A stretch of 64,000 bases of DNA, taken from positions 124,001 through 188,000 of the forward strand of contig NZ_AUHO01000010.1 in NCBI RefSeq assembly GCF_000423225.1, read 5' to 3'. The notes under the pieces were generated by a model. That model was not told the origin of the DNA, did not search any database, and saw nothing but the letters and a program-made list of their open reading frames with translations. Source of the DNA: Kaistia adipata DSM 17808 (lineage in GTDB: Bacteria > Pseudomonadota > Alphaproteobacteria > Rhizobiales > Kaistiaceae). Position numbers and translations under genes: made by a program. Below, in pieces: positions 1 through 64,000 of the stretch. How positions within the stretch are numbered: position 1 is the stretch's first letter; each line of letters begins with the position of its first letter.

Positions 1-223
1 TGGTGAGTCGGCTGAACACCAGCATCTCGGCGGTGATCTGCGGCGCGATGGTGTGCGAGGTCGGGTCCCAGCTGCTCGTCACGGTGCCGGCGGCAGCGAA
101 GACAAGCGGCTTCGATTCCTGCGCGAAGGCGGCGCCGAACGGCCCCGTGCCCGCGCCGACCAGCAGGGAGCCGGCGCCGAACGCCGAAGCGCCGGCCAGA
201 AATGTGCGTCTCGTGGTGTTCAT
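1..223 (-). CDS. ABC transporter substrate-binding protein, family 5 (N-terminal part)
   Basis: Only the first 74 codons are in the window; the gene runs off the left edge. The ATG at 223 is preceded by an AAGGGGA ribosome site 9 bases upstream. The peptide starts with MNTTRRTFLAGAS, a Tat-type signal with twin Arg, and a hydrophobic stretch ending near an A-F-A-Q cleavage site at about residue 35. The following mature start (KPLVFAAAGTVTSSWDPTS...) resembles the first strand of oligopeptide/dipeptide (SBP family 5) binding proteins. It is divergent from the DeoR regulator at 605, so the two probably share a control region. The substrate is unknown. A different class of Tat-exported binding protein cannot be fully excluded from so short a piece. 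Confidence 0.7.
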   Translation of the reverse strand, partial: MNTTRRTFLAGASAFGAGSLLVGAGTGPFGAAFAQESKPLVFAAAGTVTSSWDPTSHTIAPQITAEMLVFSRLT

Positions 224-604
224 GAATGAGTTCCCCTTCATTCGGTGGTGGCTTCGGCCGCCCTTCCGGTCCCCGGATCGCAGCCTCGCGACGACCGCCC
301 CTCAGCGATCCCGCACCTCAACTGGCCAGCGGCCCCGCTGGCTGGGTCAAACGGCAGCTGGTCTTGCGCCGGCGTCGCGGCGCGACGTGTCCCGTCGAGC
401 CGCGCGCCTGATAGCCGTTAGCCCGAATATGGTATATACTGTGACCGTTCAGTCAATCCGATCCGCGAGAATTATTTGCCGGCCCATTTTTCGGGCACCT
501 GCCCCGACCGAAGCGCCGCGGCCCCGTCGCGGCCGGCCTCCGCGATTGCGGGGCGCAGGGGGGTCGGCTATTTTCCCCTCGCCGAAAAACCGTGCGGAAA
601 GCCA
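224..604. other. Divergent control region between the binding-protein gene and the DeoR gene
   Basis: A 381-base gap between two divergent starts. It holds the operator candidate at 442-455 and a TATACT -10-like hexamer at 435-440. No credible protein or RNA gene was found. The open frame running through it on the plus strand is an antisense shadow. Confidence 0.6.
435..455 (+). promoter_or_regulatory. Putative -10 hexamer and operator upstream of the DeoR gene
   Basis: TATACT at 435-440 is followed directly by TGACCGTTCAGTCA at 442-455. This 14-mer is an imperfect inverted repeat and differs at one base from the copy at 1484-1497. Its place just downstream of a -10-like hexamer would suit autorepression by the DeoR protein encoded at 605. 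No good -35 was found, so the promoter assignment is weak; the repeated motif itself is clear. Confidence 0.5.
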
Positions 605-1378
605 ATGACATCCAGCCGTTTCAGTCCCGAACAGCGCCGCACCATGATCATGGATATCGCCCGCGAGAAGGGGCGCCTCCTGGTCGAGGATCTCGTCCAG
701 CAATTGTCAGCATCCAGCGAGACGATCCGGCGCGATCTCAACCAGCTCGCCGCCAGCGGTGCGCTGCGGAAATTCCATGGCGGGGCCTGTTTGCCGTCCT
801 TGGCCGAGGAAAACCCGTTCTCCATCCGCATGTCGGAGCAAACGGCCGGCAAACGGGCAATTGCCCGCAAGGCGGCGAGCCTGTTCGGCAATGGCGAGAC
901 GATGTTCATCGACACCGGCACGACGACGCTCTTCTTCGCCGAGGAGCTGGCGCATGCCAGCAATCTGTCGGTCGTCACCAATTCGTCGGCGATCGCCGCG
1001 GCCCTGTCCGGTCCAGCCAATAACGTCTTCCTGCTCGGTGGCCTCTATCAATCCGACGCCGGGCAGACGACCGGCGAGGCAACCATCGAGCAAATCAGCA
1101 ATTTCCGTGCCGCTCATGCCGTCCTGACCATCGGCGCCATCCACGGCCGCAACGGCGTCATGGATTTTTCGCTCGGCGAGGCGCAGGTGGCGCGCGCCAT
1201 GATCGAGCAGGCCGATCGCGTCACGGTCATCGCCGATCATTCGAAAGTCGGCCGCGGCGCGTTCGCCAAGGTTTGCCCGCTCGACGTCATCGATCGCTTC
1301 GTCACCGACCTGCGGCCACCGGCGGAAACCATGGATGCGCTGCTGGCCGCCGGCATCGAGGTCATCATCGCCGACTAG
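605..1378 (+). CDS. DeoR/GlpR-family transcriptional regulator
   Basis: A 257-residue protein with an N-terminal DeoR winged helix-turn-helix at about residues 26-60 (SSETIRRDLNQLAASGALRK then FHGGA). The C-terminal DeoRC ligand domain carries the sugar-phosphate loop D103-TGTTT, the NSSAIAAAL and LLGGLY segments, and the ADHSKVGR motif. The ATG at 605 is chosen because GGAAAG precedes it by 4-6 bases and because family members start about 20 residues before the helix-turn-helix. The open frame extends upstream to 476, but that part is composition-biased and unlike the family. The gene precedes the dimethylformamidase genes and a GlpA/GlpB/kinase trio, so a phosphorylated polyol or sugar is a likely effector by family analogy. 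Confidence 0.88.
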   Translation: MTSSRFSPEQRRTMIMDIAREKGRLLVEDLVQQLSASSETIRRDLNQLAASGALRKFHGGACLPSLAEENPFSIRMSEQTAGKRAIARKAASLFGNGETMFIDTGTTTLFFAEELAHASNLSVVTNSSAIAAALSGPANNVFLLGGLYQSDAGQTTGEATIEQISNFRAAHAVLTIGAIHGRNGVMDFSLGEAQVARAMIEQADRVTVIADHSKVGRGAFAKVCPLDVIDRFVTDLRPPAETMDALLAAGIEVIIAD

Positions 1379-1483
1379 GCTGCCGACGCTTCGCCGTTGT
1401 CCTTCGCCCGCGCCGCGCGCTGCCGTTACGGACTCTCGCGAGGTCCGGGGCAACGCGTCGGCGATGGAAAACGTCGCCTCTAT

Positions 1484-1497
1484 TGACCGTTCGGTCA
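1484..1497. promoter_or_regulatory. Perfect inverted-repeat operator upstream of the amidase operon
   Basis: TGACCG-TT-CGGTCA is a perfect 6-bp inverted repeat with a 2-base spacer. It abuts a consensus -35 (TTGACA, 1498-1503). A copy with one mismatch lies at 442-455 before the DeoR gene. Shape and placement fit a repressor operator, and the DeoR protein encoded between the two copies is the obvious candidate. The motif also resembles TetR-type operators, so a distant regulator is possible. Confidence 0.6.
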
Positions 1498-1527
1498 TTG
1501 ACAATGTTTGTTTCAGTCGCTTCTAAT
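1498..1527 (+). promoter_or_regulatory. Sigma-70-type promoter of the amidase operon
   Basis: TTGACA at 1498-1503 and TCTAAT at 1522-1527 are separated by 18 bases. This is an unusually good consensus match for this GC-rich region. The 14-bp operator touches the -35, so a bound repressor would block polymerase. The first start codon lies about 90 bases downstream. Confidence 0.6.
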
Positions 1528-1616
1528 GCCCGAATTGCGAGACGTCGCCGTGCGAGAATGGCGGCGCCGCCGGGCGGCGGTCCGGCATGAGCGCGATGCA
1601 AGCAGGGAGGGCCTGG

Positions 1617-1934
1617 ATGGCCAAGCAGGATCTGGAACAGCTGATTCAGGGGCGGGACCTGAACGAACTCGTGGCCGAGTTTCGCGCCAAGACGACGGGC
1701 CAGCACAGCCCCGCGCTGCAGCGCCTGATCAACCGCATTCGCAGCGAGCCGATGACCGGCAAGCTGGCCCTGCTCTGCACCAAGCCGCACGAGGAATGGC
1801 GGCTCGTCCAGATGAACGGGCGTGGCAAGCCGATGACGCTGCTCGACGGCATCTTCCACGATCTGAACGATGCCGAATGGGCGATCTTCAAGCTGCGCAT
1901 GAAGCGGCATTTCGACATCGACCTGCAGGATTGA
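1617..1934 (+). CDS. dmfA1: N,N-dimethylformamidase-type small (alpha) subunit
   Basis: A 105-residue protein rich in charged helices, placed directly before the large subunit. Dimethylformamidase is an alpha2beta2 enzyme, and its small subunit has a fold of its own and normally sits just upstream of the large-subunit gene. The start at 1617 is preferred because GGGAGG at 1605-1610 gives an ideal 6-base spacing; ATGs at 1587 and 1596 have no such site. The C-terminal segment (PMTLLDGIFHDLNDAEWAIF, then KRHFDID) looks conserved and not shadow-like. The identification rests mainly on size and position next to a clear large subunit, so the biochemical substrate stays open. Confidence 0.75.
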   Translation: MAKQDLEQLIQGRDLNELVAEFRAKTTGQHSPALQRLINRIRSEPMTGKLALLCTKPHEEWRLVQMNGRGKPMTLLDGIFHDLNDAEWAIFKLRMKRHFDIDLQD

Positions 1935-2039
1935 GCCGGCGGCGGCGCCGTCGCCCGCACCGCCCCGATCGATCGCATTCGACCGATCGCCCCTGACCGA
2001 CCGAACGAACGCCGCCGGCGAATAGTTGGAGACTGGCCC

Positions 2040-4301
2040 ATGCTGAAAATCACCGGATATGCCGATCGCGTCAGCGCGATGCCCGGCGATGCCGTCCGCT
2101 TCATGATCAATTGCGAATATCCGGCCTACCAGGCGAGCGTCGTCCGCGTCGTGCAGGGCGATACCGCCCCCGAGGCGCCCCCGGTCAAGCTGGTGCCTGT
2201 GCCGACGTCGATCGACGGCCGCTATCCGGGCCGGCCGCAGGTCATCCATGCCGGTTCGTTCGGGCGCGTCGATTGCGAGCGTGGCTTCGCCGGCGTTTCG
2301 AGCCTGTCGCTGCAGGCGATGATCTTCCCGACCACGCCGCAGAAGGGTCGTCAGGCGATCCTGTCGAAATGGGACGAGGCCGCCGGGCGCGGCATCGCCA
2401 TGATCGTCGCCGCCGATGGCTCGCTCGGCATCGAGATTTCGGACGGCACGACGCGGAAGACGCTGTCGGTCGGCAAGCCGATGCTGTCGCGTCACTGGTA
2501 CTTCGCCGCCGTCAGCTATGATGCGGCGACGGGCGCGCTGCAGGTCCATCAGGAACCGCAGCACGATTTCCCGACCATCGACGATCGCGGCAGCGCCAGC
2601 GATACCGTCCCGGCCGGGCTTTCATGGCAGAGCGCGGCGCCGCTGCTGTTCGCCGCCAACTGGGGCGGCGAGGATCTGGGCCGCACGGTTGGACGCGCGC
2701 TCTACAACGGCAAGATCGACCGGCCGCGGGTCTCCGGCGCCAGCCTGAGCCTCGCCGACATGCAAGAGCTGCGCGGCGATCTCTGGTCCGAGCGCCTGGG
2801 TGGTTCGCTGATCGGCGCCTGGGATTTCTCGCGCGACATTCCCGGCATCCGCATGGACGACATCTCGGGCCGCGAGCATCACGGCGTCGTCGTCAACATG
2901 CCGACGCGCGGCGTCACCGGGCACAATTTCACCGGCGAGGACGGCATGTGCTGGAAGGATCGCCCGACGCAATGGTCGGCGATCCACTTCCATGATGACG
3001 ACATCTACGATGCCGGCTGGCAGGTCGATTTCAGTCTGACCATTCCGGAAGGCATGAAGAGCGGCATCTACGCCGTCCGCATCGAGGCCGAGGGCGAGGA
3101 GCAGTTCGTCACCTTCGTCGTCCGGCCGCCGCGCGGAAAGCCGGGCTCGAAGCTCGCCTTCCTGTTTCCACTCGCCACCTACATGGCCTATGCCAACGAG
3201 CATTTCGGCACCAATGACGGCCTGGTCGAGCTGCATCTGAATCGGGCGCTGGTGCTGCATCCGCACCAGCAGTTCCTGAACGAGCACCGCGAATACGGCC
3301 ATTCGCTTTACGACCTGCACTCGGACGGCAGCGGCGTCTGCTATTCGTCGCGCCTGCGCCCGGTGCTGAACTTGCGGCCGAAGGTCGAGGCCAACCATGG
3401 CGCTGGCCCGTCGCATCTCTGGCTGTTCAACGCCGATACGCACATCACCAGCTGGCTCGAGAATTTCGACCAGGACTATGACGTCATCACCGACGAGGAT
3501 CTGCACGCCGAAGGGCACGGCCTGCTGCGTGACTACCAGACCGTCGTTACCGCGACGCATCCGGAATATTACACCAAGGAGATGTACGACGCCGTCCATC
3601 GTTATACGCATGGCGGCGGCCGGCTGATCTATCTCGGCGGCAACGGCTTCTACTGGCGCATCGCCTATCACGCCACCCAGCCCGGCATCATCGAGGTGCG
3701 TCGTTCCGAGGGCGGCAGTCGCGCCTGGGAGCCGCCGACGGGCGAATACTATCACTCCTTCACTGGCGAATATGGCGGCATGTGGCGCCGCCAGGGCAAT
3801 CGCAGCCCCAACCATCTGGTCGGCGTCGGCTTCACCGCGCAGGGCTTCGACCAGTCCTCGCCTTATCGCCGCGCGCCCGGCGCCGACGATGCCCGCGCCG
3901 CCTTCATCCTCGAGGGCATCGAGGACGAGATCCTCGGCGATTTCGGCCTGACCGGCGGCGGCGCCGCCGGCATGGAACTCGACCGCCACGACGTCTCGGT
4001 CGGCTCGCCGCCGCATTCGCTGGTGATCGCCAGTTCCGGCCCGCATACCGAGGCGCATGTCTTCGTCGTCGAGGACATGCTGTTCAACTTCATGGGCGCC
4101 ACCGGCGATGTCTGCGACAAGGTCCGCGCCGATCTGGTGTTCTTCGAGACGCCGCAGGGCGGCGCCGTCTTTTCGGTCGGCTCGATCGCCTATTCCGGCG
4201 CGCTGCCCTGGAACAACTTCGACAACAACATCTCCAAGCTGACGTTGAATGTGCTGCGCCGGTTCATGGATCCGACGCCGTTCCCGATGCCGACAAGCTG
4301 A
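2040..4301 (+). CDS. dmfA2: N,N-dimethylformamidase-type large (beta) subunit
   Basis: A 753-residue protein. The first half carries a beta-rich N-terminal domain and a LamG/concanavalin-like region at about residues 70-280; the second half is the amidase catalytic domain. In the characterised Paracoccus enzyme an Fe(III) is held by two Tyr and one Glu. The matching segments here are YMAYANE (Tyr381/Tyr384), SLYDLHSDGSG (Tyr424) and THPEYY (His507, Glu509), with spacings close to the known ones. The ATG at 2040 has GGAG eight bases upstream. It lies 105 bases after the small subunit and 25 bases before a GlpA-like gene, so it is operonic. Family members hydrolyse small formamides to amine plus formate; the true substrate here is not shown. 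Confidence 0.88.
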   Translation: MLKITGYADRVSAMPGDAVRFMINCEYPAYQASVVRVVQGDTAPEAPPVKLVPVPTSIDGRYPGRPQVIHAGSFGRVDCERGFAGVSSLSLQAMIFPTTPQKGRQAILSKWDEAAGRGIAMIVAADGSLGIEISDGTTRKTLSVGKPMLSRHWYFAAVSYDAATGALQVHQEPQHDFPTIDDRGSASDTVPAGLSWQSAAPLLFAANWGGEDLGRTVGRALYNGKIDRPRVSGASLSLADMQELRGDLWSERLGGSLIGAWDFSRDIPGIRMDDISGREHHGVVVNMPTRGVTGHNFTGEDGMCWKDRPTQWSAIHFHDDDIYDAGWQVDFSLTIPEGMKSGIYAVRIEAEGEEQFVTFVVRPPRGKPGSKLAFLFPLATYMAYANEHFGTNDGLVELHLNRALVLHPHQQFLNEHREYGHSLYDLHSDGSGVCYSSRLRPVLNLRPKVEANHGAGPSHLWLFNADTHITSWLENFDQDYDVITDEDLHAEGHGLLRDYQTVVTATHPEYYTKEMYDAVHRYTHGGGRLIYLGGNGFYWRIAYHATQPGIIEVRRSEGGSRAWEPPTGEYYHSFTGEYGGMWRRQGNRSPNHLVGVGFTAQGFDQSSPYRRAPGADDARAAFILEGIEDEILGDFGLTGGGAAGMELDRHDVSVGSPPHSLVIASSGPHTEAHVFVVEDMLFNFMGATGDVCDKVRADLVFFETPQGGAVFSVGSIAYSGALPWNNFDNNISKLTLNVLRRFMDPTPFPMPTS

Positions 4302-4326
4302 ACCGCGGCACCGTTCAGAAAGACAG

Positions 4327-5727
4327 ATGATGACAAGCCAGTCCGGCTTATTCGATGTCGCCGTCATCGGCGGCGGCGTCGTCGGCTGTGCCGTCGCCAG
4401 GCGCTTCGCGCTGGACGGCGCACGCGTCCTGTTGCTGGAGCGGGCGTCCGACATCCTGTCGGGCGCCAGCAAGGCCAACAGCGCGCTGTTGCATACCGGC
4501 TTCGACGCGCCGCCCGGCAGCCTGGAGCTCGCCTGCATGCAGGCGGGCTACCGGGAATATTGCGAGATCCGCGAGCGGATGAACCTGCCGCTGCTGGAGA
4601 CCGGCGCGATGGTCGTCGCCTGGAGCGAGGCGGACCTGGCCAGGCTCGACAGCATCGAAGCGCAGGCGCGGGCGAACGGCGTCGACGATGTCCGCCTGAT
4701 GGAGCCGGCCGAAGTGCTGGCGCGCGAGCCGCATCTGGCGACGAGCCTGCGCGGCGCGCTGCTGGTGCCCGGCGAGCACGTGATCGATCCGTGGTCGGCG
4801 CCGCTCGCCTATCTGAAGCAGGCGGTGGCGCATGGTGCCGAGGTGCTCTGCAACGCCGAGGTCCTGTCCGGCCGCCTCGACGCCGGCCTCTGGACGCTCG
4901 AGACGCCGCGGGGGGCCGTGCGGGCCAGGATCGTCATCAACTGCGCAGGCCTGTTCGGCGACGAGGTCGAGACCCGTCTGCTCGGCCGTTCCGATTTCAT
5001 CATTATGCCGCGCAAGGGCCAGTTCGTCGTCTTCGACAAGGCGGCGAGCGCCCTGCTCACCACGATCCTCCTGCCGGTGCCGAACGAGCGCACCAAGGGC
5101 GTCGTGCTGGCGCGCACCATCTTCGGCAATGTGCTGGTGGGCCCCACCGCCGAGGAACAGCTCGACCGGACCCGCGCCGATGTCCGGCAGGAGGCGTTGC
5201 GCGATCTGGTCGCCAAGGCTGTCGCGATGGTGCCGGGGCTGGCCGACATGCCGGTGACGGCGATCTATGCGGGATTGCGGCCGGCGACCGAGAAGAAGGA
5301 ATATCGCGTATCGGCCAAGCCGGAGCTACGCTGGATCACGATCGGCGGTATCCGCTCGACCGGCCTGACCGCCGCCCTCGGCATCGCCCGACACGCCGCC
5401 AGCCTGCATGCCGGCTTCGACGATGCCGGCTTCCGCCCGGTGAACGATCCCGTCTGGCCGCACATGCCGAACCTTGCCGAGCATGGCCGGCGCGACTGGC
5501 AGGCCGACGGCCATGGCGAGATCGTCTGCCATTGCGAACTGGTCACCCGGCGCGAGATCGAGCAGGCGCTCGAAGGGCCGCTGGCCGCCGGCGATGTTGG
5601 AGGGCTGAAGCGCCGGACCCGCGCCGGCATGGGTCGCTGCCAGGGCTTCTATTGCCAGGCCCGCATCGCCGCGCTGACCGAGGGAAAATTCGCGGAGCCG
5701 CTGGCCGTGGAGAAGGCGGATGACTGA
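4327..5727 (+). CDS. GlpA-like FAD-dependent dehydrogenase with C-terminal [2Fe-2S] BFD domain
   Basis: A 466-residue protein with an FAD-binding Rossmann fold at the N terminus (VIGGGVVGCAV, Gly15-Gly20) and the DAO/GlpA core. It ends in a BFD-like domain with Cys401, Cys403, Cys438 and Cys443 (CHC ... CQGFYC), which should hold a [2Fe-2S] cluster. This is the layout of the large subunit of anaerobic glycerol-3-phosphate dehydrogenase and of heteromeric opine and amino-acid dehydrogenases. Two ATGs (4327, 4330) are possible; the open frame upstream to 4249 overlaps the amidase gene and is ignored. The 3' end overlaps the next gene by 8 bases, which suggests a complex with the GlpB-like protein. 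Whether it oxidises glycerol 3-phosphate or an amine is undecided. Confidence 0.85.
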   Translation: MMTSQSGLFDVAVIGGGVVGCAVARRFALDGARVLLLERASDILSGASKANSALLHTGFDAPPGSLELACMQAGYREYCEIRERMNLPLLETGAMVVAWSEADLARLDSIEAQARANGVDDVRLMEPAEVLAREPHLATSLRGALLVPGEHVIDPWSAPLAYLKQAVAHGAEVLCNAEVLSGRLDAGLWTLETPRGAVRARIVINCAGLFGDEVETRLLGRSDFIIMPRKGQFVVFDKAASALLTTILLPVPNERTKGVVLARTIFGNVLVGPTAEEQLDRTRADVRQEALRDLVAKAVAMVPGLADMPVTAIYAGLRPATEKKEYRVSAKPELRWITIGGIRSTGLTAALGIARHAASLHAGFDDAGFRPVNDPVWPHMPNLAEHGRRDWQADGHGEIVCHCELVTRREIEQALEGPLAAGDVGGLKRRTRAGMGRCQGFYCQARIAALTEGKFAEPLAVEKADD

Positions 5728-6967
5728 GCCCTTCGAGACCGACGTCGCCATCGTCGGCGGCGGACCGGCCGGCATCGCCGCGGCGCTGGCGCTGCGCCAT
5801 CGCGGTGTTGCGCGCGTCACCGTTCTGGAGCGCGAGAGCGAAGCGGGCGGCGTGCCGCGCCATTGCGGCCATCCGCCGTTCGGCCTGCGCGAGTTCGGCC
5901 GCATCCTGTCGGGACCGGCCTATGCGGCGCGGCTGCGGCTGGAGGCGGTTCGTGCCGGCGTCGAGATCCGGACCCGTACCAGCGTGACCGCGCTCGGCCC
6001 CTCCGGTCGCCTGGCCCTGACGACGCCGGATGGCACGGCGGCGCTTGCGGCCGGCCGGGTGATCCTGGCGACGGGCGTGCGGGAAATGCCGCGCTCGGCC
6101 CGGCTGATCACCGGCGACAGGCCGGTCGGGGTCCTTTCCACCGGCACGCTGCAGCATGCCATCTATATCGAGCGGCAGAAGCCGTTTCGCCGGCCGCTGA
6201 TCGTCGGCACGGAGCTGGTCAGCCTTTCTGCCGTGCTGACCTGCTGGAAGGCCGGCATCCGGCCCGTAGCGGTCGTCGAGGCGGCGTCCCGGCCGACGGC
6301 GCGCTGGCCGATGGCGCTGTTTCCGCGCCTGCTCGGCATTCCGATGCATTATGGCGCGGAGCTTGTCGACATTCGCGGCCGCTCGCGCGTCGAGGCGGCG
6401 ACGCTGCGCCTGGCGGACGGCACGACGCGCGACGTCGATTGCGACGGCATCCTTTTGACAGGCCGCTTCGTGCCCGAGTCGGCGCTGGTCCGCCTCAGTC
6501 ATCTCGATGTCGATATGGGCAGCGGCGGTCCCTCCATCGACCAATTCGGTCGCTGCAGCGATCCCGCCTATTTCGCCGCCGGCAATCTGCTGCGCCCGGT
6601 CGAGACGGCGGGCTGGTCGTTTCGCGAGGGCAAGCGCATCGGCGGCATCGTCGCCGACGACCTGGACGGACGCCTCGCTCCGGCGGAGCGGACCATCCAG
6701 ATCGCGCGTGGCGAGGGGCTCAAGCTCGCCGTGCCGCAGCGGATCGCGCTGCCATCGGCCGAACCGAGCCTTGGCTGGATCCAGCTCCGCGCCGCGACGG
6801 GCGGCACGGGCGTGCTCAGCATCCGAGACGGCTCGGCCATTCTCTGGGAAAAGCGGCTTTCGATCTTGCCGGAGCGGCGAATTCTCGTTCCTCTGGCGGC
6901 ACTTCTGAAAGCGGGCGAACGAACCGATACGGTCGAGATCCGCTTCACCAGCGACAAGGCGGGCTAG
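5720..6967 (+). CDS. GlpB/HcnB-like NAD(P)/FAD-dependent oxidoreductase
   Basis: A 415-residue pyridine-nucleotide-disulfide-type flavoprotein. GGGPAG at residues 13-18 binds FAD, an ATGVRE motif near residue 120 marks the second dinucleotide segment, and a TGRFVPES loop follows. The protein matches the partner subunit of GlpA-like proteins in heteromeric flavo-dehydrogenases. The last roughly 80 residues (about 335-415) form an extra beta-rich tail outside the flavin fold. Its start overlaps the preceding gene by 8 bases and its stop abuts the kinase start, so the three proteins are likely made together. Confidence 0.82.
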   Translation: MTEPFETDVAIVGGGPAGIAAALALRHRGVARVTVLERESEAGGVPRHCGHPPFGLREFGRILSGPAYAARLRLEAVRAGVEIRTRTSVTALGPSGRLALTTPDGTAALAAGRVILATGVREMPRSARLITGDRPVGVLSTGTLQHAIYIERQKPFRRPLIVGTELVSLSAVLTCWKAGIRPVAVVEAASRPTARWPMALFPRLLGIPMHYGAELVDIRGRSRVEAATLRLADGTTRDVDCDGILLTGRFVPESALVRLSHLDVDMGSGGPSIDQFGRCSDPAYFAAGNLLRPVETAGWSFREGKRIGGIVADDLDGRLAPAERTIQIARGEGLKLAVPQRIALPSAEPSLGWIQLRAATGGTGVLSIRDGSAILWEKRLSILPERRILVPLAALLKAGERTDTVEIRFTSDKAG

Positions 6968-8380
6968 ATGCGGCTGGCGGCAATCGATCAGGGTACGACA
7001 TCGACGCGGGTGTTGGTGGCGGACGATGCCGGTGGCCTTGAAATCGCCCAGGCGCTCCGCCACGCCCAGCACTATCCGCGAGCCGGCTGGGTCGAGCACG
7101 ACGCGCGGGAATTGCTCGCCAATGTCGCCGCCTGCATCGAAGCGGCGGGCGCCGTCGACGCCATCGGCATCGACAATCAGGGCGAGAGCTGCCTGGCCTG
7201 GGACGCCGTCACCGGCGAGCCGCTGTCGCCCGTGATCGTCTGGCAGGACAATCGGACCAAGGATGTCATCGAGCGACTGCGGGGCGAGGGCGCCGAGGCG
7301 CTGACCCTGGCGCGCGCCGGGCTGCCGCTCGACCCCTATTTTTCCGCTTCCAAGCTGGCGTGGATCCTCGATGAGCTGCCGGCGGCGCGCGCCGCCCACG
7401 CGGCAGGACGATTGCGCCTCGGCACGACGGACGCCTTCTTCCTTGACCGGCTGACCAAACGCTTCGTCACGGACGCGGCGACCGCCTCGCGCACCTCCCT
7501 GATGAACCTCGAGACGCTCGATTGGGACCCGGAGCTCTGCCGGCTGTTCGGTGTGCCGGTCGAATGCCTGCCGGAGATCGGGCCCTCGGCCGGCGGCGTC
7601 ATCGGCATGGCCGGCCGGATCCCGATCACGGCGTCGATCGTCGACCAGCAGGCGGCGCTCTACGGACATGGCTGCCGCCGGCCGGGCGACGCCAAGATCA
7701 CCTTCGGCACCGGCGCCTTCGCGCTGGCGGTGACCGGCGACCGGATCGTTCGCAATCCGGCGATCGGGCTGCTGCCGACGGTGGCGTGGCGGATCGCGGC
7801 GGAGACGGTCTATGCCGTCGATGGCGGCGTCTACGACGCCGGCTCGGCGATCGAGTGGCTCGGGCGGATCGGCATGCTGAACGGCGTCGACGACCTGCAG
7901 GCCTTTGACGGCGGCCCGGCGATCGAGCGCGACCTCGTCTTCGTGCCGGCCTTGTCCGGCCTCGGCTGTCCGCATTGGGATCGCAGCGCGGCGGGGCTGT
8001 GGCTCGGCATGTCGGCTGACACGACGCGGGCGCAGATGAGCCAGTCGGCGCTCGAAGGCATCGCGCTGGCTTGCGCCGACGTGATGCGGGCGATGGCCGC
8101 GGAGGTGACCATCGGCGATGTGCTGTCGATTGATGGCGGCCTGTCGCGCAGCCCCTATTTCGCGCAGTTCCTGGCCGATGCGCTGGGACGCGATATCCGC
8201 ACGCGCTCCTTCGACGAGCTGACGAGCCTCGGTTGCGCGGCGCTGGCCGGACTGGCGCTGGGCGTCGAACTGCCGGAACGGGCGGGGGGCGACATCGTCT
8301 ATGCGAGCCGCGATCTCGGCCGGGATCGCTGGCGGCAGCGCTTCGACCAGGCCATCGGCCGTTCGCGCAACTGGCGCTGA
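6968..8380 (+). CDS. FGGY-family carbohydrate kinase, glycerol-kinase-like
   Basis: A 470-residue kinase. Residues 7-14 (DQGTTSTR) match the glycerol-kinase ATP-phosphate loop. WQDNRT matches the substrate loop, VDQQAALYGHG carries the catalytic Asp, FGTGAF matches the second phosphate motif and LGCPHWD matches the glycerol kinase signature. It starts on the base after the stop of the GlpB-like gene. With GlpA- and GlpB-like proteins and a DeoR/GlpR-type regulator it forms a glycerol-like catabolic set, although it is shorter than typical GlpK (about 500 residues). The substrate may be glycerol, another polyol or a modified derivative released by the upstream amidase. Confidence 0.85.
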   Translation: MRLAAIDQGTTSTRVLVADDAGGLEIAQALRHAQHYPRAGWVEHDARELLANVAACIEAAGAVDAIGIDNQGESCLAWDAVTGEPLSPVIVWQDNRTKDVIERLRGEGAEALTLARAGLPLDPYFSASKLAWILDELPAARAAHAAGRLRLGTTDAFFLDRLTKRFVTDAATASRTSLMNLETLDWDPELCRLFGVPVECLPEIGPSAGGVIGMAGRIPITASIVDQQAALYGHGCRRPGDAKITFGTGAFALAVTGDRIVRNPAIGLLPTVAWRIAAETVYAVDGGVYDAGSAIEWLGRIGMLNGVDDLQAFDGGPAIERDLVFVPALSGLGCPHWDRSAAGLWLGMSADTTRAQMSQSALEGIALACADVMRAMAAEVTIGDVLSIDGGLSRSPYFAQFLADALGRDIRTRSFDELTSLGCAALAGLALGVELPERAGGDIVYASRDLGRDRWRQRFDQAIGRSRNWR

Positions 8381-8408
8381 CGGCACGCGCCCAAAACGGC
8401 TGCCGCCC

Positions 8409-8434
8409 TTCCGCCATTTCCCGTCGTGGCGGAA
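8409..8434. terminator. Inverted repeat between convergent genes
   Basis: TTCCGCCA at 8409-8416 and TGGCGGAA at 8427-8434 can form an 8-bp stem with a 10-base loop. It lies 28 bases after the kinase stop and before the convergent MocA-type gene. No U-run follows, so it is at best a weak terminator or an mRNA 3' end structure. Confidence 0.35.
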
Positions 8435-8596
8435 TATGACCGTCTGCTTGGATCCCCCGGCGCCACGCAAGGGTAGAGCTGGCTTCCATCCGGGTACTGG
8501 CCCGGCGCCGAGGCCGATTTGATGACGAGGGCCGAGATCGGGATCCGGCGCGGGAAGCAGGGGGCGTGGTGCCGAAGCGATCGGGTCGGCTGGGCC

Positions 8597-9634
8597 TCAG
8601 ACCGACCCCAGGTCCAGGATCTCCGACATCGCGACCGGCCGCTTCTGGGCGAGGGACAACAGCGTGGCCTCGATCATCGCGGTGACGACGAGGCCGTCGC
8701 GTCCGGTGCACTGGGGAACCAGGTCCTCTGCGACACAATCGATGAAATAGCGGATTGAATCGTACTGGAAGCCGGAGGCCTTACCGTAGCGGGTCACGGT
8801 TTCCGACGAGAACGGGGTGTGGAAGCGGTCGGTGTAGACCCACAGGGACGGTTCGTTGCGCAGTTCCAGGCCGCCCTTGGTGCCGTTGAGAAAGATGCGG
8901 TTGTCGACCACGTTGGTGTAGGTCTCGGGCACGATCCAGGATGTCTCGAAGGTGCAGAACGCGCCGCCTTCGAAGGTGACCAGGCTCTGGATCGCATCCC
9001 AGCTGTTGATGCCCATGCCGTCGAGCACGCCGCGATGGCCTTGGGCGTAGACCGAGACCGGCTCGCGGTCGAACATCCAGCGGATGGCATCCATGGTGTG
9101 CGGGAACAGGAACCATTCGGGGCCGGACTGGCCGCCCCATTTCAGCATCTTGGTCGGCACGTGGATCGTGTCGGAGAGGCGCGCATAGGCCATGACCGGA
9201 TCGCCGAGCTCGCCGCGTTCGGCATAGCCCTTGGCGCCCATGAAAAGCGGATGCCAGCGGGCATGGAAATCGACCATGAACTTGGTGCCGGCGGCGTCGG
9301 CCGCGCGCACCATGTCGATGCCGTCGGCGACGGTGGTGGCGAGTGGCTTTTCGCACATGACGTGCTTGCCGGCGGCGAGCATCGCGACTGTCGGGTCGCG
9401 GTGGAAGGGGTCGGGCGTGGCGATGGTCACGGCCTCGACGTCGCTGCCGGCGAGGCTGTCGAGACTATCCGTCCACGCGCAGCCGAAGCGATCGGCCAGC
9501 GCCTTGGCGCGCGCTGGATCGCGGTCGCAGATCAGGGTCACCTCGCCCTGGGGGTGGGTCGACAGAGCGAGGGCGTGATTGCTGCCCCAGATCCCGGCGC
9601 CAACAATGCCGATCTTCACTTTGCGGTTGGACAT
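8597..9634 (-). CDS. Gfo/Idh/MocA-family NAD(P)-dependent oxidoreductase
   Basis: A 345-residue protein with the dinucleotide fold at the N terminus (GIVGAGIWGSN, Gly12-Gly17) and the family EKP motif at residues 95-97 (catalytic Lys). The C-terminal domain contains a WFLFPHTMD segment in the place of the family's substrate His/Asp region. Such enzymes oxidise or reduce sugars, inositols and related compounds. It is the last gene of a minus-strand unit containing a cyclase relative, a 3-hydroxyacyl-CoA dehydrogenase relative and a ribose-type binding protein. It may oxidise the imported sugar-like compound. Confidence 0.88.
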   Translation of the reverse strand: MSNRKVKIGIVGAGIWGSNHALALSTHPQGEVTLICDRDPARAKALADRFGCAWTDSLDSLAGSDVEAVTIATPDPFHRDPTVAMLAAGKHVMCEKPLATTVADGIDMVRAADAAGTKFMVDFHARWHPLFMGAKGYAERGELGDPVMAYARLSDTIHVPTKMLKWGGQSGPEWFLFPHTMDAIRWMFDREPVSVYAQGHRGVLDGMGINSWDAIQSLVTFEGGAFCTFETSWIVPETYTNVVDNRIFLNGTKGGLELRNEPSLWVYTDRFHTPFSSETVTRYGKASGFQYDSIRYFIDCVAEDLVPQCTGRDGLVVTAMIEATLLSLAQKRPVAMSEILDLGSV

Positions 9635-9689
9635 TCAATGAACCTGTTCACGGGGGCGGTTGGCGCCGGCACATGCCGATCTGGACGAA

Positions 9690-9717
9690 CTCCCCCGCGC
9701 GTCGCCGGGCGGGGGAG
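9690..9717 (-). repeat. GC-rich hairpin after a binding-protein gene
   Basis: CTCCCCCGC at 9690-9698 pairs with GCGGGGGAG at 9709-9717 (9 bp, 10-base loop). It begins 8 bases after the stop of the ribose-type binding-protein gene and before the MocA gene. There is no U-run. It probably protects or partly ends the binding-protein mRNA. Confidence 0.55.
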
Positions 9718-9725
9718 GGGCTTTC

Positions 9726-10718
9726 CTAGAATCCGTAGCCGTCGATGTTCTCGGGCGTGAGCCGGGTGTCGGGGACGTAGGCCATCTTGTTGGCGGCATC
9801 GATGACCGGCTTGCCCGCCCAGGCATAGTCGTCGCCCTCGGCCGGCAGCGTGCCGGCGGTGGCGTAGCGATGGGCCATCAGCACGCCCAGATAGGTCATC
9901 TGGCCCGGATCGAGCGCCAGCGCGCCCTTGGTCCAGCCCTTCTTGACCGCCTCGGCGTTCTGCTTCGGCATGGCAACGCCCCAGATCGCCACCTTGCCCT
10001 GCTTGCCGGCATTGACGGCGGCCTGCACGGAAGCGGGCACGCCGGTGGTCACGACCGACGCGAAGCCGGCCAGGTCCGGATGGGCCTGCAGCACAGATTC
10101 GGCCTGGCCGAGCGCGACGGCGAAGTCGTTGTCGCTCGCATAGACGCCGACGACCTCGATCTCCGGGTAGCCCGCCAGCGTATCCTCGACCGCCTTCTGG
10201 CGCTTGGCCAGCAGCGGCGAGCCGAGGCCACCGGTCAGAATCGCCACCTTGCCCTTGCCGCCGATCTCCTCGGCGAGCCCCTTGGCGATGTTCGTGCCGC
10301 TCGAAACCGCTTCCCAGCCCGACGCGGTATAGATCGCCTCGGTGCCGGGCGCGCCGATGTCAAAGCCGAAAACCGGAATGCCGTCCTTGATGGCCTTCGA
10401 GATCGGGCGCGCCAGCGTGGCCGGGTCGACGGCGGCGATGACGACGGCGTCGGCGCCATTGTTGATCACGTCGTTGAAGACGTCGACCTGACGCGCGGCG
10501 TCTTCGCGCTCGGGGGCCGTGAACACCACCTCGATGCCGAGCTCCTCGGCGGCGCGCTTGGCGCCCTCCTCGGCCCGCACCCACCAGGGGTGACCCAGCG
10601 CGAGCGGCACGACGGCGATCGTGTCAACCTTCTTGTCCTGCGCGGCGACCGGTCCAGACAGGCCGATCGCGAAAGCGCTGCTCATGAGAGCCAGCGTCAG
10701 AACCGTTCTTCTCAGCAT
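9726..10718 (-). CDS. Ribose-type (family 2 periplasmic) ABC substrate-binding protein
   Basis: A 330-residue secreted protein with a Sec signal peptide at about residues 1-26 (cleavage after VAAQ). It has a periplasmic-binding fold of the RbsB/Peripla_BP_4 type, with VINNGADAVVIAAVDP, a hinge-region GFDIGAPGTEAIY and repeated alpha/beta units. It is separated from its likely ATPase and permeases, which lie on the other strand from 12798. The two units are divergent around the region 12397-12797, so they are probably controlled together. The substrate is likely a sugar or sugar-like compound. Confidence 0.88.
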   Translation of the reverse strand: MLRRTVLTLALMSSAFAIGLSGPVAAQDKKVDTIAVVPLALGHPWWVRAEEGAKRAAEELGIEVVFTAPEREDAARQVDVFNDVINNGADAVVIAAVDPATLARPISKAIKDGIPVFGFDIGAPGTEAIYTASGWEAVSSGTNIAKGLAEEIGGKGKVAILTGGLGSPLLAKRQKAVEDTLAGYPEIEVVGVYASDNDFAVALGQAESVLQAHPDLAGFASVVTTGVPASVQAAVNAGKQGKVAIWGVAMPKQNAEAVKKGWTKGALALDPGQMTYLGVLMAHRYATAGTLPAEGDDYAWAGKPVIDAANKMAYVPDTRLTPENIDGYGF

Positions 10719-10739
10719 CGATCTTCTCCCCTCTTGGGC

Positions 10740-11711
10740 CTATGGCCCGTCGTCACCCCGTGGCTCGGGGTATTTCTGCTGGAGATGCCGGATATCCATG
10801 CTGAAGCGCCGGAACGCCTCGTTCCAGGCCTGCGCGGTCTCCGGGGTGTATTCGTGGAAGCCCTTGGCGTTGGCGGTTCCAAGCGCGCCGGCAGCGATCG
10901 TATCGCGCATCAGGCGCGGCAGCTCGGTCGCGTTGGAGAGGTCCGGCATCAGGTCGGTCATCACCGCGCCGTAGGCCGGGATGCCGGTCAGGTCCATCCA
11001 GCGGAACGGACCGGCCAGCGTGGCCCAGGCTCCGATGTCGTTGCGGACCGAACGATCGACGTCCTCGACGGAGGCGGCGCCCGACTCGACGATGTGGAAG
11101 GCCTCGCGGATCATGGCGTACATGATCCGGTTGGTGACAAACCCCCGGATGTCGCGACGGACCAGCGTCGGTTCCTTGCCCCAGCGCCCGGCCAGCGCAT
11201 GCAGATGCTCGCCGAATGCGGGAGCGCTTTCGTCGCCGGCGATGATCTCGAGAAAGCGGGTCAGATGCGCCGGCTCGGCCCAGTGAACGCCGAACAGGCG
11301 CTGCGGGCTCCGAAGGCCCTGTTGCAGCATCGTGATGGGGATTGCGGAGGTGTTGCTCGCGATGATCGCGTCGGGCGCGAGAATGCCCTCCAGCGCGGCG
11401 AATACCTCCCGCTTCGCGCCGAGATCCTCCGTGACCACCTCGAAGGCGATGCGACAGGCGGCGAGTTCCTGGATCTCGGCGGCCACCGTCAGGCCCTGAA
11501 GCAGGGTGTCGACCGGTGTCGCGAGGCCGCCTTCGCGGGACAGCTCATCGAGCATTGCGCGGACGGCGGGAAGCGTCTCGTCGCGCCGGGCCGGGTCGGT
11601 GTCATAGCCGATCACCGGGTGCCCCGCGGCGAGCAGGCAGGCGGCGATGCTCTTCCCCATGAGGCCGAGACCGATAATGCCGACCAGGGTGTCGCGCGGC
11701 GCGAACCTCAT
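10740..11711 (-). CDS. 3-hydroxyacyl-CoA dehydrogenase-family protein
   Basis: A 323-residue protein with an NAD-binding motif GLGLMG (residues 14-19), the family SNTSAIPI loop, the His-containing GVHWAEPAHL segment (replacing the usual FNP) and the C-terminal domain start RDIRGFVTNRI. These mark the 3HCDH family, which also includes carnitine and L-gulonate 3-dehydrogenases. With a cyclase relative, a MocA enzyme and a sugar-type importer nearby, a role on a hydroxy-acid intermediate is more likely than fatty-acid oxidation. It follows the cyclase gene by only a few bases. Confidence 0.85.
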   Translation of the reverse strand: MRFAPRDTLVGIIGLGLMGKSIAACLLAAGHPVIGYDTDPARRDETLPAVRAMLDELSREGGLATPVDTLLQGLTVAAEIQELAACRIAFEVVTEDLGAKREVFAALEGILAPDAIIASNTSAIPITMLQQGLRSPQRLFGVHWAEPAHLTRFLEIIAGDESAPAFGEHLHALAGRWGKEPTLVRRDIRGFVTNRIMYAMIREAFHIVESGAASVEDVDRSVRNDIGAWATLAGPFRWMDLTGIPAYGAVMTDLMPDLSNATELPRLMRDTIAAGALGTANAKGFHEYTPETAQAWNEAFRRFSMDIRHLQQKYPEPRGDDGP

Positions 11712-11715
11712 GCGA

Positions 11716-12396
11716 TCATTCCCATTCGAGGATGGCGCGGACCGGCGCGCCCGAGGTGCCCACCACAGGCAGTGGCAGGGCGTAGAGCCGTCCTCGATCG
11801 GCGCCGATCTGGTCCAGATTGACGACCGGTGCGAGCAACAAGGTGCCGCGCGCGAACAATTGGGTCAGCAGACCGCCCTTGGCGCTTGCGTCGTCGTCGG
11901 TCCAGGCTGCCTCGATGGCCGGAATGTCGACGCCCAGCAGGGCGATGGGCTGCTCGAGGATCCAGGCGAGGGCACTTGGAAGCATCTTGGGGCAGCGTTC
12001 GACGAAGCCTGGCGTGTTCCACTGCCGATACCAGCCCGTGTCGATCAGGAGCGCGTCTCCCGGCTCGATCGCCGGCGCCGCCGCGGCAAGCATCGCCCCG
12101 TCGATCAGCGTATCGGGGGCGAGGCCGCCGAGCCGCAGGATCTTCGCCGGCCGGATGAAGTCGTCGACGCCATAGCTGCTGAGGTGGCGGCCGTCGGCCA
12201 GCACGTGGCTGGATGCTTCCAGATAGGTGCCCGAGATCGAGGACAGCGTGAATTTGGACCCGTAGAAGCCGAAGGTGTCGAGCGTGCCCATGGTCTCGAT
12301 GCGAAGGGGCGGAACCAAGTCTTCGAAGCCCGGAAAAACCCGATAGTCCCACATGCCGGGTTCGAGTTTGCCGGTGATATCTGTGAGTTGCCCCAT
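11716..12396 (-). CDS. Cyclase-family (kynurenine-formamidase-like) protein with altered metal motif
   Basis: A 226-residue member of the cyclase/metal-dependent hydrolase family that includes kynurenine formamidase. The family metal motif HxGTHxDxxxH appears here as ISGTYLEASSH (residues 54-64). The first His is Ile54, the second is Tyr58, the Asp is Glu60, and only the final His64 is kept. The C terminus has the family's LLGVDIPAIEAAW (usually D-x-x-S-x-D) and ALPLPVVGTSGAPVRA segments. The gene opens the minus-strand unit, with GGAGG before its ATG and a LacI-type operator candidate 51 bases upstream. It may be a hydrolase with a changed metal site or a binding protein. Confidence 0.8.
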   Translation of the reverse strand: MGQLTDITGKLEPGMWDYRVFPGFEDLVPPLRIETMGTLDTFGFYGSKFTLSSISGTYLEASSHVLADGRHLSSYGVDDFIRPAKILRLGGLAPDTLIDGAMLAAAAPAIEPGDALLIDTGWYRQWNTPGFVERCPKMLPSALAWILEQPIALLGVDIPAIEAAWTDDDASAKGGLLTQLFARGTLLLAPVVNLDQIGADRGRLYALPLPVVGTSGAPVRAILEWE

Positions 12397-12797
12397 AGGA
12401 GCCCGCCTCCTGCCTGCGCAGCGTCGATGATCGTCAGCCGCGTCAACTTAAACGTTGCAGAAGCTGGGCCGGATTTTGAGGATATGTCAATGGGGTTCGA
12501 CTGGCCGTTGAATAATAAACTATTGGGAATCGCACGCTATTTGCAGTCGCGCTCGGTCGTTGACAGCAACTTTCGAGCTGGATAGCGTCACTGTGACGAT
12601 AAAGGTGGGCGGCAGACTTGCGGCCATTTCTCATTGGAGTTCGGGAGATTGGCTTTCGCGCGCCCTTCCTCAGACGTCATCGTCGCCCGGATTCGATCCG
12701 GCTGGGTGGTACATGTCGGCCGTGCCGCGCCCACGCGGCGGACAACGGCGACGAGGATCGAGATATCGTCGCTTTCCGGATGCGGGGCGGAGACCTG
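12397..12797. other. Divergent control region between the cyclase and ABC ATPase units
   Basis: A 401-base region between divergent starts. It holds the operator candidate at 12447-12460 and, on the plus strand, a consensus -35-like TTGACA at 12560-12565 without a convincing -10. No gene was recognised; the upstream extension of the ATPase frame to 12618 lacks family similarity. Confidence 0.55.
12447..12460. promoter_or_regulatory. LacI-type operator candidate (site C)
   Basis: CTTAAACGTTGCAG, a pseudo-palindrome centred on CG, lies 51 bases before the cyclase start. It differs by one base from the site at 25502-25515 (minus strand) and by three from that at 25328-25341. Such CG-centred sites are typical for LacI-family repressors, one of which is encoded at 31951-32982. 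Confidence 0.6.
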
Positions 12798-14330
12798 ATG
12801 CAAGCGCAGGGCAGGCTGCAGATGACATCTTCTGGTCCGCCGGCAGCGCTGTCGGTCACCGGACTGGGAAAGAGCTTCCCCGGCGTTCGGGCTCTCGATG
12901 GCATTGGCTTCGAGGTGCCGCGCGGCGCCGTGGTCGGGCTCGTCGGCGAGAACGGCGCGGGCAAGTCGACCCTCATCAAGATTCTCTCCGGTGTCTACGC
13001 CGAATATGAAGGCGTGGTGACCTTCGAGGGGCAGCCGATCCGCTTTGACAGCCCGCATGACGCGCAGAAGGCGGGCATCGCCACCATCTTCCAGGAGCTG
13101 ACGCTGGTTCCAGGGCTGACGATCACCGAGAATGTCTTTCTCGGCCGCGAGCCGACGCAGGGGTGGCTCGGCGTCGTCGACAAGGCCGGGATGCACCGCC
13201 GCACCGCCGAGGTGATCGCCAGGCTCGGGGTGCGGATCGATCCGGACGAGATGGCCGGCGATCTGTCGATCGCCAGTCAGCAGCTTGTCGAGATCTGCAA
13301 GGCGATGGTGCTGGATTCGCGCGTCGTCATCATGGACGAGCCGACATCCTCGCTCACCCAGTATGAGGTCGAGCAACTATTCGGCATCATACGGGCCCTG
13401 CGGGCCGAGGGCCGCTCGGTGATCTATGTCAGCCACAAGCTGGAGGAGATCTTCGCGATCTGCGACCATGTCGTGGTCTTGCGCGATGGACGCTTCGTCA
13501 ACGGCTATCCGATCGGCGAGGCAACGACCGGCCGGATCGTGTCGGACATGGTCGGTCGCGAGCTTTCGGAAATCTATCCGCCGCATAACGCGACCGTGGG
13601 CGAGGTGCTGATGCGGGTCGAGGGGCTGACGCGTCGCGGCGAGTTCACGGAGGTCAGTCTCGAGGTGCGCGCGGGCGAGGTGCTGGCGCTGGCCGGCCTG
13701 ATCGGCGCTGGTCGAACCGAGCTGGCCAAGGCCGTGATTGGATCGACGGAGCCCGAGGCGGGGACGATCGAAGTCGGTGGCGCGACGCTGCGTTTCCGGG
13801 ATCCCGGAGAGGCGATGGCCCAGGGCATCGTCTATCTGTCCGAGGACCGGAAGGGCGAGGGTCTGCTGCTTGACCACAGCATCGGCGAGAACATCGTGCT
13901 TTCGATCCTGAAGCGCCTCGCGCGCCTCGGGATGCTGCTTCCGGGCGTGCAGAAGCAGATCATCGATCGCGGCATGTCCGAGCTGCGGGTCAAGGCGCCG
14001 AATGCGCGCGTCGCGGTGTCCGCGCTATCGGGCGGCAATCAGCAGAAGGTCGTGCTGGCGCGCCTGCTCGCCACCGAGGCCCGGGTCTTCATCCTCGACG
14101 AGCCGACGCGTGGCGTCGACATCGGCGCCAAGGCGGAGATCTACAAGATCATTGCCGGCCTGACCGAGGCAGGGCGAGGCGTGATGCTCATTTCCTCGGA
14201 GCTTCCGGAAGTTCTCGGCCTCGCCGATCGAGTGGCCCTGTTCCGCGATGGGCGGCTGGTCCGCACGCTGCCGCGCCGGGATGCCGACGCGGTTGGTATC
14301 ATGAACGTGCTTACGGGGGCCGCCGCATGA
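12798..14330 (+). CDS. Sugar ABC transporter ATP-binding protein (RbsA/MglA type)
   Basis: A 510-residue double ATPase. The first half has an intact Walker A (GENGAGKST, residues 50-58), a signature SIASQQLVEICKAM region and Walker B with VVIMDEPTSSL. The second half has the degenerate Walker A of this class (GLIGAGRTE) and a canonical LSGGNQQKV signature with FILDEPTRGVD. The ATG at 12798 has GGAG seven bases upstream; a second Met at 12822 is possible. Its stop overlaps the next gene (ATGA). It energises import together with the two permeases that follow and the binding protein at 9726-10718. Confidence 0.92.
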   Translation: MQAQGRLQMTSSGPPAALSVTGLGKSFPGVRALDGIGFEVPRGAVVGLVGENGAGKSTLIKILSGVYAEYEGVVTFEGQPIRFDSPHDAQKAGIATIFQELTLVPGLTITENVFLGREPTQGWLGVVDKAGMHRRTAEVIARLGVRIDPDEMAGDLSIASQQLVEICKAMVLDSRVVIMDEPTSSLTQYEVEQLFGIIRALRAEGRSVIYVSHKLEEIFAICDHVVVLRDGRFVNGYPIGEATTGRIVSDMVGRELSEIYPPHNATVGEVLMRVEGLTRRGEFTEVSLEVRAGEVLALAGLIGAGRTELAKAVIGSTEPEAGTIEVGGATLRFRDPGEAMAQGIVYLSEDRKGEGLLLDHSIGENIVLSILKRLARLGMLLPGVQKQIIDRGMSELRVKAPNARVAVSALSGGNQQKVVLARLLATEARVFILDEPTRGVDIGAKAEIYKIIAGLTEAGRGVMLISSELPEVLGLADRVALFRDGRLVRTLPRRDADAVGIMNVLTGAAA

Positions 14331-15301
14331 GCCTGTCATCGGGGCGATCGCTGGCAGCCCAGCGCGAAACGCCCATCCTTGCCTTCTTCGTCTTCATCAT
14401 CCTCGTGCTTTCGTTCAGCGTCGATGGTTTCGCCTCGCTGAGCACGTTCGACAATGTCAGCCGACAGATCGCGGTCATCTGCATCATGTCTGTCGGCATG
14501 ACGCTCGTCATCATCACCGGCGGCATCGATCTGTCGGTGGGCGCCGTGATGGCTTTCGCGACCAGCGTTGGCGGCTCCATCGCCATCGGCGGCGGGTGGC
14601 CGATCTGGCTGGCCTATCCGCTGATGCTGGGGATCGGGCTCGGTCTCGGTCTGATCAACGGCCTCCTGGTGATCCGCTTCGCCGTTCACCCGCTGATCGT
14701 CACGCTCGGCACGATGAGCATCGTGCGCGGGGCCACGATGGTCCTGACCGGCGGCAAGTACATCACGCCCATTCCCGGCGAGTATCTTTGGATCGGCTCT
14801 GGCTATGCGCCGGTAATCCTGCTGGTTGTGGTGCTGCTGCTGGCCCATTTCACCCTGACGCGCACGCGCTTCGGACGGAACCTCTATGCCATTGGCGGAA
14901 ATGCCGATGCGGCGTCCTTCTCCGGCGTGCCGGTGGATCGCTACCGGGTGTGGGTCTATGTCGCCTCGGGCGGGCTGGCGGCTCTGGCGGGCCTGGTCTT
15001 GGTCGGCCGCAGCGGGTTCGTGCAGCCGCAGGTGGCGTTCGACGGCTATGAAATGAGCGCGATCGCCGCGGTGGTGATCGGCGGGGCCAGCATCTTCGGC
15101 GGCAGCGGCAGCGTGCTCGGCACGCTTCTGGGGGCCGCCATTCTCGGCGTCATCCTTGCCGGCATGACCATGCTGGGCATCGATGCCTACTGGCAGGGTG
15201 CGGTTCAGGGCTTCCTGATCATCGTGGCCATTTCGCTGGAATATCTGCGGCAGCAACATGCTGCGCTGATGCAGCGTCATTCGAGGCGGGCGGCAGAATG
15301 A
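14327..15301 (+). CDS. Sugar ABC transporter permease (RbsC type), first of two
   Basis: A 324-residue inner-membrane protein with about eight to ten hydrophobic segments. It has the BPD_transp_2 hallmarks: SVGMTLVIITGGIDLSVGA near residues 50-70, and the EAA-like loop YEMSAIAAVVIGGASIFGGSGSV near 240. It overlaps the ATPase stop by 4 bases and the second permease start by 4 bases. Two different permeases point to a heterodimeric channel. Confidence 0.9.
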   Translation: MSLSSGRSLAAQRETPILAFFVFIILVLSFSVDGFASLSTFDNVSRQIAVICIMSVGMTLVIITGGIDLSVGAVMAFATSVGGSIAIGGGWPIWLAYPLMLGIGLGLGLINGLLVIRFAVHPLIVTLGTMSIVRGATMVLTGGKYITPIPGEYLWIGSGYAPVILLVVVLLLAHFTLTRTRFGRNLYAIGGNADAASFSGVPVDRYRVWVYVASGGLAALAGLVLVGRSGFVQPQVAFDGYEMSAIAAVVIGGASIFGGSGSVLGTLLGAAILGVILAGMTMLGIDAYWQGAVQGFLIIVAISLEYLRQQHAALMQRHSRRAAE

Positions 15302-16278
15302 CGTTTTGGAAAGGCCTGCCGCAGCTGTGGCGCACCATTCTGGTTCTGGTGCTCGTCAACCTGGCGCTGGGCGCTGCGCTCGCCAGCGTATCCGGAACGT
15401 TCCTTTCGATGCGCAACATCGAGAACCTCGCGCTGCGCATGAGCGAACTCGGCATGCTGGCGATCGGCCAGGCGCTGGTCATCATCGCAGGCGGCTTCGA
15501 CCTGTCGATCGGCGCGGTCATGGCGCTCTCGCCGGTCGTCACCAGCAAGCTCTACGAAATGGGCGTTCCGTTCTGGCTGGCACTTCTTGCCGGAATCGGT
15601 TCGGGCGCGGCGGTGGGGCTGGTCAACGCGGTGCTCATTGCCCGCTTCCGCATGCAGCCGATCATCGTCACGCTGGCGACCATGACGATCGTCCGCTCCG
15701 TCGTCTACGGCCTGTTGCGGGGGCGCACCGCCACCGCCTTTCCGGACGCGTTCCTCGATCTCGTGGATGCCTCGGTTCTGGGTGTGCCGGTGCTTTTCGC
15801 CGCGATGCTTCTGCTCGGGCTGCTGGCCGGCCTGCTGCTCAATTTCATGCCGCTCGGCCGCGCCATCCTGGCGGTGGGCGCGAATCCGCGTACCGCCGCT
15901 TTGGCGGGAATCAACGTGCGCAACGTCGTGCTTTTCGTCTATGTGGCCTGCGGCATCATCGCCGCCATCGCCGGGCTGACGTCCACCATCCGGGTCCAGG
16001 CGGCGACCGCCGATGCCGGGCTCTACGCGCCGCTCGAGGTGGTGACGGCGGTGCTGATCGGCGGCACGCTGATCACTGGCGGCCGTGGGTCGATCCTCGG
16101 CGCGCTGCTTGGCGTGCTGACCATGCTGCTGCTGGTCAATGGCTCCACGTTGCTGAAGCTCAGCCCCTTTTATCAGCACATCGCGCTGGGCATCATTCTT
16201 ATCGTGGTTGTCGGTCAGGACAAGTTCCGCGGGTGGTCGTTGAAGCCGCGACGCGGCAAGGCGGGGGCCGCCGCATGA
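15298..16278 (+). CDS. Sugar ABC transporter permease (RbsC type), second of two
   Basis: A 326-residue membrane protein of the same family as its neighbour (IGQALVIIAGGFDLSIGAVMAL near residue 60; PLEVVTAVLIGGTLITGGRGSILG near 250). Start and stop both overlap adjacent genes by 4 bases (ATGA), so it is tightly coupled in the unit of ATPase, two permeases and two dehydrogenases. A longer frame on the same strand (15306 onward) is a shadow except for its last part, which encodes the next dehydrogenase. Confidence 0.9.
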   Translation: MTFWKGLPQLWRTILVLVLVNLALGAALASVSGTFLSMRNIENLALRMSELGMLAIGQALVIIAGGFDLSIGAVMALSPVVTSKLYEMGVPFWLALLAGIGSGAAVGLVNAVLIARFRMQPIIVTLATMTIVRSVVYGLLRGRTATAFPDAFLDLVDASVLGVPVLFAAMLLLGLLAGLLLNFMPLGRAILAVGANPRTAALAGINVRNVVLFVYVACGIIAAIAGLTSTIRVQAATADAGLYAPLEVVTAVLIGGTLITGGRGSILGALLGVLTMLLLVNGSTLLKLSPFYQHIALGIILIVVVGQDKFRGWSLKPRRGKAGAAA

Positions 16279-17069
16279 GCCAGTTCGCGGGTCGGGTTGC
16301 GCTCGTCACGGGCGCGGGTGGTGGCATCGGCCGCGCCATCGCCATCAAGCTGGCGCGGGAAGGTGCGGCAGTCGGCATCAATGTGATGGCCAACCGGTCC
16401 GGTGGCGACGAGACGCTTGCCGCGGTCGCGGCGGCCGGTGGACGCGGCCGCGTGCTTCAGGGCGATATCTCCGAGGCGGGGGTCGCCGATGCCCTGGCGG
16501 CCGAGCTTGCCGGGAACTTTGGCGCCGCGACGATTCTGGTCAACAATTCGGGGATCGGCAGCCCCGGCTCCCCCGATTCCGTGCTCGAGATCGCGCCTGA
16601 CGACTGGGACCGGGTGATGGCGGTGAACGTACGGGGTGCGATGCTGTGCGCGCGCGCCGTGCTGCCGGACATGATCGCGGCAGGGCGTGGCGCGATCGTC
16701 AACATCGCCTCGATCCGCGGCGTGACGGCCGCGCGCAATCTCGCCGCCTACAGCGCTTCCAAGGGGGCGATGATCAGTCTCACCCAAGAGATGGCACTCG
16801 ACTATGCGCGGCACGGCGTGCGGGTGAACGCAGTCAGCCCCGGCTTCGTGGAGAGCGAGATGTTCAAGGGCTATCTCGACCGCCAGCCGGATCCGGCCGG
16901 CGCGCGGGACCATTTCGCGTCGACCGCGGCGCTGAATCGTATCGGTCGGCCCGAGGAGGTTGCCGAAGCCGTGGTGTTCCTGGCCTCGGACGAAGCCTCG
17001 TTTGTCGTCGGCGCCAACTTGTTGGTCGATGGTGGTAATATGGCCAACGGACTGAGGGCGTTCCTGTGA
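16275..17069 (+). CDS. Short-chain dehydrogenase/reductase (SDR) 1
   Basis: A 264-residue classical SDR: cofactor motif GAGGGIG (residues 13-19), NNSGI, and catalytic Ser146, Tyr159 and Lys163 (NIASIRG ... YSASK). The C terminus ends in the usual FLASDEASFVVGANLLVDGG pattern. The ATG at 16275 overlaps the permease stop. A short A-x-x-N-V-M-A-N-R stretch after beta-2 suggests NADP rather than NAD, but this is weak. With the following SDR it probably carries out successive or opposite oxidoreductions on the imported compound. Confidence 0.9.
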   Translation: MSQFAGRVALVTGAGGGIGRAIAIKLAREGAAVGINVMANRSGGDETLAAVAAAGGRGRVLQGDISEAGVADALAAELAGNFGAATILVNNSGIGSPGSPDSVLEIAPDDWDRVMAVNVRGAMLCARAVLPDMIAAGRGAIVNIASIRGVTAARNLAAYSASKGAMISLTQEMALDYARHGVRVNAVSPGFVESEMFKGYLDRQPDPAGARDHFASTAALNRIGRPEEVAEAVVFLASDEASFVVGANLLVDGGNMANGLRAFL

Positions 17070-17806
17070 GCACCGGCTATGAGGGGCGCGTGGCGCTTGT
17101 CACCGGCGGCGGCAGCGGTGTCGGCAGGGCGACCGTGGAACTGCTGTTGGAGCGAGGGGCAAGGGTTGCTGCGATCGATCGCAATCCGGCAGCCGTGGCA
17201 GACCTTCCGGATGGCGTGTTCGCCCGTGCCGCCGATATTCTCGATCGTGACGCGGTGGCGGCGCTGGTGGCTGACATCGCGGCGCGCTGGGGGGCGGTCG
17301 ATCTCCTCGTCAACAATGCCGGGGCCGAACATACCGCGAGCGCCCTCGACACGGTCGCGGTCGACTGGGACCGGGTGATCGGCGTCAACCTGACGGGAAC
17401 CCTATGGATGAGCCAGGCCGTGCTGCCGGCGATGTGCGCGCGGGGAGGCGGGGCCATCGTCAATGTCGCGTCGATCTCCGGCCTTCTGGGCTGGCCGCTT
17501 TCGGCTGCCTATTGCGCTGCCAAGGGCGGGGTCATTCAGCTCACCCGCCAGATGGCCGTGGATTTCGGCCCTCGGGGCATCAGGGTGAACGCGGTGGCGC
17601 CCGGAACGACGCTGACCCCGATGATCGAGCGCCTGTTTGCGGAAATGGCGCCGGAGGCGCGGGCCGAGATTGCCGAGCGGCACCCGATCGGCCGCTTCGC
17701 CCAGCCGCATGAGATCGCGCGGGCGATCCTGTTCCTCGGTTCGGATGCCGCGAGTTTCATCACCGGCACCATCCTGCCGGTGGATGGTGGCTACACGGCC
17801 AAGTAA
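17066..17806 (+). CDS. Short-chain dehydrogenase/reductase (SDR) 2
   Basis: A 246-residue classical SDR: GGGSGVG (residues 14-20), NNAGA near 83, catalytic Ser136, Tyr149 and Lys153, and the end motif FITGTILPVDGGYTAK. An acidic Asp38 at the end of beta-2 (AAIDRN) favours NAD. Its start overlaps SDR 1 by 4 bases. It is the last gene of the plus-strand sugar-transport unit, convergent with the D-aminoacylase gene 19 bases away. Confidence 0.9.
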   Translation: MSTGYEGRVALVTGGGSGVGRATVELLLERGARVAAIDRNPAAVADLPDGVFARAADILDRDAVAALVADIAARWGAVDLLVNNAGAEHTASALDTVAVDWDRVIGVNLTGTLWMSQAVLPAMCARGGGAIVNVASISGLLGWPLSAAYCAAKGGVIQLTRQMAVDFGPRGIRVNAVAPGTTLTPMIERLFAEMAPEARAEIAERHPIGRFAQPHEIARAILFLGSDAASFITGTILPVDGGYTAK

Positions 17807-17825
17807 GCTGGAACGGTTACGCCGG

Positions 17826-19349
17826 TCAGCGCGCGGTGGGAACCGCGCGTGCACCGGCGCGCCGGCCCGTGGCCTGCGGGCCGCCCTCATAGGCAATCGC
17901 GCCGCCGACCATGGTCATGCGGACGCCATGGGCGATGCGCGTGCCGTCCTTCCCGGCATTCTCGCCGATGCGATCCCAGTCGAGCAGCGCCAGATCGGCG
18001 CGCAGCCCCGGCGCGATCCTGCCCCGGTCCGACAGCGAGAAAAATGCCGCCGGCGCGCTGGTCATGCGGGAGAGCGCGGTGACCTGGTCGACATGGCCGG
18101 GACGGGCATAGCGCTCGATGAAACCGGCGAAGGCACCATAGCAACGGGGATGGCAGGCGGCGGTATGGCGGTGGCCGAACAGGTAGCCGTCCGAGCCGAC
18201 GAGGCAGAGCGGATGGGTGATGATCCGGTCGATGGTTTCGGGTCGGCTCTCGCGTTCGTAGAGGCAGACCGTTGACGGATCCGCGATGTAGATATCCTGC
18301 GCCACCTCGCCGGCCGGCTGGTTCAGCGAACGGGCGATATCGCCGATGGTGTGTCCGGCTGCATCGGGAAACGTCGAGGCCAGAACCCTGACATCGTCGA
18401 GGCCGCCGATGCAGACCCCGCGCGCCGCCTCCTCGAGCTCGTCGCCAGGCACGCGCGCCCCGACGGCCGGCGTTCGCTGGAACAGGTAGCTGAACAACCA
18501 GGCCAGCGTGGTGAAGCCGGCGGCGTAGGGATAGAGATCGAAGCGTGCGTTCTGGCGCGTCTCGAAGATCGAGAACAGCGGATCGAGCAGATGGTCGTAG
18601 CGATCCGAGATCGGCCGCATATGCGAAACCAGAACCTGGCAGCCGGCGGCGTCGGCCCAGGCGACGACCTCGCCGACGGACTGGAGGATGCCGGCGCCCT
18701 GGTCGGCGATATGGCAGGTGAGCGGGCGGCCGTGCCGGGCCAGAACGCGGCACAGCGGCACCATTTCCGCCGCGCCATAGCCGATGGCCTCGGGATAGTT
18801 GAGGCCGACCGACAGGCCCATGCCGCCTGCGGCGAGGAAATCGTCGAGCAGGCCGCACATGCGGTCGATCTCGGCGGGCGTCGCGGCGCGCGCCTCGCCC
18901 ATGACGTGGCGGCGCAGCGTGTTGTGGCCGAGCAGGTCGCCGATGTCGAGGGCGAGGCCGTGATCGAGGCGAGCGAGGTGATCGGGCAGCGGCACGTTGC
19001 TGTCGCCCGCCTCGGGCATCAGGACGGCATGCACGGTCCCCGTCGGGGTGGCGGAGTAGCCGCAATTGCCGACGACCAGCGTGCCGACGCCCTGTGCCAG
19101 GGCGGACACGCCGTCATTGTCCGGATCGACGCCGTGGTAGTCGCCGTGGTTGTGGGTGTCGATGAAGGCCGGCGAGAGGATGGACCCGCTGCCATCGACC
19201 CTGCGGAAGCCCTGCTCGGCCAGATCCAGTATCTGGCCGACATGGACGATGCGTCCCTCGGCGACCGCAACCGCCGTGCCGTCGGGCAGGAAGCCCTGGC
19301 CGTCGAAAACGCGCGCCCCGGTGATGAGCGTGCCCTGTTCCATCGTCAT
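17826..19349 (-). CDS. N-acyl-D-amino-acid deacylase family amidohydrolase
   Basis: A 507-residue amidohydrolase. It has the metal motif FIDTHNHGDYH near residue 70, the Cys-ligand segment GNCGYS typical of D-aminoacylases, metal-binding His in TCHIADQG and VSHM, and the catalytic Asp in LVGSDGYLF. The class removes acyl groups from N-acyl-D-amino acids or related amides. The ATG at 19349 overlaps the stop of the RidA gene (ATGA). The frame stays open much further upstream, but that part is antisense to the hydantoinase gene and is not coding. It is the last gene of the RraA-SDR-HyuA-HyuB-RidA unit. Confidence 0.88.
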   Translation of the reverse strand: MTMEQGTLITGARVFDGQGFLPDGTAVAVAEGRIVHVGQILDLAEQGFRRVDGSGSILSPAFIDTHNHGDYHGVDPDNDGVSALAQGVGTLVVGNCGYSATPTGTVHAVLMPEAGDSNVPLPDHLARLDHGLALDIGDLLGHNTLRRHVMGEARAATPAEIDRMCGLLDDFLAAGGMGLSVGLNYPEAIGYGAAEMVPLCRVLARHGRPLTCHIADQGAGILQSVGEVVAWADAAGCQVLVSHMRPISDRYDHLLDPLFSIFETRQNARFDLYPYAAGFTTLAWLFSYLFQRTPAVGARVPGDELEEAARGVCIGGLDDVRVLASTFPDAAGHTIGDIARSLNQPAGEVAQDIYIADPSTVCLYERESRPETIDRIITHPLCLVGSDGYLFGHRHTAACHPRCYGAFAGFIERYARPGHVDQVTALSRMTSAPAAFFSLSDRGRIAPGLRADLALLDWDRIGENAGKDGTRIAHGVRMTMVGGAIAYEGGPQATGRRAGARAVPTAR

Positions 19350-19726
19350 CTGTCGTCTCCGAGATAGGCCATCGCATCGATCTCGACGAGGATGCCGTCG
19401 AGGCCGGCTTCTACCGTGGTCCGGGTTGGGTAGGGTTCCGAGAAGGCAGCCCGATAGGCGATGTCGAACTCGGAAAATGCATCGATGTCGTGAAGGTAGC
19501 AGGTGCATTGGACGACTTGATCCATCGATCCACCGGCCGCCTCGACGAGGCGGCGGATGTTGTGGAGCGTGGCGCGCGTCTGGGTGGCGATGTCGCCGTC
19601 TATGACGGAGCCGTCCGGACGCAGCGGCCCCTGACCGGAAACGAGTATCCATGGCCCCGCCCGCAGGGCCGGGGAGTACGAGCCTGTATTGACGGCTGCC
19701 AAGGGATCGGCGATGCGCCGGCGCAT
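19346..19726 (-). CDS. RidA family (YjgF/YER057c/UK114) protein
   Basis: A 126-residue protein with the RidA fold signatures: ILVSGQGPLRPDGSV, QTRATLHNIRRLVEAAGGSMDQVVQCTCYL, and the C-terminal RTTVEAGLDGILVEIDAMA, where an Arg (in YPTRT) lines the active site. RidA proteins hydrolyse reactive enamines/imines. Several subfamilies sit in amino-acid or amide catabolic operons and act as deaminases. Here it lies between HyuB and a D-aminoacylase. Confidence 0.88.
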   Translation of the reverse strand: MRRRIADPLAAVNTGSYSPALRAGPWILVSGQGPLRPDGSVIDGDIATQTRATLHNIRRLVEAAGGSMDQVVQCTCYLHDIDAFSEFDIAYRAAFSEPYPTRTTVEAGLDGILVEIDAMAYLGDDR

Positions 19727-19798
19727 TCATGTCCTCCACAATTCCGCTGAACGACAGCGGCGTTCCAGTCTTCAGGTCCGGGGGGCGTCCGTCGTCAC

Positions 19799-19815
19799 CC
19801 GGCGACGATCGCCGG
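19799..19815 (-). repeat. Short hairpin after HyuB
   Basis: CCGGCGA at 19799-19805 and TCGCCGG at 19809-19815 form a 7-bp stem with a 3-base loop, 7 bases after the HyuB stop. It lies in a 96-base gap before RidA. There is no U-run. It may mark mRNA processing or partial termination. Confidence 0.3.
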
Positions 19816-19822
19816 TCCTCGA

Positions 19823-21592
19823 TCAGGCGGCGCGCGCCTGGGCGCGAAGCCGCTCCGTCTTCGCTGTGTCGAGCGTCAGGTCGTCGGTGAGCGCGACGCC
19901 ATAGACGGCTTCCGCGCGGGCCCGGCTGATCCAGCCTTCGCGCACGTCGTCCATGACGGATTCCGGCCGCCGCTCGAGCGGCGAGCCGTAGCCGCCGCCA
20001 CCGCAACTGATCGAGACCATCGCCTCGCCGGGCGCGACCAGGACTTCCGCGCATCCCGGCATCGGATCGAGCGTGCCATCCTGCCGTTTGCGGAACTGGG
20101 AGGACGGTCCGCCGGCCAGGCCGCCGCGCACGCCGGATGCCGGATTGAGGTTGCCGTCGCTGACATAGGCGACCGTCATGTCGCATCCGAGCGGCGAGAA
20201 CTCGGAATAGGCGCTGAGCGCGCCGCGGAATCGGCCGGCCCCTTCCGTGTCCGGCATCAGGCGCCGGGCATGGACGAAGATCGGGTGCCGGAGTTCGTCG
20301 ATTTCGATCGAGTCCTGGTAGCACATGCCGGCATTGCCGACATGCATGATCGTCAGCCACCCGTCCGTGGTCGGCGTGCCGGCCCCGCCGGTACAGCCGA
20401 GATAGACCTCGTTGACGAAGGGCTGCCCGTCATGGACGCCCGACACCACGCCCGAAGAGGCCGGGATGCAGGCGCCCGTTTCGGCCATGCCAAGCCCATC
20501 CGCGAGCTCGGCAATGGCACATTGCACGGGGTTCGCGACGCGATCGGCCAGATTGGTCGTGGCAACCGAGCAGGAGGTCGGATGCATCGGGCGCCCGACC
20601 GCGCAATTGTCGCGAAGGTGGACGCGGATGCGGCGAAAGCTGCCCTCGTTCTTCGGAACCGTATGGTCGATGGAGTTGAAGATGCCGATCATCGGGGCGG
20701 AGCGGGCGCAGCCTTCGGACAGGTTGATGCCATTCTCCATGCAGTCGGGATTGTCGCGGACGTCGACATCGATCATCGCGGCGTCCGGATCGACTTCGAC
20801 CGTGACCTTGATCTCGACGCCATCGGCCGGCGTGCCGGGGAAGGGGTCGTGGCGGCTGGAGCGCGTCACGCGGCCCTTCGGCATGGCGCGGATCGTCTCC
20901 GCCATGCGCGCCTCGCTGTAGTCGAACCACTCGCGGACATAGGTTTCGAGCACGTCCCAGCCGACTTCCCGTCCCAGGGCCAGGATCTCGCGCTCGCCCA
21001 CCCGGGCCGACCCGAGCGTGGCGAGATAGTCGCCCCACCATTGTTCCGGCACGCGGATGCGCATCTGGCACATCCGGACGATGTCCATCTCATGCTTGTA
21101 GTTCGACTGGATCCGAACCGCCGGAAAGATCAGCGCGCCCTCGGCATAGACGTCCTTGGCGGCGCCCATATAGGTGGTCGGCAGCGCGTTGCCGCAATCG
21201 GCCTGATGCCCCTTGGCGAGCACGGTGAAACGATGGACGCCGTCATCGTCCAGGACCGGGACGAGGATGCTGTGGTCGGCCGGGTGCGTACAGCCGTGAT
21301 AGGGCGAATTGTGCAGGAAGGCGTCGCCTCGCCGGAGCTCCCTGTGGTTGTCCGTCATCGTTCGGCTCATCACTTCCGGACCGCGCAGGACGTGGATGGG
21401 CAGGCTGTCTGAGGCGGTCAGAAGTTCGTGGCGAGCGGTCAGGATCACGCAGGAGAAGTCGCGCGCGATCGTCAGGATGCCGGAGCGACCTGTCCGATGC
21501 AGCGTGTTGGCCATCTTGCGCGCGATCCCCTCGAACCGCGCCGTCAGGACGGCGAGCTGGACGCCGCTCATGGTCTTGGAACTGGCGTTCAT
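19823..21592 (-). CDS. Hydantoinase B/oxoprolinase subunit (HyuB type)
   Basis: A 589-residue protein of the HyuB/N-methylhydantoinase B family. Landmarks are an RDFSC segment near residue 45, GDAFLHNSPYHGCTHPADHSILVPV near 90-115 with its conserved metal-type His and Asp, HPTSCSVATTNLADRV near 355, and the Gly-rich end motif SCGGGGYGSPLERRPE. HyuB acts with HyuA as an ATP-dependent amidohydrolase on cyclic amides (hydantoins, 5-oxoproline) or in related carboxylase complexes. It follows HyuA by 9 bases. The pair, with RidA and a D-aminoacylase downstream, points to stepwise ring opening and deacylation. Confidence 0.92.
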   Translation of the reverse strand: MNASSKTMSGVQLAVLTARFEGIARKMANTLHRTGRSGILTIARDFSCVILTARHELLTASDSLPIHVLRGPEVMSRTMTDNHRELRRGDAFLHNSPYHGCTHPADHSILVPVLDDDGVHRFTVLAKGHQADCGNALPTTYMGAAKDVYAEGALIFPAVRIQSNYKHEMDIVRMCQMRIRVPEQWWGDYLATLGSARVGEREILALGREVGWDVLETYVREWFDYSEARMAETIRAMPKGRVTRSSRHDPFPGTPADGVEIKVTVEVDPDAAMIDVDVRDNPDCMENGINLSEGCARSAPMIGIFNSIDHTVPKNEGSFRRIRVHLRDNCAVGRPMHPTSCSVATTNLADRVANPVQCAIAELADGLGMAETGACIPASSGVVSGVHDGQPFVNEVYLGCTGGAGTPTTDGWLTIMHVGNAGMCYQDSIEIDELRHPIFVHARRLMPDTEGAGRFRGALSAYSEFSPLGCDMTVAYVSDGNLNPASGVRGGLAGGPSSQFRKRQDGTLDPMPGCAEVLVAPGEAMVSISCGGGGYGSPLERRPESVMDDVREGWISRARAEAVYGVALTDDLTLDTAKTERLRAQARAA

Positions 21593-21601
21593 TCCTGCCT
21601 C

Positions 21602-23752
21602 CTAGGAGCGCACGATGATGATGAGCGTGCCCGTAGCATCCCGCCGAGCGCTGGCGCCCGGATCGACGACGACCGACGTAAAACTGGATTCAACGATCGC
21701 CGGACCTTCGATCTCGAGATCGACGGGCAAGGCCTCGAAGCGGTGGACTTCGGCGTCGACCCATCCCGTCGCGGCGAAATAGACGGGGCGGCTGGCCAGT
21801 GCAGCGCCCGTGTCACCCGCTTCGATCCGGCCCGGCAGGGGCGAGCCGATGCGGCAGCGTATGGTGGCATTCCATCCGATCGTCTCGATCGGGGAACCCG
21901 GATCGCTGATCGCGAAGATTTCCTCATGCGTACGATGAAAGTCCGAGACCAGTTCTTCGACATCCTGGTCGCTGCCGAAGCGGCTCCGGCGAAGCGGCAC
22001 CTCGATTTCCCAGGCCTGGTCCGGATAGCGAGCCTCCGTCGTCCAGTCGATGCCGACGAACTCGGCATCCGGACCCGTCTTCTCCTGAAAGGCGCGGCAG
22101 CGCGCCTCCAGTTCGTCGAGGATCGCGTTGACGCCGTCGATGTCGAAGTCGGCGCTGGTCGCGTGGAACATCGCCTGATGATGCGCAGCGAGGTCGGAGA
22201 TCAGGGCGCCCGAGGCCGCCAGGGCAGCACCGGTTTCCGGAACGAAGACGGTTTCGCAGCCGAGCCGGCGGCCGATCGCGACACAGTTCAGCCCGGCGGC
22301 GCCACCGCCCGCGACGAAGGCTGCTTCGGTCGGGTCGATGCCCTGGTTGACGGTGATGTCGAGGATCGCCTGGACCATGTGCTCGGTGGCGAGTTCGAGG
22401 ATCGCGGCCGCGGCGATCTCGACGGTTTGTCCGAGCGGGTCGGCGACCTCGCGCCGGATGGCTGCTTCGGCGGCGGCGCGGTCGAGCTGCATGCGGCCGC
22501 CCAGAAAATGGGCGGGATCGATATGGCCGAGCGCGATCGCCGCGTCGGTGACGGTCGGGCGCGTGCCGCCACGTCCATAGGCGGCGGGGCCGGGGACGGC
22601 ACCGGCGCTGATCGGTCCGACATGCAGCAGCCCGCCGGCGTCGACCCAGGCGATCGAGCCTCCGCCGGCGCCGATGCTCTTGGTGTCGACGGAGGGCATG
22701 CCGGTCATGTGGCTGGAGAGCGGCTTGCCGAGCCAGGTCTCGCGCGTGCGGGGGATGCGGCCATTGCGGACGAGCGAGACGTCGAAGGTCGTGCCCCCCG
22801 TGTCGCCGACGATCAGCGTGCCGGCGCCGCCACCTGGGTTGTAGGCCTTGGCGCCGACCGGCGCCATGCTGGGCCCGGAGTTGATCAGGTGTACCGGCGC
22901 GCGCGCCACGTCGATCGCGTCCATCACGCCGCCCTGCGACGTGACGACGAGCAGGCGTCCATGAAACCCGGCTTCGCGCAGCCGCCCGTCCAGGCCGTTC
23001 ATGTATCTGCCCATGATCGGTTTCAGCGACGCATCCAGCGCGGTCGACATGGCGCGTCGGTATTCGCGGATCGACGGGTTGATCTGGTGCGACAGCGTGT
23101 AGGGCATCGCCGGCAAATGGCGCTCGATCAGCCGGCCGAAGGCAAGCTCATGCGCGGGGTTGACGATCGACCACAACAGGCACACGGCGATCGACTCCGC
23201 GCCGGATGCCGCGACCTGCTCCAGCAGGGTGACGGCGCGTGCCTCGTCGAGCGGATCGCGAACGGTGCCATCCGCCATGATGCGCTCTTCGAGTTCGAAG
23301 GTCAGTGCCTTGGAGATGAACGGGGCCGGGTAGGGCACCGTGAAGTTGAAGGAGTCCTGGCGTCCGCCCTCGCGGAAGACGAGGGTGTCGGGGTGTCCCT
23401 TGGTCGTGAGAAACGCCGTCTTCGCGGTGCGTCCGGTGATGATCGCGTTGATGGCATGGGTCGTGCCGTGGACGAGGATCTCGCCGCGCTCGAGATACTC
23501 TGAAAGCGGCTGCCCGGCCGCATCCGCGGCAACCCGCATGACATCGATCACGCCCTTGACCGGATCGGACGGGGTGGTGGCGGCCTTGTGCATGCGGAGC
23601 GTGCCGGCGGCATCGGCGACGATCAGGTCCGTGAAGGTGCCGCCGGTATCGACGGCAAAGCGCAGGCGGTCCGATTGACCGCTCCGATGGGACGCGGCCC
23701 TCGCCTTGCCGGATGCCGTGATGGCGGCATCGCGGGAACTGGTCTCGATCAT
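21602..23752 (-). CDS. Hydantoinase/oxoprolinase subunit A (HyuA type)
   Basis: A 716-residue protein of the ASKHA-fold HyuA family. It has the phosphate loop FAVDTGGTFTDLIV near residue 35, HGTTHAINAI, a second nucleotide loop VGDTGGTTFDVSLV near residue 300, and SIGAGGGSIAWVDAGG. The family uses ATP to activate cyclic amides. The ATG at 23752 is preferred because GGAG lies 10 bases before it and the family starts close to the first loop. A GTG at 23803 that overlaps the preceding SDR stop (GTGA) would add 17 residues. Confidence 0.9.
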   Translation of the reverse strand: MIETSSRDAAITASGKARAASHRSGQSDRLRFAVDTGGTFTDLIVADAAGTLRMHKAATTPSDPVKGVIDVMRVAADAAGQPLSEYLERGEILVHGTTHAINAIITGRTAKTAFLTTKGHPDTLVFREGGRQDSFNFTVPYPAPFISKALTFELEERIMADGTVRDPLDEARAVTLLEQVAASGAESIAVCLLWSIVNPAHELAFGRLIERHLPAMPYTLSHQINPSIREYRRAMSTALDASLKPIMGRYMNGLDGRLREAGFHGRLLVVTSQGGVMDAIDVARAPVHLINSGPSMAPVGAKAYNPGGGAGTLIVGDTGGTTFDVSLVRNGRIPRTRETWLGKPLSSHMTGMPSVDTKSIGAGGGSIAWVDAGGLLHVGPISAGAVPGPAAYGRGGTRPTVTDAAIALGHIDPAHFLGGRMQLDRAAAEAAIRREVADPLGQTVEIAAAAILELATEHMVQAILDITVNQGIDPTEAAFVAGGGAAGLNCVAIGRRLGCETVFVPETGAALAASGALISDLAAHHQAMFHATSADFDIDGVNAILDELEARCRAFQEKTGPDAEFVGIDWTTEARYPDQAWEIEVPLRRSRFGSDQDVEELVSDFHRTHEEIFAISDPGSPIETIGWNATIRCRIGSPLPGRIEAGDTGAALASRPVYFAATGWVDAEVHRFEALPVDLEIEGPAIVESSFTSVVVDPGASARRDATGTLIIIVRS

Positions 23753-23799
23753 CGCCTGCGTGCTCCGATGGGGCTGACGGGTGGTTCGGCGGGGAGAAT

Positions 23800-24585
23800 T
23801 CACATGGAGAGGACATGGCCTCCGTCGACGACGAGCACGGAGCCGGTCACGAAGCGGGAAGCGCGGGAGGCCAGGTAGAGGATCGCGCCGTCCAGATCGT
23901 CGACCTGGCCGACGCGTCCGAGCGGAATGCGATCGGTGATGGCGCGGCTGGCCTCGCTCGCGAAGAAGGCGCTGTTCATGCCGGTGACGACATAGCCCGG
24001 GGCCAGGGTATTCACACGGATGCCGGACGCGGCGTATTCGAGCGCCATGACGCCGGATAGCTGGGCGACGCCTGCCTTGGCGACGGCGTAGGCCGCATCG
24101 CCGCGCGCCGGCTTGAGGCCGAGGATCGACGATACGTTGATGATGGAGCCGCCGCGTTCTCGCATCCGACTTGCGCCCTCCTGCGCCATGACGAAGAGCG
24201 CGTCGAGATCGACGGCGAGGATTGCGCGCCAGCGGTAGAAGTCCAGGTCCGCCGTGCCGCCCGGGCCGGCGATGCCGGCATTGTTGATGAGTACGGAGAC
24301 GGGGCCGAGCGCCGCCTCGGCCGCATCGAAGACTGGCGGGACCGCCTCCCTGTCGAGCAGGTCGAATGGCAGGACGACGGCTGTACCGCCGATCGCACGG
24401 ATGCTATCCGCCGTCTTCTCGAGCTCTGCCTCTCGCCGCCCTGCCAGGGCGACCCGGGCTCCGTTCGCCGCCAGAACCGTCGCAAACCGGCGCCCCAGCC
24501 CGCTCGAGGCGCCCGAAACGAAGGCGACCTCTCCCGAGAGGTCGAAGATCGAGGCGGCGAGGGGGCTGGCGGCTCGGTCAGACAT
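23800..24585 (-). CDS. Short-chain dehydrogenase/reductase (SDR) 3
   Basis: A 261-residue SDR: GASSGLG (residues 25-31), DLLD near 75-78, NNAG (101-104), catalytic Ser152, Tyr166 and Lys170, and the end motif FVTGSVLVVDGGHVLSM. AGRRE after beta-2 favours NADP. It lies between the RraA-family gene and HyuA in the same direction, so it is a redox member of the amide-cleaving unit. Confidence 0.9.
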   Translation of the reverse strand: MSDRAASPLAASIFDLSGEVAFVSGASSGLGRRFATVLAANGARVALAGRREAELEKTADSIRAIGGTAVVLPFDLLDREAVPPVFDAAEAALGPVSVLINNAGIAGPGGTADLDFYRWRAILAVDLDALFVMAQEGASRMRERGGSIINVSSILGLKPARGDAAYAVAKAGVAQLSGVMALEYAASGIRVNTLAPGYVVTGMNSAFFASEASRAITDRIPLGRVGQVDDLDGAILYLASRASRFVTGSVLVVDGGHVLSM

Positions 24586-24648
24586 CGATATCGGCTCCCT
24601 CCGGGGAGCGTGCTTCCTGGTCCTGGTGCGTGTCGAGCACAGTGGTCA

Positions 24649-25311
24649 TCAAAGGACGCCGTATTTTTCGTAGACTTCAATCAGGAGGCGTCCGGCCCGC
24701 AGTTCGTCGCGCGTGTGCGTCTCTCGCGCGGCCTTGTCGAGCGCGCGCCTGAAGACCTCGTCGGCGATGGCTTGCGGGATGACGACGACCCCGTCGACAT
24801 CGCCAAAGATCGTGTCGCCCGCCGAGATCATGACGCCGCCGCATTCGATCGTGCGGTCCATCTCGATCATGCGGCAGCGCCCCTTGCTGTCGAGGGGACC
24901 GATGCCGCCATGGAACACGGGGAACTTCAGCGCCCGAATGTGACGCACGTCGCGCACAAGACCATCCGTGACGCATGCGACGGCGCCGCGCGCCATGGCC
25001 GCCGTCGTCAGCAGCTCGCCCCATGGCGCCATGCGGTGCGTGGGGCCGCCGCAGGCGAAGACCGGAACGTCGCCGGGTTTCAGGTCATCGATCAGGCGGA
25101 TTTCCAGTTCGTACGGGTTTTCACCCTCGAGCACCGAGTAGGCATTCGAATAGAGGCCGGTGCGGGCGCGGCCGACGAAGGATGTCGTCTCGTCGAGCGG
25201 TCGCATGAAGGGTCGACAGGCCTGGTTTGGATAGCCCATCTCGTCCATGACGTCGGAAAGCACGGCGGTATAGAGCGTACGCAGAAGCTCTGCAGATGCG
25301 ACCACAATCAT
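24649..25311 (-). CDS. RraA-like family protein (aldolase/decarboxylase type)
   Basis: A 220-residue protein of the RraA/HMG aldolase fold. It contains LSDVMDEMGY near residue 20, a GPTHRMAPWGELLTTAAMARGAVACVTDGLVRD stretch near 90-120 holding the family G-x-L and R-D motifs, and a metal-binding D-G-V-V-V-I-P segment near 175. Members are 4-hydroxy-4-methyl-2-oxoglutarate or oxaloacetate-type aldolases/decarboxylases, or RNase E regulators. Catabolic context favours the former. As first gene of its unit it would release pyruvate-like end products. A LacI-type operator candidate sits 17 bases before the start codon. Confidence 0.85.
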   Translation of the reverse strand: MIVVASAELLRTLYTAVLSDVMDEMGYPNQACRPFMRPLDETTSFVGRARTGLYSNAYSVLEGENPYELEIRLIDDLKPGDVPVFACGGPTHRMAPWGELLTTAAMARGAVACVTDGLVRDVRHIRALKFPVFHGGIGPLDSKGRCRMIEMDRTIECGGVMISAGDTIFGDVDGVVVIPQAIADEVFRRALDKAARETHTRDELRAGRLLIEVYEKYGVL

Positions 25312-25327
25312 CCTCCCGTGGCATTTT

Positions 25328-25341
25328 ATAAAACGTTACAG
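25328..25341. promoter_or_regulatory. LacI-type operator candidate (site A)
   Basis: ATAAAACGTTACAG lies 17 bases upstream of the RraA start. Its core AAACGTTACAGT (25331-25342) is repeated exactly, inverted, at 25501-25512 before the divergent transporter unit. Confidence 0.62.
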
Positions 25342-25434
25342 TTGACGTTGCTGCCGAGTCAAGTCGGTCCAGCGAGGGCAAGTTGTTGTCGATTGGGGTG
25401 CCGAATTATCGATATTGCTGCAATTTGATTGTCT

Positions 25435-25448
25435 TTGACTGTAGTCAA
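25435..25448. promoter_or_regulatory. Perfect palindrome TTGACT-GT-AGTCAA
   Basis: A 6-bp inverted repeat with a 2-base spacer between the two LacI-type sites in the divergent region. The half-site TGACTGTA recurs at 25499-25506, where it overlaps LacI-type site B. It could be a second operator or a -35 region. No regulator is assigned. Confidence 0.4.
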
Positions 25449-25501
25449 TGACTGTTGCGTCAGGGTGGCTTGACAAGGGAATTCATCCTCGTTTGTATTG
25501 A

Positions 25502-25515
25502 CTGTAACGTTTAAG
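25502..25515. promoter_or_regulatory. LacI-type operator candidate (site B)
   Basis: CTGTAACGTTTAAG, the reverse complement of CTTAAACGTTACAG. It lies just before the polyamine-type transporter unit and inverted relative to site A. Of the three sites this is the most symmetric (10 of 14 positions match its own reverse complement). Confidence 0.62.
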
Positions 25516-25589
25516 AGGCGTCTTCGGTTGCCGCTGCAATGACACGCTCGATGCGGCGCAGCCTGAAGGTCAGGGCAGGTGGGCCGCTG

Positions 25590-26711
25590 ATGCAGCAGTT
25601 ACCGGAAGCAAAGGCTGACCCGCACTCCGAGCCGATCCTCGAGCTTGCCAATATTCGTCACAGCTATGCCGGCAACCCGGCCCTTCGCGGGATCTCGCTG
25701 GATGTCGCCAGGGGTGAGTTCCTGACGCTGCTGGGCCCGAGCGGCTCCGGCAAGTCGACGCTTCTGCGCGTCATCGCCGGGCTGGAGGAGCCGGACTCCG
25801 TCGGTCAGATGCGGCTTGACGGTCACGACATCAGGAAACTGCCCGCCAACCTGCGCAACGTCTCGACGGTGTTCCAGCATTTCGCGCTGTTTCCGCACAT
25901 GACCGTCGGCCAAAATGTCGAATACAGCTTGAGATTGCGGAAAGTGCCGCAGGACTTGCGACGCCAGCGCGCCGAAGAGGCTCTGGCGCTGGTGCGGCTG
26001 GAGGGGAAATACGAACGGCGCATTCATCAGCTCAGCGGCGGCGAACGCCAGCGCGTGGCGCTGGCCCGATCGCTCGTCATGGGGCCAGACGTGTTGCTGC
26101 TGGACGAGCCCTTGGGAGCGCTCGACGAGCGGCTTCGCCTCGACATGCAGCTCGAACTGATCGAGCTCCGGCGCAAGACGGGCGGCACCTTCATTCTCGT
26201 CACTCATAGCCAGGAAGAGGCGATCACCATGAGCGATCGCATCGTCCTGATGCGGTCGGGCGCGATCGAGCAGGTCGGCACGCCACGGGATCTGTTTGGC
26301 AGTCCGGAGACGGAGTTCGCCGCCCGTTTCATGGGGGTCGAGAATGTCCTGCGCGGCACGCTTGCCGCGATGTCGGGCCGCCGGGCCGAAGTGCGGGTCG
26401 GCGATCAGATCATCGTCGGCCGCGCGGTCGGCGACGTTGCCCGCATGGGCCCGGGTGATGCCGTCTTCGTGGCGATCCGGGCCGAGCATGTCCATGTCGG
26501 CGCCGGCGGGGGCGCGGCCAACACCCTCCGCGGAACCGATGGCGCGCCGATCTACAAGGGGCGCTTCAGCGATGTGACCTATCGGAGCGCCGTCGGCAGC
26601 CTCGTCGCCCGCCTGGGCGATGCGGATCAGCGGGCGCCCAAGCACGCGGATCTCAGTTTCTCGCCCGAGCACTGCATTGTCGGCGTGGTCGATCGGGGAA
26701 AACTAGCCTGA
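25590..26711 (+). CDS. Polyamine/spermidine-type ABC transporter ATP-binding protein (PotA type)
   Basis: A 373-residue ATPase with Walker A GPSGSGKST (residues 49-57), Q-loop VFQHFALFPHMTV, signature LSGGERQRV, Walker B VLLLDEPLGALDE and switch His in LVTHSQEEA. A C-terminal TOBE-like regulatory domain follows (about 250-373). The start is uncertain: ATG at 25590 (AGG ten bases upstream) or ATG at 25539, giving 390 residues, which lies closer to the operator. Downstream come a binding protein, two permeases and a dimethylformamidase-like gene, all in one direction. Confidence 0.9.
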   Translation: MQQLPEAKADPHSEPILELANIRHSYAGNPALRGISLDVARGEFLTLLGPSGSGKSTLLRVIAGLEEPDSVGQMRLDGHDIRKLPANLRNVSTVFQHFALFPHMTVGQNVEYSLRLRKVPQDLRRQRAEEALALVRLEGKYERRIHQLSGGERQRVALARSLVMGPDVLLLDEPLGALDERLRLDMQLELIELRRKTGGTFILVTHSQEEAITMSDRIVLMRSGAIEQVGTPRDLFGSPETEFAARFMGVENVLRGTLAAMSGRRAEVRVGDQIIVGRAVGDVARMGPGDAVFVAIRAEHVHVGAGGGAANTLRGTDGAPIYKGRFSDVTYRSAVGSLVARLGDADQRAPKHADLSFSPEHCIVGVVDRGKLA

Positions 26712-26757
26712 GCTGAAACCTTCATAGCTTCCATGAGAGAAGAGCAGGGGAATTCAC

Positions 26758-27951
26758 ATGGCCATGAAGAATGCGAACCACTGTACTCCGAGCCGTCGCA
26801 CGGTCCTGAAGGGACTCGTCGCCGGTACCGGCGCGCTCGCCGCGCCCACGCTCGCGCTTGGCGGCATGGGGCGGGCGCAGGCCGCCACGCCGGGGACGAT
26901 CCGGATGATGGGCGGGCCGACGGTCGCCCTTCAGGACTGGAGCCTGTTCGAGAAGGAAACCGGGCTCAAGATGGAGTTCACGCCCTTCAACGTTGACGAC
27001 GTGGGTGCTCTCTACAACGAGATCCTGGTCAATGGCGCAGGCGAGCGCTTCGACCTGATCAACACGCTGGCCGGCGTGCAGAAGCCGCTGGTGAAGCAGG
27101 AGCAGGTCGCCCAGCTCGATACGAGCAAGCTCAAGAACTACGCCGGCATTCCGGAAACCGTGAAGCGCAGTCCGGTGCTCTATGCCGGCGACGGCAAGGA
27201 CTGGAGTGTGCCGCTCTATTACAACGCCGACAGCTTCGGCTATTTCCCCGAGAAGCTCGGTCTGCCGCGTCCGCCGGAAAAGCTGACCTGGGATCTTCTA
27301 CTCAACAGCGAGCAGACGCTCGGCAAGACCGCGATCGACGGCGACATGATCGCCCTGATGATCGGTGGCATGTACCTGAAGAACCGCGGCCTCGCCGAGA
27401 TCGCCGACCCGGCCAACATGACAGCAAGCGAGTGCCAGACGGCGACGAACTTCCTGATCGAGCGCAAGAAGGCGGGCCAGTTCCGCTCACTCTGGAAGAC
27501 CTATGACGAGCAGGTCGCGAATTTCGTCAATGGCGAGGTCGTGGTCCAGCGCTGCTGGGAGCCTGCCGTCAAGGAGGTCCGCGCCAAGGGGCTCGACGTC
27601 GAATATGCGACCTGCAGCGACTTCCACATCAACTGGATGCATTCGACCTTCATGCCGGTCCAGGCGGTCGAGCGCGAGAACGTCGAAGAGATCTATCGCG
27701 CGCTGGACTGGTTCATCGGCGGTTCCTATGCGGCCGAACTGGCGATCCTGCGCGGCTACACCGGATCGCGCATGGATCTCGGGCTTGAATTCGCCAAGGC
27801 GCAGAACTGGGCGCCGGAGAAGATCGCCCAGGTGCAGGCCAATATCGTGAAGGTAGAAACGAAATTCTCCAACCCGAACTACTGGATCGGCGGCGCGCCG
27901 GACGACCTCGCGGCGCATGATTCCGAAATGGCGCGCTTCCGCAACGCCTGA
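26758..27951 (+). CDS. Polyamine/iron-type ABC substrate-binding protein (PotD type), Tat-exported
   Basis: A 397-residue protein with a twin-Arg signal (SRRTVLKGL, Arg13-Arg14), a hydrophobic core and a GRAQAATPG cleavage region near residue 40. The mature part has the bilobed SBP family 1/8 fold (GTIRMMGGPTVALQDWSLFEKETGLKMEF, WSVPLYYNADSFGYFPEKL). An AGGGGA ribosome site precedes the ATG. Export by Tat suggests it folds in the cytoplasm first. The ligand is probably cationic or amide-like, but this is inferred from the operon only. Confidence 0.88.
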   Translation: MAMKNANHCTPSRRTVLKGLVAGTGALAAPTLALGGMGRAQAATPGTIRMMGGPTVALQDWSLFEKETGLKMEFTPFNVDDVGALYNEILVNGAGERFDLINTLAGVQKPLVKQEQVAQLDTSKLKNYAGIPETVKRSPVLYAGDGKDWSVPLYYNADSFGYFPEKLGLPRPPEKLTWDLLLNSEQTLGKTAIDGDMIALMIGGMYLKNRGLAEIADPANMTASECQTATNFLIERKKAGQFRSLWKTYDEQVANFVNGEVVVQRCWEPAVKEVRAKGLDVEYATCSDFHINWMHSTFMPVQAVERENVEEIYRALDWFIGGSYAAELAILRGYTGSRMDLGLEFAKAQNWAPEKIAQVQANIVKVETKFSNPNYWIGGAPDDLAAHDSEMARFRNA

Positions 27952-27955
27952 TCGC

Positions 27956-27987
27956 GGTGACGGAACCGCTTGGGTGGTTCCGTCACC
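27956..27987 (+). repeat. Strong intercistronic hairpin after the PotD-type gene
   Basis: GGTGACGGAACC (27956-27967) pairs perfectly with GGTTCCGTCACC (27976-27987), a 12-bp stem with an 8-base loop. It starts 5 bases after the binding-protein stop and ends 20 bases before the permease start. There is no U-run. It probably raises binding-protein mRNA stability over that of the permeases. Confidence 0.7.
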
Positions 27988-28007
27988 CCCTTGGCGATGG
28001 AGACAGA

Positions 28008-28937
28008 ATGAGCCTGGTATCGGCGACGAGCGATCGCGGCGGCGTGGCGCCGCCAGCGACGCGCACCATACGCTTTTCTCTGGAAGGCGCGGCGATCCGG
28101 CTCGTGACCGGGCTTTGGGCGATCGGGGTGCTGCTGCCCATCCTGTCGCTGCTGGTCATTGCCTTTCTGAGGGGGCGGGGCATCGGGTTCATCTGGACCC
28201 CATCGCTTCAGGCCTATTCGGATATCCTTGTCGGTTTCCGCATCGAGATCATCCTCCGGACGCTCCGCATCGTGGCGCTGGTCACGCTGATCGAGTTCGT
28301 GCTGGCCTTTCCCTTCGCGCTCTGGCTCGCCAAGGGCTTGCGGGCGGGCTGGACGAAATCCATCATCCTGGTCCTGCTCGTGGTGCCGTTCTTCCTCAGT
28401 CCGGCCGCGCGAACCATCGTCTGGCGATCGATCCTCGGGCGGGAGGGCCTCGTCAACTCCGTCCTGATGTCGTCGGGCCTCGTGGATACGCCGCTCGACT
28501 GGCTTCTGTTTTCTCAGTTCGCCATTCATCTCGGCCTCATCGGCCCCTATTTCCCCTCGATGGTCTGGCCGCTCTTTATCTCGATCTCGCTGATCGACGA
28601 CGAACTGATCAAGGCCAGCCGGGATCTCGGGGGAAGCGCATGGCAGACGCTCTGGCTTGTCGTCGTTCCGCTGGCGGCGCCGGGCATCGCAGCGGGGATC
28701 CTGTTCACGGCGATCCCGATGCTGGGCGACAATGTCGTGTCGGCGCTGCTCGGGGGAGGCCGGGTCGCCCTGCTTGCGGAGAGCTTCGACGATCTGATCC
28801 GCGCCATGAACTTCGCCGGCGCGGCGGCACTCGCGAGCCTGCTCGTTCTGATCATCCTGGCGCTTGGCGCCGCCGTGCTCGCCCTCCTTCGCCGCAACGG
28901 GATCAATGGCGATGTGTTCCGGGGGATGCAGGCGTGA
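28008..28937 (+). CDS. Polyamine-type ABC transporter permease (PotB type)
   Basis: A 309-residue inner-membrane protein with about six to seven hydrophobic segments and the EAA loop near the C-terminal third (SRDLGGSAWQTLWLVVVPLAAPGI). The ATG at 28008 has GGAG seven bases upstream; the frame upstream (to 27957) crosses the hairpin and is not coding. The stop overlaps the next gene (GTGA). Confidence 0.88.
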   Translation: MSLVSATSDRGGVAPPATRTIRFSLEGAAIRLVTGLWAIGVLLPILSLLVIAFLRGRGIGFIWTPSLQAYSDILVGFRIEIILRTLRIVALVTLIEFVLAFPFALWLAKGLRAGWTKSIILVLLVVPFFLSPAARTIVWRSILGREGLVNSVLMSSGLVDTPLDWLLFSQFAIHLGLIGPYFPSMVWPLFISISLIDDELIKASRDLGGSAWQTLWLVVVPLAAPGIAAGILFTAIPMLGDNVVSALLGGGRVALLAESFDDLIRAMNFAGAAALASLLVLIILALGAAVLALLRRNGINGDVFRGMQA

Positions 28938-29740
28938 GACACAATCCGGCCGGGCTGTTTACGCGCAAAACCGTCGCCGTCTCGATCGTGTTCGGCGCGA
29001 TTGCCATGGCATTGCTCTACATTCCGATCGTCGGCCTGGCGCTGCTCTCGTTCAGCACCCAGCCGCTTTCGGGCATTCCCTGGCCTCTGACGCTCGAATG
29101 GTATGCCTCGCTCTTCGAGGGCAACAACGCCAAGTGGATCGGCCCGCTCGGCACCAGCGTTGCGATCGGCCTGATCGTGTCCACCGCCGCGACGTCCGTC
29201 GCCCTTCTGATCGGCAGGGCGTTGCCCGTCATCGAGCGGCGTGGCGGAATCCTCGCCGCATATCTCTCGGTCCTCGTCATGCCGGGGATCCTGGTCGGGA
29301 TCGCGGTGCTGATCTTCTATCGCGGCCTGCTGGGAATCCGGACCGGCTTCTGGTCGGTTGTGCTCGTCCATTTCATCTGGGCGCTTCCCTTCGCGCTGCT
29401 GTGCATCCTGCTCGTCGCGGTCCGGTTCGACCGCCGTCTCCTTGAGGCCGCAAAGGATCTCGGCGCGAGCCGTTACCGTCAGTTTGTCGATGTCGAACTG
29501 CCGCTGATGCTGCCCGGCATCTCGGCATCTGCGTTTTTCAGCTTCCTGCTCTCGTTCAATGAGTTGCCGCGCACGCTCTATGCGCGCGGCGGCGTCACCA
29601 CGCTGCCCTACTATATCTGGACCGCATCTTCGGCCCACAGTTCGCAAGTCTCGCTGATCTATGCCCTGAGCGCAGTCATCATGCTGGCCAGCTTCCTGGT
29701 GACGTTGCTCGCCATGCGCCTGCTGATGCGCGCCGAATGA
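28934..29740 (+). CDS. Polyamine-type ABC transporter permease (PotC type)
   Basis: A 268-residue inner-membrane protein with an EAA loop (AKDLGASRYRQFVDVELPLMLPGI). The GTG at 28934 overlaps the previous stop (GTGA), which fixes the start by coupling; the protein begins MRHNPAGLFTRK before the first membrane segment. The stop overlaps the amidase-like gene (ATGA), so transporter and enzyme are translated together. Confidence 0.87.
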   Translation: MRHNPAGLFTRKTVAVSIVFGAIAMALLYIPIVGLALLSFSTQPLSGIPWPLTLEWYASLFEGNNAKWIGPLGTSVAIGLIVSTAATSVALLIGRALPVIERRGGILAAYLSVLVMPGILVGIAVLIFYRGLLGIRTGFWSVVLVHFIWALPFALLCILLVAVRFDRRLLEAAKDLGASRYRQFVDVELPLMLPGISASAFFSFLLSFNELPRTLYARGGVTTLPYYIWTASSAHSSQVSLIYALSAVIMLASFLVTLLAMRLLMRAE

Positions 29741-31932
29741 CGGAAACCCCGATGGAACTCACTGGCTATAGCAATCGCTGGACCGTGCGCCCCGGCGAGG
29801 AGATCACGTTTCACATCCATTGCCGATCCACCCGCTATGAGGCGCAACTCGTTCGGCTCATTCACGGTGACGAGAATCCGAAAGGGCCGGGGTTCAAGGA
29901 GCAGCCCATTCGCTCCGATCTCGATGGGGGCCATGCCGGCAGGGAGCAAGTGATCCGCAAGGGCTCCTACGGTGTCGTCGATCTCGCAGGGCTGCTCGAC
30001 GGGGTCGAGAGCTTCACCCTGTCGTTCTGGGTTTGCCCGACCCTTCCGGGTCCGGAGGATCAGGGGATGCTGGCTCTCCACGCACCGTCTGTCGGGGCTG
30101 GGCTCGGCCTGTATCTGATGCCGGATGGCTTCGTGGAGTGCCGGCACGGCGATGCGCCGGCGTTGCGCAGTGGCCAGCGCTTGACCGTCGGCGAGTGGTA
30201 CCAGCTTCGGCTTTCAGTCGAGGTGGCGGCCAGACGGCTCTCCCTTGAAATCGCGTCGCGTCGATGGCAGCCGTCGCACGCGGAGCCGGATCGAGTGGCG
30301 GCGCCGCTTTCGTCCCGATTCCGGCCAGGAAATGCTTCGTTGCTGTTTGCTGCCGGCTGGGTCGAAACGACGGAGCATGGTCCCACCCCGCATGGCGTCT
30401 TCAATGGCAAGCTGGCGCGCCCCTGCATCGTCGGCCCAGCGCCTGCAGGGAAAGAGGCGCCCGTCTTGGCGGCATGGGACTTCTCAGTCGCTGCGGGAAC
30501 GGCCTCCATCGTCGATGTCAGCGGTGGGGGACGACATGGCAGGACCGAGAACCGGCCGGCGCGCACCATGACCGGCCCCGGCTGGCCCGGCAGGGCGGAC
30601 TCGACGGCTCCGACGCCGGAAACTCATGACGCCATTCACTTTCATGACGACGATGTCGCCGATGTCGGCTGGCCGGAGTCCCATCGCTTTCGCGTGCCGG
30701 ATGATCTCGCTTCCGGTGTTTACGCCCTGCGGCTGAGGACGGGCGGGGCGGAGGACCATCTGCCGTTCTTCGTCGCGCCTTCGCGCTCGGGGCTGCAGGC
30801 GAAGCTGGCCGTGCTGATGCCGACGATGAGCTATCTCGCCTATGCCAACGAGTCGCTCGACGTGTCCGACACCGTGCAACTGGCGCCTCGCCAGGACATG
30901 GCGATTTCGCCTGAAGCCTATGCCTATGTCGCCGCCAACGGCCTGAAGAGCACCTATGACCTGCACCGGGATGGCAGCGGCATTCAGTACGGGTCGCGCC
31001 GCCGGCCGGTGATGGATTTTCGCCCCAAGGCGCGCTGCAGGACCTTTGATGCGCCGCATCAGTTCGCCGCCGACCTGCATCTGATCGACTGGCTCACGGT
31101 CAAGGGATACGACTTCGATATCCTTACGGATGATCTGCTGCATGAGGAGGGGGCGGCCCTTCTGGCACCCTATCGGGCCGTCGTCACGGGGTCGCATCCG
31201 GAATATTGGACGGCCCGAATGCTGGACGGACGCGACAGCTGGCTCGATGGCGGCGGCCGCCTCGCCTATCTCGGCGGCAACGGGTTCTACTGGGTCACGG
31301 GCGTCGCCGAGGATGCTCCCGACGTGATTGAAATCCGACGCTATGGCGGCACGCGGACGTCGACCGGAGCGATCGGCGAGGAAACCCTCAGCGTCACCCA
31401 CGAGCGCGGTGGCCTGTGGCGGGACCGCGGACGTTCGCCGCATTCCCGCGTCGGTATCGGTTTTTCCGGGCAGGGCTTCGATCGCGGCGCGCCGTTCCGG
31501 CGCTCGCCGCGAAGCTTCGATCCGGCATGGTCGTGGATCTTCAAGGGAGTGGAGCAGGAAATCGTCGGCGCGGGACCCGCCCTGGTTCTGGGGCACGGTG
31601 CCGCCGGTTTCGAGGTCGATCGGACCGATCCCAGGCACGGCACGCCGGCGCACACCGTTGTCCTCGCCTCAACGGATCGTTTCACCGACGCCTATCAGGG
31701 AGCGATCGAGGACTTCAATTCGCTCAACCCGTGGTCGGGTGGCTCGCACAAGGCGTCGGGCATTCGAGCCGATATCGCCTATACGCCCGGGCCGAGGGGG
31801 GGCGCCGTCTTCGCTGCTGGTTCGATCAGCTGGAGTTCGACGCTGTCGCAGTCTGGCTATGACAGCGATACATCCCGTATCACCCAGAATGTGTTGGACG
31901 CTTTCCTCAGGGAAATGCTGCCAACGTCGTGA
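29737..31932 (+). CDS. Second N,N-dimethylformamidase-like large subunit
   Basis: A 731-residue paralogue of the 2040-4301 protein, with the same order: N-terminal beta domain, LamG-like region (about 75-270) and catalytic half. The presumed iron-site segments are kept: YLAYANE (Tyr366/Tyr369), TYDLHRDGSG (Tyr407) and SHPEYW (His487, Glu489). IHFHDDDVADVGW near 300 also matches the first copy. No small-subunit gene lies next to it; the 5' neighbour is a permease overlapping by 4 bases, and the next gene is a convergent LacI gene. It may work alone, borrow the small subunit from the first locus, or act on a larger amide delivered by the transporter. Confidence 0.85.
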   Translation: MTETPMELTGYSNRWTVRPGEEITFHIHCRSTRYEAQLVRLIHGDENPKGPGFKEQPIRSDLDGGHAGREQVIRKGSYGVVDLAGLLDGVESFTLSFWVCPTLPGPEDQGMLALHAPSVGAGLGLYLMPDGFVECRHGDAPALRSGQRLTVGEWYQLRLSVEVAARRLSLEIASRRWQPSHAEPDRVAAPLSSRFRPGNASLLFAAGWVETTEHGPTPHGVFNGKLARPCIVGPAPAGKEAPVLAAWDFSVAAGTASIVDVSGGGRHGRTENRPARTMTGPGWPGRADSTAPTPETHDAIHFHDDDVADVGWPESHRFRVPDDLASGVYALRLRTGGAEDHLPFFVAPSRSGLQAKLAVLMPTMSYLAYANESLDVSDTVQLAPRQDMAISPEAYAYVAANGLKSTYDLHRDGSGIQYGSRRRPVMDFRPKARCRTFDAPHQFAADLHLIDWLTVKGYDFDILTDDLLHEEGAALLAPYRAVVTGSHPEYWTARMLDGRDSWLDGGGRLAYLGGNGFYWVTGVAEDAPDVIEIRRYGGTRTSTGAIGEETLSVTHERGGLWRDRGRSPHSRVGIGFSGQGFDRGAPFRRSPRSFDPAWSWIFKGVEQEIVGAGPALVLGHGAAGFEVDRTDPRHGTPAHTVVLASTDRFTDAYQGAIEDFNSLNPWSGGSHKASGIRADIAYTPGPRGGAVFAAGSISWSSTLSQSGYDSDTSRITQNVLDAFLREMLPTS

Positions 31933-31950
31933 TGCATGGGCCCGGCCCGA

Positions 31951-32982
31951 CTAGTCGGAGTCGCCCGGCTGGAGCTCGACGTCGAGCACCAGCTGGCGCT
32001 CGTCGAACTGCCCGCGCGCGAGACGCTTCAGCAGGAGCGCCGCGCCTTGCTTGCCCATCTCATAGGCCGGTGACGTGACGGTTGTCAGTCGTGGGCGGAC
32101 ATATTGCGTGAACTCGAAGCCGTTGAAGCCGGTCACCCGGACATCGGCAGGGACCGACAGGTGGCGGTCGAGTGCCCAGGTCAACGCGGCGATGCCCATC
32201 TGATCGTTGCCGCCCATGAAAACGTCCGGCAGGCCCTCGCGGTCGACATAGCGGCTGATCGCGGTCTGCGTGTCGGCGACACTCTCGCTGCCGCAGACCA
32301 CCGTCTCGAATCGCACGTCGGGGCCCGAGGCTTGCACGACGTGGTCGATGCCGAGTTGTCGCTCTGTCACGGCCGGCCAGTGCTGCGAAGGAACCAGCAG
32401 AACCAGGTGCCGTGCGCCCCGCTGGATCACCCGCTCGGCGATGCGTTCGCCGGCCAGCCGGTCGTTCTGGCGGACGGAGAGCGCATCGGGAAGGAAGCTC
32501 GGGCGGTCATCCTGGAAGATCAGGATGGGCTGCTCCGTCTCCTTCAGTCGCCGGTACAGTCGCCGTCGTTCTGTCGCCGAACCGGACGGGATGACGCAAA
32601 GGGCGTCGGTCTGGTCCCGTCGCAGCAGGTGCGCATCATCGATCGTGGCGTGATGAATGCCACACAGCAGCAGCGCAAAGCCGTTGACACTCAGATAGTT
32701 GGAAAAGCCCGCCAGTATGTTGGTGTTCATCGGGTCGGCGAGGAAGCGGGGGGAATCATCGACGATGATCAGCCCGATCGAACGCCTTTGCGACAGGCGG
32801 AGACTGCGCGCGCCCTCATTCGGACGATAGTTGAGATCGCGCATGATCGTTTCGACGCGTTCGCGCGTTGCGGCGGACATCAACTCGAGCCGGCCATTCG
32901 CGACATTGGATGCGGTTGTGACCGAGACGTTGGCTGCCGTCGCAATTTGCGACAGCGTCGTTCGCGCGCGCTTCGCTACCAT
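31951..32982 (-). CDS. LacI-family transcriptional regulator
   Basis: A 343-residue protein with the LacI helix-turn-helix and hinge at the N terminus (TLSQIATAANVSVTTASNVANGR, residues 9-31; ALRL-type hinge around 50-65 read as GARSLRL). A periplasmic-binding-like ligand domain follows (about 70-343). The ligand domain contains MGGNDQMGIAAL and VRVTGFNGFEFTQYVRPRLTTV, as in sugar-responsive members. It is convergent with the transporter/amidase unit. Three CG-centred operator candidates before the cyclase, RraA and PotA-type units are probably its targets. Confidence 0.9.
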   Translation of the reverse strand: MVAKRARTTLSQIATAANVSVTTASNVANGRLELMSAATRERVETIMRDLNYRPNEGARSLRLSQRRSIGLIIVDDSPRFLADPMNTNILAGFSNYLSVNGFALLLCGIHHATIDDAHLLRRDQTDALCVIPSGSATERRRLYRRLKETEQPILIFQDDRPSFLPDALSVRQNDRLAGERIAERVIQRGARHLVLLVPSQHWPAVTERQLGIDHVVQASGPDVRFETVVCGSESVADTQTAISRYVDREGLPDVFMGGNDQMGIAALTWALDRHLSVPADVRVTGFNGFEFTQYVRPRLTTVTSPAYEMGKQGAALLLKRLARGQFDERQLVLDVELQPGDSD

Positions 32983-33391
32983 AGCTGCTTCTTAATAAAG
33001 ACGCCCATGATCGATTCCATGAACGCAGTTTCTCTTTCCTGTAAGGATTTAGTCCCTTCCTTCGGGTTCCGCAACTTGCATCGATAACGCGAGAATATTG
33101 AACAGACCATCGAGGGACTTGGCTCCAGATAGCCAAATCTCCTCCCGCAACGCATTGCAAAACTCAAGTCTGTCGTGCCGGTCGTTTTGAGGAGGCGGCA
33201 ATACTTAGGCGGCTGATGCCTTGAAGGTGGCAGGGGCCAATCTATCCCGGCACGAGCTTTTTATTTCGAGTGACGGCAAAATTCTGGACGAGCTTGTTTC
33301 CAAACCTCCGTCAGGTCCATCCGATACGTCTCAGTCAGGCCTTCTGGCAGTTGGCGCTGCCGCATGCGCGAGTTCCGCGTGCCGACCCCGT
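32983..33391. other. Intergenic region before the LacI gene
   Basis: About 409 bases between the LacI start and the LysR-type stop, both on the minus strand. It should hold the LacI promoter. It is somewhat AT-richer than its surroundings. No operator copy matching sites A-C and no gene were found. Confidence 0.4.
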
Positions 33392-35574
<2,183 letters not shown>

Positions 35575-35844
35575 GCCCGCCGCAGGCGAGCCGTGTCCCC
35601 GCTGGCCATCCGTGGCCGCGTCGTCCCGCAGTTTCCCTCATCCTGCCCGCCCGCCCGGCGGCGGCATTCGTCAAGCAGTGCAACCCGGAGAGCGCGATTC
35701 TCGAGGAGGTCCCCGCAGTGGCGCGGCGCGCTGTTGGGCTTGGCCGTCCGCGAGCCGGCGGGTTGCGTACGGAACCACCTTCGGCCTTCGGCACGCGTGT
35801 CGAAGGCCGATATCAGGCCGGGCTGTCGGGCGGAGAAGACCGCC

Positions 35845-36972
35845 TCACGGCCTCGGGGGCGCAATCCGGTCGGAGCGCTCGGCCGGGCGATCGGTGCGAT
35901 GGCCGTGGCCGGGGAACGGGTCGGCCATCGAGCCGAGCGTCAGCTCGATCTCGTATTGCGCGACCCCGCCCGGCGCCAGCGCGGCGGCGGGGCCGGCCGC
36001 CGGCTCTCCCGCGGCGCAGCGCCGGGCCGGCTCCAGCGCGAGGGCATAGACCCCGGACTGGAAGGCGCGCCAGATCCCGAAGCTCGGCAACTGTTCGCGC
36101 AGGAAGCAAAGCCGGGCCTCGATCCCGCCGCAAAGGGACGGGTTGCGCAGTTCGATGCTGGCCCGTTTCGTTTGCGAAACCACGGCCATGTCCTGGTAGT
36201 AGTCGACGAAGTCCTCCCTCGGCCGCCTGTCCTCCCGGTTGAAGGCCGAGACCGCCTCGCCGCGCAGGTCGCCCGAGATCTCGGTCGTCTCGTCGAGGAA
36301 CGGATAGCCGAAGTTCACGTGGTAGAGCATCGCGTGCGGCGTCGGCCGGAAGCCGCAGTTTTCGACGAAGTCGTCGATGCGGATCGTCCAGCCGAAGACG
36401 TCCACCGCGATGCGGCGCCGCAAGACGAGGTTTTCGCCGAACACCGAACTCTGCCGGACGACGCCCTGCGCCCAGATGACCGGGGCATCGGCGTTCCAGT
36501 CGATGCCATAGCCGGAAAGCCCGGCGCGCTGGCTGGAGATCCGCCCATGCAGGGGATGGAACACCTGCTTGCGGTGCTTGTGCAGATAGTGCTCGGCGTC
36601 GTCCCGCCTGGCGCCGCCGATGTGATCCAAACCGCAGGTGACCAGGAAGCCGTCAAAATTGCGGTAGAAGCCGATCCCTTCCTCCGCATCGACCGAATTC
36701 GGCGGCCAGGGCATGCCGTTCGCGCTGTTCCACCCGATGTTGATGCCGCGCCAGGTCGCGCTGGAGATATCGAAACCGCGATCGACCGCGATCTCGAAGC
36801 CGATGCCGCCGGCGTTGCGGACCAGGAGCAGCCGCTGCCCCCGGCCCGGGCCATCCTCGACCTGCAGCAGCCGGATGTCGGCGACGCCCCGTCCATCGAC
36901 CGTCCGATGGCGCAACTGGGCGGGCGCCAGTTCGTGCGCGGCCCGGCCGGATGGGCTGGAAGGCTCCGTCAT
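35845..36972 (-). CDS. DUF4432/aldose-1-epimerase-like protein
   Basis: A 375-residue beta-sandwich protein of the galactose-mutarotase-like superfamily. The segments GRGVADIRLLQVEDGPGRG, VDRGFDISSATWRGINIGW and GLDHIGGA match DUF4432. HKHRKQVFHPLHGRI and YHVNFGYPFLD carry the conserved His and Asn expected near the sugar site. The ATG at 36972 overlaps the phosphatase stop (ATGA); the upstream open frame is antisense or overlapping sequence. It is the last gene of the Dpp-GDPD unit and would interconvert anomers of a sugar or inositol-type product. Confidence 0.78.
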   Translation of the reverse strand: MTEPSSPSGRAAHELAPAQLRHRTVDGRGVADIRLLQVEDGPGRGQRLLLVRNAGGIGFEIAVDRGFDISSATWRGINIGWNSANGMPWPPNSVDAEEGIGFYRNFDGFLVTCGLDHIGGARRDDAEHYLHKHRKQVFHPLHGRISSQRAGLSGYGIDWNADAPVIWAQGVVRQSSVFGENLVLRRRIAVDVFGWTIRIDDFVENCGFRPTPHAMLYHVNFGYPFLDETTEISGDLRGEAVSAFNREDRRPREDFVDYYQDMAVVSQTKRASIELRNPSLCGGIEARLCFLREQLPSFGIWRAFQSGVYALALEPARRCAAGEPAAGPAAALAPGGVAQYEIELTLGSMADPFPGHGHRTDRPAERSDRIAPPRP

Positions 36973-37805
36973 GCGGACCTCGCCGGCGTCCAGCCACCGC
37001 CGACGCGGGCCAGCAGGGGACGGACCCTGGCCAGAAACGCCTTGCTGCCGCAGGCGAAGCGCAGTTTCGCGCGCAGATCGGCGCCGTCCCAGTCGATGGT
37101 GTCGCATAGGCCCAGATTGGCGAGGATCGGCAGCGCCGCCATCACGTCCCAGGACGCATCGCCCAAGGCCAGATAGCCGTCGGTCTCGCCGAGGGCGACC
37201 TCGACCAGGGAGAGGGTCGACGCGCCGCAGCAGCGGAAGGTGCAGCGAAGCTCGTCGGACAGGAAGCGCAGCACCTCCAGGCGGTCCGGCGTCGCGACCG
37301 ATGGATGCAAGCCGATGCCGATGGAGGCCTGCGCGGCCTCGAAGGCGGGAAGAGCCGGCAGGGGGGCGTCGTTCAGCCGTGTCTCAACATTGGCTCCGCC
37401 GCTCAGCATCAGCTCGCGCGCCGGGGCGTGGATCACCCCGAGAACCGGGCGGCCGGCTTCGAAGAGCCCGATCGAGATGGCCCAGTTCTGGCCGCCGCGC
37501 ACGAAGTTGAACGTCCCGTCGATCGGGTCGATGACCCAGATCCGGCCGGAGATGCCGGCGACGTCGCCACCTTCCTCACCAAAGACGCCGTCGTTCGGAA
37601 ACGCCTCGCGCAGGCTGGCGACCAGGAAGGCCTCGACCTCCCTGTCGGCCTTGGTGACGAGATCAAGGTGCCCCTTCCTCTCGACCCCCCCATCGGCCAG
37701 GGACCGGAAATGGCCAAGCGCGATCTCGCCGGCGCGCCGCGCGATGGCCTCGAGCTGCGCCAGCGTGGCGCATCGGGGCGCCATCGACCCGTCGAGATCA
37801 TGCAC
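36969..37805 (-). CDS. Inositol monophosphatase-family phosphatase
   Basis: A 278-residue member of the Mg-dependent IMPase superfamily. Metal motifs: KADREVEAFL, FGEEGGD (Glu pair), WVIDPIDGTFNFVRG (Asp-Pro-Ile-Asp-Gly-Thr) and the distal GDASWDVMAALPI. It would remove phosphate from inositol phosphates or similar sugar phosphates produced by the neighbouring phosphodiesterases. A GTG at 37805 overlaps the preceding stop by 8 bases; an ATG at 37784 (MAPRCATLAQ) is an equally good start and matches family length better. Confidence 0.88.
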   Translation of the reverse strand: MHDLDGSMAPRCATLAQLEAIARRAGEIALGHFRSLADGGVERKGHLDLVTKADREVEAFLVASLREAFPNDGVFGEEGGDVAGISGRIWVIDPIDGTFNFVRGGQNWAISIGLFEAGRPVLGVIHAPARELMLSGGANVETRLNDAPLPALPAFEAAQASIGIGLHPSVATPDRLEVLRFLSDELRCTFRCCGASTLSLVEVALGETDGYLALGDASWDVMAALPILANLGLCDTIDWDGADLRAKLRFACGSKAFLARVRPLLARVGGGWTPARSA

Positions 37806-38601
37806 GGGCTTCGTTCCAGATGCGGACTACCTGCGCGACGTCGTCGCTGATGAGCTGATCCAGCTGACCCTGCCGGACCCATTCGACCACCATGGCCTCG
37901 ACGTCGATGCCATAGGACTTGAGGGCCGCCAGCCGCTCCGGTCGCGGAACATGCAGGAAGGCCGCGAAGCCGCCGTCGTGGAGCTGCCGGGCCTCGCCAC
38001 GGGGGAAGTGCTGGATCTCCAGGTTGATGGCATCCAGGTCCGCCTGCCGCGCCAGCGCCGCGGGGTCGATCAGCCGCGAATGGGACAGTCCGACGGTGGG
38101 CACCTCGGGGATCGCCGCCTTCAGCGCCTTGAGCTGGACGAAATCGAAGGACGAGAACTGCAGGAGGTCGGCGCAGCCCAGTTCGTCGATCAAGGCGCGC
38201 AGCTTGGGGAAGATCACGTCGTCGAGATCATACCGCTTGAGCTCGACCTGATAGAGGATGCCGAGCTCCCGCCCGAGTTGCAGCGCGTCCCGCAGCCGCG
38301 GCACCCGCTCGCCTGCGAACCGGGCGTCGAACCAGCGGCCGGCGTCGAGCGCCGCGATTTCCGAGTAGGACAGGTTGCGGACGAGGCCATGGCCGTCCGT
38401 GGTGCGATCCACGGTCTCGTCGTGCAGGAGGATGAGCTCGCCGTCGCGGGTCAGCGCGAGATCCGTCTCGCAGGTCACGCCGGCTCCGCCAAGCTCGCGC
38501 GCCCTGCGGAACGCGGCGAGCGTGTTCTCCGGCGCTCCGGCACTATGGCCGCGATGTCCTGCGATCCGCATCGTCTCCGGCGTCATCAGCAGCGGGTTCA
38601 T
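37798..38601 (-). CDS. Glycerophosphodiester phosphodiesterase family protein 1
   Basis: A 267-residue TIM-barrel phosphodiesterase: catalytic GHRGHSAGAPENT near residue 15, metal-binding CETDLALTRDGELILLHDETVDRTT near 45-70, and YQVELKRYD with the third metal Glu near 120. The ATG at 38601 has AGGAG seven bases upstream; the frame start at 38625 is rejected. It would split glycerophosphodiesters into glycerol 3-phosphate and an alcohol, or act on a related phosphodiester. It is followed by an IMPase and preceded by a second phosphodiesterase. Confidence 0.9.
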   Translation of the reverse strand: MNPLLMTPETMRIAGHRGHSAGAPENTLAAFRRARELGGAGVTCETDLALTRDGELILLHDETVDRTTDGHGLVRNLSYSEIAALDAGRWFDARFAGERVPRLRDALQLGRELGILYQVELKRYDLDDVIFPKLRALIDELGCADLLQFSSFDFVQLKALKAAIPEVPTVGLSHSRLIDPAALARQADLDAINLEIQHFPRGEARQLHDGGFAAFLHVPRPERLAALKSYGIDVEAMVVEWVRQGQLDQLISDDVAQVVRIWNEARA

Positions 38602-38651
38602 CGATTTCTCCTGAAGTTTGGGCATGAAAGGCGCGTCCGGCGAGCGCGCGA

Positions 38652-39518
38652 CTAGGGGGCGAGGTCCGCGTCGCGGCGGCGGGCCGCCGCCCGGTCCGGC
38701 GGATCGAGCCGCACGACCTCCCGTCCGCAGCGGGCAACGAGGTCGAAACCCCAGCGGACATCGTCGCAGACCAGCATGTCGATGCGTCCGGCGCGCAGAT
38801 GGGCGGCGAGATCGTCGAGATGGTCGACGCCATAATCCTTGCGCAGCGCGAAATGCGCCGGCTGCGGCACGAAATGGCTGACGCCGATCCCCGCCTCGTG
38901 CAGGCTGTCGGCGATGTCCGGCGCGAACTGCGGATAGTCCGTGTTCAGGACGTCCATCGTCGCCGAGCGGGCCGCGCCGGCGGCATCGACCAGGCGGTGG
39001 TAGTTGATCCCCATGGTGCGGAGCGAGGGCGCGATCGCCTTGATGTCGCGCAGCACCACATAGTCGAACGAGCTGATCAGCACCCGCTCGGTCATGCCGG
39101 CGGCCTCGATCGCGGCGACGACCGGTTCGAGATAGCCGGGCCCCGCCACCTTGTCCTTGATCTCGACGATCAGCCCGAGGCCGAGGTCGCGGCAGTAGGC
39201 CAGGATCGCCTCGAACGGCTCGATGGGCTGGCCCGCGATCGCCTGGCCATTCCGGGCCCGGGTCCGGAACGGCGCGATGTCGTCATAGTCGAGCTGCGAG
39301 ATCAGTCCCTTGCCCGTCGACGCGTTGTCGAGGATGTCGTCGTGGAACACCACGAGGCGTCCGTCGCGGGTTCGGCGCAGATCGATCTCGCACAGGCTGG
39401 CGCCGAGCTCGGCGGCCTGCTGCAGCGCGGGGCGGGTGTTCTCGTGGCCGTCCACGCTGTGGCCGCGATGGCCGCATAGCAGGATGCGCCCCGAGCGAGA
39501 GGGCAGAAGCTCAAGCAT
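38652..39518 (-). CDS. Glycerophosphodiester phosphodiesterase family protein 2
   Basis: A 288-residue paralogue of its neighbour: CGHRGHSVDGHENT near residue 16 (His replaces Pro of the usual PENT), CEIDLRRTRDGRLVVFHDDILDNAS with acidic metal ligands and catalytic His, and LIVEIKDK for the third ligand. NAS instead of DRTT after the His suggests a shifted substrate pocket. Two divergent copies in one operon suggest different head groups or consecutive cleavage. Confidence 0.88.
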   Translation of the reverse strand: MLELLPSRSGRILLCGHRGHSVDGHENTRPALQQAAELGASLCEIDLRRTRDGRLVVFHDDILDNASTGKGLISQLDYDDIAPFRTRARNGQAIAGQPIEPFEAILAYCRDLGLGLIVEIKDKVAGPGYLEPVVAAIEAAGMTERVLISSFDYVVLRDIKAIAPSLRTMGINYHRLVDAAGAARSATMDVLNTDYPQFAPDIADSLHEAGIGVSHFVPQPAHFALRKDYGVDHLDDLAAHLRAGRIDMLVCDDVRWGFDLVARCGREVVRLDPPDRAAARRRDADLAP

Positions 39519-39578
39519 GATGAAGTCCTGGCTGGGAAGGTGGATGAGGTGTTTCGGCCGGACGCGTTCGCGCCCCGG

Positions 39579-40445
39579 CTAGCGCAGGCGGGCGTCGAAG
39601 CGATCGCGCAGGAAGTCCCCGAGCAGGCTGATCGACAAGGTCGTCACGACGATGATGAGCCCCGGCAATGCGGAGAGCCACCAGGCGGTCGCAAGGTAGT
39701 TCCTGCCATCCGCCACCATGAGGCCGAGGCTCGTCGCGGGCGGCTGGATGCCCAGCCCCAGGAAGCTCAGCCCGCTTTCCAGAAGAATGATCTCGGGGAA
39801 GTTGACCGTGAGCTGGACGATCAGCGGACCCGCGATGTTGGGCAGGATATGTCGCCAGTACACGCGGCGATCGGGCACGCCGATGATGCGCGCGGCCTCG
39901 GCATAGCCCTCGAGGTTGGCGCTCAGGATCAGCCCGCGCGTCAGCCGGGCGTAGCGCTCCCAGTTTGCAATGCCGACCAGCAGCATGAACAGGAGCGGGC
40001 TCGACCCGAAGAAGGCCAGTATGCCGAGCGCCACCACGATGAAGGGCACCGAGGCCATCGCATCGGCCAGGCCCATGATGAGATTGTCCAGCCAGCCGCC
40101 GAAGTGAGCGGCCAGCAGTCCCAGGCTCGTGCCGATGACGGCGCAGATCAGCGATCCGACCAGCGCGATCACCAATGTGGTCTGTGTCGCTGCCAGGAGG
40201 TTGCTGAGCAGATCCCGGCCCAGATAGTCCGTGCCCAGGACATGGCCCGGAAGCGCCCCCGGCGCCGCGAGGCGTGTGAGCGGGAATTGCTGCAGATGGT
40301 CATAGGGGGCGATCCATTGGGCCGTCGCGCCGACGGCGATGGCGGCCGCGATCCAGGCGCCGCACATCCAGATGCTGAGGGGCCATCCGAACGCCGGGAG
40401 CCTGGGGCGCCGGCCCGACCATGCGGGAGTCCTAGCTTGCGTCAT
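39579..40445 (-). CDS. Dipeptide/oligopeptide-type ABC transporter permease (DppC type)
   Basis: A 288-residue inner-membrane protein with an N-terminal membrane anchor, a DYLGRDLLSNLLAATQTTL segment typical of DppC, and the EAA loop near residue 180 (ARIIGVPDRRVYWRHILPNIAGPL). It overlaps the DppB-type gene by 14 bases. Family-5 transporters carry peptides but also opines, nickel or glycerophosphodiester-like compounds; the downstream phosphodiesterases favour the last. Confidence 0.9.
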   Translation of the reverse strand: MTQARTPAWSGRRPRLPAFGWPLSIWMCGAWIAAAIAVGATAQWIAPYDHLQQFPLTRLAAPGALPGHVLGTDYLGRDLLSNLLAATQTTLVIALVGSLICAVIGTSLGLLAAHFGGWLDNLIMGLADAMASVPFIVVALGILAFFGSSPLLFMLLVGIANWERYARLTRGLILSANLEGYAEAARIIGVPDRRVYWRHILPNIAGPLIVQLTVNFPEIILLESGLSFLGLGIQPPATSLGLMVADGRNYLATAWWLSALPGLIIVVTTLSISLLGDFLRDRFDARLR

Positions 40446-41364
40446 GGTTTCCCAGCCTGATCTTCGGGTTGAGCGCTGCGTAGAGGATGTCCACGGTCAG
40501 GTTGATGGAGACCATGAAGGCGGTGAAGGTGAGGATCATCGCCTGAACCACGTTCAGGTCGCCGCTGTTGACGGCGCGAACGAAGCCGCTGCCCAGGCCG
40601 GGCCAGGCGAATACCGTCTCGACGAACACCGCGCCGCCCAGCATGCCGCCGGCGCCGAAGCCGAGCATGGTCACGAGCGGGATCGCGGCATTGGGCAGGG
40701 CGTGCCGAAGGATGATCTCTCGTTCCGGGATGCCATCGGCGCGGGCGGCCGCGATATAGGGCTGTCCGAGGACGTCGATCAGGGTCGAGCGGGTGAAGCG
40801 AGAGATGGTGGCGGCGCCGGCCAGCACCAGCGTCGCCACCGGCAGGATGGCGTGCTGCCAAGTCGAGCTGCCGGAGCTCGGCAGGACGCGCAGCCATACC
40901 GCGAAGAGATAGATCAGGGCGACGCCGAGGAGGAAGTTGGGAATGCTGTAGCCGACCACCGCGCCGGCCATCACCGCCTTGTCCGCGGCAGTCTCGCGGC
41001 GGACCGCCGCCAGTATTCCCGCCGGTATGCCGATCAGCATGGTGAGCAGGAAGGCCGGCACCGTGACCGACAGCGTCTTGGGGACGCGCTCGCCGATGAC
41101 GGTGAAGACCTCGCGGCCATCGGCGAAGGAGGTCCCGAAGTTCCCCTGAAACGCATTGGCCAGATAGAGGAGATATTGCTCGGCGATCGACCGGTCGAGG
41201 CCCCATTGGGTGCGGAACGCCGCCAGCGCCTCGGGGGTGGCGATATCGGAGAGCATCTGCTGGGCGGGATCGCCGCTCAGCCGGAGCACGATGAAGACGA
41301 AGGTCACGGTGGCGAACAGCACGATCAGGGACCGCAACAGCCGCGCGAGGACAAAGCCGAACAT
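40432..41364 (-). CDS. Dipeptide/oligopeptide-type ABC transporter permease (DppB type)
   Basis: A 310-residue inner-membrane protein starting MFGFVLARLLRSLIVLFATVTFVFI, the first membrane segment of DppB proteins. It contains QWGLDRSIAEQYLLYL and the EAA loop ARADGIPEREIILRHALPNAAIPL. Its start shares a base with the preceding ATPase stop (TGATG). Confidence 0.9.
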   Translation of the reverse strand: MFGFVLARLLRSLIVLFATVTFVFIVLRLSGDPAQQMLSDIATPEALAAFRTQWGLDRSIAEQYLLYLANAFQGNFGTSFADGREVFTVIGERVPKTLSVTVPAFLLTMLIGIPAGILAAVRRETAADKAVMAGAVVGYSIPNFLLGVALIYLFAVWLRVLPSSGSSTWQHAILPVATLVLAGAATISRFTRSTLIDVLGQPYIAAARADGIPEREIILRHALPNAAIPLVTMLGFGAGGMLGGAVFVETVFAWPGLGSGFVRAVNSGDLNVVQAMILTFTAFMVSINLTVDILYAALNPKIRLGNHDAS

Positions 41365-42362
41365 CAGGCGACCTCCGCCGTAGCCATGGGAAGGGGCCGG
41401 ACGTCCTCGGCGCGGTGGCAGGCGACGTGCCCCTGGTCGATCCGGCGCAGCCGCGGCGTCTCGGACGCGCAGCGCTCGATCGCCAGCGGGCAGCGCGAGC
41501 GGAAGGCGCAGCCGCGCGCGGCCTTGCCCGGATCGAGATCGCCCTGCACCGGCGGCGCGACATTCCGAACCCTGGGATCCAGCGACGGCACCGATGACAG
41601 CAGGGCCCGCGTATAGGGGTGGCGCGGCCTTGCATAGACCGACCGGATATCGCCGGTTTCCACCACGCGGCCGAGATAGAGCACGGCAATGCGGTCCACC
41701 AGGTGGCGAACGATGCGCAGATCATGCGTGATGAAGACATAGGCGAGATCGAGCTGCTGCCAGAGCGAGCGCAGGATCGCGACGACCTGCGCCTGCACGG
41801 ACACGTCCAGCGCCGATACCGCCTCGTCGAACACGACCAGCCGGGGCGAGAGAACGAGGGCGCGCGCAATGACCACGCGCTGCCGCTGCCCGCCCGACAT
41901 CTGGTGCGGGAAGCGGTCCATCAGCTCGGCGGACAGGCCGACCTTCTCGAGCATGGCGGCCGCCTGATCGCGGGCGCCATGGCGATCGGCCAGGCGATGC
42001 ACCCACACGGCTTCCGCCACTTGCTGGCCGATGGTCATCTGCGGGTTCAGGGCGGATAGGGGGTTCTGCTGCACCAGCGAGGTCTGCCTGCGGAATGCCT
42101 TCCAGTCGCCGGGGCGGCGATCGGCGTGCGCGACGCCGTCGAAGCGGACTTCGCCGGCGCTGGGCGGCGTCAGCCCGAGCAGGAGTCGGCCGAGCGTCGA
42201 TTTTCCGCTGCCGGATTCTCCGACGATCCCGATGCGTTCCCGGGGGGCGAGGTCCAGGTCGATGGCATCGACCGCGACATGGTCGACGGATCTTGCCAGC
42301 GGGCCGGAGCGCAGGCGGAAGGTCTTTTGCAGCCCGCGCGCTTGGAGCAGGGGCGGGTTCAT
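41364..42362 (-). CDS. Dipeptide-type ABC transporter ATP-binding protein (DppF type)
   Basis: A 332-residue ATPase: Walker A GESGSGKST, Q-loop VQQNPLSALNPQMTI, signature MSGGQRQRV, Walker B LVVFDEAVSALDVSVQ, switch His in FITHDLRIV. The C-terminal oligopeptide/dipeptide extension has the Cys-rich segment GCAFRSRCPLAIERCASETP, typical of proteins holding a [4Fe-4S] cluster. It overlaps the DppD-type gene by 4 bases. Confidence 0.92.
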   Translation of the reverse strand: MNPPLLQARGLQKTFRLRSGPLARSVDHVAVDAIDLDLAPRERIGIVGESGSGKSTLGRLLLGLTPPSAGEVRFDGVAHADRRPGDWKAFRRQTSLVQQNPLSALNPQMTIGQQVAEAVWVHRLADRHGARDQAAAMLEKVGLSAELMDRFPHQMSGGQRQRVVIARALVLSPRLVVFDEAVSALDVSVQAQVVAILRSLWQQLDLAYVFITHDLRIVRHLVDRIAVLYLGRVVETGDIRSVYARPRHPYTRALLSSVPSLDPRVRNVAPPVQGDLDPGKAARGCAFRSRCPLAIERCASETPRLRRIDQGHVACHRAEDVRPLPMATAEVA

Positions 42363-43309
42363 GGGCGCACCGGATGGTAGCAGGAGGCCGCGTGGCCGGG
42401 GCCGATGCGCGCGGGCGCCGGATAGGCCGATACGCAGTCGCGGCCGCCCCGGTCGCAGCGCGGATGGAAATGGCAGCCGGCGGGAAGGTTGTCGAGCAGG
42501 GGCACCGAGCCCGCGATCGGGGTCGGCGGCTCGAGGTCGTCGGGATCGATGGTCGGCATGCAGTCGATCAGGGCCCGGGCATAGGGGTGGGCCGGGCGCT
42601 CAAGCAGCGCGCCGATGGGCGCCGTCTCGACGATCTTGCCGCAATACATCACGGCCGCCCTGTCGGCCAGGCGCGCGATGACGCCGAGGTCATGCGACAC
42701 GATCAGCAGGGCCATGCCCGTCTCGGCGCGCAGTTCCTCGAGCAGATACAGGATCTGCGCCTGCGTGGTGACGTCGAGCGCCGTCGTCGGCTCGTCGGCG
42801 ATGAGCAGTCTCGGCTTGGCGGCGAGCGCATGCGCGATCATCACGCGCTGGTTCATGCCGCCCGAAAACTGGTGGGGATAGGCGCGCAGCCGGCTCTTCG
42901 CCCTGTCGATGCCGACTCGCTCGAGCAGCCGCATGGCCTCGAGCCGCGCATCGTTGCCGCGCAAGCCCTGATGCCGATAGAGCGCCGATTCCAGATAATG
43001 GCCGATGGTGTGAACCGGATTGAGGCTGCTCGTCGGGTCCTGGAAGATCATCGCAACCGACGGCTTGGCCGGCGAGCCGGTGCCGCCGTCGGCATCGTCC
43101 TGCAGGGTGATCGAACCACCGGTCCGCGCGATGCCGCGGGGCAGGGCCCCGGCGATGGCGTAGCAGGTCATGCTCTTGCCGCAGCCGGATTCGCCAACCA
43201 GGCCCAGGGTCTCGCCCCGGTCGAGCGAGAGGTCGATGCCGTCGATGATTTTGAGTCCGCGCGCGGGGGCCTGAACGACCAGGCCGCGCACAGCTAGAAG
43301 ATGGGACAA
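42359..43309 (-). CDS. Dipeptide-type ABC transporter ATP-binding protein (DppD type)
   Basis: A 316-residue ATPase: Walker A GESGCGKSM (with Met instead of Thr/Ser at the last position), Q-loop IFQDPTSSLNPVHTI, signature FSGGMNQRV, Walker B LLIADEPTTALDVTTQ, and a C-terminal Cys cluster (GCHFHPRCDRGGRDC). It starts with TTG at 43309, supported by AGGAG nine bases upstream. With the DppF-type protein it forms the two-ATPase set of this transporter class. Confidence 0.9.
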   Translation of the reverse strand: MSHLLAVRGLVVQAPARGLKIIDGIDLSLDRGETLGLVGESGCGKSMTCYAIAGALPRGIARTGGSITLQDDADGGTGSPAKPSVAMIFQDPTSSLNPVHTIGHYLESALYRHQGLRGNDARLEAMRLLERVGIDRAKSRLRAYPHQFSGGMNQRVMIAHALAAKPRLLIADEPTTALDVTTQAQILYLLEELRAETGMALLIVSHDLGVIARLADRAAVMYCGKIVETAPIGALLERPAHPYARALIDCMPTIDPDDLEPPTPIAGSVPLLDNLPAGCHFHPRCDRGGRDCVSAYPAPARIGPGHAASCYHPVRP

Positions 43310-43328
43310 TCGTAGCTGCTCCTGTGGG

Positions 43329-43358
43329 GGACGGCGCGCAATCGGATGCGCGCCGTCC
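43329..43358 (-). repeat. Perfect 12-bp hairpin after the DppA-type gene
   Basis: GGACGGCGCGCA (43329-43340) pairs with TGCGCGCCGTCC (43347-43358), with a 6-base loop ATCGGA. It lies 15 bases after the binding-protein stop and before the DppD-type start. No U-run follows. The placement matches the hairpins after the two other binding-protein genes. Confidence 0.7.
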
Positions 43359-43373
43359 GCTCGCCATGCGCGC

Positions 43374-44942
43374 TCAGCCGAAGCTGAGATTATGGGCGCG
43401 CAGCTCCATGGTCTCGAAGCTCACCGGATTCCACTTCACGTCCTTCCGCGCGCCGTAGACGTCGAGTGGCTGGTAGAGGATGACGGCGGGCGCCTCCTCC
43501 TCGAAGATGTCGCGCATGCGGTTGAAGGCGTCGAAGCGCTCCGGGCCGTCCGGCAGCTGCGCCACCTTGACGGCGAGTTCGTTGAACTCGGCCGGGGCGT
43601 CCCAGCCCCAGCGCTGCTGCACGGCACGGCCGGGGCCGAACTCGGAGACGATGGTGTTGAGGGCGTCGGTCAGGGAGAGGCCGTTGGACCAGTTGCGAAT
43701 CCAGATGTCCTCGTCCTTTGCCGTGGTTCCCGGCGCATAGATCTCCGGCACGACATTGACGCCGATCTCCTTCCACATCTCGATCATCATCATCAAGGCG
43801 GGAATGGCGTTGGCGTAGTAGTTGCCCATCGTGCGATAGGTGATCGGCGTGCCGTCATAGCCGCTTTCGCGCACCAGCCGCTTCGCCTCCTCGACGTCAT
43901 ATTCCATGGGGCGACGGTTCGGATCGAAGGTCGCGCCATAATGCGGGAAGTTCAGGCCGTTGGGGATGGAGGCCCGGTTCTGCCACAGGGCCTCGACCAG
44001 CAGCGGACGGTTGACGGCGAGCGCCATCGCGCGCCGCAGCGTCTTCGACTTGAAGACCGGCTGGTTCATGTTGAACGTGAACATATGGAAGTTCTCGATC
44101 AAGATGCCGCGGGTCTCGAGGTCCGAATAGCTGTTGACGAGCGCCAGATCATCCGGCGTCAGCGTCGTGATGATGTCGTATTCGCCGCTGATCAGGCCGG
44201 CAACGCGGGTCGCGGGCTCGGCGACGACCTGGAACGTGATCTTCGATGCGGTCGGCTTCTCGCCCCAGTATTTGTCGTTCGCGTCGATGACGGCCCGATC
44301 GCCCGCGATGAACTCGACGAACTTGTAGGGGCCGGTGCCGACCGGGCTGTTGCCGAATGCGGCGGCTCCGAGCTTGCTGTAGTAGTCCTTGGGCACGATA
44401 CGTCCGACCCAGGACGCCACGATCTTCTCGATCAGATAGGACGGCGTCTTGGTGCGCAGGACGACGGTATACTTGTCCTCGACGACCGGCTCGTCCCAGT
44501 CGGGCGAGAAGTTGCGGCCGTTCGGGATCGACTTGATCGCCTCGTCGCCCCAAAGCCGTCCCGACGAGAAGGTGAAGGCGACGTCGTCGGCGGTCATTTC
44601 GACGCCGTTGTGGAACAGGACGTTCTGGCGCAGCTTGAAACGGACCGACCGGTCGTCGAGCCGCTCCCAGCTCTCCGCGAGGGCCGGCACCAGCTCGGTG
44701 CCATTTCCCGGGGCGCCATCGTGGAACCAGTCGCGCGCGATCAGCGTGTCGAAGATCTGGGTGACGATGCGCACGCCGGTATTGCTGATGGCATTGACCG
44801 GCTCGAGCGAGTTCGGCAGGCCGTTGACGCCGATGCGAAGCTCGCGCCGATCCTGGGCAAAGGCGAAGCCGGCGCCGGACGTCGATGCCAGGGCGATGGC
44901 GCCGGCGCCGAGCAAGAAGTTCCTACGATCAATTCTGAGCAT
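43374..44942 (-). CDS. Family-5 ABC substrate-binding protein (DppA type), Tat-exported
   Basis: A 522-residue SBP family 5 protein. A Tat signal (MLRIDRRNFLLGAGAIAL) precedes the mature start QDRRELRIGVNGLPNSLEPVNAISN. Family landmarks include AESWERLDDRSVRFKLRQNVLFHNG and GTGPYKFVEF. The ATG at 44942 has AGGAGAAT upstream; the frame beyond it overlaps the regulator gene. It is the first gene after the DeoR gene, so its substrate is probably what the regulator's operon degrades. Confidence 0.92.
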   Translation of the reverse strand: MLRIDRRNFLLGAGAIALASTSGAGFAFAQDRRELRIGVNGLPNSLEPVNAISNTGVRIVTQIFDTLIARDWFHDGAPGNGTELVPALAESWERLDDRSVRFKLRQNVLFHNGVEMTADDVAFTFSSGRLWGDEAIKSIPNGRNFSPDWDEPVVEDKYTVVLRTKTPSYLIEKIVASWVGRIVPKDYYSKLGAAAFGNSPVGTGPYKFVEFIAGDRAVIDANDKYWGEKPTASKITFQVVAEPATRVAGLISGEYDIITTLTPDDLALVNSYSDLETRGILIENFHMFTFNMNQPVFKSKTLRRAMALAVNRPLLVEALWQNRASIPNGLNFPHYGATFDPNRRPMEYDVEEAKRLVRESGYDGTPITYRTMGNYYANAIPALMMMIEMWKEIGVNVVPEIYAPGTTAKDEDIWIRNWSNGLSLTDALNTIVSEFGPGRAVQQRWGWDAPAEFNELAVKVAQLPDGPERFDAFNRMRDIFEEEAPAVILYQPLDVYGARKDVKWNPVSFETMELRAHNLSFG

Positions 44943-44991
44943 CTCATTCTCCTGCTTTGTCGGGATGCTGTTCAGGGGCGGAGAGCGGGGC

Positions 44992-45804
44992 CTAGTGCGC
45001 GATGACGAACTTGCGCCGCATTTTTTCGGGGGCCGTTTCGATGATGCTCGCGGCGCCGGCGTCGGTGACGATGACGCCCACATCCTCGATCCTTGTCGTG
45101 ACCGAGAAGCTCGACTTGGTGAACTTGGAGTGGTCCGCCACCACGATGACGCGGCTCGACACTTCGATCATGGCCTGCTGGACGCTCGCGTTGAGCGGGT
45201 AGCCGGTGCAGATCAGGCCGCGATCCAGATCGATCGAAGCGGCGTTGAGAATGAGCTTGTCGACATTGAACTGGCGGATGAAATGTTCGGCCTGGGGGCC
45301 GCGGAAGGAGCGGTTGGTGTCGGTATATTCCCCGCCGATCGCGTAGAGGTTCCTCGCCTCGCCGCGGATCAGCTCGGCGATGATGTCGGCCCCGTTCGAG
45401 AGCAGCGTGAGCCCGGTGCGCTTCGCCAGCAGTTTGGCCACTTCCAGCGACGTGGTGCCGGCATCCAGCAGGACGGCATCCCCGTCGGCGATCATTCCGG
45501 CGGCGGTCGCGGCGATGGCCGCCTTTTCCGCCAGCTGGGAGACGGCGCGGACGGCGTGGATCGGGTCCTGCGCCACCTGGTTGAGGCTGACCGCGCCGCC
45601 ATGCGTGCGGCGCAGGAATCCTGCTTCTTCCAGTTCGCCGAGGTCGCGCCGGACGGTCGCGACCGATACCTGGAGGTGTTCCGTCAGGGCGCGGATGTCG
45701 AGAAAAAGCTTCTCGTGCAGCAGCGCGACGATCTTGGCCTGACGATCTTCAATCGGGTTGAACAAAACGCTTGTCTCGCTTGCGACGTGAAGCAAATCGT
45801 TCAC
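44992..45804 (-). CDS. DeoR-family transcriptional regulator
   Basis: A 270-residue protein with a DeoR helix-turn-helix at about residues 35-75 (LTEHLQVSVATVRRDLGELEEAGFLRRTHGGA). The DeoRC domain carries LLDAGTTSLEVAKLL near 115, IGGEYTDTNRSFRGPQAEHF and VADHSKFTKSSF. The start is GTG at 45804; no in-frame ATG lies nearby. It heads the ten-gene unit ending at 35845, and a sugar phosphate or glycerol-phosphate-like inducer is likely for this family. Confidence 0.9.
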   Translation of the reverse strand: MNDLLHVASETSVLFNPIEDRQAKIVALLHEKLFLDIRALTEHLQVSVATVRRDLGELEEAGFLRRTHGGAVSLNQVAQDPIHAVRAVSQLAEKAAIAATAAGMIADGDAVLLDAGTTSLEVAKLLAKRTGLTLLSNGADIIAELIRGEARNLYAIGGEYTDTNRSFRGPQAEHFIRQFNVDKLILNAASIDLDRGLICTGYPLNASVQQAMIEVSSRVIVVADHSKFTKSSFSVTTRIEDVGVIVTDAGAASIIETAPEKMRRKFVIAH

Positions 45805-46176
45805 GGCGAGCGAAAAACATCATAGCTCGATGAAGGTCATGCGACGTATCTGTGACGGATCGATAACATTCGCCGTGTTTGCCGGCGGAATGCGGTCCGT
45901 CTGGTGATGCCGGGATGATGGAAATCGATCATGGTCACGGTCGGCGCGGGGATGTCGCCGGGTCTGGCGGCGCCGGGATTCAATCGATCGTCGCGTCTAG
46001 GGGGGATGCCGTTCCGGCGACCGGCCGGGAACGCGGGCGCCTTGGGGCGGGCGGCGGAGCCCGCCGCCCGCGATCCGGCGCCGGGGTGGCCGCCGGTAGG
46101 TCTCGCTGCATGGCCAGCGGGCGCGGCCAAGCCTCCCCGCCAGGCGCCGCGTTCCGGTCGTCCGGCGCGGAAGGCC
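45805..46176. other. Intergenic region upstream of the DeoR-Dpp operon
   Basis: About 372 bases between the LDT stop and the DeoR start, both on the minus strand. It should hold the operon promoter. The AT-rich part at 45810-45870 is the likely site, but no convincing hexamers or operator were identified. Frames crossing it are shadows. Confidence 0.4.
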
Positions 46177-46878
46177 TTACTGGACGACGATCCGCGCGCC
46201 GGGCTGAACCCGGTCGTAGAGATCGATGACGTCCTGGTTGAGCAGGCGGATGCAGCCGGCCGAGACGGCCTTGCCGATGGAGCTGGGATCGGTCGTGCCG
46301 TGGACGCGGTAATAGGTGTCCTTGCCGTCCTTGTGCATGTAGAGCGCGCGGGCGCCCATCGGGTTGGCCGGCCCGCCGGCGACGCCATCCTTGAACTTGC
46401 CGTAGTGGCCGGGGTTCCGCTCGATCATGCTGTCGGTCGGCCGCCACCGGGGCCATCGCGCCTTGTTGGCGATGACCGCCTCGCCGCCCTCGAAGGAGCG
46501 GGCCACGGGGCCGACGCCGACGGCGTAGCGGATCGCCTTCCCGTTTGGCTGGACCAGGTAAAGGAACCGCGTCGGCTGGTCGACGACGATCGTTCCGGGG
46601 GGCTCGCTGGTGCTGTAGTCGACGGTCTGGCGGATATGGGCGGGCTTCATGCGGCTGGTGTCGACCCCGGCGATGCGAAAATCCCCCTCGGTCATCTCCC
46701 GGTACATCTGCCGCGGGTCCGAACCCACCGGACGGGCGGAAGGCGAGCTTCTGGCCTCCGGTGCCTTCGGCGCGGGCGCGGGTGGGACAGCGGTGCCCGA
46801 CTGCGTGGTGGCACAAGCCGAGGTGAGCAGGGCCAGGCAGACGAGGGCAGCTAGGTTGAGTGGCTTTGCATGCTTCAT
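46177..46878 (-). CDS. L,D-transpeptidase (YkuD domain) lipoprotein 1
   Basis: A 233-residue protein with a lipoprotein signal (CLALLTSACATT; lipid Cys near residue 22), a Pro/Ala-rich linker and a YkuD domain from about 95. The catalytic block has HGTTDPSSIG followed by SAGCIRLLNQDVIDLYDRV, with nucleophile Cys. Such enzymes make 3-3 peptidoglycan cross-links or attach proteins to peptidoglycan in the periplasm. A CTTAAG-N5-CTTAAG box lies 50 bases before the start, as with the second transpeptidase. Confidence 0.92.
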   Translation of the reverse strand: MKHAKPLNLAALVCLALLTSACATTQSGTAVPPAPAPKAPEARSSPSARPVGSDPRQMYREMTEGDFRIAGVDTSRMKPAHIRQTVDYSTSEPPGTIVVDQPTRFLYLVQPNGKAIRYAVGVGPVARSFEGGEAVIANKARWPRWRPTDSMIERNPGHYGKFKDGVAGGPANPMGARALYMHKDGKDTYYRVHGTTDPSSIGKAVSAGCIRLLNQDVIDLYDRVQPGARIVVQ

Positions 46879-46928
46879 TTCAAGGGGCCGTCAGCGGTTT
46901 CTTTCTACCGAAGCGCTGCGTTCTGATT

Positions 46929-46945
46929 CTTAAGGCTGGCTTAAG
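46929..46945. promoter_or_regulatory. PmrA-like direct-repeat box 1
   Basis: CTTAAG-GCTGG-CTTAAG, two exact hexamers 11 bases apart. The form equals the PmrA (OmpR-family response regulator) box known from enterobacteria. It is centred about 59 bases before the start codon of L,D-transpeptidase 1. Confidence 0.68.
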
Positions 46946-47174
46946 ACTGGTGCGGCTTCCACCGAAAGAAGCGCGTCGCGATCGATGGCGGGGGAACGCG
47001 ATGCTGGGGCGGTCGGCGGCGGGTCGTTCAGGCGCGGCCGGCACCTTGCGCGGGTTGTTCGAATCTGTTTGTTCGGCAGCCTGCCGCCAAGGGATTCCAT
47101 CTGCCGAGCGACCTGTCCCGAGATGGAAAGGGCCGGTCACCGCGCGATCCAGGCTCTTTTGAGAAGAAACGAAG

Positions 47175-48452
47175 TTGATCGAAAACAACGATAATATTCA
47201 GGATCAACTTCCTGAATTGCTGCGATTGGCGATCGCGCAATCCTTCAATTCCGTCATGATCACAACGGCGGATCCGGGCGGGGATGGTCCGAAGATCATC
47301 TACTGCAACCCCGCCCTCTGCAAGATGACGGGCTATTCGCAGGAATATCTGATCGGCAAGAGCCCGCGCATTCTGCAGGGCCCGCTGACCGACAAGGCGG
47401 TTCTGAACAAGTTGCGGCGGTGCCTGCGAAGCGGAAGCGATTTCCAGGGCTCGACCCTCAACTATCGCCGGGACGGCACTCCCTATTTCGTCGAATGGAA
47501 CATCTCGCCGGTCCGGGGCGCCTCCGGCAAGGTCGAGTATTTCGTTTCCGTCCAGCGCGACATCACCGCCCGAATCCTGGCGGAGCAGCGCCAGGAACTC
47601 CTGGCCCAGGCGCTCAACGTCACTCAGGACGCGGTCGTGATTGTCGATGATCGTGGTCGAATCCTGTTCACGAACCAGGCATTCCAGCGGGTGACGGGAT
47701 ACAGCCCGGAAGACGCGCAGGCGCTGGCGATGCATGCCGCGACGACGGCAAGTCCTCATCCGGCCTTTTACAGGAATCTTCTGCGTGTCATGCAGGGAAG
47801 CCGGCGGCTGCGCGTCACCTTCGAGGGCGACGGGCCCGCCCAGGATCGTCCGATGCATCTCGAGCAGGTGGTGACGATCCTGAAGGACAAGTCGGGGGCT
47901 GGAAAGCACTATGTCAGCGTCCTGAAGGACATCTCGTCCTTCGTCGAGCGCGAGAACCTCCTGAGCCGGCAGGTTCGCAGCGATGTCCTCACGGGTCTGC
48001 TCAATCGCCGTGGCGGCAGCATGAAGCTTCGCAGCGTCCACCGCGCGGCGCAGCGGGCGGGATCCGCCTATGCGGTCATCCTGGCCGACATCGACAATTT
48101 CAAGATGATCAACGACCGGTACGGGCATGATACGGGCGACGTCGTCTTGCGGCAGTCCGCCGCCGTATTAATCGGTACCATCGGCGGCGAAGGCGCCATT
48201 GCCCGCTGGGGCGGGGAGGAGTTCCTCTTCCTGCTGCCGGATGGATCCCTGGCCGAGGCAATGGGCCTGGCCGAGCGCGTCCGGATGGCGATCGCCGCCC
48301 ATGACTACCCGATTGCCGGCAGGGTCACGCTCTCGCTGGGCGTCGGGGTCTGGGAGGGTTCGGAGACAGCCCATGCGCTGGTGCGCCGCGTCGACCAGGC
48401 CCTGTACCGGGCCAAGAACGAGGGCCGGGATAGGGTCGTCGCCGCCGAATAG
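47175..48452 (+). CDS. PAS-PAS-GGDEF diguanylate cyclase
   Basis: A 425-residue protein. The first PAS domain (about 15-130) is LOV-like in sequence, but the photoactive Cys motif GxNCRFLQ is GKSPRILQ (61-68), with Pro64 in place of Cys, so it is unlikely to sense light by adduct. A second PAS spans about 145-260. The GGDEF domain (about 265-425) has DIDNFKMINDRYGHDTGD and the active-site motif GGEEF at 346-350; no RxxD inhibitory site precedes it. It should make cyclic di-GMP. The start is TTG at 47175, needed to include the first PAS fully. No signal or membrane segment was found, so it is cytoplasmic. Confidence 0.9.
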   Translation: MIENNDNIQDQLPELLRLAIAQSFNSVMITTADPGGDGPKIIYCNPALCKMTGYSQEYLIGKSPRILQGPLTDKAVLNKLRRCLRSGSDFQGSTLNYRRDGTPYFVEWNISPVRGASGKVEYFVSVQRDITARILAEQRQELLAQALNVTQDAVVIVDDRGRILFTNQAFQRVTGYSPEDAQALAMHAATTASPHPAFYRNLLRVMQGSRRLRVTFEGDGPAQDRPMHLEQVVTILKDKSGAGKHYVSVLKDISSFVERENLLSRQVRSDVLTGLLNRRGGSMKLRSVHRAAQRAGSAYAVILADIDNFKMINDRYGHDTGDVVLRQSAAVLIGTIGGEGAIARWGGEEFLFLLPDGSLAEAMGLAERVRMAIAAHDYPIAGRVTLSLGVGVWEGSETAHALVRRVDQALYRAKNEGRDRVVAAE

Positions 48453-48469
48453 AGCCCTGTCGCGGAAAG

Positions 48470-49189
48470 CTACCCGACGACGATCTGGCCCCTGTCCGGG
48501 TCGGGGATCACGACGATGCGGCTGCCGTCCCGCACCGCATCATGCAGGTGGATGACATCCTGGTTGAGAAGGCGGATGCATCCCGATGACACCGCCTTTC
48601 CGATCGACCAGGCCTGGGAGGTGCCGTGAATGCGGTAGATGGTGTCGCGGCCTCCCTCATGGATGTAGAGGGCGCGCGCACCCAGCGGGTTGCGAAGGCT
48701 CGGCGGCATACCGCCATTGGCGATGCTGTAGGGCTCGAGTTCGGGCTGGCGGGCGACCATCTCGTCGGGCGGATTCCAGCGCGGCCATTCGCGCTTGTAG
48801 GCGATGATGGCGCGCCCCGACCAGGAGAAGCCGTCGCGCCCGACCCCGACCCCGTATCGCGTGGCGCGCCCGTCCTTGCCGACATGGTAGAGATACTTAG
48901 CCGGGGTATCGACGATCACCGTTCCCGCCGATTCCGGGCCGTCATAGTCGATTTCGGTTCGCCACCACTTCGGATCGATCTGCCGGATGTCGACCTCCGG
49001 TATCGGGAACGGTTCGTCGGGCATGGCCGCATACATCAGTGGCGGCGCCGGCGCGGCTTCCGGCGCCGGGGTATGGGCCGCCGGCATCGTGTCTCTCGCC
49101 GAGACGCAGCCCGACAGGCCGAGCGCGCCGGCGCCGAGGAGAAGGGTCCGGCGCGTCATCCTGCGCGCGTTGCGGCGCTCTTCGGTCAT
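48470..49189 (-). CDS. L,D-transpeptidase (YkuD domain) lipoprotein 2
   Basis: A 239-residue paralogue of the 46177-46878 protein. It has a twin-Arg signal merging into a lipobox (MTRRTLLLGAGALGLSGCVS), a linker and a YkuD domain with HGTSQAWSIG and SSGCIRLLNQDVIHLHDAV. The PKWWRTEIDYDGPESAGTVIVDTPAKYLYHV stretch is shared in form with copy 1. Its stop lies 17 bases from the convergent cyclase gene. The PmrA-like box 2 sits 49 bases before its start, almost the same distance as in copy 1. Confidence 0.92.
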   Translation of the reverse strand: MTEERRNARRMTRRTLLLGAGALGLSGCVSARDTMPAAHTPAPEAAPAPPLMYAAMPDEPFPIPEVDIRQIDPKWWRTEIDYDGPESAGTVIVDTPAKYLYHVGKDGRATRYGVGVGRDGFSWSGRAIIAYKREWPRWNPPDEMVARQPELEPYSIANGGMPPSLRNPLGARALYIHEGGRDTIYRIHGTSQAWSIGKAVSSGCIRLLNQDVIHLHDAVRDGSRIVVIPDPDRGQIVVG

Positions 49190-49237
49190 TGCGGCACTCC
49201 ATCCATTCTTGTGATCCCCGGCATCAAGGGCGCCAAG

Positions 49238-49254
49238 CTTAAGGGGCCCTTAAG
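49238..49254. promoter_or_regulatory. PmrA-like direct-repeat box 2
   Basis: CTTAAG-GGGCC-CTTAAG, the same 11-base periodicity as box 1, located 49-65 bases before the L,D-transpeptidase 2 start. Because each hexamer is itself palindromic, the whole site is nearly symmetric and could serve either strand. Confidence 0.68.
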
Positions 49255-49369
49255 GACGGGCGGCGCGACCCGCGCGACCTGCGGACGCATGCAGGCCAGG
49301 TGGATCGCGCCGCGGACGGCGCCGCCCTGGCGGGTGCGTCGTCCCGCCACGCGCCCGGTTCCGCCCGCT

Positions 49370-49386
49370 CTTAAGTCTCGCTTAAG
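49370..49386. promoter_or_regulatory. PmrA-like direct-repeat box 3
   Basis: CTTAAG-TCTCG-CTTAAG, a third exact copy of the box. It ends 61 bases before the ATG of the thioredoxin-fold gene at 49448 and 116 bases from box 2, within one divergent region. Confidence 0.65.
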
Positions 49387-49447
49387 CTTGCCTGCCGACA
49401 TGGCCGCGGCGTTCTGGGTCTGGCGATCGGCGGTGGGTGCATTTCGG

Positions 49448-49939
49448 ATGAACGGATCTTTTGGGGAATCGGTTGGGCGGGGGCGAACCCTGAATCGGCG
49501 GTCGCTCCTCGGCGCGGCGGCCGCCGCCGTCTCGGCCCTGGCGCTGGTGCCGCCGCGCCAAGCCTCGGCGGCGGAGACCGCCGTGGTTACCTCCGTCGAG
49601 GCCTACCGGGCGGCGCTCGCCAGGCTCTCGCTCGGATATCGCCACGCGCTGGTCGATATCCGCGCGGATTGGTGTCCGCCATGCCTGCATATGGAGCGGG
49701 CCGTGTTCCCGCATCCGTCGGTCAGCCCCCTGCTGGAGCATGTCGCGCTGATCAAGGTCGACGTCACGGCGATGGATGACGCCAATCGCGCGCTGCTGGG
49801 CCTGCTGCGCGCCGAAGGGCCGCCGACCCTGTTCGTCGTCGAGCTCGCGAGCGGGCGCGAGCAGGACAGGACGCGGTCGGTCGGTCCGACGAGCCGTCGG
49901 GCCCTGGTCCGGCAGCTGCAACCCTTCGCGCGCTGGTAG
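49448..49939 (+). CDS. Periplasmic thioredoxin-fold protein with WCPPC motif
   Basis: A 163-residue protein with a Tat-type signal (LNRRSLLGAAAAAVSALAL) and a single thioredoxin domain bearing W75-C76-P77-P78-C79. The surroundings (ALVDIRADWCPPCLHMERAVF ... VDVTAMD ... GPPTLFVVE) are like the C-terminal domain of DsbD, the part that reduces periplasmic partners. The start at 49448 is preferred over an in-frame ATG at 49400 because it gives a proper signal peptide. The box at 49370-49386 and the neighbouring TlpA-like gene suggest a joint envelope redox role. Confidence 0.82.
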   Translation: MNGSFGESVGRGRTLNRRSLLGAAAAAVSALALVPPRQASAAETAVVTSVEAYRAALARLSLGYRHALVDIRADWCPPCLHMERAVFPHPSVSPLLEHVALIKVDVTAMDDANRALLGLLRAEGPPTLFVVELASGREQDRTRSVGPTSRRALVRQLQPFARW

Positions 49940-50059
49940 ACGCGTCCCTCCAGCCTGGAATCGGCACTTCACCATGATGTCTCATACTCGTCGCCGACCC
50001 CCTGCGGGTCTCCTCGCCGTCCCCCTGGCGACTGGCAGCCTCGCAGCGGGGCGATCCCG

Positions 50060-50857
50060 TTGAACGCCATCGTATTGGGGCCGCTGATCCTTGCGCCCGA
50101 CCGCTTCGCCGCCATCTTCGCCATCGCCGCCTTCCTGATCGCCAGCGAGGTTCTGGCGCGGAAGGTCGATGGTCGTTTCTCGTCCTGGGGATGGCGGGCG
50201 ATCGTCGCCTTCATCGTCGGCGCACGGCTCGGCCATGTGCTGTCCCATCTCGACAGCTTCGCCACGGAGCCGCTTCGCGCCCTTGCCGTCTGGCAGGGAG
50301 GCTTTCTCGTCTGGGCGGGCGTGTTGCTGGCCATCGCCTATACGGCGTTCGAGTTTCGCCGGCATCTCGGCCGGATCGCCTGGACGCTGCTGCCGGGCGC
50401 GACGGCTGCCTTTGTCGCCGTTCTCGTCGTGCAACTGACCGCCGGCACGCCGCGAACACCCTTGCCCAAGGGCGAGTTCCTGACCCTGAGCGGCGAGAGC
50501 GTGCCGTCATCGAATCTCGTCGGCCAGCCTCTGGTCGTTAATCTCTGGGCGAGCTGGTGTCCGCCGTGCCGCCGGGAAATGCCGATGATGGCCGACGTCG
50601 CCGCCGGGTCGAGCGACGCCGCCTATGTCTTCGTCAACCAGGGTGAATCGCTTGAGGCGATCACGAGCTATCTCGAGGCCGAGAACATCCGGCTTCCGAC
50701 CGTGCTGCGCGATTCGCTCGGCGAGTTCGCGAGGAACTACGCCCTGCCGGGCCTGCCGGCCACCCTGTTCATCTCCAGCGACGGGCTGCTGCATTCCGTG
50801 CACATGGGAGAGATTTCCCGGGAGGCCCTGCTGCAAGGCGTCGCGGAACTCGATTGA
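50060..50857 (+). CDS. Membrane-anchored TlpA-like disulfide reductase with Lgt-like N-terminal domain
   Basis: A 265-residue protein. Residues 1-125 hold about three to four membrane segments and resemble prolipoprotein diacylglyceryl transferase (Lgt): GPLILAPDRFAAIFA, then VGARLGHVL and LAVWQGGFLVWAG at about 53-86. Residues 135-265 are a TlpA/redoxin domain with WASWCPPC (Cys167, Cys170) and the cis-Pro segment LPATLFISSDG. Only part of Lgt is present, so lipid transfer is unlikely; the domain probably anchors or relays electrons. It lies 120 bases after the thioredoxin gene, in the same direction. Confidence 0.85.
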   Translation: MNAIVLGPLILAPDRFAAIFAIAAFLIASEVLARKVDGRFSSWGWRAIVAFIVGARLGHVLSHLDSFATEPLRALAVWQGGFLVWAGVLLAIAYTAFEFRRHLGRIAWTLLPGATAAFVAVLVVQLTAGTPRTPLPKGEFLTLSGESVPSSNLVGQPLVVNLWASWCPPCRREMPMMADVAAGSSDAAYVFVNQGESLEAITSYLEAENIRLPTVLRDSLGEFARNYALPGLPATLFISSDGLLHSVHMGEISREALLQGVAELD

Positions 50858-50862
50858 GGCCG

Positions 50863-50894
50863 GAAGGACGAGGGCGAACGCGTCCTCGTCCTTC
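50863..50894. terminator. Strong hairpin between convergent genes
   Basis: GAAGGACGAGGGCG (50863-50876) pairs with CGTCCTCGTCCTTC (50881-50894), a 14-bp stem with one G-U pair and a 4-base loop. It lies 5 bases after the TlpA-like stop and 43 bases before the convergent hexapeptide-protein stop. No long U-run follows on either strand. Position and strength make it the likely two-way terminator. Confidence 0.65.
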
Positions 50895-50937
50895 GGTCTG
50901 TGTTCCCGGGCGGCCAGTCCTTGCTGGCTGGCGACGG

Positions 50938-51603
50938 TCAGGCTTCGGAGGCACTCCGGGCCGGGGTCGCGCCCTCGTCCCTCGCGCCCGTATCGTATTT
51001 TTCGAGAAACGCCTCGACGGGCAGGGCGCGAAAATCGCCGAGGGCGTCGCGCAACCGCTCATGGCTCCAGTCCCACCAGCCAAGCGCGAACAGCCTTTCG
51101 ATCACGCCGGGATCGAAGCGATAGCGGATCAGCGAGGCGCTGACGCCGGCCACGATCGCAAATGGCGCCACGTCCTTGGTGACCACCGCGCCGGCCGCGA
51201 CAATCGCGCCCGCGCCGATCGTGACATCCGGCTTGATGATCGCGCCATGTCCGATCCAGCAGTCGGGGCCGAGCACGGTCCGGCGGGCGGCCCGGCGGCG
51301 GAAGAACTCGGCGTCGTCCTCGACATCGTCCCAATAGCTCGCGGACCGATAGAGAAAATGATGCTGGGCCGCGCTGGCGAGCGGATGGTCGGTCGGACCG
51401 ATCCGGGTCATCGCGGCAACGTTCGAGAACTTCCCGACCGTGGTGTTGGCGATATCGGCCAGGCGGTCGCAATAGGCATAGTCCTCGAACCGGGAGTTGA
51501 GGATCCGGGAGCCTTTGCCGATTTCGCAATAGGATCCGAAGGTGGAGTTCACGATCTCCACGTCCTCGTGCAGAAGCGGCTGGCTGGGTGACAGTTTTGG
51601 CAT
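50938..51603 (-). CDS. Left-handed beta-helix (hexapeptide) protein, TIGR03308-like, phosphonate-associated
   Basis: A 221-residue acetyltransferase-like protein built of hexapeptide repeats: VEIVNSTFGSYCEIGKGSRI, TTVGKFSNVAAMTRIGPTDHPLASAAQHHF, and GPDCWIGHGAIIKPDVTIGAGAIVAAGAVVTKDV. The DHP and QHHFLYRS region and the long C-terminal tail (WWDWSHERLRDALGDFRALPVEAFLEKY) match the family usually found in phosphonate operons. The ATG at 51603 fits the family start; the longer open frame upstream overlaps the PHP gene. An acyl donor and acceptor are not known. Confidence 0.82.
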   Translation of the reverse strand: MPKLSPSQPLLHEDVEIVNSTFGSYCEIGKGSRILNSRFEDYAYCDRLADIANTTVGKFSNVAAMTRIGPTDHPLASAAQHHFLYRSASYWDDVEDDAEFFRRRAARRTVLGPDCWIGHGAIIKPDVTIGAGAIVAAGAVVTKDVAPFAIVAGVSASLIRYRFDPGVIERLFALGWWDWSHERLRDALGDFRALPVEAFLEKYDTGARDEGATPARSASEA

Positions 51604-51695
51604 CGTGGTGGCTGATGTTGGGATCCGGATGGGGAGGTTCGGGTGCCGGGCTGGCTGCGGAACGCGGCCTTGTCGGGCACCCGGCTCGGGGCCGC

Positions 51696-52586
51696 CTAGA
51701 CGAAGAGCGGGTTCGACCAGGCGCGGCGACCCTGTTCGTCGGCGATGATCAGCCTCGCCCAGCCGCCGGAGAACTTCTCGAGCGGGAGCCGGGCGCGCGT
51801 GATGCCGCGCCCCATGACGACCGTGGAGCGGGCGGCGTGCCCGACGAGCCACATGGAGCGGGCGGCGCTGGTCTCGACGAAAAGATGGTCGCCGTCGATC
51901 TCGATGTGGTGGATCGAGGGGCCCTGGGAAGCGTAGTAGGCGCCCGCCTTGAGCGCGGAGAGGATGGCGTCCGGCGAGTTCGACTCCGCCTTCACCATGA
52001 CCCAGCCGCGACAGGCTTCCTCGCCATAGCGATGCGCGTCGTCGGTGGCGATGACGCCGGTGCGCCGTCCCTTGTTGAGCAGCTGGTCGATCAGATAGTT
52101 GCCGTCGCCGCGGCCGGTTTCCCAGTCGCAGATGGAGTTGTACGCCTCGACGGCGTGCGCCGGGGGCATGGCCAGCGCGTCGTCCAGCGTCAGTCCGTAC
52201 CAGCCGGGGTGGGCGATCGACACGAAGGCGCCCGCGTCGAGGGCGCGCTGCGCCAGCTGCGCCGCCGTCTCGCCCGGCATCAGGGGGGCGAAGTCGAGCG
52301 GCAGGCCGTTGGCGAGCACGTGCCAGATCTCGCCATTGTCGATCCCCTCCGCATGCAGCTCCGCGCCGATCAGCGTCGTGAACCCGTCCGCGCGGAACGG
52401 CGTGGTGTCGACGACCGGATAGCCGAAGCGTTCCATGAAGTGATCGGTCAGGCTGATGAAGTCGTAGCCGGCGTCGCGATAGAAGGCGCAGACGCGCGCC
52501 GGAGTCGGGTCGCCGTCCGAACGCGAGGAGTGGCAGTGCAGGTTGCCGCGGAAGAATCGTCCTGGCGCGGTGAATGCATCAAGCAT
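51696..52586 (-). CDS. PHP-domain metal-dependent phosphoesterase
   Basis: A 296-residue protein. The first PHP motif is GNLHCHSSRSDGD near residue 15, followed by LTDHFMERF, IGAELHAEG, a SIAHPGWYG metal His, and ATDDAHRYGEE near 200. The C-terminal part adds a beta domain. PHP proteins hydrolyse phosphoesters in the cytoplasm. Overlapping the ABC ATPase by 8 bases, it is likely to act on the imported phosphate- or phosphonate-containing compound. Confidence 0.87.
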   Translation of the reverse strand: MLDAFTAPGRFFRGNLHCHSSRSDGDPTPARVCAFYRDAGYDFISLTDHFMERFGYPVVDTTPFRADGFTTLIGAELHAEGIDNGEIWHVLANGLPLDFAPLMPGETAAQLAQRALDAGAFVSIAHPGWYGLTLDDALAMPPAHAVEAYNSICDWETGRGDGNYLIDQLLNKGRRTGVIATDDAHRYGEEACRGWVMVKAESNSPDAILSALKAGAYYASQGPSIHHIEIDGDHLFVETSAARSMWLVGHAARSTVVMGRGITRARLPLEKFSGGWARLIIADEQGRRAWSNPLFV

Positions 52587-53733
52587 TGACGAGGCTCTCT
52601 CTCAGAGGGGTTGCTTGGGGGAAGGCCGTCGCGAGGCTCGTCTCGCGGGGTGGCGTGAACGGCAGGACCTGCGCGGGGAGGGCGGCGTTGAGCCCGGCCG
52701 GCGGGGTGAAGCAGAGATCGCCGTTCCGGTAGACGGCGAAGCGGCGAGGCAGGACGTCGGCGGCCATTCCGGGGGCCCAGCCGGTTTCCGGCTGCGCGCT
52801 GATCCGGAGCTTTTCGTGGTTCAGCGTCCCGACCTCGATCGAAAGATGGGTGCCGAAGTCGGTCACGCGCGTCACTTGCGCGCCGCGGCCGTCGTTGCGC
52901 CGCTGCAGGACGATGTCTTCGGGCCGAAGGGCCAGCGTCGCCGGACCATCGGCTACGGGAACCGGCAGCTCGATGGTGGCGGCGCGCAGCATGCCGCCCT
53001 GCACGGTGCCGGGCAGAAGGTTCATCTGGCCCACGAAGCCGGCGACGAACTCGGTCTGCGGCTGCCGGTAGAGCATGTCTGGCCGGCTCAACTGCTCCAG
53101 CCTGCCATTGCGCATGACCGCGATCCGGTCGGCGATGGCGAGCGCCTCGTCCTGGCCATGCGTGACGAAGACCATGGTGATGCCGGCGCGGCGTTGAATC
53201 TCGCGCACCTCCTCGCGCAGTCGCTCGCGCAGGTGCTGGTCGAGGCTGGCGAAAGGTTCGTCCAGCAGCAGGATCTTGGGTTCCAGCACGAGCGAGCGGG
53301 CGAGCGCCACGCGCTGCTGCTGGCCGCCGGACAGCTGCGTCGTGCGCCGCTCGCCGAAGCCTTCCAGCCCCACCGTCGCCAGCGCGGCTTCCACCTTCTG
53401 GCGAATTTCGCTCTTCGGGCGCCGGCGCAGCTTCAGGCCGAATGCCACGTTGGCGAACACGTTCATGTGCGTCCAAAGCGCATGGCTCTGGAACACCATG
53501 CCGGTCGGGCGTCGTTCCGGCGGCACCCGCGTCACGTCCTGACCGTCGATCAGGATCGAGCCGCCGCTCGGCTGTTCGAAACCGCCGATCATGCGCAGCA
53601 CCGTCGACTTGCCGGACCCGGAGGGGCCCAGCAGGCAGACGAGCTCGCCGTCGCCGACGCTGAGCGTCAGCTCGTCGACGGCGCGGGTATCGGCGAAGAC
53701 CCGGCTCAGATTCTTGACTTCCAGTGTGGCCAT
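52579..53733 (-). CDS. Iron/phosphonate-type ABC transporter ATP-binding protein
   Basis: A 384-residue ATPase: Walker A GPSGSGKST near residue 36, Q-loop VFQSHALWTHMNVFANVAFGLKL, signature LSGGQQQRV, Walker B ILLLDEPFASLDQ and VTHGQDEA. A C-terminal TOBE domain follows (about 240-384). It is of the FbpC/PotA type also used for 2-aminoethylphosphonate. The next gene in transcription is the PHP gene. Confidence 0.9.
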   Translation of the reverse strand: MATLEVKNLSRVFADTRAVDELTLSVGDGELVCLLGPSGSGKSTVLRMIGGFEQPSGGSILIDGQDVTRVPPERRPTGMVFQSHALWTHMNVFANVAFGLKLRRRPKSEIRQKVEAALATVGLEGFGERRTTQLSGGQQQRVALARSLVLEPKILLLDEPFASLDQHLRERLREEVREIQRRAGITMVFVTHGQDEALAIADRIAVMRNGRLEQLSRPDMLYRQPQTEFVAGFVGQMNLLPGTVQGGMLRAATIELPVPVADGPATLALRPEDIVLQRRNDGRGAQVTRVTDFGTHLSIEVGTLNHEKLRISAQPETGWAPGMAADVLPRRFAVYRNGDLCFTPPAGLNAALPAQVLPFTPPRETSLATAFPQATPLRESLVNA

Positions 53734-53754
53734 GCTGGTGAACTCCTTGAAATC

Positions 53755-54609
53755 TCAAGCACCGAGCGCACGGCCGAGCGCCTGCGCGCCCAGAAAACGG
53801 CGGGCGAGTATGAGCAGCAGAAACGAGGGGACCCACAGCATCAGCGACAGCACCGCGCCGTACTGGACCACCAGCTCGGAGTTGATGAAGCGGATCATCA
53901 GCAGCGGCACCGTGCGCACTTCCGGCGCGCCGATCAGCCAGGCGACCTCGGTCTCGTAGAAGGTATTGACGAAGGTCAGCAGCACCGCGGCCGACACGGC
54001 GGGCAGGACCTGCGGCAGCGTGATCGACCAGAACACGCGCAGCGGCGACGCGCCGGCGTCGCGGGCCGCCTCTTCCTGCCGGCGGTCGACATTCTGGAAG
54101 GCCGAGACCGGGATCCACACCATGAACATCAGGGTCGACACCAGCTGGATCAGCACCACGCCCCAGAAGCTGCCGATCAAGCCAAGGCCGATGAAGATGG
54201 TGGCGATGGTGATGTAGAGGCCGAATTTCGGGAACGCATAGACCGTCAGGAACGACATGAAGAAGAGGTTGCGGCCGGGAAAGTCCAGCCGCGCGAACGC
54301 GTAGGACGCGGGCAGGCAGATCACGGCCGACAGCGCGGTGACGATCGCCGCGAGGGACAGCGAGGTCGTCATCGCCAGGTGCACGTCGCCGCGCCCGAGC
54401 ACGTCGCTCCAGAAGCGGAAGCCGAATTTCTGCGGGATTACCGCCGGATACCGCCAGACCTCGGTGAAGGCCCAGATCGCGACATTGACCAGGGGCAGCA
54501 GGATGAAGGCCGAGAGCAGGATGGCGATGACGATGCCGGCCCAGTCGGGCAGGGCGCCGGCGAGGCGGAGACCGGGCCGGCTGGCCCGGGCGTGTCCGGA
54601 GAGGCTCAT
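53755..54609 (-). CDS. Iron/phosphonate-type ABC transporter permease 2
   Basis: A 284-residue inner-membrane protein with about six hydrophobic segments and the EAA loop AARDAGASPLRVFWSITLPQVLPAVSA near residue 190. It overlaps the preceding permease by 4 bases. Confidence 0.88.
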   Translation of the reverse strand: MSLSGHARASRPGLRLAGALPDWAGIVIAILLSAFILLPLVNVAIWAFTEVWRYPAVIPQKFGFRFWSDVLGRGDVHLAMTTSLSLAAIVTALSAVICLPASYAFARLDFPGRNLFFMSFLTVYAFPKFGLYITIATIFIGLGLIGSFWGVVLIQLVSTLMFMVWIPVSAFQNVDRRQEEAARDAGASPLRVFWSITLPQVLPAVSAAVLLTFVNTFYETEVAWLIGAPEVRTVPLLMIRFINSELVVQYGAVLSLMLWVPSFLLLILARRFLGAQALGRALGA

Positions 54610-55481
54610 GTTGATTGCTCCCGCCGGGTGCGCGCCACCGATCGCACGTAGAAGAGGGCGAAGATCGCGCAGATGAGGAAGGTGACGACGGCCTGGGTGC
54701 GCGCCTGGATCGGGTCATCGACCTCGATGATGGTGCGGCGCATGAACGGGCCCATCATTTCCGGCACGGCCGGGCCGAGCAGGTAGGGCAGCGTGAACGC
54801 GGAAAACAGGCCGAGAATGACAAAGGAGGCCGCCACCAGCAGCGTGCCGCGAATGCGCGGCAGGATGATGTAGGCCAGCACCTGGAACCGGTTGGCGCCA
54901 GCGTCGCGCGCGGCGTCGATCGAGGCGCGCGATACGTTGCTCAGGCCGGCCAGCACGATCAGGAGCGTCAGGGGCAGGTTGTCCCAGACCAGGCCGATGA
55001 TCGGTCCCCAGGGGGTCAGATAGGGCGATGGCAGTTTCGGCAGCCCGACCGCGTTGAGCAGGATGTCGACGGAGCCGTTCGGTCCGAGCGTGCGGATCAG
55101 CGCATAGGCAAGCAGGATCGACGGGACGAATAGCGGGAACAGGGCCAGTGCCTGGATGTAGCCCGTGAGGCGCGACGCGGAGAAGCGCAGATAGAGCGCG
55201 ATCGGCAGGCAGAGGAGCAGCAGCAGGACGGTGCAGATGGTTGCCACCTGGATGGTCATCCAGAGGTTGCGCAGGCTGAACTCGTCGGAAAAGAAGAAGC
55301 GATAGGCGTCGAGGCTGAAGCGCGGCCCCGATGGCCCCTCGACCGTGAGCGTGTCGAAGACCGCCAGCGCGACCGGCCAGAGGATCAGCGCCACGACCAG
55401 GAATACCGGCGCGGCAACAAGGAGGAGGCCGATGAGCCTCCCCCCCGCTGCGCGTTGGCTGATGAGCTCAGCGCGTGACAT
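54606..55481 (-). CDS. Iron/phosphonate-type ABC transporter permease 1
   Basis: A 291-residue inner-membrane protein; EAA loop ARDAGANRFQVLAYIILPRIRGTL. The ATG at 55481 (MSRAELISQ) overlaps the binding-protein stop by 14 bases. The frame extends to 55535 inside that gene, but this is a less likely start. Confidence 0.87.
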   Translation of the reverse strand: MSRAELISQRAAGGRLIGLLLVAAPVFLVVALILWPVALAVFDTLTVEGPSGPRFSLDAYRFFFSDEFSLRNLWMTIQVATICTVLLLLLCLPIALYLRFSASRLTGYIQALALFPLFVPSILLAYALIRTLGPNGSVDILLNAVGLPKLPSPYLTPWGPIIGLVWDNLPLTLLIVLAGLSNVSRASIDAARDAGANRFQVLAYIILPRIRGTLLVAASFVILGLFSAFTLPYLLGPAVPEMMGPFMRRTIIEVDDPIQARTQAVVTFLICAIFALFYVRSVARTRREQST

Positions 55482-56604
55482 GAGGGGCAACGGTACGGAA
55501 CCAGCCATCGCTGATCGCCGAAACCCAAGGGCCACCCGGGAAGGTCGGGATCGAGGCCGGCTGCATGGCGGCGTATTTCGCGGCCAGGTCCTTCGGCAGG
55601 TGATCCCACGAGATCGCCGGGAAGGCGCCGATCTCGGTGACGACCTTGGTCTGGACCTCCGGCGACAGCACCAGGTCGGCCAGCTTCATCGTTGCTTCGA
55701 GGTTGCCGGCATTGGTCGGCACCGTCATGTCGGCGAAGCCGCCGGCGAAGGCGAGGTCGGTCAGCTGCGTGAAGCCGGTCGTCTCAGGCAGGACACCCTT
55801 GTTGACGGCGTCGAGCGCCATGTCGGACCAGACCGGAACCATGGTGACCACGCCCTGCGCGAGCAGCTGGATCGACTGCATGTTGTCGCCGGTATAGGAG
55901 CCGGGGCCGTAGGTGTAGGGCGCGATCTCCTTCAGGAGCTCGAAGCCCTTGGCCAGCATGGCGTCGCTCTCGCCGGCGACATAGTTGTCGATGCGGAAGA
56001 GGGAGGGATCGCGGCCATTGGCTTCGTGGATGGCGCGACGGACGAAATTGCCGCCCGAACCGCCCGTGTCGGGGCGATTGTGGGTGAACTGGCCCGGATT
56101 GGCCTTCATCCACGCGACCAGCTCCGCCCAGGTCTTGGGCGCATTCTCGGGCGACAGCTTCGTCGTGTCGTAGGCGAGAACCACCTGCGTGCCGCGATAG
56201 GGCAGGCCGAAACTGGTTTCCAGCGTGACCGGATTGAGCTTGTCGTAGTTGGCGAGGCCGGCCTTCGAGAAGTCGACCCAGAGTCCCTTCTCGATGGCGC
56301 CCTTCGGCAGGTTCGGGTCGTTCTCGTCGAAGATGTCGACCTGCGGGTCGGCATCGGTGCCGAGCGCCGCCAGCGTGCGCTCGACGATCGGCGCGATGTT
56401 GTTGCGCGCGCTGACGACGTTGAGCGTGTATTCCGGATTGGCCTTCTCATAGGCCGGCTTGATGATGTTGTTCCAGAAATTGATGATGTTGGAGTCGCCG
56501 GTGATGTAGACATCGATGCGGCTGGTATCGGCCATGGCAGCGGCCGGCATTGCCATCAGCGCCGCGGCGGCGATGGTGGAGCGGAAAAACTGTCTGCGGT
56601 TCAT
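55468..56604 (-). CDS. Iron/phosphonate-type ABC substrate-binding protein, Tat-exported
   Basis: A 378-residue protein with a twin-Arg signal (MNRRQFFRSTIAAAALMAM, cleavage after MADT region). The mature protein is of SBP family 1/6 with TSRIDVYITGDSNIINFWNNIIKPAYEKANPEY, WVDFSKAGL and GGSGGNFVRRAI. The ligand Tyr pair of ferric-binding proteins is not evident. With the hexapeptide and PHP genes a phosphonate or phosphate-ester ligand is more likely than iron. Confidence 0.85.
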   Translation of the reverse strand: MNRRQFFRSTIAAAALMAMPAAAMADTSRIDVYITGDSNIINFWNNIIKPAYEKANPEYTLNVVSARNNIAPIVERTLAALGTDADPQVDIFDENDPNLPKGAIEKGLWVDFSKAGLANYDKLNPVTLETSFGLPYRGTQVVLAYDTTKLSPENAPKTWAELVAWMKANPGQFTHNRPDTGGSGGNFVRRAIHEANGRDPSLFRIDNYVAGESDAMLAKGFELLKEIAPYTYGPGSYTGDNMQSIQLLAQGVVTMVPVWSDMALDAVNKGVLPETTGFTQLTDLAFAGGFADMTVPTNAGNLEATMKLADLVLSPEVQTKVVTEIGAFPAISWDHLPKDLAAKYAAMQPASIPTFPGGPWVSAISDGWFRTVAPHVTR

Positions 56605-57023
56605 CGTGGTCCCCAGGTTTCAAGGCGGCAGCCATCCCTCGCAGGGAACGACATGCCCACTGCCGCCTGTTGCTTCGATTTCGGTTGTCCATTTCGTCGC
56701 GCGGCCATTGCCGCCGCCCGACCAAGCCTTGTCGTTGCGGGCGTCTCGATAGCCGAGACGCCAATGTGTTCGCTCGCCGCGAAGCGCGTATGCGTTGCCT
56801 TACGGCCGCATCGCCCGTCGCCGGTTCAATCCCCCGTATTGCCTCGCTGCCAAGGTGCCGCGCTTCCGAAGATCGCGGCCGGCGAGCCGATGCCGCCGCT
56901 GGCCCTTCGCATACAGGCCGATTGTGTAAGGCGCGTGACAGCTGTAGGTACAGCACAGGGCGTCCGCGACGGAGACAGTCCGTTTCCGCGCCGCGCCGTC
57001 GGTCGATACCAAGCGAGAAGCCA
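56605..57023. other. Divergent control region between the binding-protein and GntR genes
   Basis: A 419-base gap. It contains the palindrome at 56941-56954, 70 bases before the GntR start. No gene was recognised; the frame reaching back from the GntR gene to 56550 is a shadow. Confidence 0.5.
56941..56954. promoter_or_regulatory. GntR/HutC-type operator candidate
   Basis: GCTGTA-GG-TACAGC, a perfect 6-bp inverted repeat with a 2-base spacer. It lies between the divergent transporter and GntR genes. Its GTA...TAC core is in keeping with HutC-subfamily sites. Confidence 0.5.
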
Positions 57024-57725
57024 ATGAAACCGCAGTGGGAAACGCTCTATGACGAGCTGAAGCAGGGCATTCGGAGCCGACGGTTCGCGCCCGGCGAGCG
57101 CCTGCCGACCGAGCACCAGCTTTCCGCCGCCAGCGGCGTCAGCCGCAACACGGTGCGACGGGCCTATCTGGCCCTTTCGCAGGACGGGCTCATCCGCATC
57201 GTCAACGGACGCGGCAGCTATGTCATGCAGAACGGCATCGTCTACGAGATCGATGCGGTGTCGCGTTTCCGCGATGTCCTCCAGCGCCTGGGCGTCGACA
57301 GTGGCTGGCGGATGATCGAGATCGGGACGTTCTCCGCCGATCCGGACATGGCGCAGAAGCTGCAGATCCGGCAGGGCGACGGTGTCCTGCGCTATACGGC
57401 GCTGGTTCTCGGCAATGACGTGCCGTTCATTCTCGCGACCCGCTATTTCCCGCTCGATCTCCTTGCCGACTTCGAGAATCGTCTGACCCTCGGAGGGTCC
57501 TTCACGGCGCTCTTGCGCGAGGAAGGGCTGGGCGACCTCCGGCGCGTTTCGACCACGGTCGGGGCGCGCATGCCGCAGGACGAGGAAGCCGCCCTGCTGG
57601 AGTGCCCCCGCAACGCCCCCCTGCTCGACGTCTCGGCGGTTGGTCGGCTCGATAGCGGCAGGATCGTCGAGTGGCAGCACGCGGTGATGAACAGCCAGCT
57701 CATCCGGCTGTCGTTCAGCGCCTGA
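57024..57725 (+). CDS. GntR-family regulator of the HutC/PhnF type (UTRA domain)
   Basis: A 233-residue protein with a GntR winged helix at residues 5-70 (WETLYDELKQGIRSRRFAPGERLPTEHQLSAASGVSRNTVRRAYLALSQDGLI). A UTRA ligand domain follows (about 90-233) with DGVLRYTALVLGNDVPFILATRYFPLDL. The ATG at 57024 has GAGAAG six bases upstream. PhnF-type members govern phosphonate or amino-sugar operons. It is divergent from the transporter operon it probably controls. Confidence 0.88.
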   Translation: MKPQWETLYDELKQGIRSRRFAPGERLPTEHQLSAASGVSRNTVRRAYLALSQDGLIRIVNGRGSYVMQNGIVYEIDAVSRFRDVLQRLGVDSGWRMIEIGTFSADPDMAQKLQIRQGDGVLRYTALVLGNDVPFILATRYFPLDLLADFENRLTLGGSFTALLREEGLGDLRRVSTTVGARMPQDEEAALLECPRNAPLLDVSAVGRLDSGRIVEWQHAVMNSQLIRLSFSA

Positions 57726-57791
57726 TCAACGACGCGATCGGGTTCCGGGCCCGAGGCTTCCCCCGCGGACCTCCGTCCGGCGACGGGTGGT

Positions 57792-58514
57792 TCAGGATCC
57801 GCCTGCCGCCGTGGCGAGCGAGAGGCGGGCTTCGAGTGCCTCGGCGGCCTCCTTGCGCTCGCTGTAGCGGTCGGTCAGGTAGGGGGAGACGTCCCGCGTC
57901 AGCAGCGTGAACTTGACCAGTTCCTCCATCACGTCGACGACCCGGTCATAGTAGCTCGACGGCTTCATGCGGCCGGCCTCGTCGAACTCCTGGAACGCCT
58001 TGGCGACCGAGGACTGGTTCGGGATGGTGATCATGCGCATCCAGCGCCCGAGCACGCGCAGCTGGTTGACGGCATTGAAGGACTGCGAGCCGCCAGAGAC
58101 CTGCATGACGGCGAGCGTCCGCCCCTGCGTCGGCCGGATGGCGCCGACGGAAAGCGGGATCCAGTCGATTTGGGCCTTCATCACCGCGGTCATCGCGCCA
58201 TGCCGTTCGGGGCTGGTCCAGACCTGACCCTCCGACCAGAGCGCCAGCTCGCGCAGCTCCTTCACCTTCGGATGGTCGGCGGCGGTGGCGTCCGGCAGCG
58301 GCAGGCCGTGCGGATCGAACACCCGCGTTTCGGCGCCGAAGTGCTGCAGCAACCGTTCCGCTTCCAAAGTCAGAAAGCGGCTGTAGGAGCGTTCCCGCAG
58401 CGAGCCGTAGAGCAGCAGGATGCGCGGGCGATGCGTGGAAACCGGCGCCCGCAGCTTGCCGGCCTCGGGCGGGTTAAGCAATTCGACGGCGACGTTGGGC
58501 GGTGCGGGGATCAT
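57792..58514 (-). CDS. arsH: ArsH, NADPH-dependent FMN reductase/organoarsenical oxidase
   Basis: A 240-residue flavodoxin-like protein. Its hallmarks are the FMN loop [17 protein letters not shown] near residue 36, [24 protein letters not shown] near 98-120 and [24 protein letters not shown] near 138-160. ArsH oxidises trivalent methylarsenicals to the less toxic pentavalent forms in the cytoplasm. It is the last gene of the ars unit. Confidence 0.94.
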
Positions 58515-58599
58515 GTCCGCTTCTCCTCAAGAGTGGGGCGGACCAAGCGCGATGATCTGTTCGTCATGGCGGGCGGTGTGGGATCGTGATCGTTGGTCA

Positions 58600-59007
58600 T
58601 CAGACCTCCTTGCGGCGGATATTGCCGACAAGGTCCGTGGCTTCGGCCAGCGTGTTGTAGATCGTGCCGTATTTCTGCAGGTTGCGGTGTAGCAGGTCGA
58701 TCCGCTGGTCGGTTTCGTCTGTGTCGACCACGATCTCATAGGAGATGCGCAGCATCTTTGGCGGAGCGTCCTGGCGCACGCCATGCAGGCTGACTTCGAT
58801 GCCGCGCAGATCGAATTGAAGCATCGGGATGACCCGCTCGGTGCCCTTCAGGATACAGGCCGCAAGACTGGCCAGCAGCATCTCGGTCGGGTTGAAGGCA
58901 TCCGCCCGCCCGGCGAGGCAGGTATCGAGAATGATCCGTGCTTCCTTCGTTGTGGCCTCCGAGCCGGAGCTGTCGATGCGGCGGGCGGAGACGGCATACT
59001 CAAGCAT
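58600..59007 (-). CDS. OsmC-like protein
   Basis: A 135-residue OsmC/Ohr-fold protein. The conserved Cys-containing helix NPTEMLLASLAACILKGTERV (Cys near residue 51) is present; the first Cys region reads ILDTCLAGRADAFNP. Family members reduce organic peroxides or act as thiol-based enzymes. It lies between acr3 and arsH in the same direction, so it may protect against arsenic-caused oxidative stress, though it is not a standard ars gene. Confidence 0.85.
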   Translation of the reverse strand: MLEYAVSARRIDSSGSEATTKEARIILDTCLAGRADAFNPTEMLLASLAACILKGTERVIPMLQFDLRGIEVSLHGVRQDAPPKMLRISYEIVVDTDETDQRIDLLHRNLQKYGTIYNTLAEATDLVGNIRRKEV

Positions 59008-59087
59008 TTTGCAGTCCTTTCAGGCGGCGGGTTCGGTCCCGGACACTACGCAGGCGTTGGATCGGCCGGCATGGCGGCCAGTTCCGT

Positions 59088-60185
59088 TCATGTTCGGCTG
59101 CCTTCCGTGGGCCGCTCAGGAAACTGGATAGTCTTCGAGGCACCGGCCACAAGCTGGACTGCAGCGCCGCGCTCGTACCAGCCCTTTGACCGGTTCACGA
59201 TCCAGACGACGGAGAGCATCACCGGCACCTCGATCAGGACGCCCACGACGGTCGCGAGCGCGGCTCCGGAATGGAAGCCGAACAGGCTGATGGCGGCGGC
59301 GACCGCCAATTCGAAGAAGTTGGATGCGCCGATCAGGGCGGAGGGGCCGGCGACGCAATGCGCTTCGCCCGTGGCCCGGTTCAGGAGATAGGCGAGGCCG
59401 GCGTTGAAATAGACCTGGATCAGGATGGGAACGGCGAGCAGGCCGATGATCAGAGGCTGGGCGATGATCTGTTCGCCCTGGAAGCCGAACAGCAGCACCA
59501 GCGTCGTGAGCAACGCGACCAGAGAGACCGGACCGAGACGGCGCAGTAGCCCCGCCAGCGCGGCTTCTCCGCCCGTGGAGATCACCCGGCGGCGGATGAT
59601 TTGGGCGATGATCACGGGTACGACGATGTAGAGCCCGACCGAGAGCAGCAGCGTGCCCCAAGGCACGGTGATGGCCGAGAGGCCGAGCAGCAGGCCGACG
59701 ATGGGCGCGAAGGCGACGATCATGATCGCGTCGTTGAGCGCCACCTGCGACAGCGTGAAGAGCGGCTCTCCCCTGGTCAGGTTCGACCACACGAACACCA
59801 TGGCGGTGCAGGGCGCGGCGGCGAGGATGATCAGGCCGGCGATGTAGCTGTCGATCTGGTCGGCGGGCAGGAGCGGGCGAAACAACCAGCCGATGAACAG
59901 CCAGCCGAGCAGCGCCATGGAGAAGGGCTTGATGGCCCAGTTGATGAACAGGGTGACGCCGATGCCGCGCCAATGGCGGCCGACCTGACCGAGCGCCCCG
60001 AAGTCAATCCGCAGCAGCATGGGGATGACCATGAGCCAGATCAGGACCGCGACAGGCAGATTGACCTTGGCGATTTCGGCGGCGCCGATGGCGTGGAACA
60101 CGCCCGGCATCAGGTGACCAAGGGCGATGCCGACGACGATGCAGAGGGCTACCCAAAGCGTGAGGTAGCGTTCGAAGATGGACAC
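59088..60185 (-). CDS. acr3: Arsenite efflux permease Acr3
   Basis: A 365-residue membrane protein with about ten hydrophobic segments. The ACR3 signature APCTAMVFVWSNLTRGEP holds the essential Cys, and NFFELAVAAAISLFG matches the second conserved region. The start is GTG at 60185, with GAGG eight bases upstream; the larger open frame upstream overlaps arsC and is not coding. It pumps As(III) out using the proton-motive force. Confidence 0.93.
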   Translation of the reverse strand: MSIFERYLTLWVALCIVVGIALGHLMPGVFHAIGAAEIAKVNLPVAVLIWLMVIPMLLRIDFGALGQVGRHWRGIGVTLFINWAIKPFSMALLGWLFIGWLFRPLLPADQIDSYIAGLIILAAAPCTAMVFVWSNLTRGEPLFTLSQVALNDAIMIVAFAPIVGLLLGLSAITVPWGTLLLSVGLYIVVPVIIAQIIRRRVISTGGEAALAGLLRRLGPVSLVALLTTLVLLFGFQGEQIIAQPLIIGLLAVPILIQVYFNAGLAYLLNRATGEAHCVAGPSALIGASNFFELAVAAAISLFGFHSGAALATVVGVLIEVPVMLSVVWIVNRSKGWYERGAAVQLVAGASKTIQFPERPTEGSRT

Positions 60186-60195
60186 GGGCTGGCCT

Positions 60196-61023
60196 CTAGA
60201 AACGTATGGCGCGGGCGAGAAGGGTGGCGTCGGCCGGGCATAGTTCGCGGGCCTGCCGCGTCGCGAGCACGGCGGCGGGCGCATCGTCCCGGGCGACGGG
60301 TTTGAACCCGATCTTCTCGAAGAACGGGGCGGCGGCGGCGGTGAGCACCCAAGCGCGGCGGGCACCCTCGTCAAACGCGCGGCGCTGCAGGAGCGCGACC
60401 AGATTGCGGCCGAGCGCTTTGGCGCGCCAGTCCGGCTGGACGACGATGGACCGGAGCAGGGCGTTCTCGCCGAGCGCCTCGTAACCGCCAAAGCCGATGC
60501 GCTGCCCGGCGAGCGTCCGGTAGGCGAAGAAGCGGCACGCCGTCTCGGTGAGATCGTCGATCGGGAGTGCGGCCGCCTGCAGGGCCTCCAGCAGGGCCGG
60601 GTCATCGGCCCGCACAGACTCGTCGACGAGGAACGGCACGCCTTCTTCCTTGAGTAGGGGGCTTGTGAGCCCGGGTGCGAGCAGATCGAGGACGACGTCG
60701 GACGGTCGGCACAGCTTCACGCCGCCCGGGCCGACGACGATGGGGCGGTTGATCAGGATGGGATGCGCGATCATCGCGTCGAGCAGAGCGTCCTCGCCGA
60801 GGGACGGGTCGTCGAGCCCGAGTTCCGCATAGGGCGTGCCCTTCTGGCGGATCACGTCGCGCACGGCGAGCCCCATCCGGCGGATCAGCTCGGCCAGTTC
60901 CGCGCGGCTCGGCGGGGTCCGTAGATATTCGACGACCCGCGGCGCGACGCCGGCGTCGCGGAGCAGGGCGAGCGTGTTGCGTGACGTGCCGCAATCGGGG
61001 TTGTGGTAGACGACGAAATCCAT
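60196..61023 (-). CDS. Arsenate reductase ArsC fused to ArsN2-like GNAT acetyltransferase
   Basis: A 275-residue two-domain protein. Residues 1-140 are a glutaredoxin-dependent arsenate reductase: HNPDCGTSRNT with catalytic Cys11, and Arg residues in the YLRTPPSR, LINRPIVV and LCRPSDVV segments. Residues 145-275 are an ArsN2-type N-acetyltransferase with QPDWRAKALGRNLVALLQRRA (acetyl-CoA loop) and APFFEKIGFKPV. The ArsC domain reduces As(V); ArsN-type enzymes inactivate arsenic-containing glutamine mimics such as arsinothricin. A single frame without a gap shows a true fusion. It lies 10 bases before acr3. Confidence 0.9.
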   Translation of the reverse strand: MDFVVYHNPDCGTSRNTLALLRDAGVAPRVVEYLRTPPSRAELAELIRRMGLAVRDVIRQKGTPYAELGLDDPSLGEDALLDAMIAHPILINRPIVVGPGGVKLCRPSDVVLDLLAPGLTSPLLKEEGVPFLVDESVRADDPALLEALQAAALPIDDLTETACRFFAYRTLAGQRIGFGGYEALGENALLRSIVVQPDWRAKALGRNLVALLQRRAFDEGARRAWVLTAAAAPFFEKIGFKPVARDDAPAAVLATRQARELCPADATLLARAIRF

Positions 61024-61035
61024 GGCTAAGCGCCC

Positions 61036-61380
61036 TCAGCAGGCGCAGGCGCAGGCGGAGATCGCCGCCACGGCCGGTTCGCAAACCTCGGGGCGGCCCT
61101 GGCAGCAATCGCGCATCAGGAAGCCGATCAGGCCGGCCAGCGCCGGGTAGGCGGCGCTGTAGATGATCGAGCGGGATTCGCGCCTCGACTCGATCAGGCC
61201 CGCCTGTTCGAGGTGGCTCAGATGAAACGAGGCCTTGGACGACGAGGCCCCGACCGCCTCGCCGATCGCGCCGGCCGCCAGTCCGACGGGCCCCGCGGTC
61301 ACCAGCAGGCGCACGATCTGCAATCGCGTTTCCTGCGACAGCGCCGCGAAGGCGCTCAGGGCCTGCTGCTGGTTCATCAT
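61036..61380 (-). CDS. arsR: ArsR-family repressor with cysteine-rich C terminus
   Basis: A 114-residue winged-helix protein (helix-turn-helix near 35-65: AIGEAVGASSSKASFHLSHLEQAGLI). It lacks the classic ELCVCDL metal site in the recognition helix. Instead the C-terminal part has Cys92, Cys93, Cys100, Cys110, Cys112 and Cys114 (DCCQGRPEVC, CACAC), a form known from ArsR proteins whose As(III) site evolved elsewhere. The start at 61380 has AAAGG before it; the next Met is codon 2. It is the first gene of the ars unit. Confidence 0.92.
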   Translation of the reverse strand: MMNQQQALSAFAALSQETRLQIVRLLVTAGPVGLAAGAIGEAVGASSSKASFHLSHLEQAGLIESRRESRSIIYSAAYPALAGLIGFLMRDCCQGRPEVCEPAVAAISACACAC

Positions 61381-61409
61381 TTCAACCTTTCAAGAAATGT
61401 TGAGATGAT
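61376..61409. promoter_or_regulatory. Candidate ArsR operator overlapping the arsR start
   Basis: ATCATTTCAAC (61376-61386) and GTTGAGATGAT (61399-61409) are inverted repeats matching at 10 of 11 positions around a 12-base spacer. The span covers the arsR start and ribosome site. Autorepression there is typical for ArsR proteins. Confidence 0.5.
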
Positions 61410-61435
61410 GAATAGCGAACTTCATCGCGCGCCGC

Positions 61436-61690
61436 AACTGCGAGGTCGTGCTGTCGGCGGGCGGACCCGCCTGTTGCAACATCATCCTCGAGCTTCTCTT
61501 GGACCTGTCGGTGCCAACCAGCATGCGTTCATGCGCATCCCGGTCGACAGCCCGCTACGGATCGGCGACATGGTGATCCTGGACATCCCGCACCCTTGCA
61601 CGACCTTCGACAAATGGAACGTGATCTACGGGGGCGATGCCGGCTTCAACGTGACGACGGCCTACAAGACCTATTTCCGACGCCCCGCAA
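61436..61690 (+). pseudogene. Remnant of an amino-acid deaminase/D-threonine-aldolase-like gene
   Basis: A plus-strand segment around 61519-61682 translates to ANQHAFMRIPVDSPLRIGDM, then HPCTTFDKW, and later a TAYKTYF end. This closely follows the C terminus of alanine-racemase-fold D-amino-acid deaminases/D-threonine aldolases (motifs QHAF, ISHPCTTFDKW, terminal TYF/TFF). In another frame just before it, 61436-61494 gives a VVLSAGGPA-like piece of the same family. The frames do not join and about 300 residues are missing. No start is usable, so it is decayed. Confidence 0.55.
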
Positions 61691-61703
61691 TCGGGCGGTC
61701 GCC

Positions 61704-63155
61704 TCAGGCCGCCCGGATTCCGACGACGCGGAACGGCAACGCTTCCGTGTCGGCAATGTCCGCGGCGGAAGCCCTTGGTCTTGGCCTGCGAAGCGGCCGG
61801 GCCGATAGCGAGAGTCTCAGATCGCCGGTTGCGCCCTTCGGGAGGGGCAGCCGGAACAGCCTTAGGACGGGCCCGTTTGACTTGCCGCCGCCCGCGCGGG
61901 TTCGAAGACGGGCAATGGCGACGCCGTCGATGCAGACCTCGAACAGGAAACGGCGCAATTTGGCCGGAGGCGCGAGTTCGAGCTCGATCACGAGTTGCGC
62001 GCCCTCGCGCACGGAGGCCAGCGTCCGATGATCTTCCAGCGTTGCTGCGGAAGTCGCCTTCCGGCCTCCCGATCGGTCGCGATAGAACCACGCGCCGAGG
62101 GGGCGTGCCGCCCTTCGGATCAGGATGACGTGCTCGTCCTTCAGTTCCAGCTGAAAGCCGCGCCGGCGCAGAATCCGGTCGGCAAGACGGTTCGCGGATT
62201 TCTCGATCCAGTCACGCTCGCTCGGATGGTGGACATTCGACCAGTATTTCAGCCGCTCCGCCGGGGAGGCCCGCAACGAAGCGAGGTCGGCGGTCACATG
62301 CGCCGGCACGGGAACGCCCAGGCCCTCCGACAGATAGCCGAGGCCGGCGCGGCAGGCCGGGACGAGGCCGCGCTCGTCGGCGGTCTCGGCCAGGCGGTTC
62401 CAATCGATCTTCTGGCGCTCGATCCGCGTCGCGGCATCGATGGCCCAGTCGCCGCCGGTCCCTTCGGCTGCATGCGCTAGCAGCAGGAGCATGGAATCGG
62501 TCGGATCGGGAACGAGAACCGGGTGCAGGGCGAGTCGCGCCGTCTGGGCACGGCTCCAGAGGGCCGCGTCGAGCCGTTCGGCATCGCGCGAAAAATGGAA
62601 GGGCGTGACGTGGAGGTCGATCTCGCCATTCGGCCCCTTTCGGAAATTGCCCCGTAGTCTCGCGGCGGCGAGCCGCCGCAGGAAGGCGAAGGAATCGCCG
62701 CTCACCGGCAGCCATTCGCCCAGCTTCAGCGCATCGAGCGTGCGACCCGCATCGTCCAGCCGGATCAGAATGTCGATGTCACCCATGACGCGACGCGGCG
62801 ATATGGCCAGGCCCTCGGCATATTGAGCTCCGCCCTTGAAGACGAGGAACGGCACCCCGGCCTGGTTCAGGCAACCGAGCGCGTGGGCCGCCTCGTGCAG
62901 TTTCAGCTGGGTCCGCGTCCAGAGATGCTTCGCCAGCCCGTCGATGCGCGGCCTCAGCGGCGAGGCGGGATCAAGCTCCGCCAGGCGCGCTGCGACCGGC
63001 ACCAGCAGGCGCATCTCGTCCCAGGTGATGTCGTCGAAATCCCGGGTTTCGTTCCAGGCCTGCCAGGCGCGCGCTGCTTCCGGCGCGGGGCAAAGCGCCG
63101 TCCGCACCAGTAGGTCGACGACGCCCTTCGGCCAGCTTCTCGGTCGCTTTGCCAT
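61704..63155 (-). CDS. Nucleotidyltransferase-family protein (NTP_transf_5 type)
   Basis: A 483-residue protein. The N-terminal half matches the uncharacterised nucleotidyltransferase family: PFLVFKGGAQYAEGLAISPRRVMGDIDILIRLDDA near residues 100-135, with the paired Asp of the G-D-I-D-I-L motif, and GEIDLHVTPFHF near 180 with the third acid. Such genes are found in exopolysaccharide and some RiPP loci. The C-terminal third (about 330-483) is an additional beta-rich part without recognised domain. It faces a glycosyltransferase gene on the other strand. Confidence 0.8.
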   Translation of the reverse strand: MAKRPRSWPKGVVDLLVRTALCPAPEAARAWQAWNETRDFDDITWDEMRLLVPVAARLAELDPASPLRPRIDGLAKHLWTRTQLKLHEAAHALGCLNQAGVPFLVFKGGAQYAEGLAISPRRVMGDIDILIRLDDAGRTLDALKLGEWLPVSGDSFAFLRRLAAARLRGNFRKGPNGEIDLHVTPFHFSRDAERLDAALWSRAQTARLALHPVLVPDPTDSMLLLLAHAAEGTGGDWAIDAATRIERQKIDWNRLAETADERGLVPACRAGLGYLSEGLGVPVPAHVTADLASLRASPAERLKYWSNVHHPSERDWIEKSANRLADRILRRRGFQLELKDEHVILIRRAARPLGAWFYRDRSGGRKATSAATLEDHRTLASVREGAQLVIELELAPPAKLRRFLFEVCIDGVAIARLRTRAGGGKSNGPVLRLFRLPLPKGATGDLRLSLSARPLRRPRPRASAADIADTEALPFRVVGIRAA

Positions 63156-63157
63156 GG

Positions 63158-63313
63158 TTAGTAACCGAGATGCTTGGCGGGGCGGACTTGTGCCCCGCGA
63201 GCGCCGTTGTTGGCATTCCAGCTCTCGATGTCGACGCAGTCATCGAACGAAATCAGCACGGTTTGCACAGTCACGTTTCGTTCGACCTTCCCCGGTGCGA
63301 GTCTCTGGGGCAT
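63158..63313 (-). CDS. Short open reading frame just upstream of the nucleotidyltransferase gene
   Basis: A possible 51-residue peptide beginning MPQRLAPGKVERNVTVQTVL and ending NGARGAQVRPAKHLGY. It stops 2 bases before the next start, as in an operon. The charged N terminus and Gly/Arg tail are unlike a GC shadow, but no good ribosome site and no family match were recognised. It could be a hypothetical protein or a small precursor peptide. A longer version would begin at 63499. Confidence 0.3.
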   Translation of the reverse strand: MPQRLAPGKVERNVTVQTVLISFDDCVDIESWNANNGARGAQVRPAKHLGY

Positions 63314-63497
63314 TTTTGCATGCGGCGGGCGCGCGATCCAGAAAGAGCGATCGGTTTTCCCGAGGGTCTTCGATCGCTGGGATACCCGGCGATCTGAACC
63401 AAGGCCTTGAATTCGTGGGGGAAAATTGTCGCCATTGCCGGAGTTGGGACGAAGGGACGCTACGAATGGGCGAGGCGCTGACGACAGCGTCGGCCTC

Positions 63498-64000
63498 ATG
63501 CTCGCCAGCCTGCGCGCCGGTAAGCGGCAAGTGGCCCTCGATCATGCCCGCCAGCTCGCGACGGCGGACGTTTCCTACCCGCATTCGCTCGCGCTCGCCG
63601 GCCGCATTCTCGAAATCGGCGGCTGCTGGGAAGATGCCGAAGGCTTGTATGGCCACATGGCGGCCATGGCGCCCGAGCTGATCTATCCGCGCTACCGGCT
63701 CTGCGCGGTCCTTGCCGAACGGGGCCAAGATGCCGCGGCGGCGGAACTGACCGGTAGCCTGGTCCGGCAGTTCCCTTCCAATCCCCGCATCGCGGCGTTG
63801 GCAGAATGGGTCGGGAGGTCGACGCAGCGAGATGCCGGTGCCTTGCTGCCATCCCGCCGCTGGCGCCGGTGGTTCGAGGGCGAGGCCTCTTTGCACGAGG
63901 GAGAGGCCGTCGCCAGATCGAAGCTAGCCGTCGTGGTGATCGGCTTTCGGGCCCAGCCGGGCCTGGTCCAGGCCGTTTCGTCTCTGTTGGAGCAGGACGA
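63498..64000 (+). CDS. TPR-containing glycosyltransferase family 2 protein (5' part)
   Basis: The gene runs off the right edge; 167 codons are present. The frame begins MLASLRAGKRQVALDHARQL, continues with TPR-like helices (LALAGRILEIGGCWEDAEGL, IYPRYRLCAVLAERGQDAAA) and then reads SKLAVVVIGFRAQPGLVQAV, the first strand of a GT-A glycosyltransferase. The frame is open upstream to 63411, and a TTG or other start there cannot be excluded because no ribosome site precedes the ATG at 63498. It probably takes part in surface polysaccharide synthesis with the nucleotidyltransferase-family gene. Confidence 0.68.
   Translation, partial: MLASLRAGKRQVALDHARQLATADVSYPHSLALAGRILEIGGCWEDAEGLYGHMAAMAPELIYPRYRLCAVLAERGQDAAAAELTGSLVRQFPSNPRIAALAEWVGRSTQRDAGALLPSRRWRRWFEGEASLHEGEAVARSKLAVVVIGFRAQPGLVQAVSSLLEQD

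Follow-up and report, generated by a model that had tools for sequence, protein, structure and literature searches.

Dimethylformamidase (DMFase) is the enzyme that degrades the solvent dimethylformamide. As described in the available part of PMC7686228, the Paracoccus enzyme is a 2-Tyr-1-Glu iron amidase that hydrolyses a very stable amide, with Y399, Y440 and E521 as iron ligands, an essential H519, N547 within the site, and F693 reaching in from a neighbouring chain to constrict it. The same text gives an alpha2beta2 assembly, in which the large subunit is inactive alone and the small subunit has a previously undescribed fold. The N-acetyl-(R)-beta-phenylalanine acylase of PDB entries 8huy, 8i59 and 8i5a is a DMFA2_C-type protein with the same active-site residues; a small-subunit profile found no small-subunit chain in these three entries at E ≤ 1, and did find chain 6lvb_B of DMFase, which has a near-identical row in the profile. 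A third described system, the ATP-dependent caprolactamase/hydantoinase CapAB/HyuAB, resembles two proteins encoded near the gene considered here, since these HyuA and HyuB proteins match the CapA and CapB models (E = 2e-157 and 2e-74, respectively). Both score under the curated CapA and CapB cut-offs, however, and are therefore not assigned as a caprolactamase.

The gene of interest occupies 29737..31932 on the forward strand of the window, by which we mean the whole 64-kb stretch of DNA that was analysed, and encodes a protein of 731 residues whose conserved start is probably Met6 (at 29752). The earlier note had described it as a second DMFase-like large subunit, which holds within the window, where there are two, whereas genome-wide it is one of three. 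The single Pfam match of the protein is DMFA2_C (PF20254; E = 1.4e-83, 281.8 bits against a cut-off of 27), and residues 7–726 give a full-length alignment with DmfA2, the large subunit of Paracoccus DMFase in 6lvb (E = 9e-119; 37.0% identity over 709 aligned positions). Unlike DMFase, this amidase has no small subunit of its own. Homology by itself is no promise of activity, because the Paracoccus large subunit does nothing alone. We nevertheless consider it probable that the protein is a self-sufficient ferric amidohydrolase of the DMFase fold, which would work without a small subunit on an imported substrate, together with HyuA/HyuB, RidA, SDR and RraA-like steps and under LacI control.

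The active site and the stand-alone relatives

Our comparisons draw on 114 large-subunit pieces that remained in the loci after removal of duplicates. Dropping eight pieces shorter than 650 residues left 106 locus rows, which are a sample of the homologues found and not all of them. A small subunit lies within 1 kb in 68 rows and is absent in 34, and the upstream flank is too short in 4; for three of the 34 (L145, L146 and L153) the upstream sequence spans only 577–756 bases. Stand-alone DMFase-like enzymes are already known, from 8huy, and common (34 of the 102 rows with a readable upstream flank). Two hand-labelled PDB chains bring the totals to 69 small-bearing, 35 stand-alone and 4 short-flank rows.

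In the alignment, Y399, Y440, E521, H519 and N547 of DMFase correspond to Y369, Y407, E489, H487 and N515 of the window protein, and the same five residues are found in all seven rows of the orthologue clade introduced below, as well as in the 21 rows compared from the acylase group. The 69 small-subunit-bearing rows keep Y440 and E521 without exception, Y399 and H519 in 68 cases each, and N547 in 53, the other 16 having Asp. The earlier note had listed Tyr366/369, Tyr407, Glu489 and His487 as candidate iron-site residues, and all survive this comparison except Tyr366, which matches Y396 of DMFase, a residue that the available text of PMC7686228 does not name as a ligand; the ligand position is that of Tyr369. 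As a member of this family, the amidase should be a ferric amidohydrolase with a 2-Tyr-1-Glu iron site. The pocket around this site may differ. In place of the constricting F693 of DMFase, the window protein has S662 and its clade has Ser or Gln, and Thr occupies this position in 16 of the 21 acylase-group rows, versus Phe, Tyr or Val in 52 of the 69 small-bearing rows; this contrast hints at a pocket that is wider or more polar, in a gappy loop where the alignment is unsure. AlphaFold, given an alignment of 12 sequences only, modelled the catalytic domain of the amidase poorly (mean pLDDT 64.7).

Orthologues at 60–66% identity occur in six other species, namely Chelativorans sp. Marseille-P2723 (locus L006), Bauldia litoralis (L007, genome G001), two Bauldia MAGs (L008 in G003 and L009 in G002) and two Afifellaceae MAGs (L010 in G250 and L016 in G096). 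The seven clade members group at an SH-aLRT support of 100 in a 108-row tree, and six of them group at 100/100 in a 47-row tree. In the smaller tree, four more stand-alone rows join the group of the window protein (97/93), 8huy falls in a second stand-alone group (100/100), and 6lvb belongs to a group of eight small-bearing rows (100/99) that leaves the window protein outside. The stand-alone label changes twice on the 47-row tree and four times on the 108-row tree, in which the stand-alone-labelled L153 and L102 sit among small-bearing rows. Two independent origins of stand-alone enzymes are suggested rather than established, because a forced single stand-alone clade was not rejected by the AU test on the 47-row set (p = 0.175 with 23 rows and 0.083 with 19 rows).

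These relationships bear on the alternative that survives best, in which the amidase would be no more than a further N-acyl-amino-acid acylase like 8huy. We regard this reading as unlikely, but several points favour it: 8huy is itself both homologous and stand-alone (E = 1e-107), both stand-alone groups almost always have Gly at position 616 and mostly a small polar residue at the Phe693 position, and a common origin of the stand-alone rows was not rejected by the AU test just described. The two groups are nonetheless separate in both trees, the identity of the window protein to 8huy (34.6%) does not exceed its identity to DMFase, and HyuA/HyuB genes were not seen in the 11 stand-alone loci among the controls. 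The features of 8huy given here are taken from PDB entries and alignments, and the HyuA/HyuB count covers the stand-alone controls. That the amidase functions without a small subunit is suggested by the genomic evidence, with 8huy as a solved precedent. The earlier note had also raised a possible new functional branch; there is indeed a distinct, fully supported clade in seven species, but the stand-alone kind of enzyme is not new. The clade forms a separate stand-alone lineage that has a catabolic cluster of its own, and both stand-alone and two-subunit enzymes are known from the family.

The search for a small subunit

An iterated small-subunit HMM, built from open reading frames of the window and the loci, identified just one ORF in the entire 64-kb window, at 1527-1931, the partner of the other large subunit. 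No small-subunit gene was found near the amidase in that search, as the earlier note had said. In a control with the near-identical L073 left out, the HMM still found the Paracoccus small-subunit fragment (E = 1.8e-18, 66.5 bits). When the 12 clusters were omitted one at a time, all 71 of their 71 members were recovered at E ≤ 1e-3; this test covers only members already found by the HMM, and a small subunit unlike any of these could escape the model. An adjacent small subunit was likewise missing in all six members of the clade whose upstream flank is readable; L010, which has only 94 bases upstream, was excluded from this count.

A small subunit could instead be borrowed in trans, for example the one at 1587-1934 or the one encoded on contig C3. 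We searched whole genomes with a 31-sequence alignment, covering eight genome entries that reduce to seven genomes, as G096 and G757 are the same by place. The window's own genome encodes two small subunits and at least one occurs in five of the seven genomes of the clade, points that favour borrowing. Both small subunits in the window's genome adjoin their own large subunits, however, which are the other two of the three, and the same method detected small subunits neighbouring other large subunits in G000, G001, G002, G096 and G250. Moreover, nothing was detected at E ≤ 1 in G003 (a Bauldia MAG, 90% complete) or G756 (Chelativorans, completeness not given), each of which also carries a second, more distant DMFA2_C protein. 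Because these two genomes have the orthologue and no detectable small subunit, sharing in trans is unlikely, and the clade therefore keeps its active site there without a detectable small subunit.

The two forms of the enzyme also differ in sequence. At eighteen alignment columns, a residue shared by at least 65% of small-bearing rows is found in fewer than 20% of 28 stand-alone rows; examples are Trp473, which becomes Arg or His in stand-alone rows, and Ser616, which becomes Gly. At DMFase position 616, Gly is present in 27 of the 28 stand-alone rows and Ser in 80% of small-bearing rows. Such columns argue against borrowing, but shared ancestry alone could produce them, and at 8 of the 18 DMFase itself has a gap or a residue other than that of the majority. 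Taken with the genome searches, we think a subunit supplied in trans very improbable. The earlier note had left open a stand-alone or a shared-subunit amidase and had named a small-subunit gene found elsewhere that clusters with this copy as a finding that would count against it; the stand-alone form is what the six readable flanks display, sharing has become unlikely, and the only two small subunits found in the whole genome lie beside the other two large subunits.

The gene neighbourhood and its regulation

Upstream of the amidase gene, and in the same operon, are the forward-strand genes of an ABC importer: a PotA-like ATPase (25539..26711), a periplasmic binding protein of the SBP_bac_8 family with remote PotD/PotF likeness (26758..27951), permease 1 (28008..28937, start read from the sequence) and the PotC-like permease 2 (28934..29740), whose GTG start overlaps the stop of permease 1. 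L006, L007 and L016 contain orthologues of the ATPase, binding proteins 79–82% identical to that of the window, and the same order of importer genes. We call the importer polyamine-type only, because its scores fall under the NCBIfam PotABCD equivalog cut-offs (335 of 482 bits for PotA, 98 of 326 for PotC and 24 of 582 for PotD). It is absent beside the amidase in L008 and L009, two of the six long-flank loci, and was rejected as the defining partner of the amidase on this ground. The proposal of the earlier note that the amidase has its own imported substrate thus retains the shared operon but loses the constancy of the link. Farther upstream in L008 there is a different importer, with an ATPase 41% identical.

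The earlier note had further read the amidase gene as translationally coupled to the transporter through a 4-base overlap. The ATGA shared by the amidase start and the permease 2 stop is present in the letters of the window, and the genes are closely spaced in one operon. In L006, L007 and L016, where a permease lies upstream, the amidase begins 9–17 nt past the permease stop, at the equivalent of Met6. Because the orthologues start at this residue, the overlap is probably an artefact of start-codon choice, and we rejected it as a conserved coupling signal.

Five genes on the reverse strand belong to a divergent operon. The first encodes an RraA-like protein (24649..25311; also in L008 and L009), followed by genes for an SDR dehydrogenase (23800..24585; also in L006 and L008), HyuA of the hydantoinase A/5-oxoprolinase type (21602..23803; best NCBIfam model CapA), HyuB, or hydantoinase B (19823..21592; best model CapB), and a RidA-family protein with a Pfam match to Ribonuc_L-PSP (19346..19726). 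The most constant partner of the amidase is HyuA/HyuB, an ATP-dependent pair of the lactam/hydantoin hydrolase kind that is frequently accompanied by RidA, and not the transporter. Both HyuA and HyuB genes are present in all six clade loci with flanks of ~9 kb, versus none of 20 control loci (tblastn, E 1e-6) hand-picked from other family members (11 stand-alone and 9 with a small subunit); HyuB is truncated in the window by the 9-kb limit and in L006 by the end of the locus. The gene immediately upstream of the amidase in L008 is HyuB. In the seventh species (L010, G250), genes for HyuA/HyuB, LacI, the ATPase, the binding protein and a permease are on another contig, with the permease near its end. 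HyuB of the window is 82–85% identical to HyuB of the other clade loci, a higher identity than that of the amidase itself.

The RidA gene invites the idea that another small protein of the cluster, most likely RidA, replaces the small subunit. In L007, L008, L010 and L016 its counterpart immediately follows the amidase gene, and it is of similar size to a small subunit, but RidA proteins form an established enzyme family that Pfam recognises clearly, and none is seen in the 20-kb loci L006 and L009 (L006 ends inside HyuB, and one could lie past its edge), leaving this substitution highly implausible.

HyuB also occurs apart from the amidase. At an identity of at least 77% it is found in 14 of 397 genomes of the order, nine of which (77–82% identity) have no amidase orthologue, and the amidase and HyuB therefore need not share one compound. 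Two gene clusters recur in seven of these nine HyuB-only loci; in L235, the only one annotated, they are a sugar-type binding protein and a regulator of the IclR family. The remaining two loci have in common a creatininase-family gene and an importer of sugar type (as annotated in L237). An arabinonate-dehydratase-like gene is present in three HyuB-only loci and a GguC/AraD1 gene in two. Because of these sugar-type neighbours, there are hints, to be taken as a lead only, that the ring substrate could be sugar-acid-like.

The amidase gene is rare and patchy in the sampled genomes. It is not a core gene, because none of the 13 further genomes searched within the genus has an orthologue; orthologues are present in 3 of 14 other genomes of the family and, at an identity of at least 60%, in 5 of 397 of the order, the window's own included, and no other genome in a class sample of 385 exceeded 45% identity (limit E 1e-140). 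Of 72,556 plasmid records, 75 match at E ≤ 1e-30, all below 60% identity; a Paracoccus aminophilus JCM 7686 plasmid is among the plasmid matches listed. Absence from the rest of the genus would fit a decaying or inactive copy, but an open frame, catalytic residues intact in seven of seven species and a conserved cluster make that barely credible.

Convergent with the amidase gene is a gene for a LacI-family regulator (31951..32982, reverse strand; Pfam). The two operons diverge from a 227-bp promoter region (25312..25538) that contains an inverted pair of TGTAACGTT sites, candidate LacI-type operators. This 9-mer occurs twice in the 64 kb, at 25332-25340 (reverse) and 25503-25511 (forward), both times in the divergent promoter and with 0.02 occurrences expected; it was picked after having been sighted in L006 and once in the window, and therefore only the second window copy was unplanned. 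A slightly longer form has four copies in the 4.84-Mb genome, two of them in this promoter, and TTGACA followed by related T[GT]TAACG letters is found in the promoter regions of L006, L007 and L016. The window contains no match to the palindrome AAACGTTT, and scans for promoters and terminators gave nothing clearly above chance. A LacI-type operator is the natural reading of the paired TGTAACGTT sites.

A proposed catabolic route

Homology, an intact active site, the absence of a small subunit, the clade and the conserved cluster are supported directly, and around them we infer an activity, a metal, an order of steps and a mode of regulation. First, the polyamine-type importer of the amidase operon would bring the substrate into the cell, where the amidase would act without needing a small subunit. 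Second, by analogy with Paracoccus DMFase, iron bound by Tyr369, Tyr407 and Glu489 and flanked by His487 and Asn515 would activate the carbonyl and water, leading to cleavage of the amide. HyuA/HyuB could then open, with ATP, a cyclic amide in either that compound or its product, RidA could clear an imine or enamine by-product, and the SDR and RraA-like enzymes could process the carbon skeleton. Finally, the LacI-type repressor would probably control both operons through the paired sites in the 227-bp promoter region. As substrate we suggest an imported amide that also bears a lactam-like ring, possibly sugar-acid-like. A more specific possibility, which we put forward tentatively and with some doubt, is that a small-subunit-free iron amidase and HyuA/HyuB together form an unrecognised, LacI-controlled pathway for dismantling a single imported compound that carries a ring amide as well as an open-chain one; an N-acyl lactam of sugar-acid-like character would be plausible. 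We found no description of the clade or of the HyuAB link in the open-licence PMC literature, which included the available parts of PMC7686228, PMC10308929 and PMC11381386.

More broadly, a native lineage that seemingly lacks a small subunit, keeps an intact site and differs at up to 18 columns offers a way to find the features that replace the small subunit in this family. At the same time, the constant HyuA/HyuB neighbourhood makes an orphan amidase a candidate pathway.

A divergent promoter with paired sites

Between the importer/amidase operon and the oppositely oriented operon of RraA-like, SDR, HyuA, HyuB and RidA genes lies a divergent promoter region (25312-25538) that contains a pair of TGTAACGTT sites in inverted orientation. 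A scan of the 64-kb window revealed no further TGTAACGTT copies beyond this promoter pair. We regard the two sites as candidate LacI-type operators.

Dimethylformamidase-type loci and their subunits

The window carries another dimethylformamidase-type locus (476-8380), separate from the stand-alone large-subunit gene at 29737-31932, in which a small and a large subunit are accompanied by a DeoR-type regulator, genes resembling those of FAD oxidoreductases, and one that resembles a sugar kinase gene; apart from the large subunit, these names were read from translations rather than obtained by family search. The fold of the dimethylformamidase small subunit is described as being of unknown origin (PMC7686228). 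Our small-subunit profile (alignment A1) weakly matched several chains of ribosomal protein S15 (E 0.004-0.6), and a relationship between the two is conceivable. Five loci (L067, L079, L088, L089 and L015) each have two small-subunit HMM matches, which in L067 are adjacent ORFs upstream of a single large subunit.

Among other family members, L185 encodes a stand-alone sister copy (42%) surrounded by genes for an importer, a phosphotriesterase-family protein, RidA, CobW, a Rieske oxygenase and DAO-GcvT. Stop-to-stop frames of ~1770-2300 amino acids containing DMFA2_C, the Pfam domain of the large subunit, occur in L138, L139, L141, L142, L144 and L149.

HyuA/HyuB relatives in other genomes

The HyuA/HyuB subfamily also occurs in L234-L242 (HyuB identity 77-82%), loci from genomes of the order that lack an orthologue of the window amidase. 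Its neighbors there include sugar-type importers together with genes for an IclR regulator, an arabinonate-dehydratase-like protein and AraD1 or, alternatively, a gene of the creatininase family. These HyuA/HyuB proteins could possibly function as sugar-acid lactam hydrolases.
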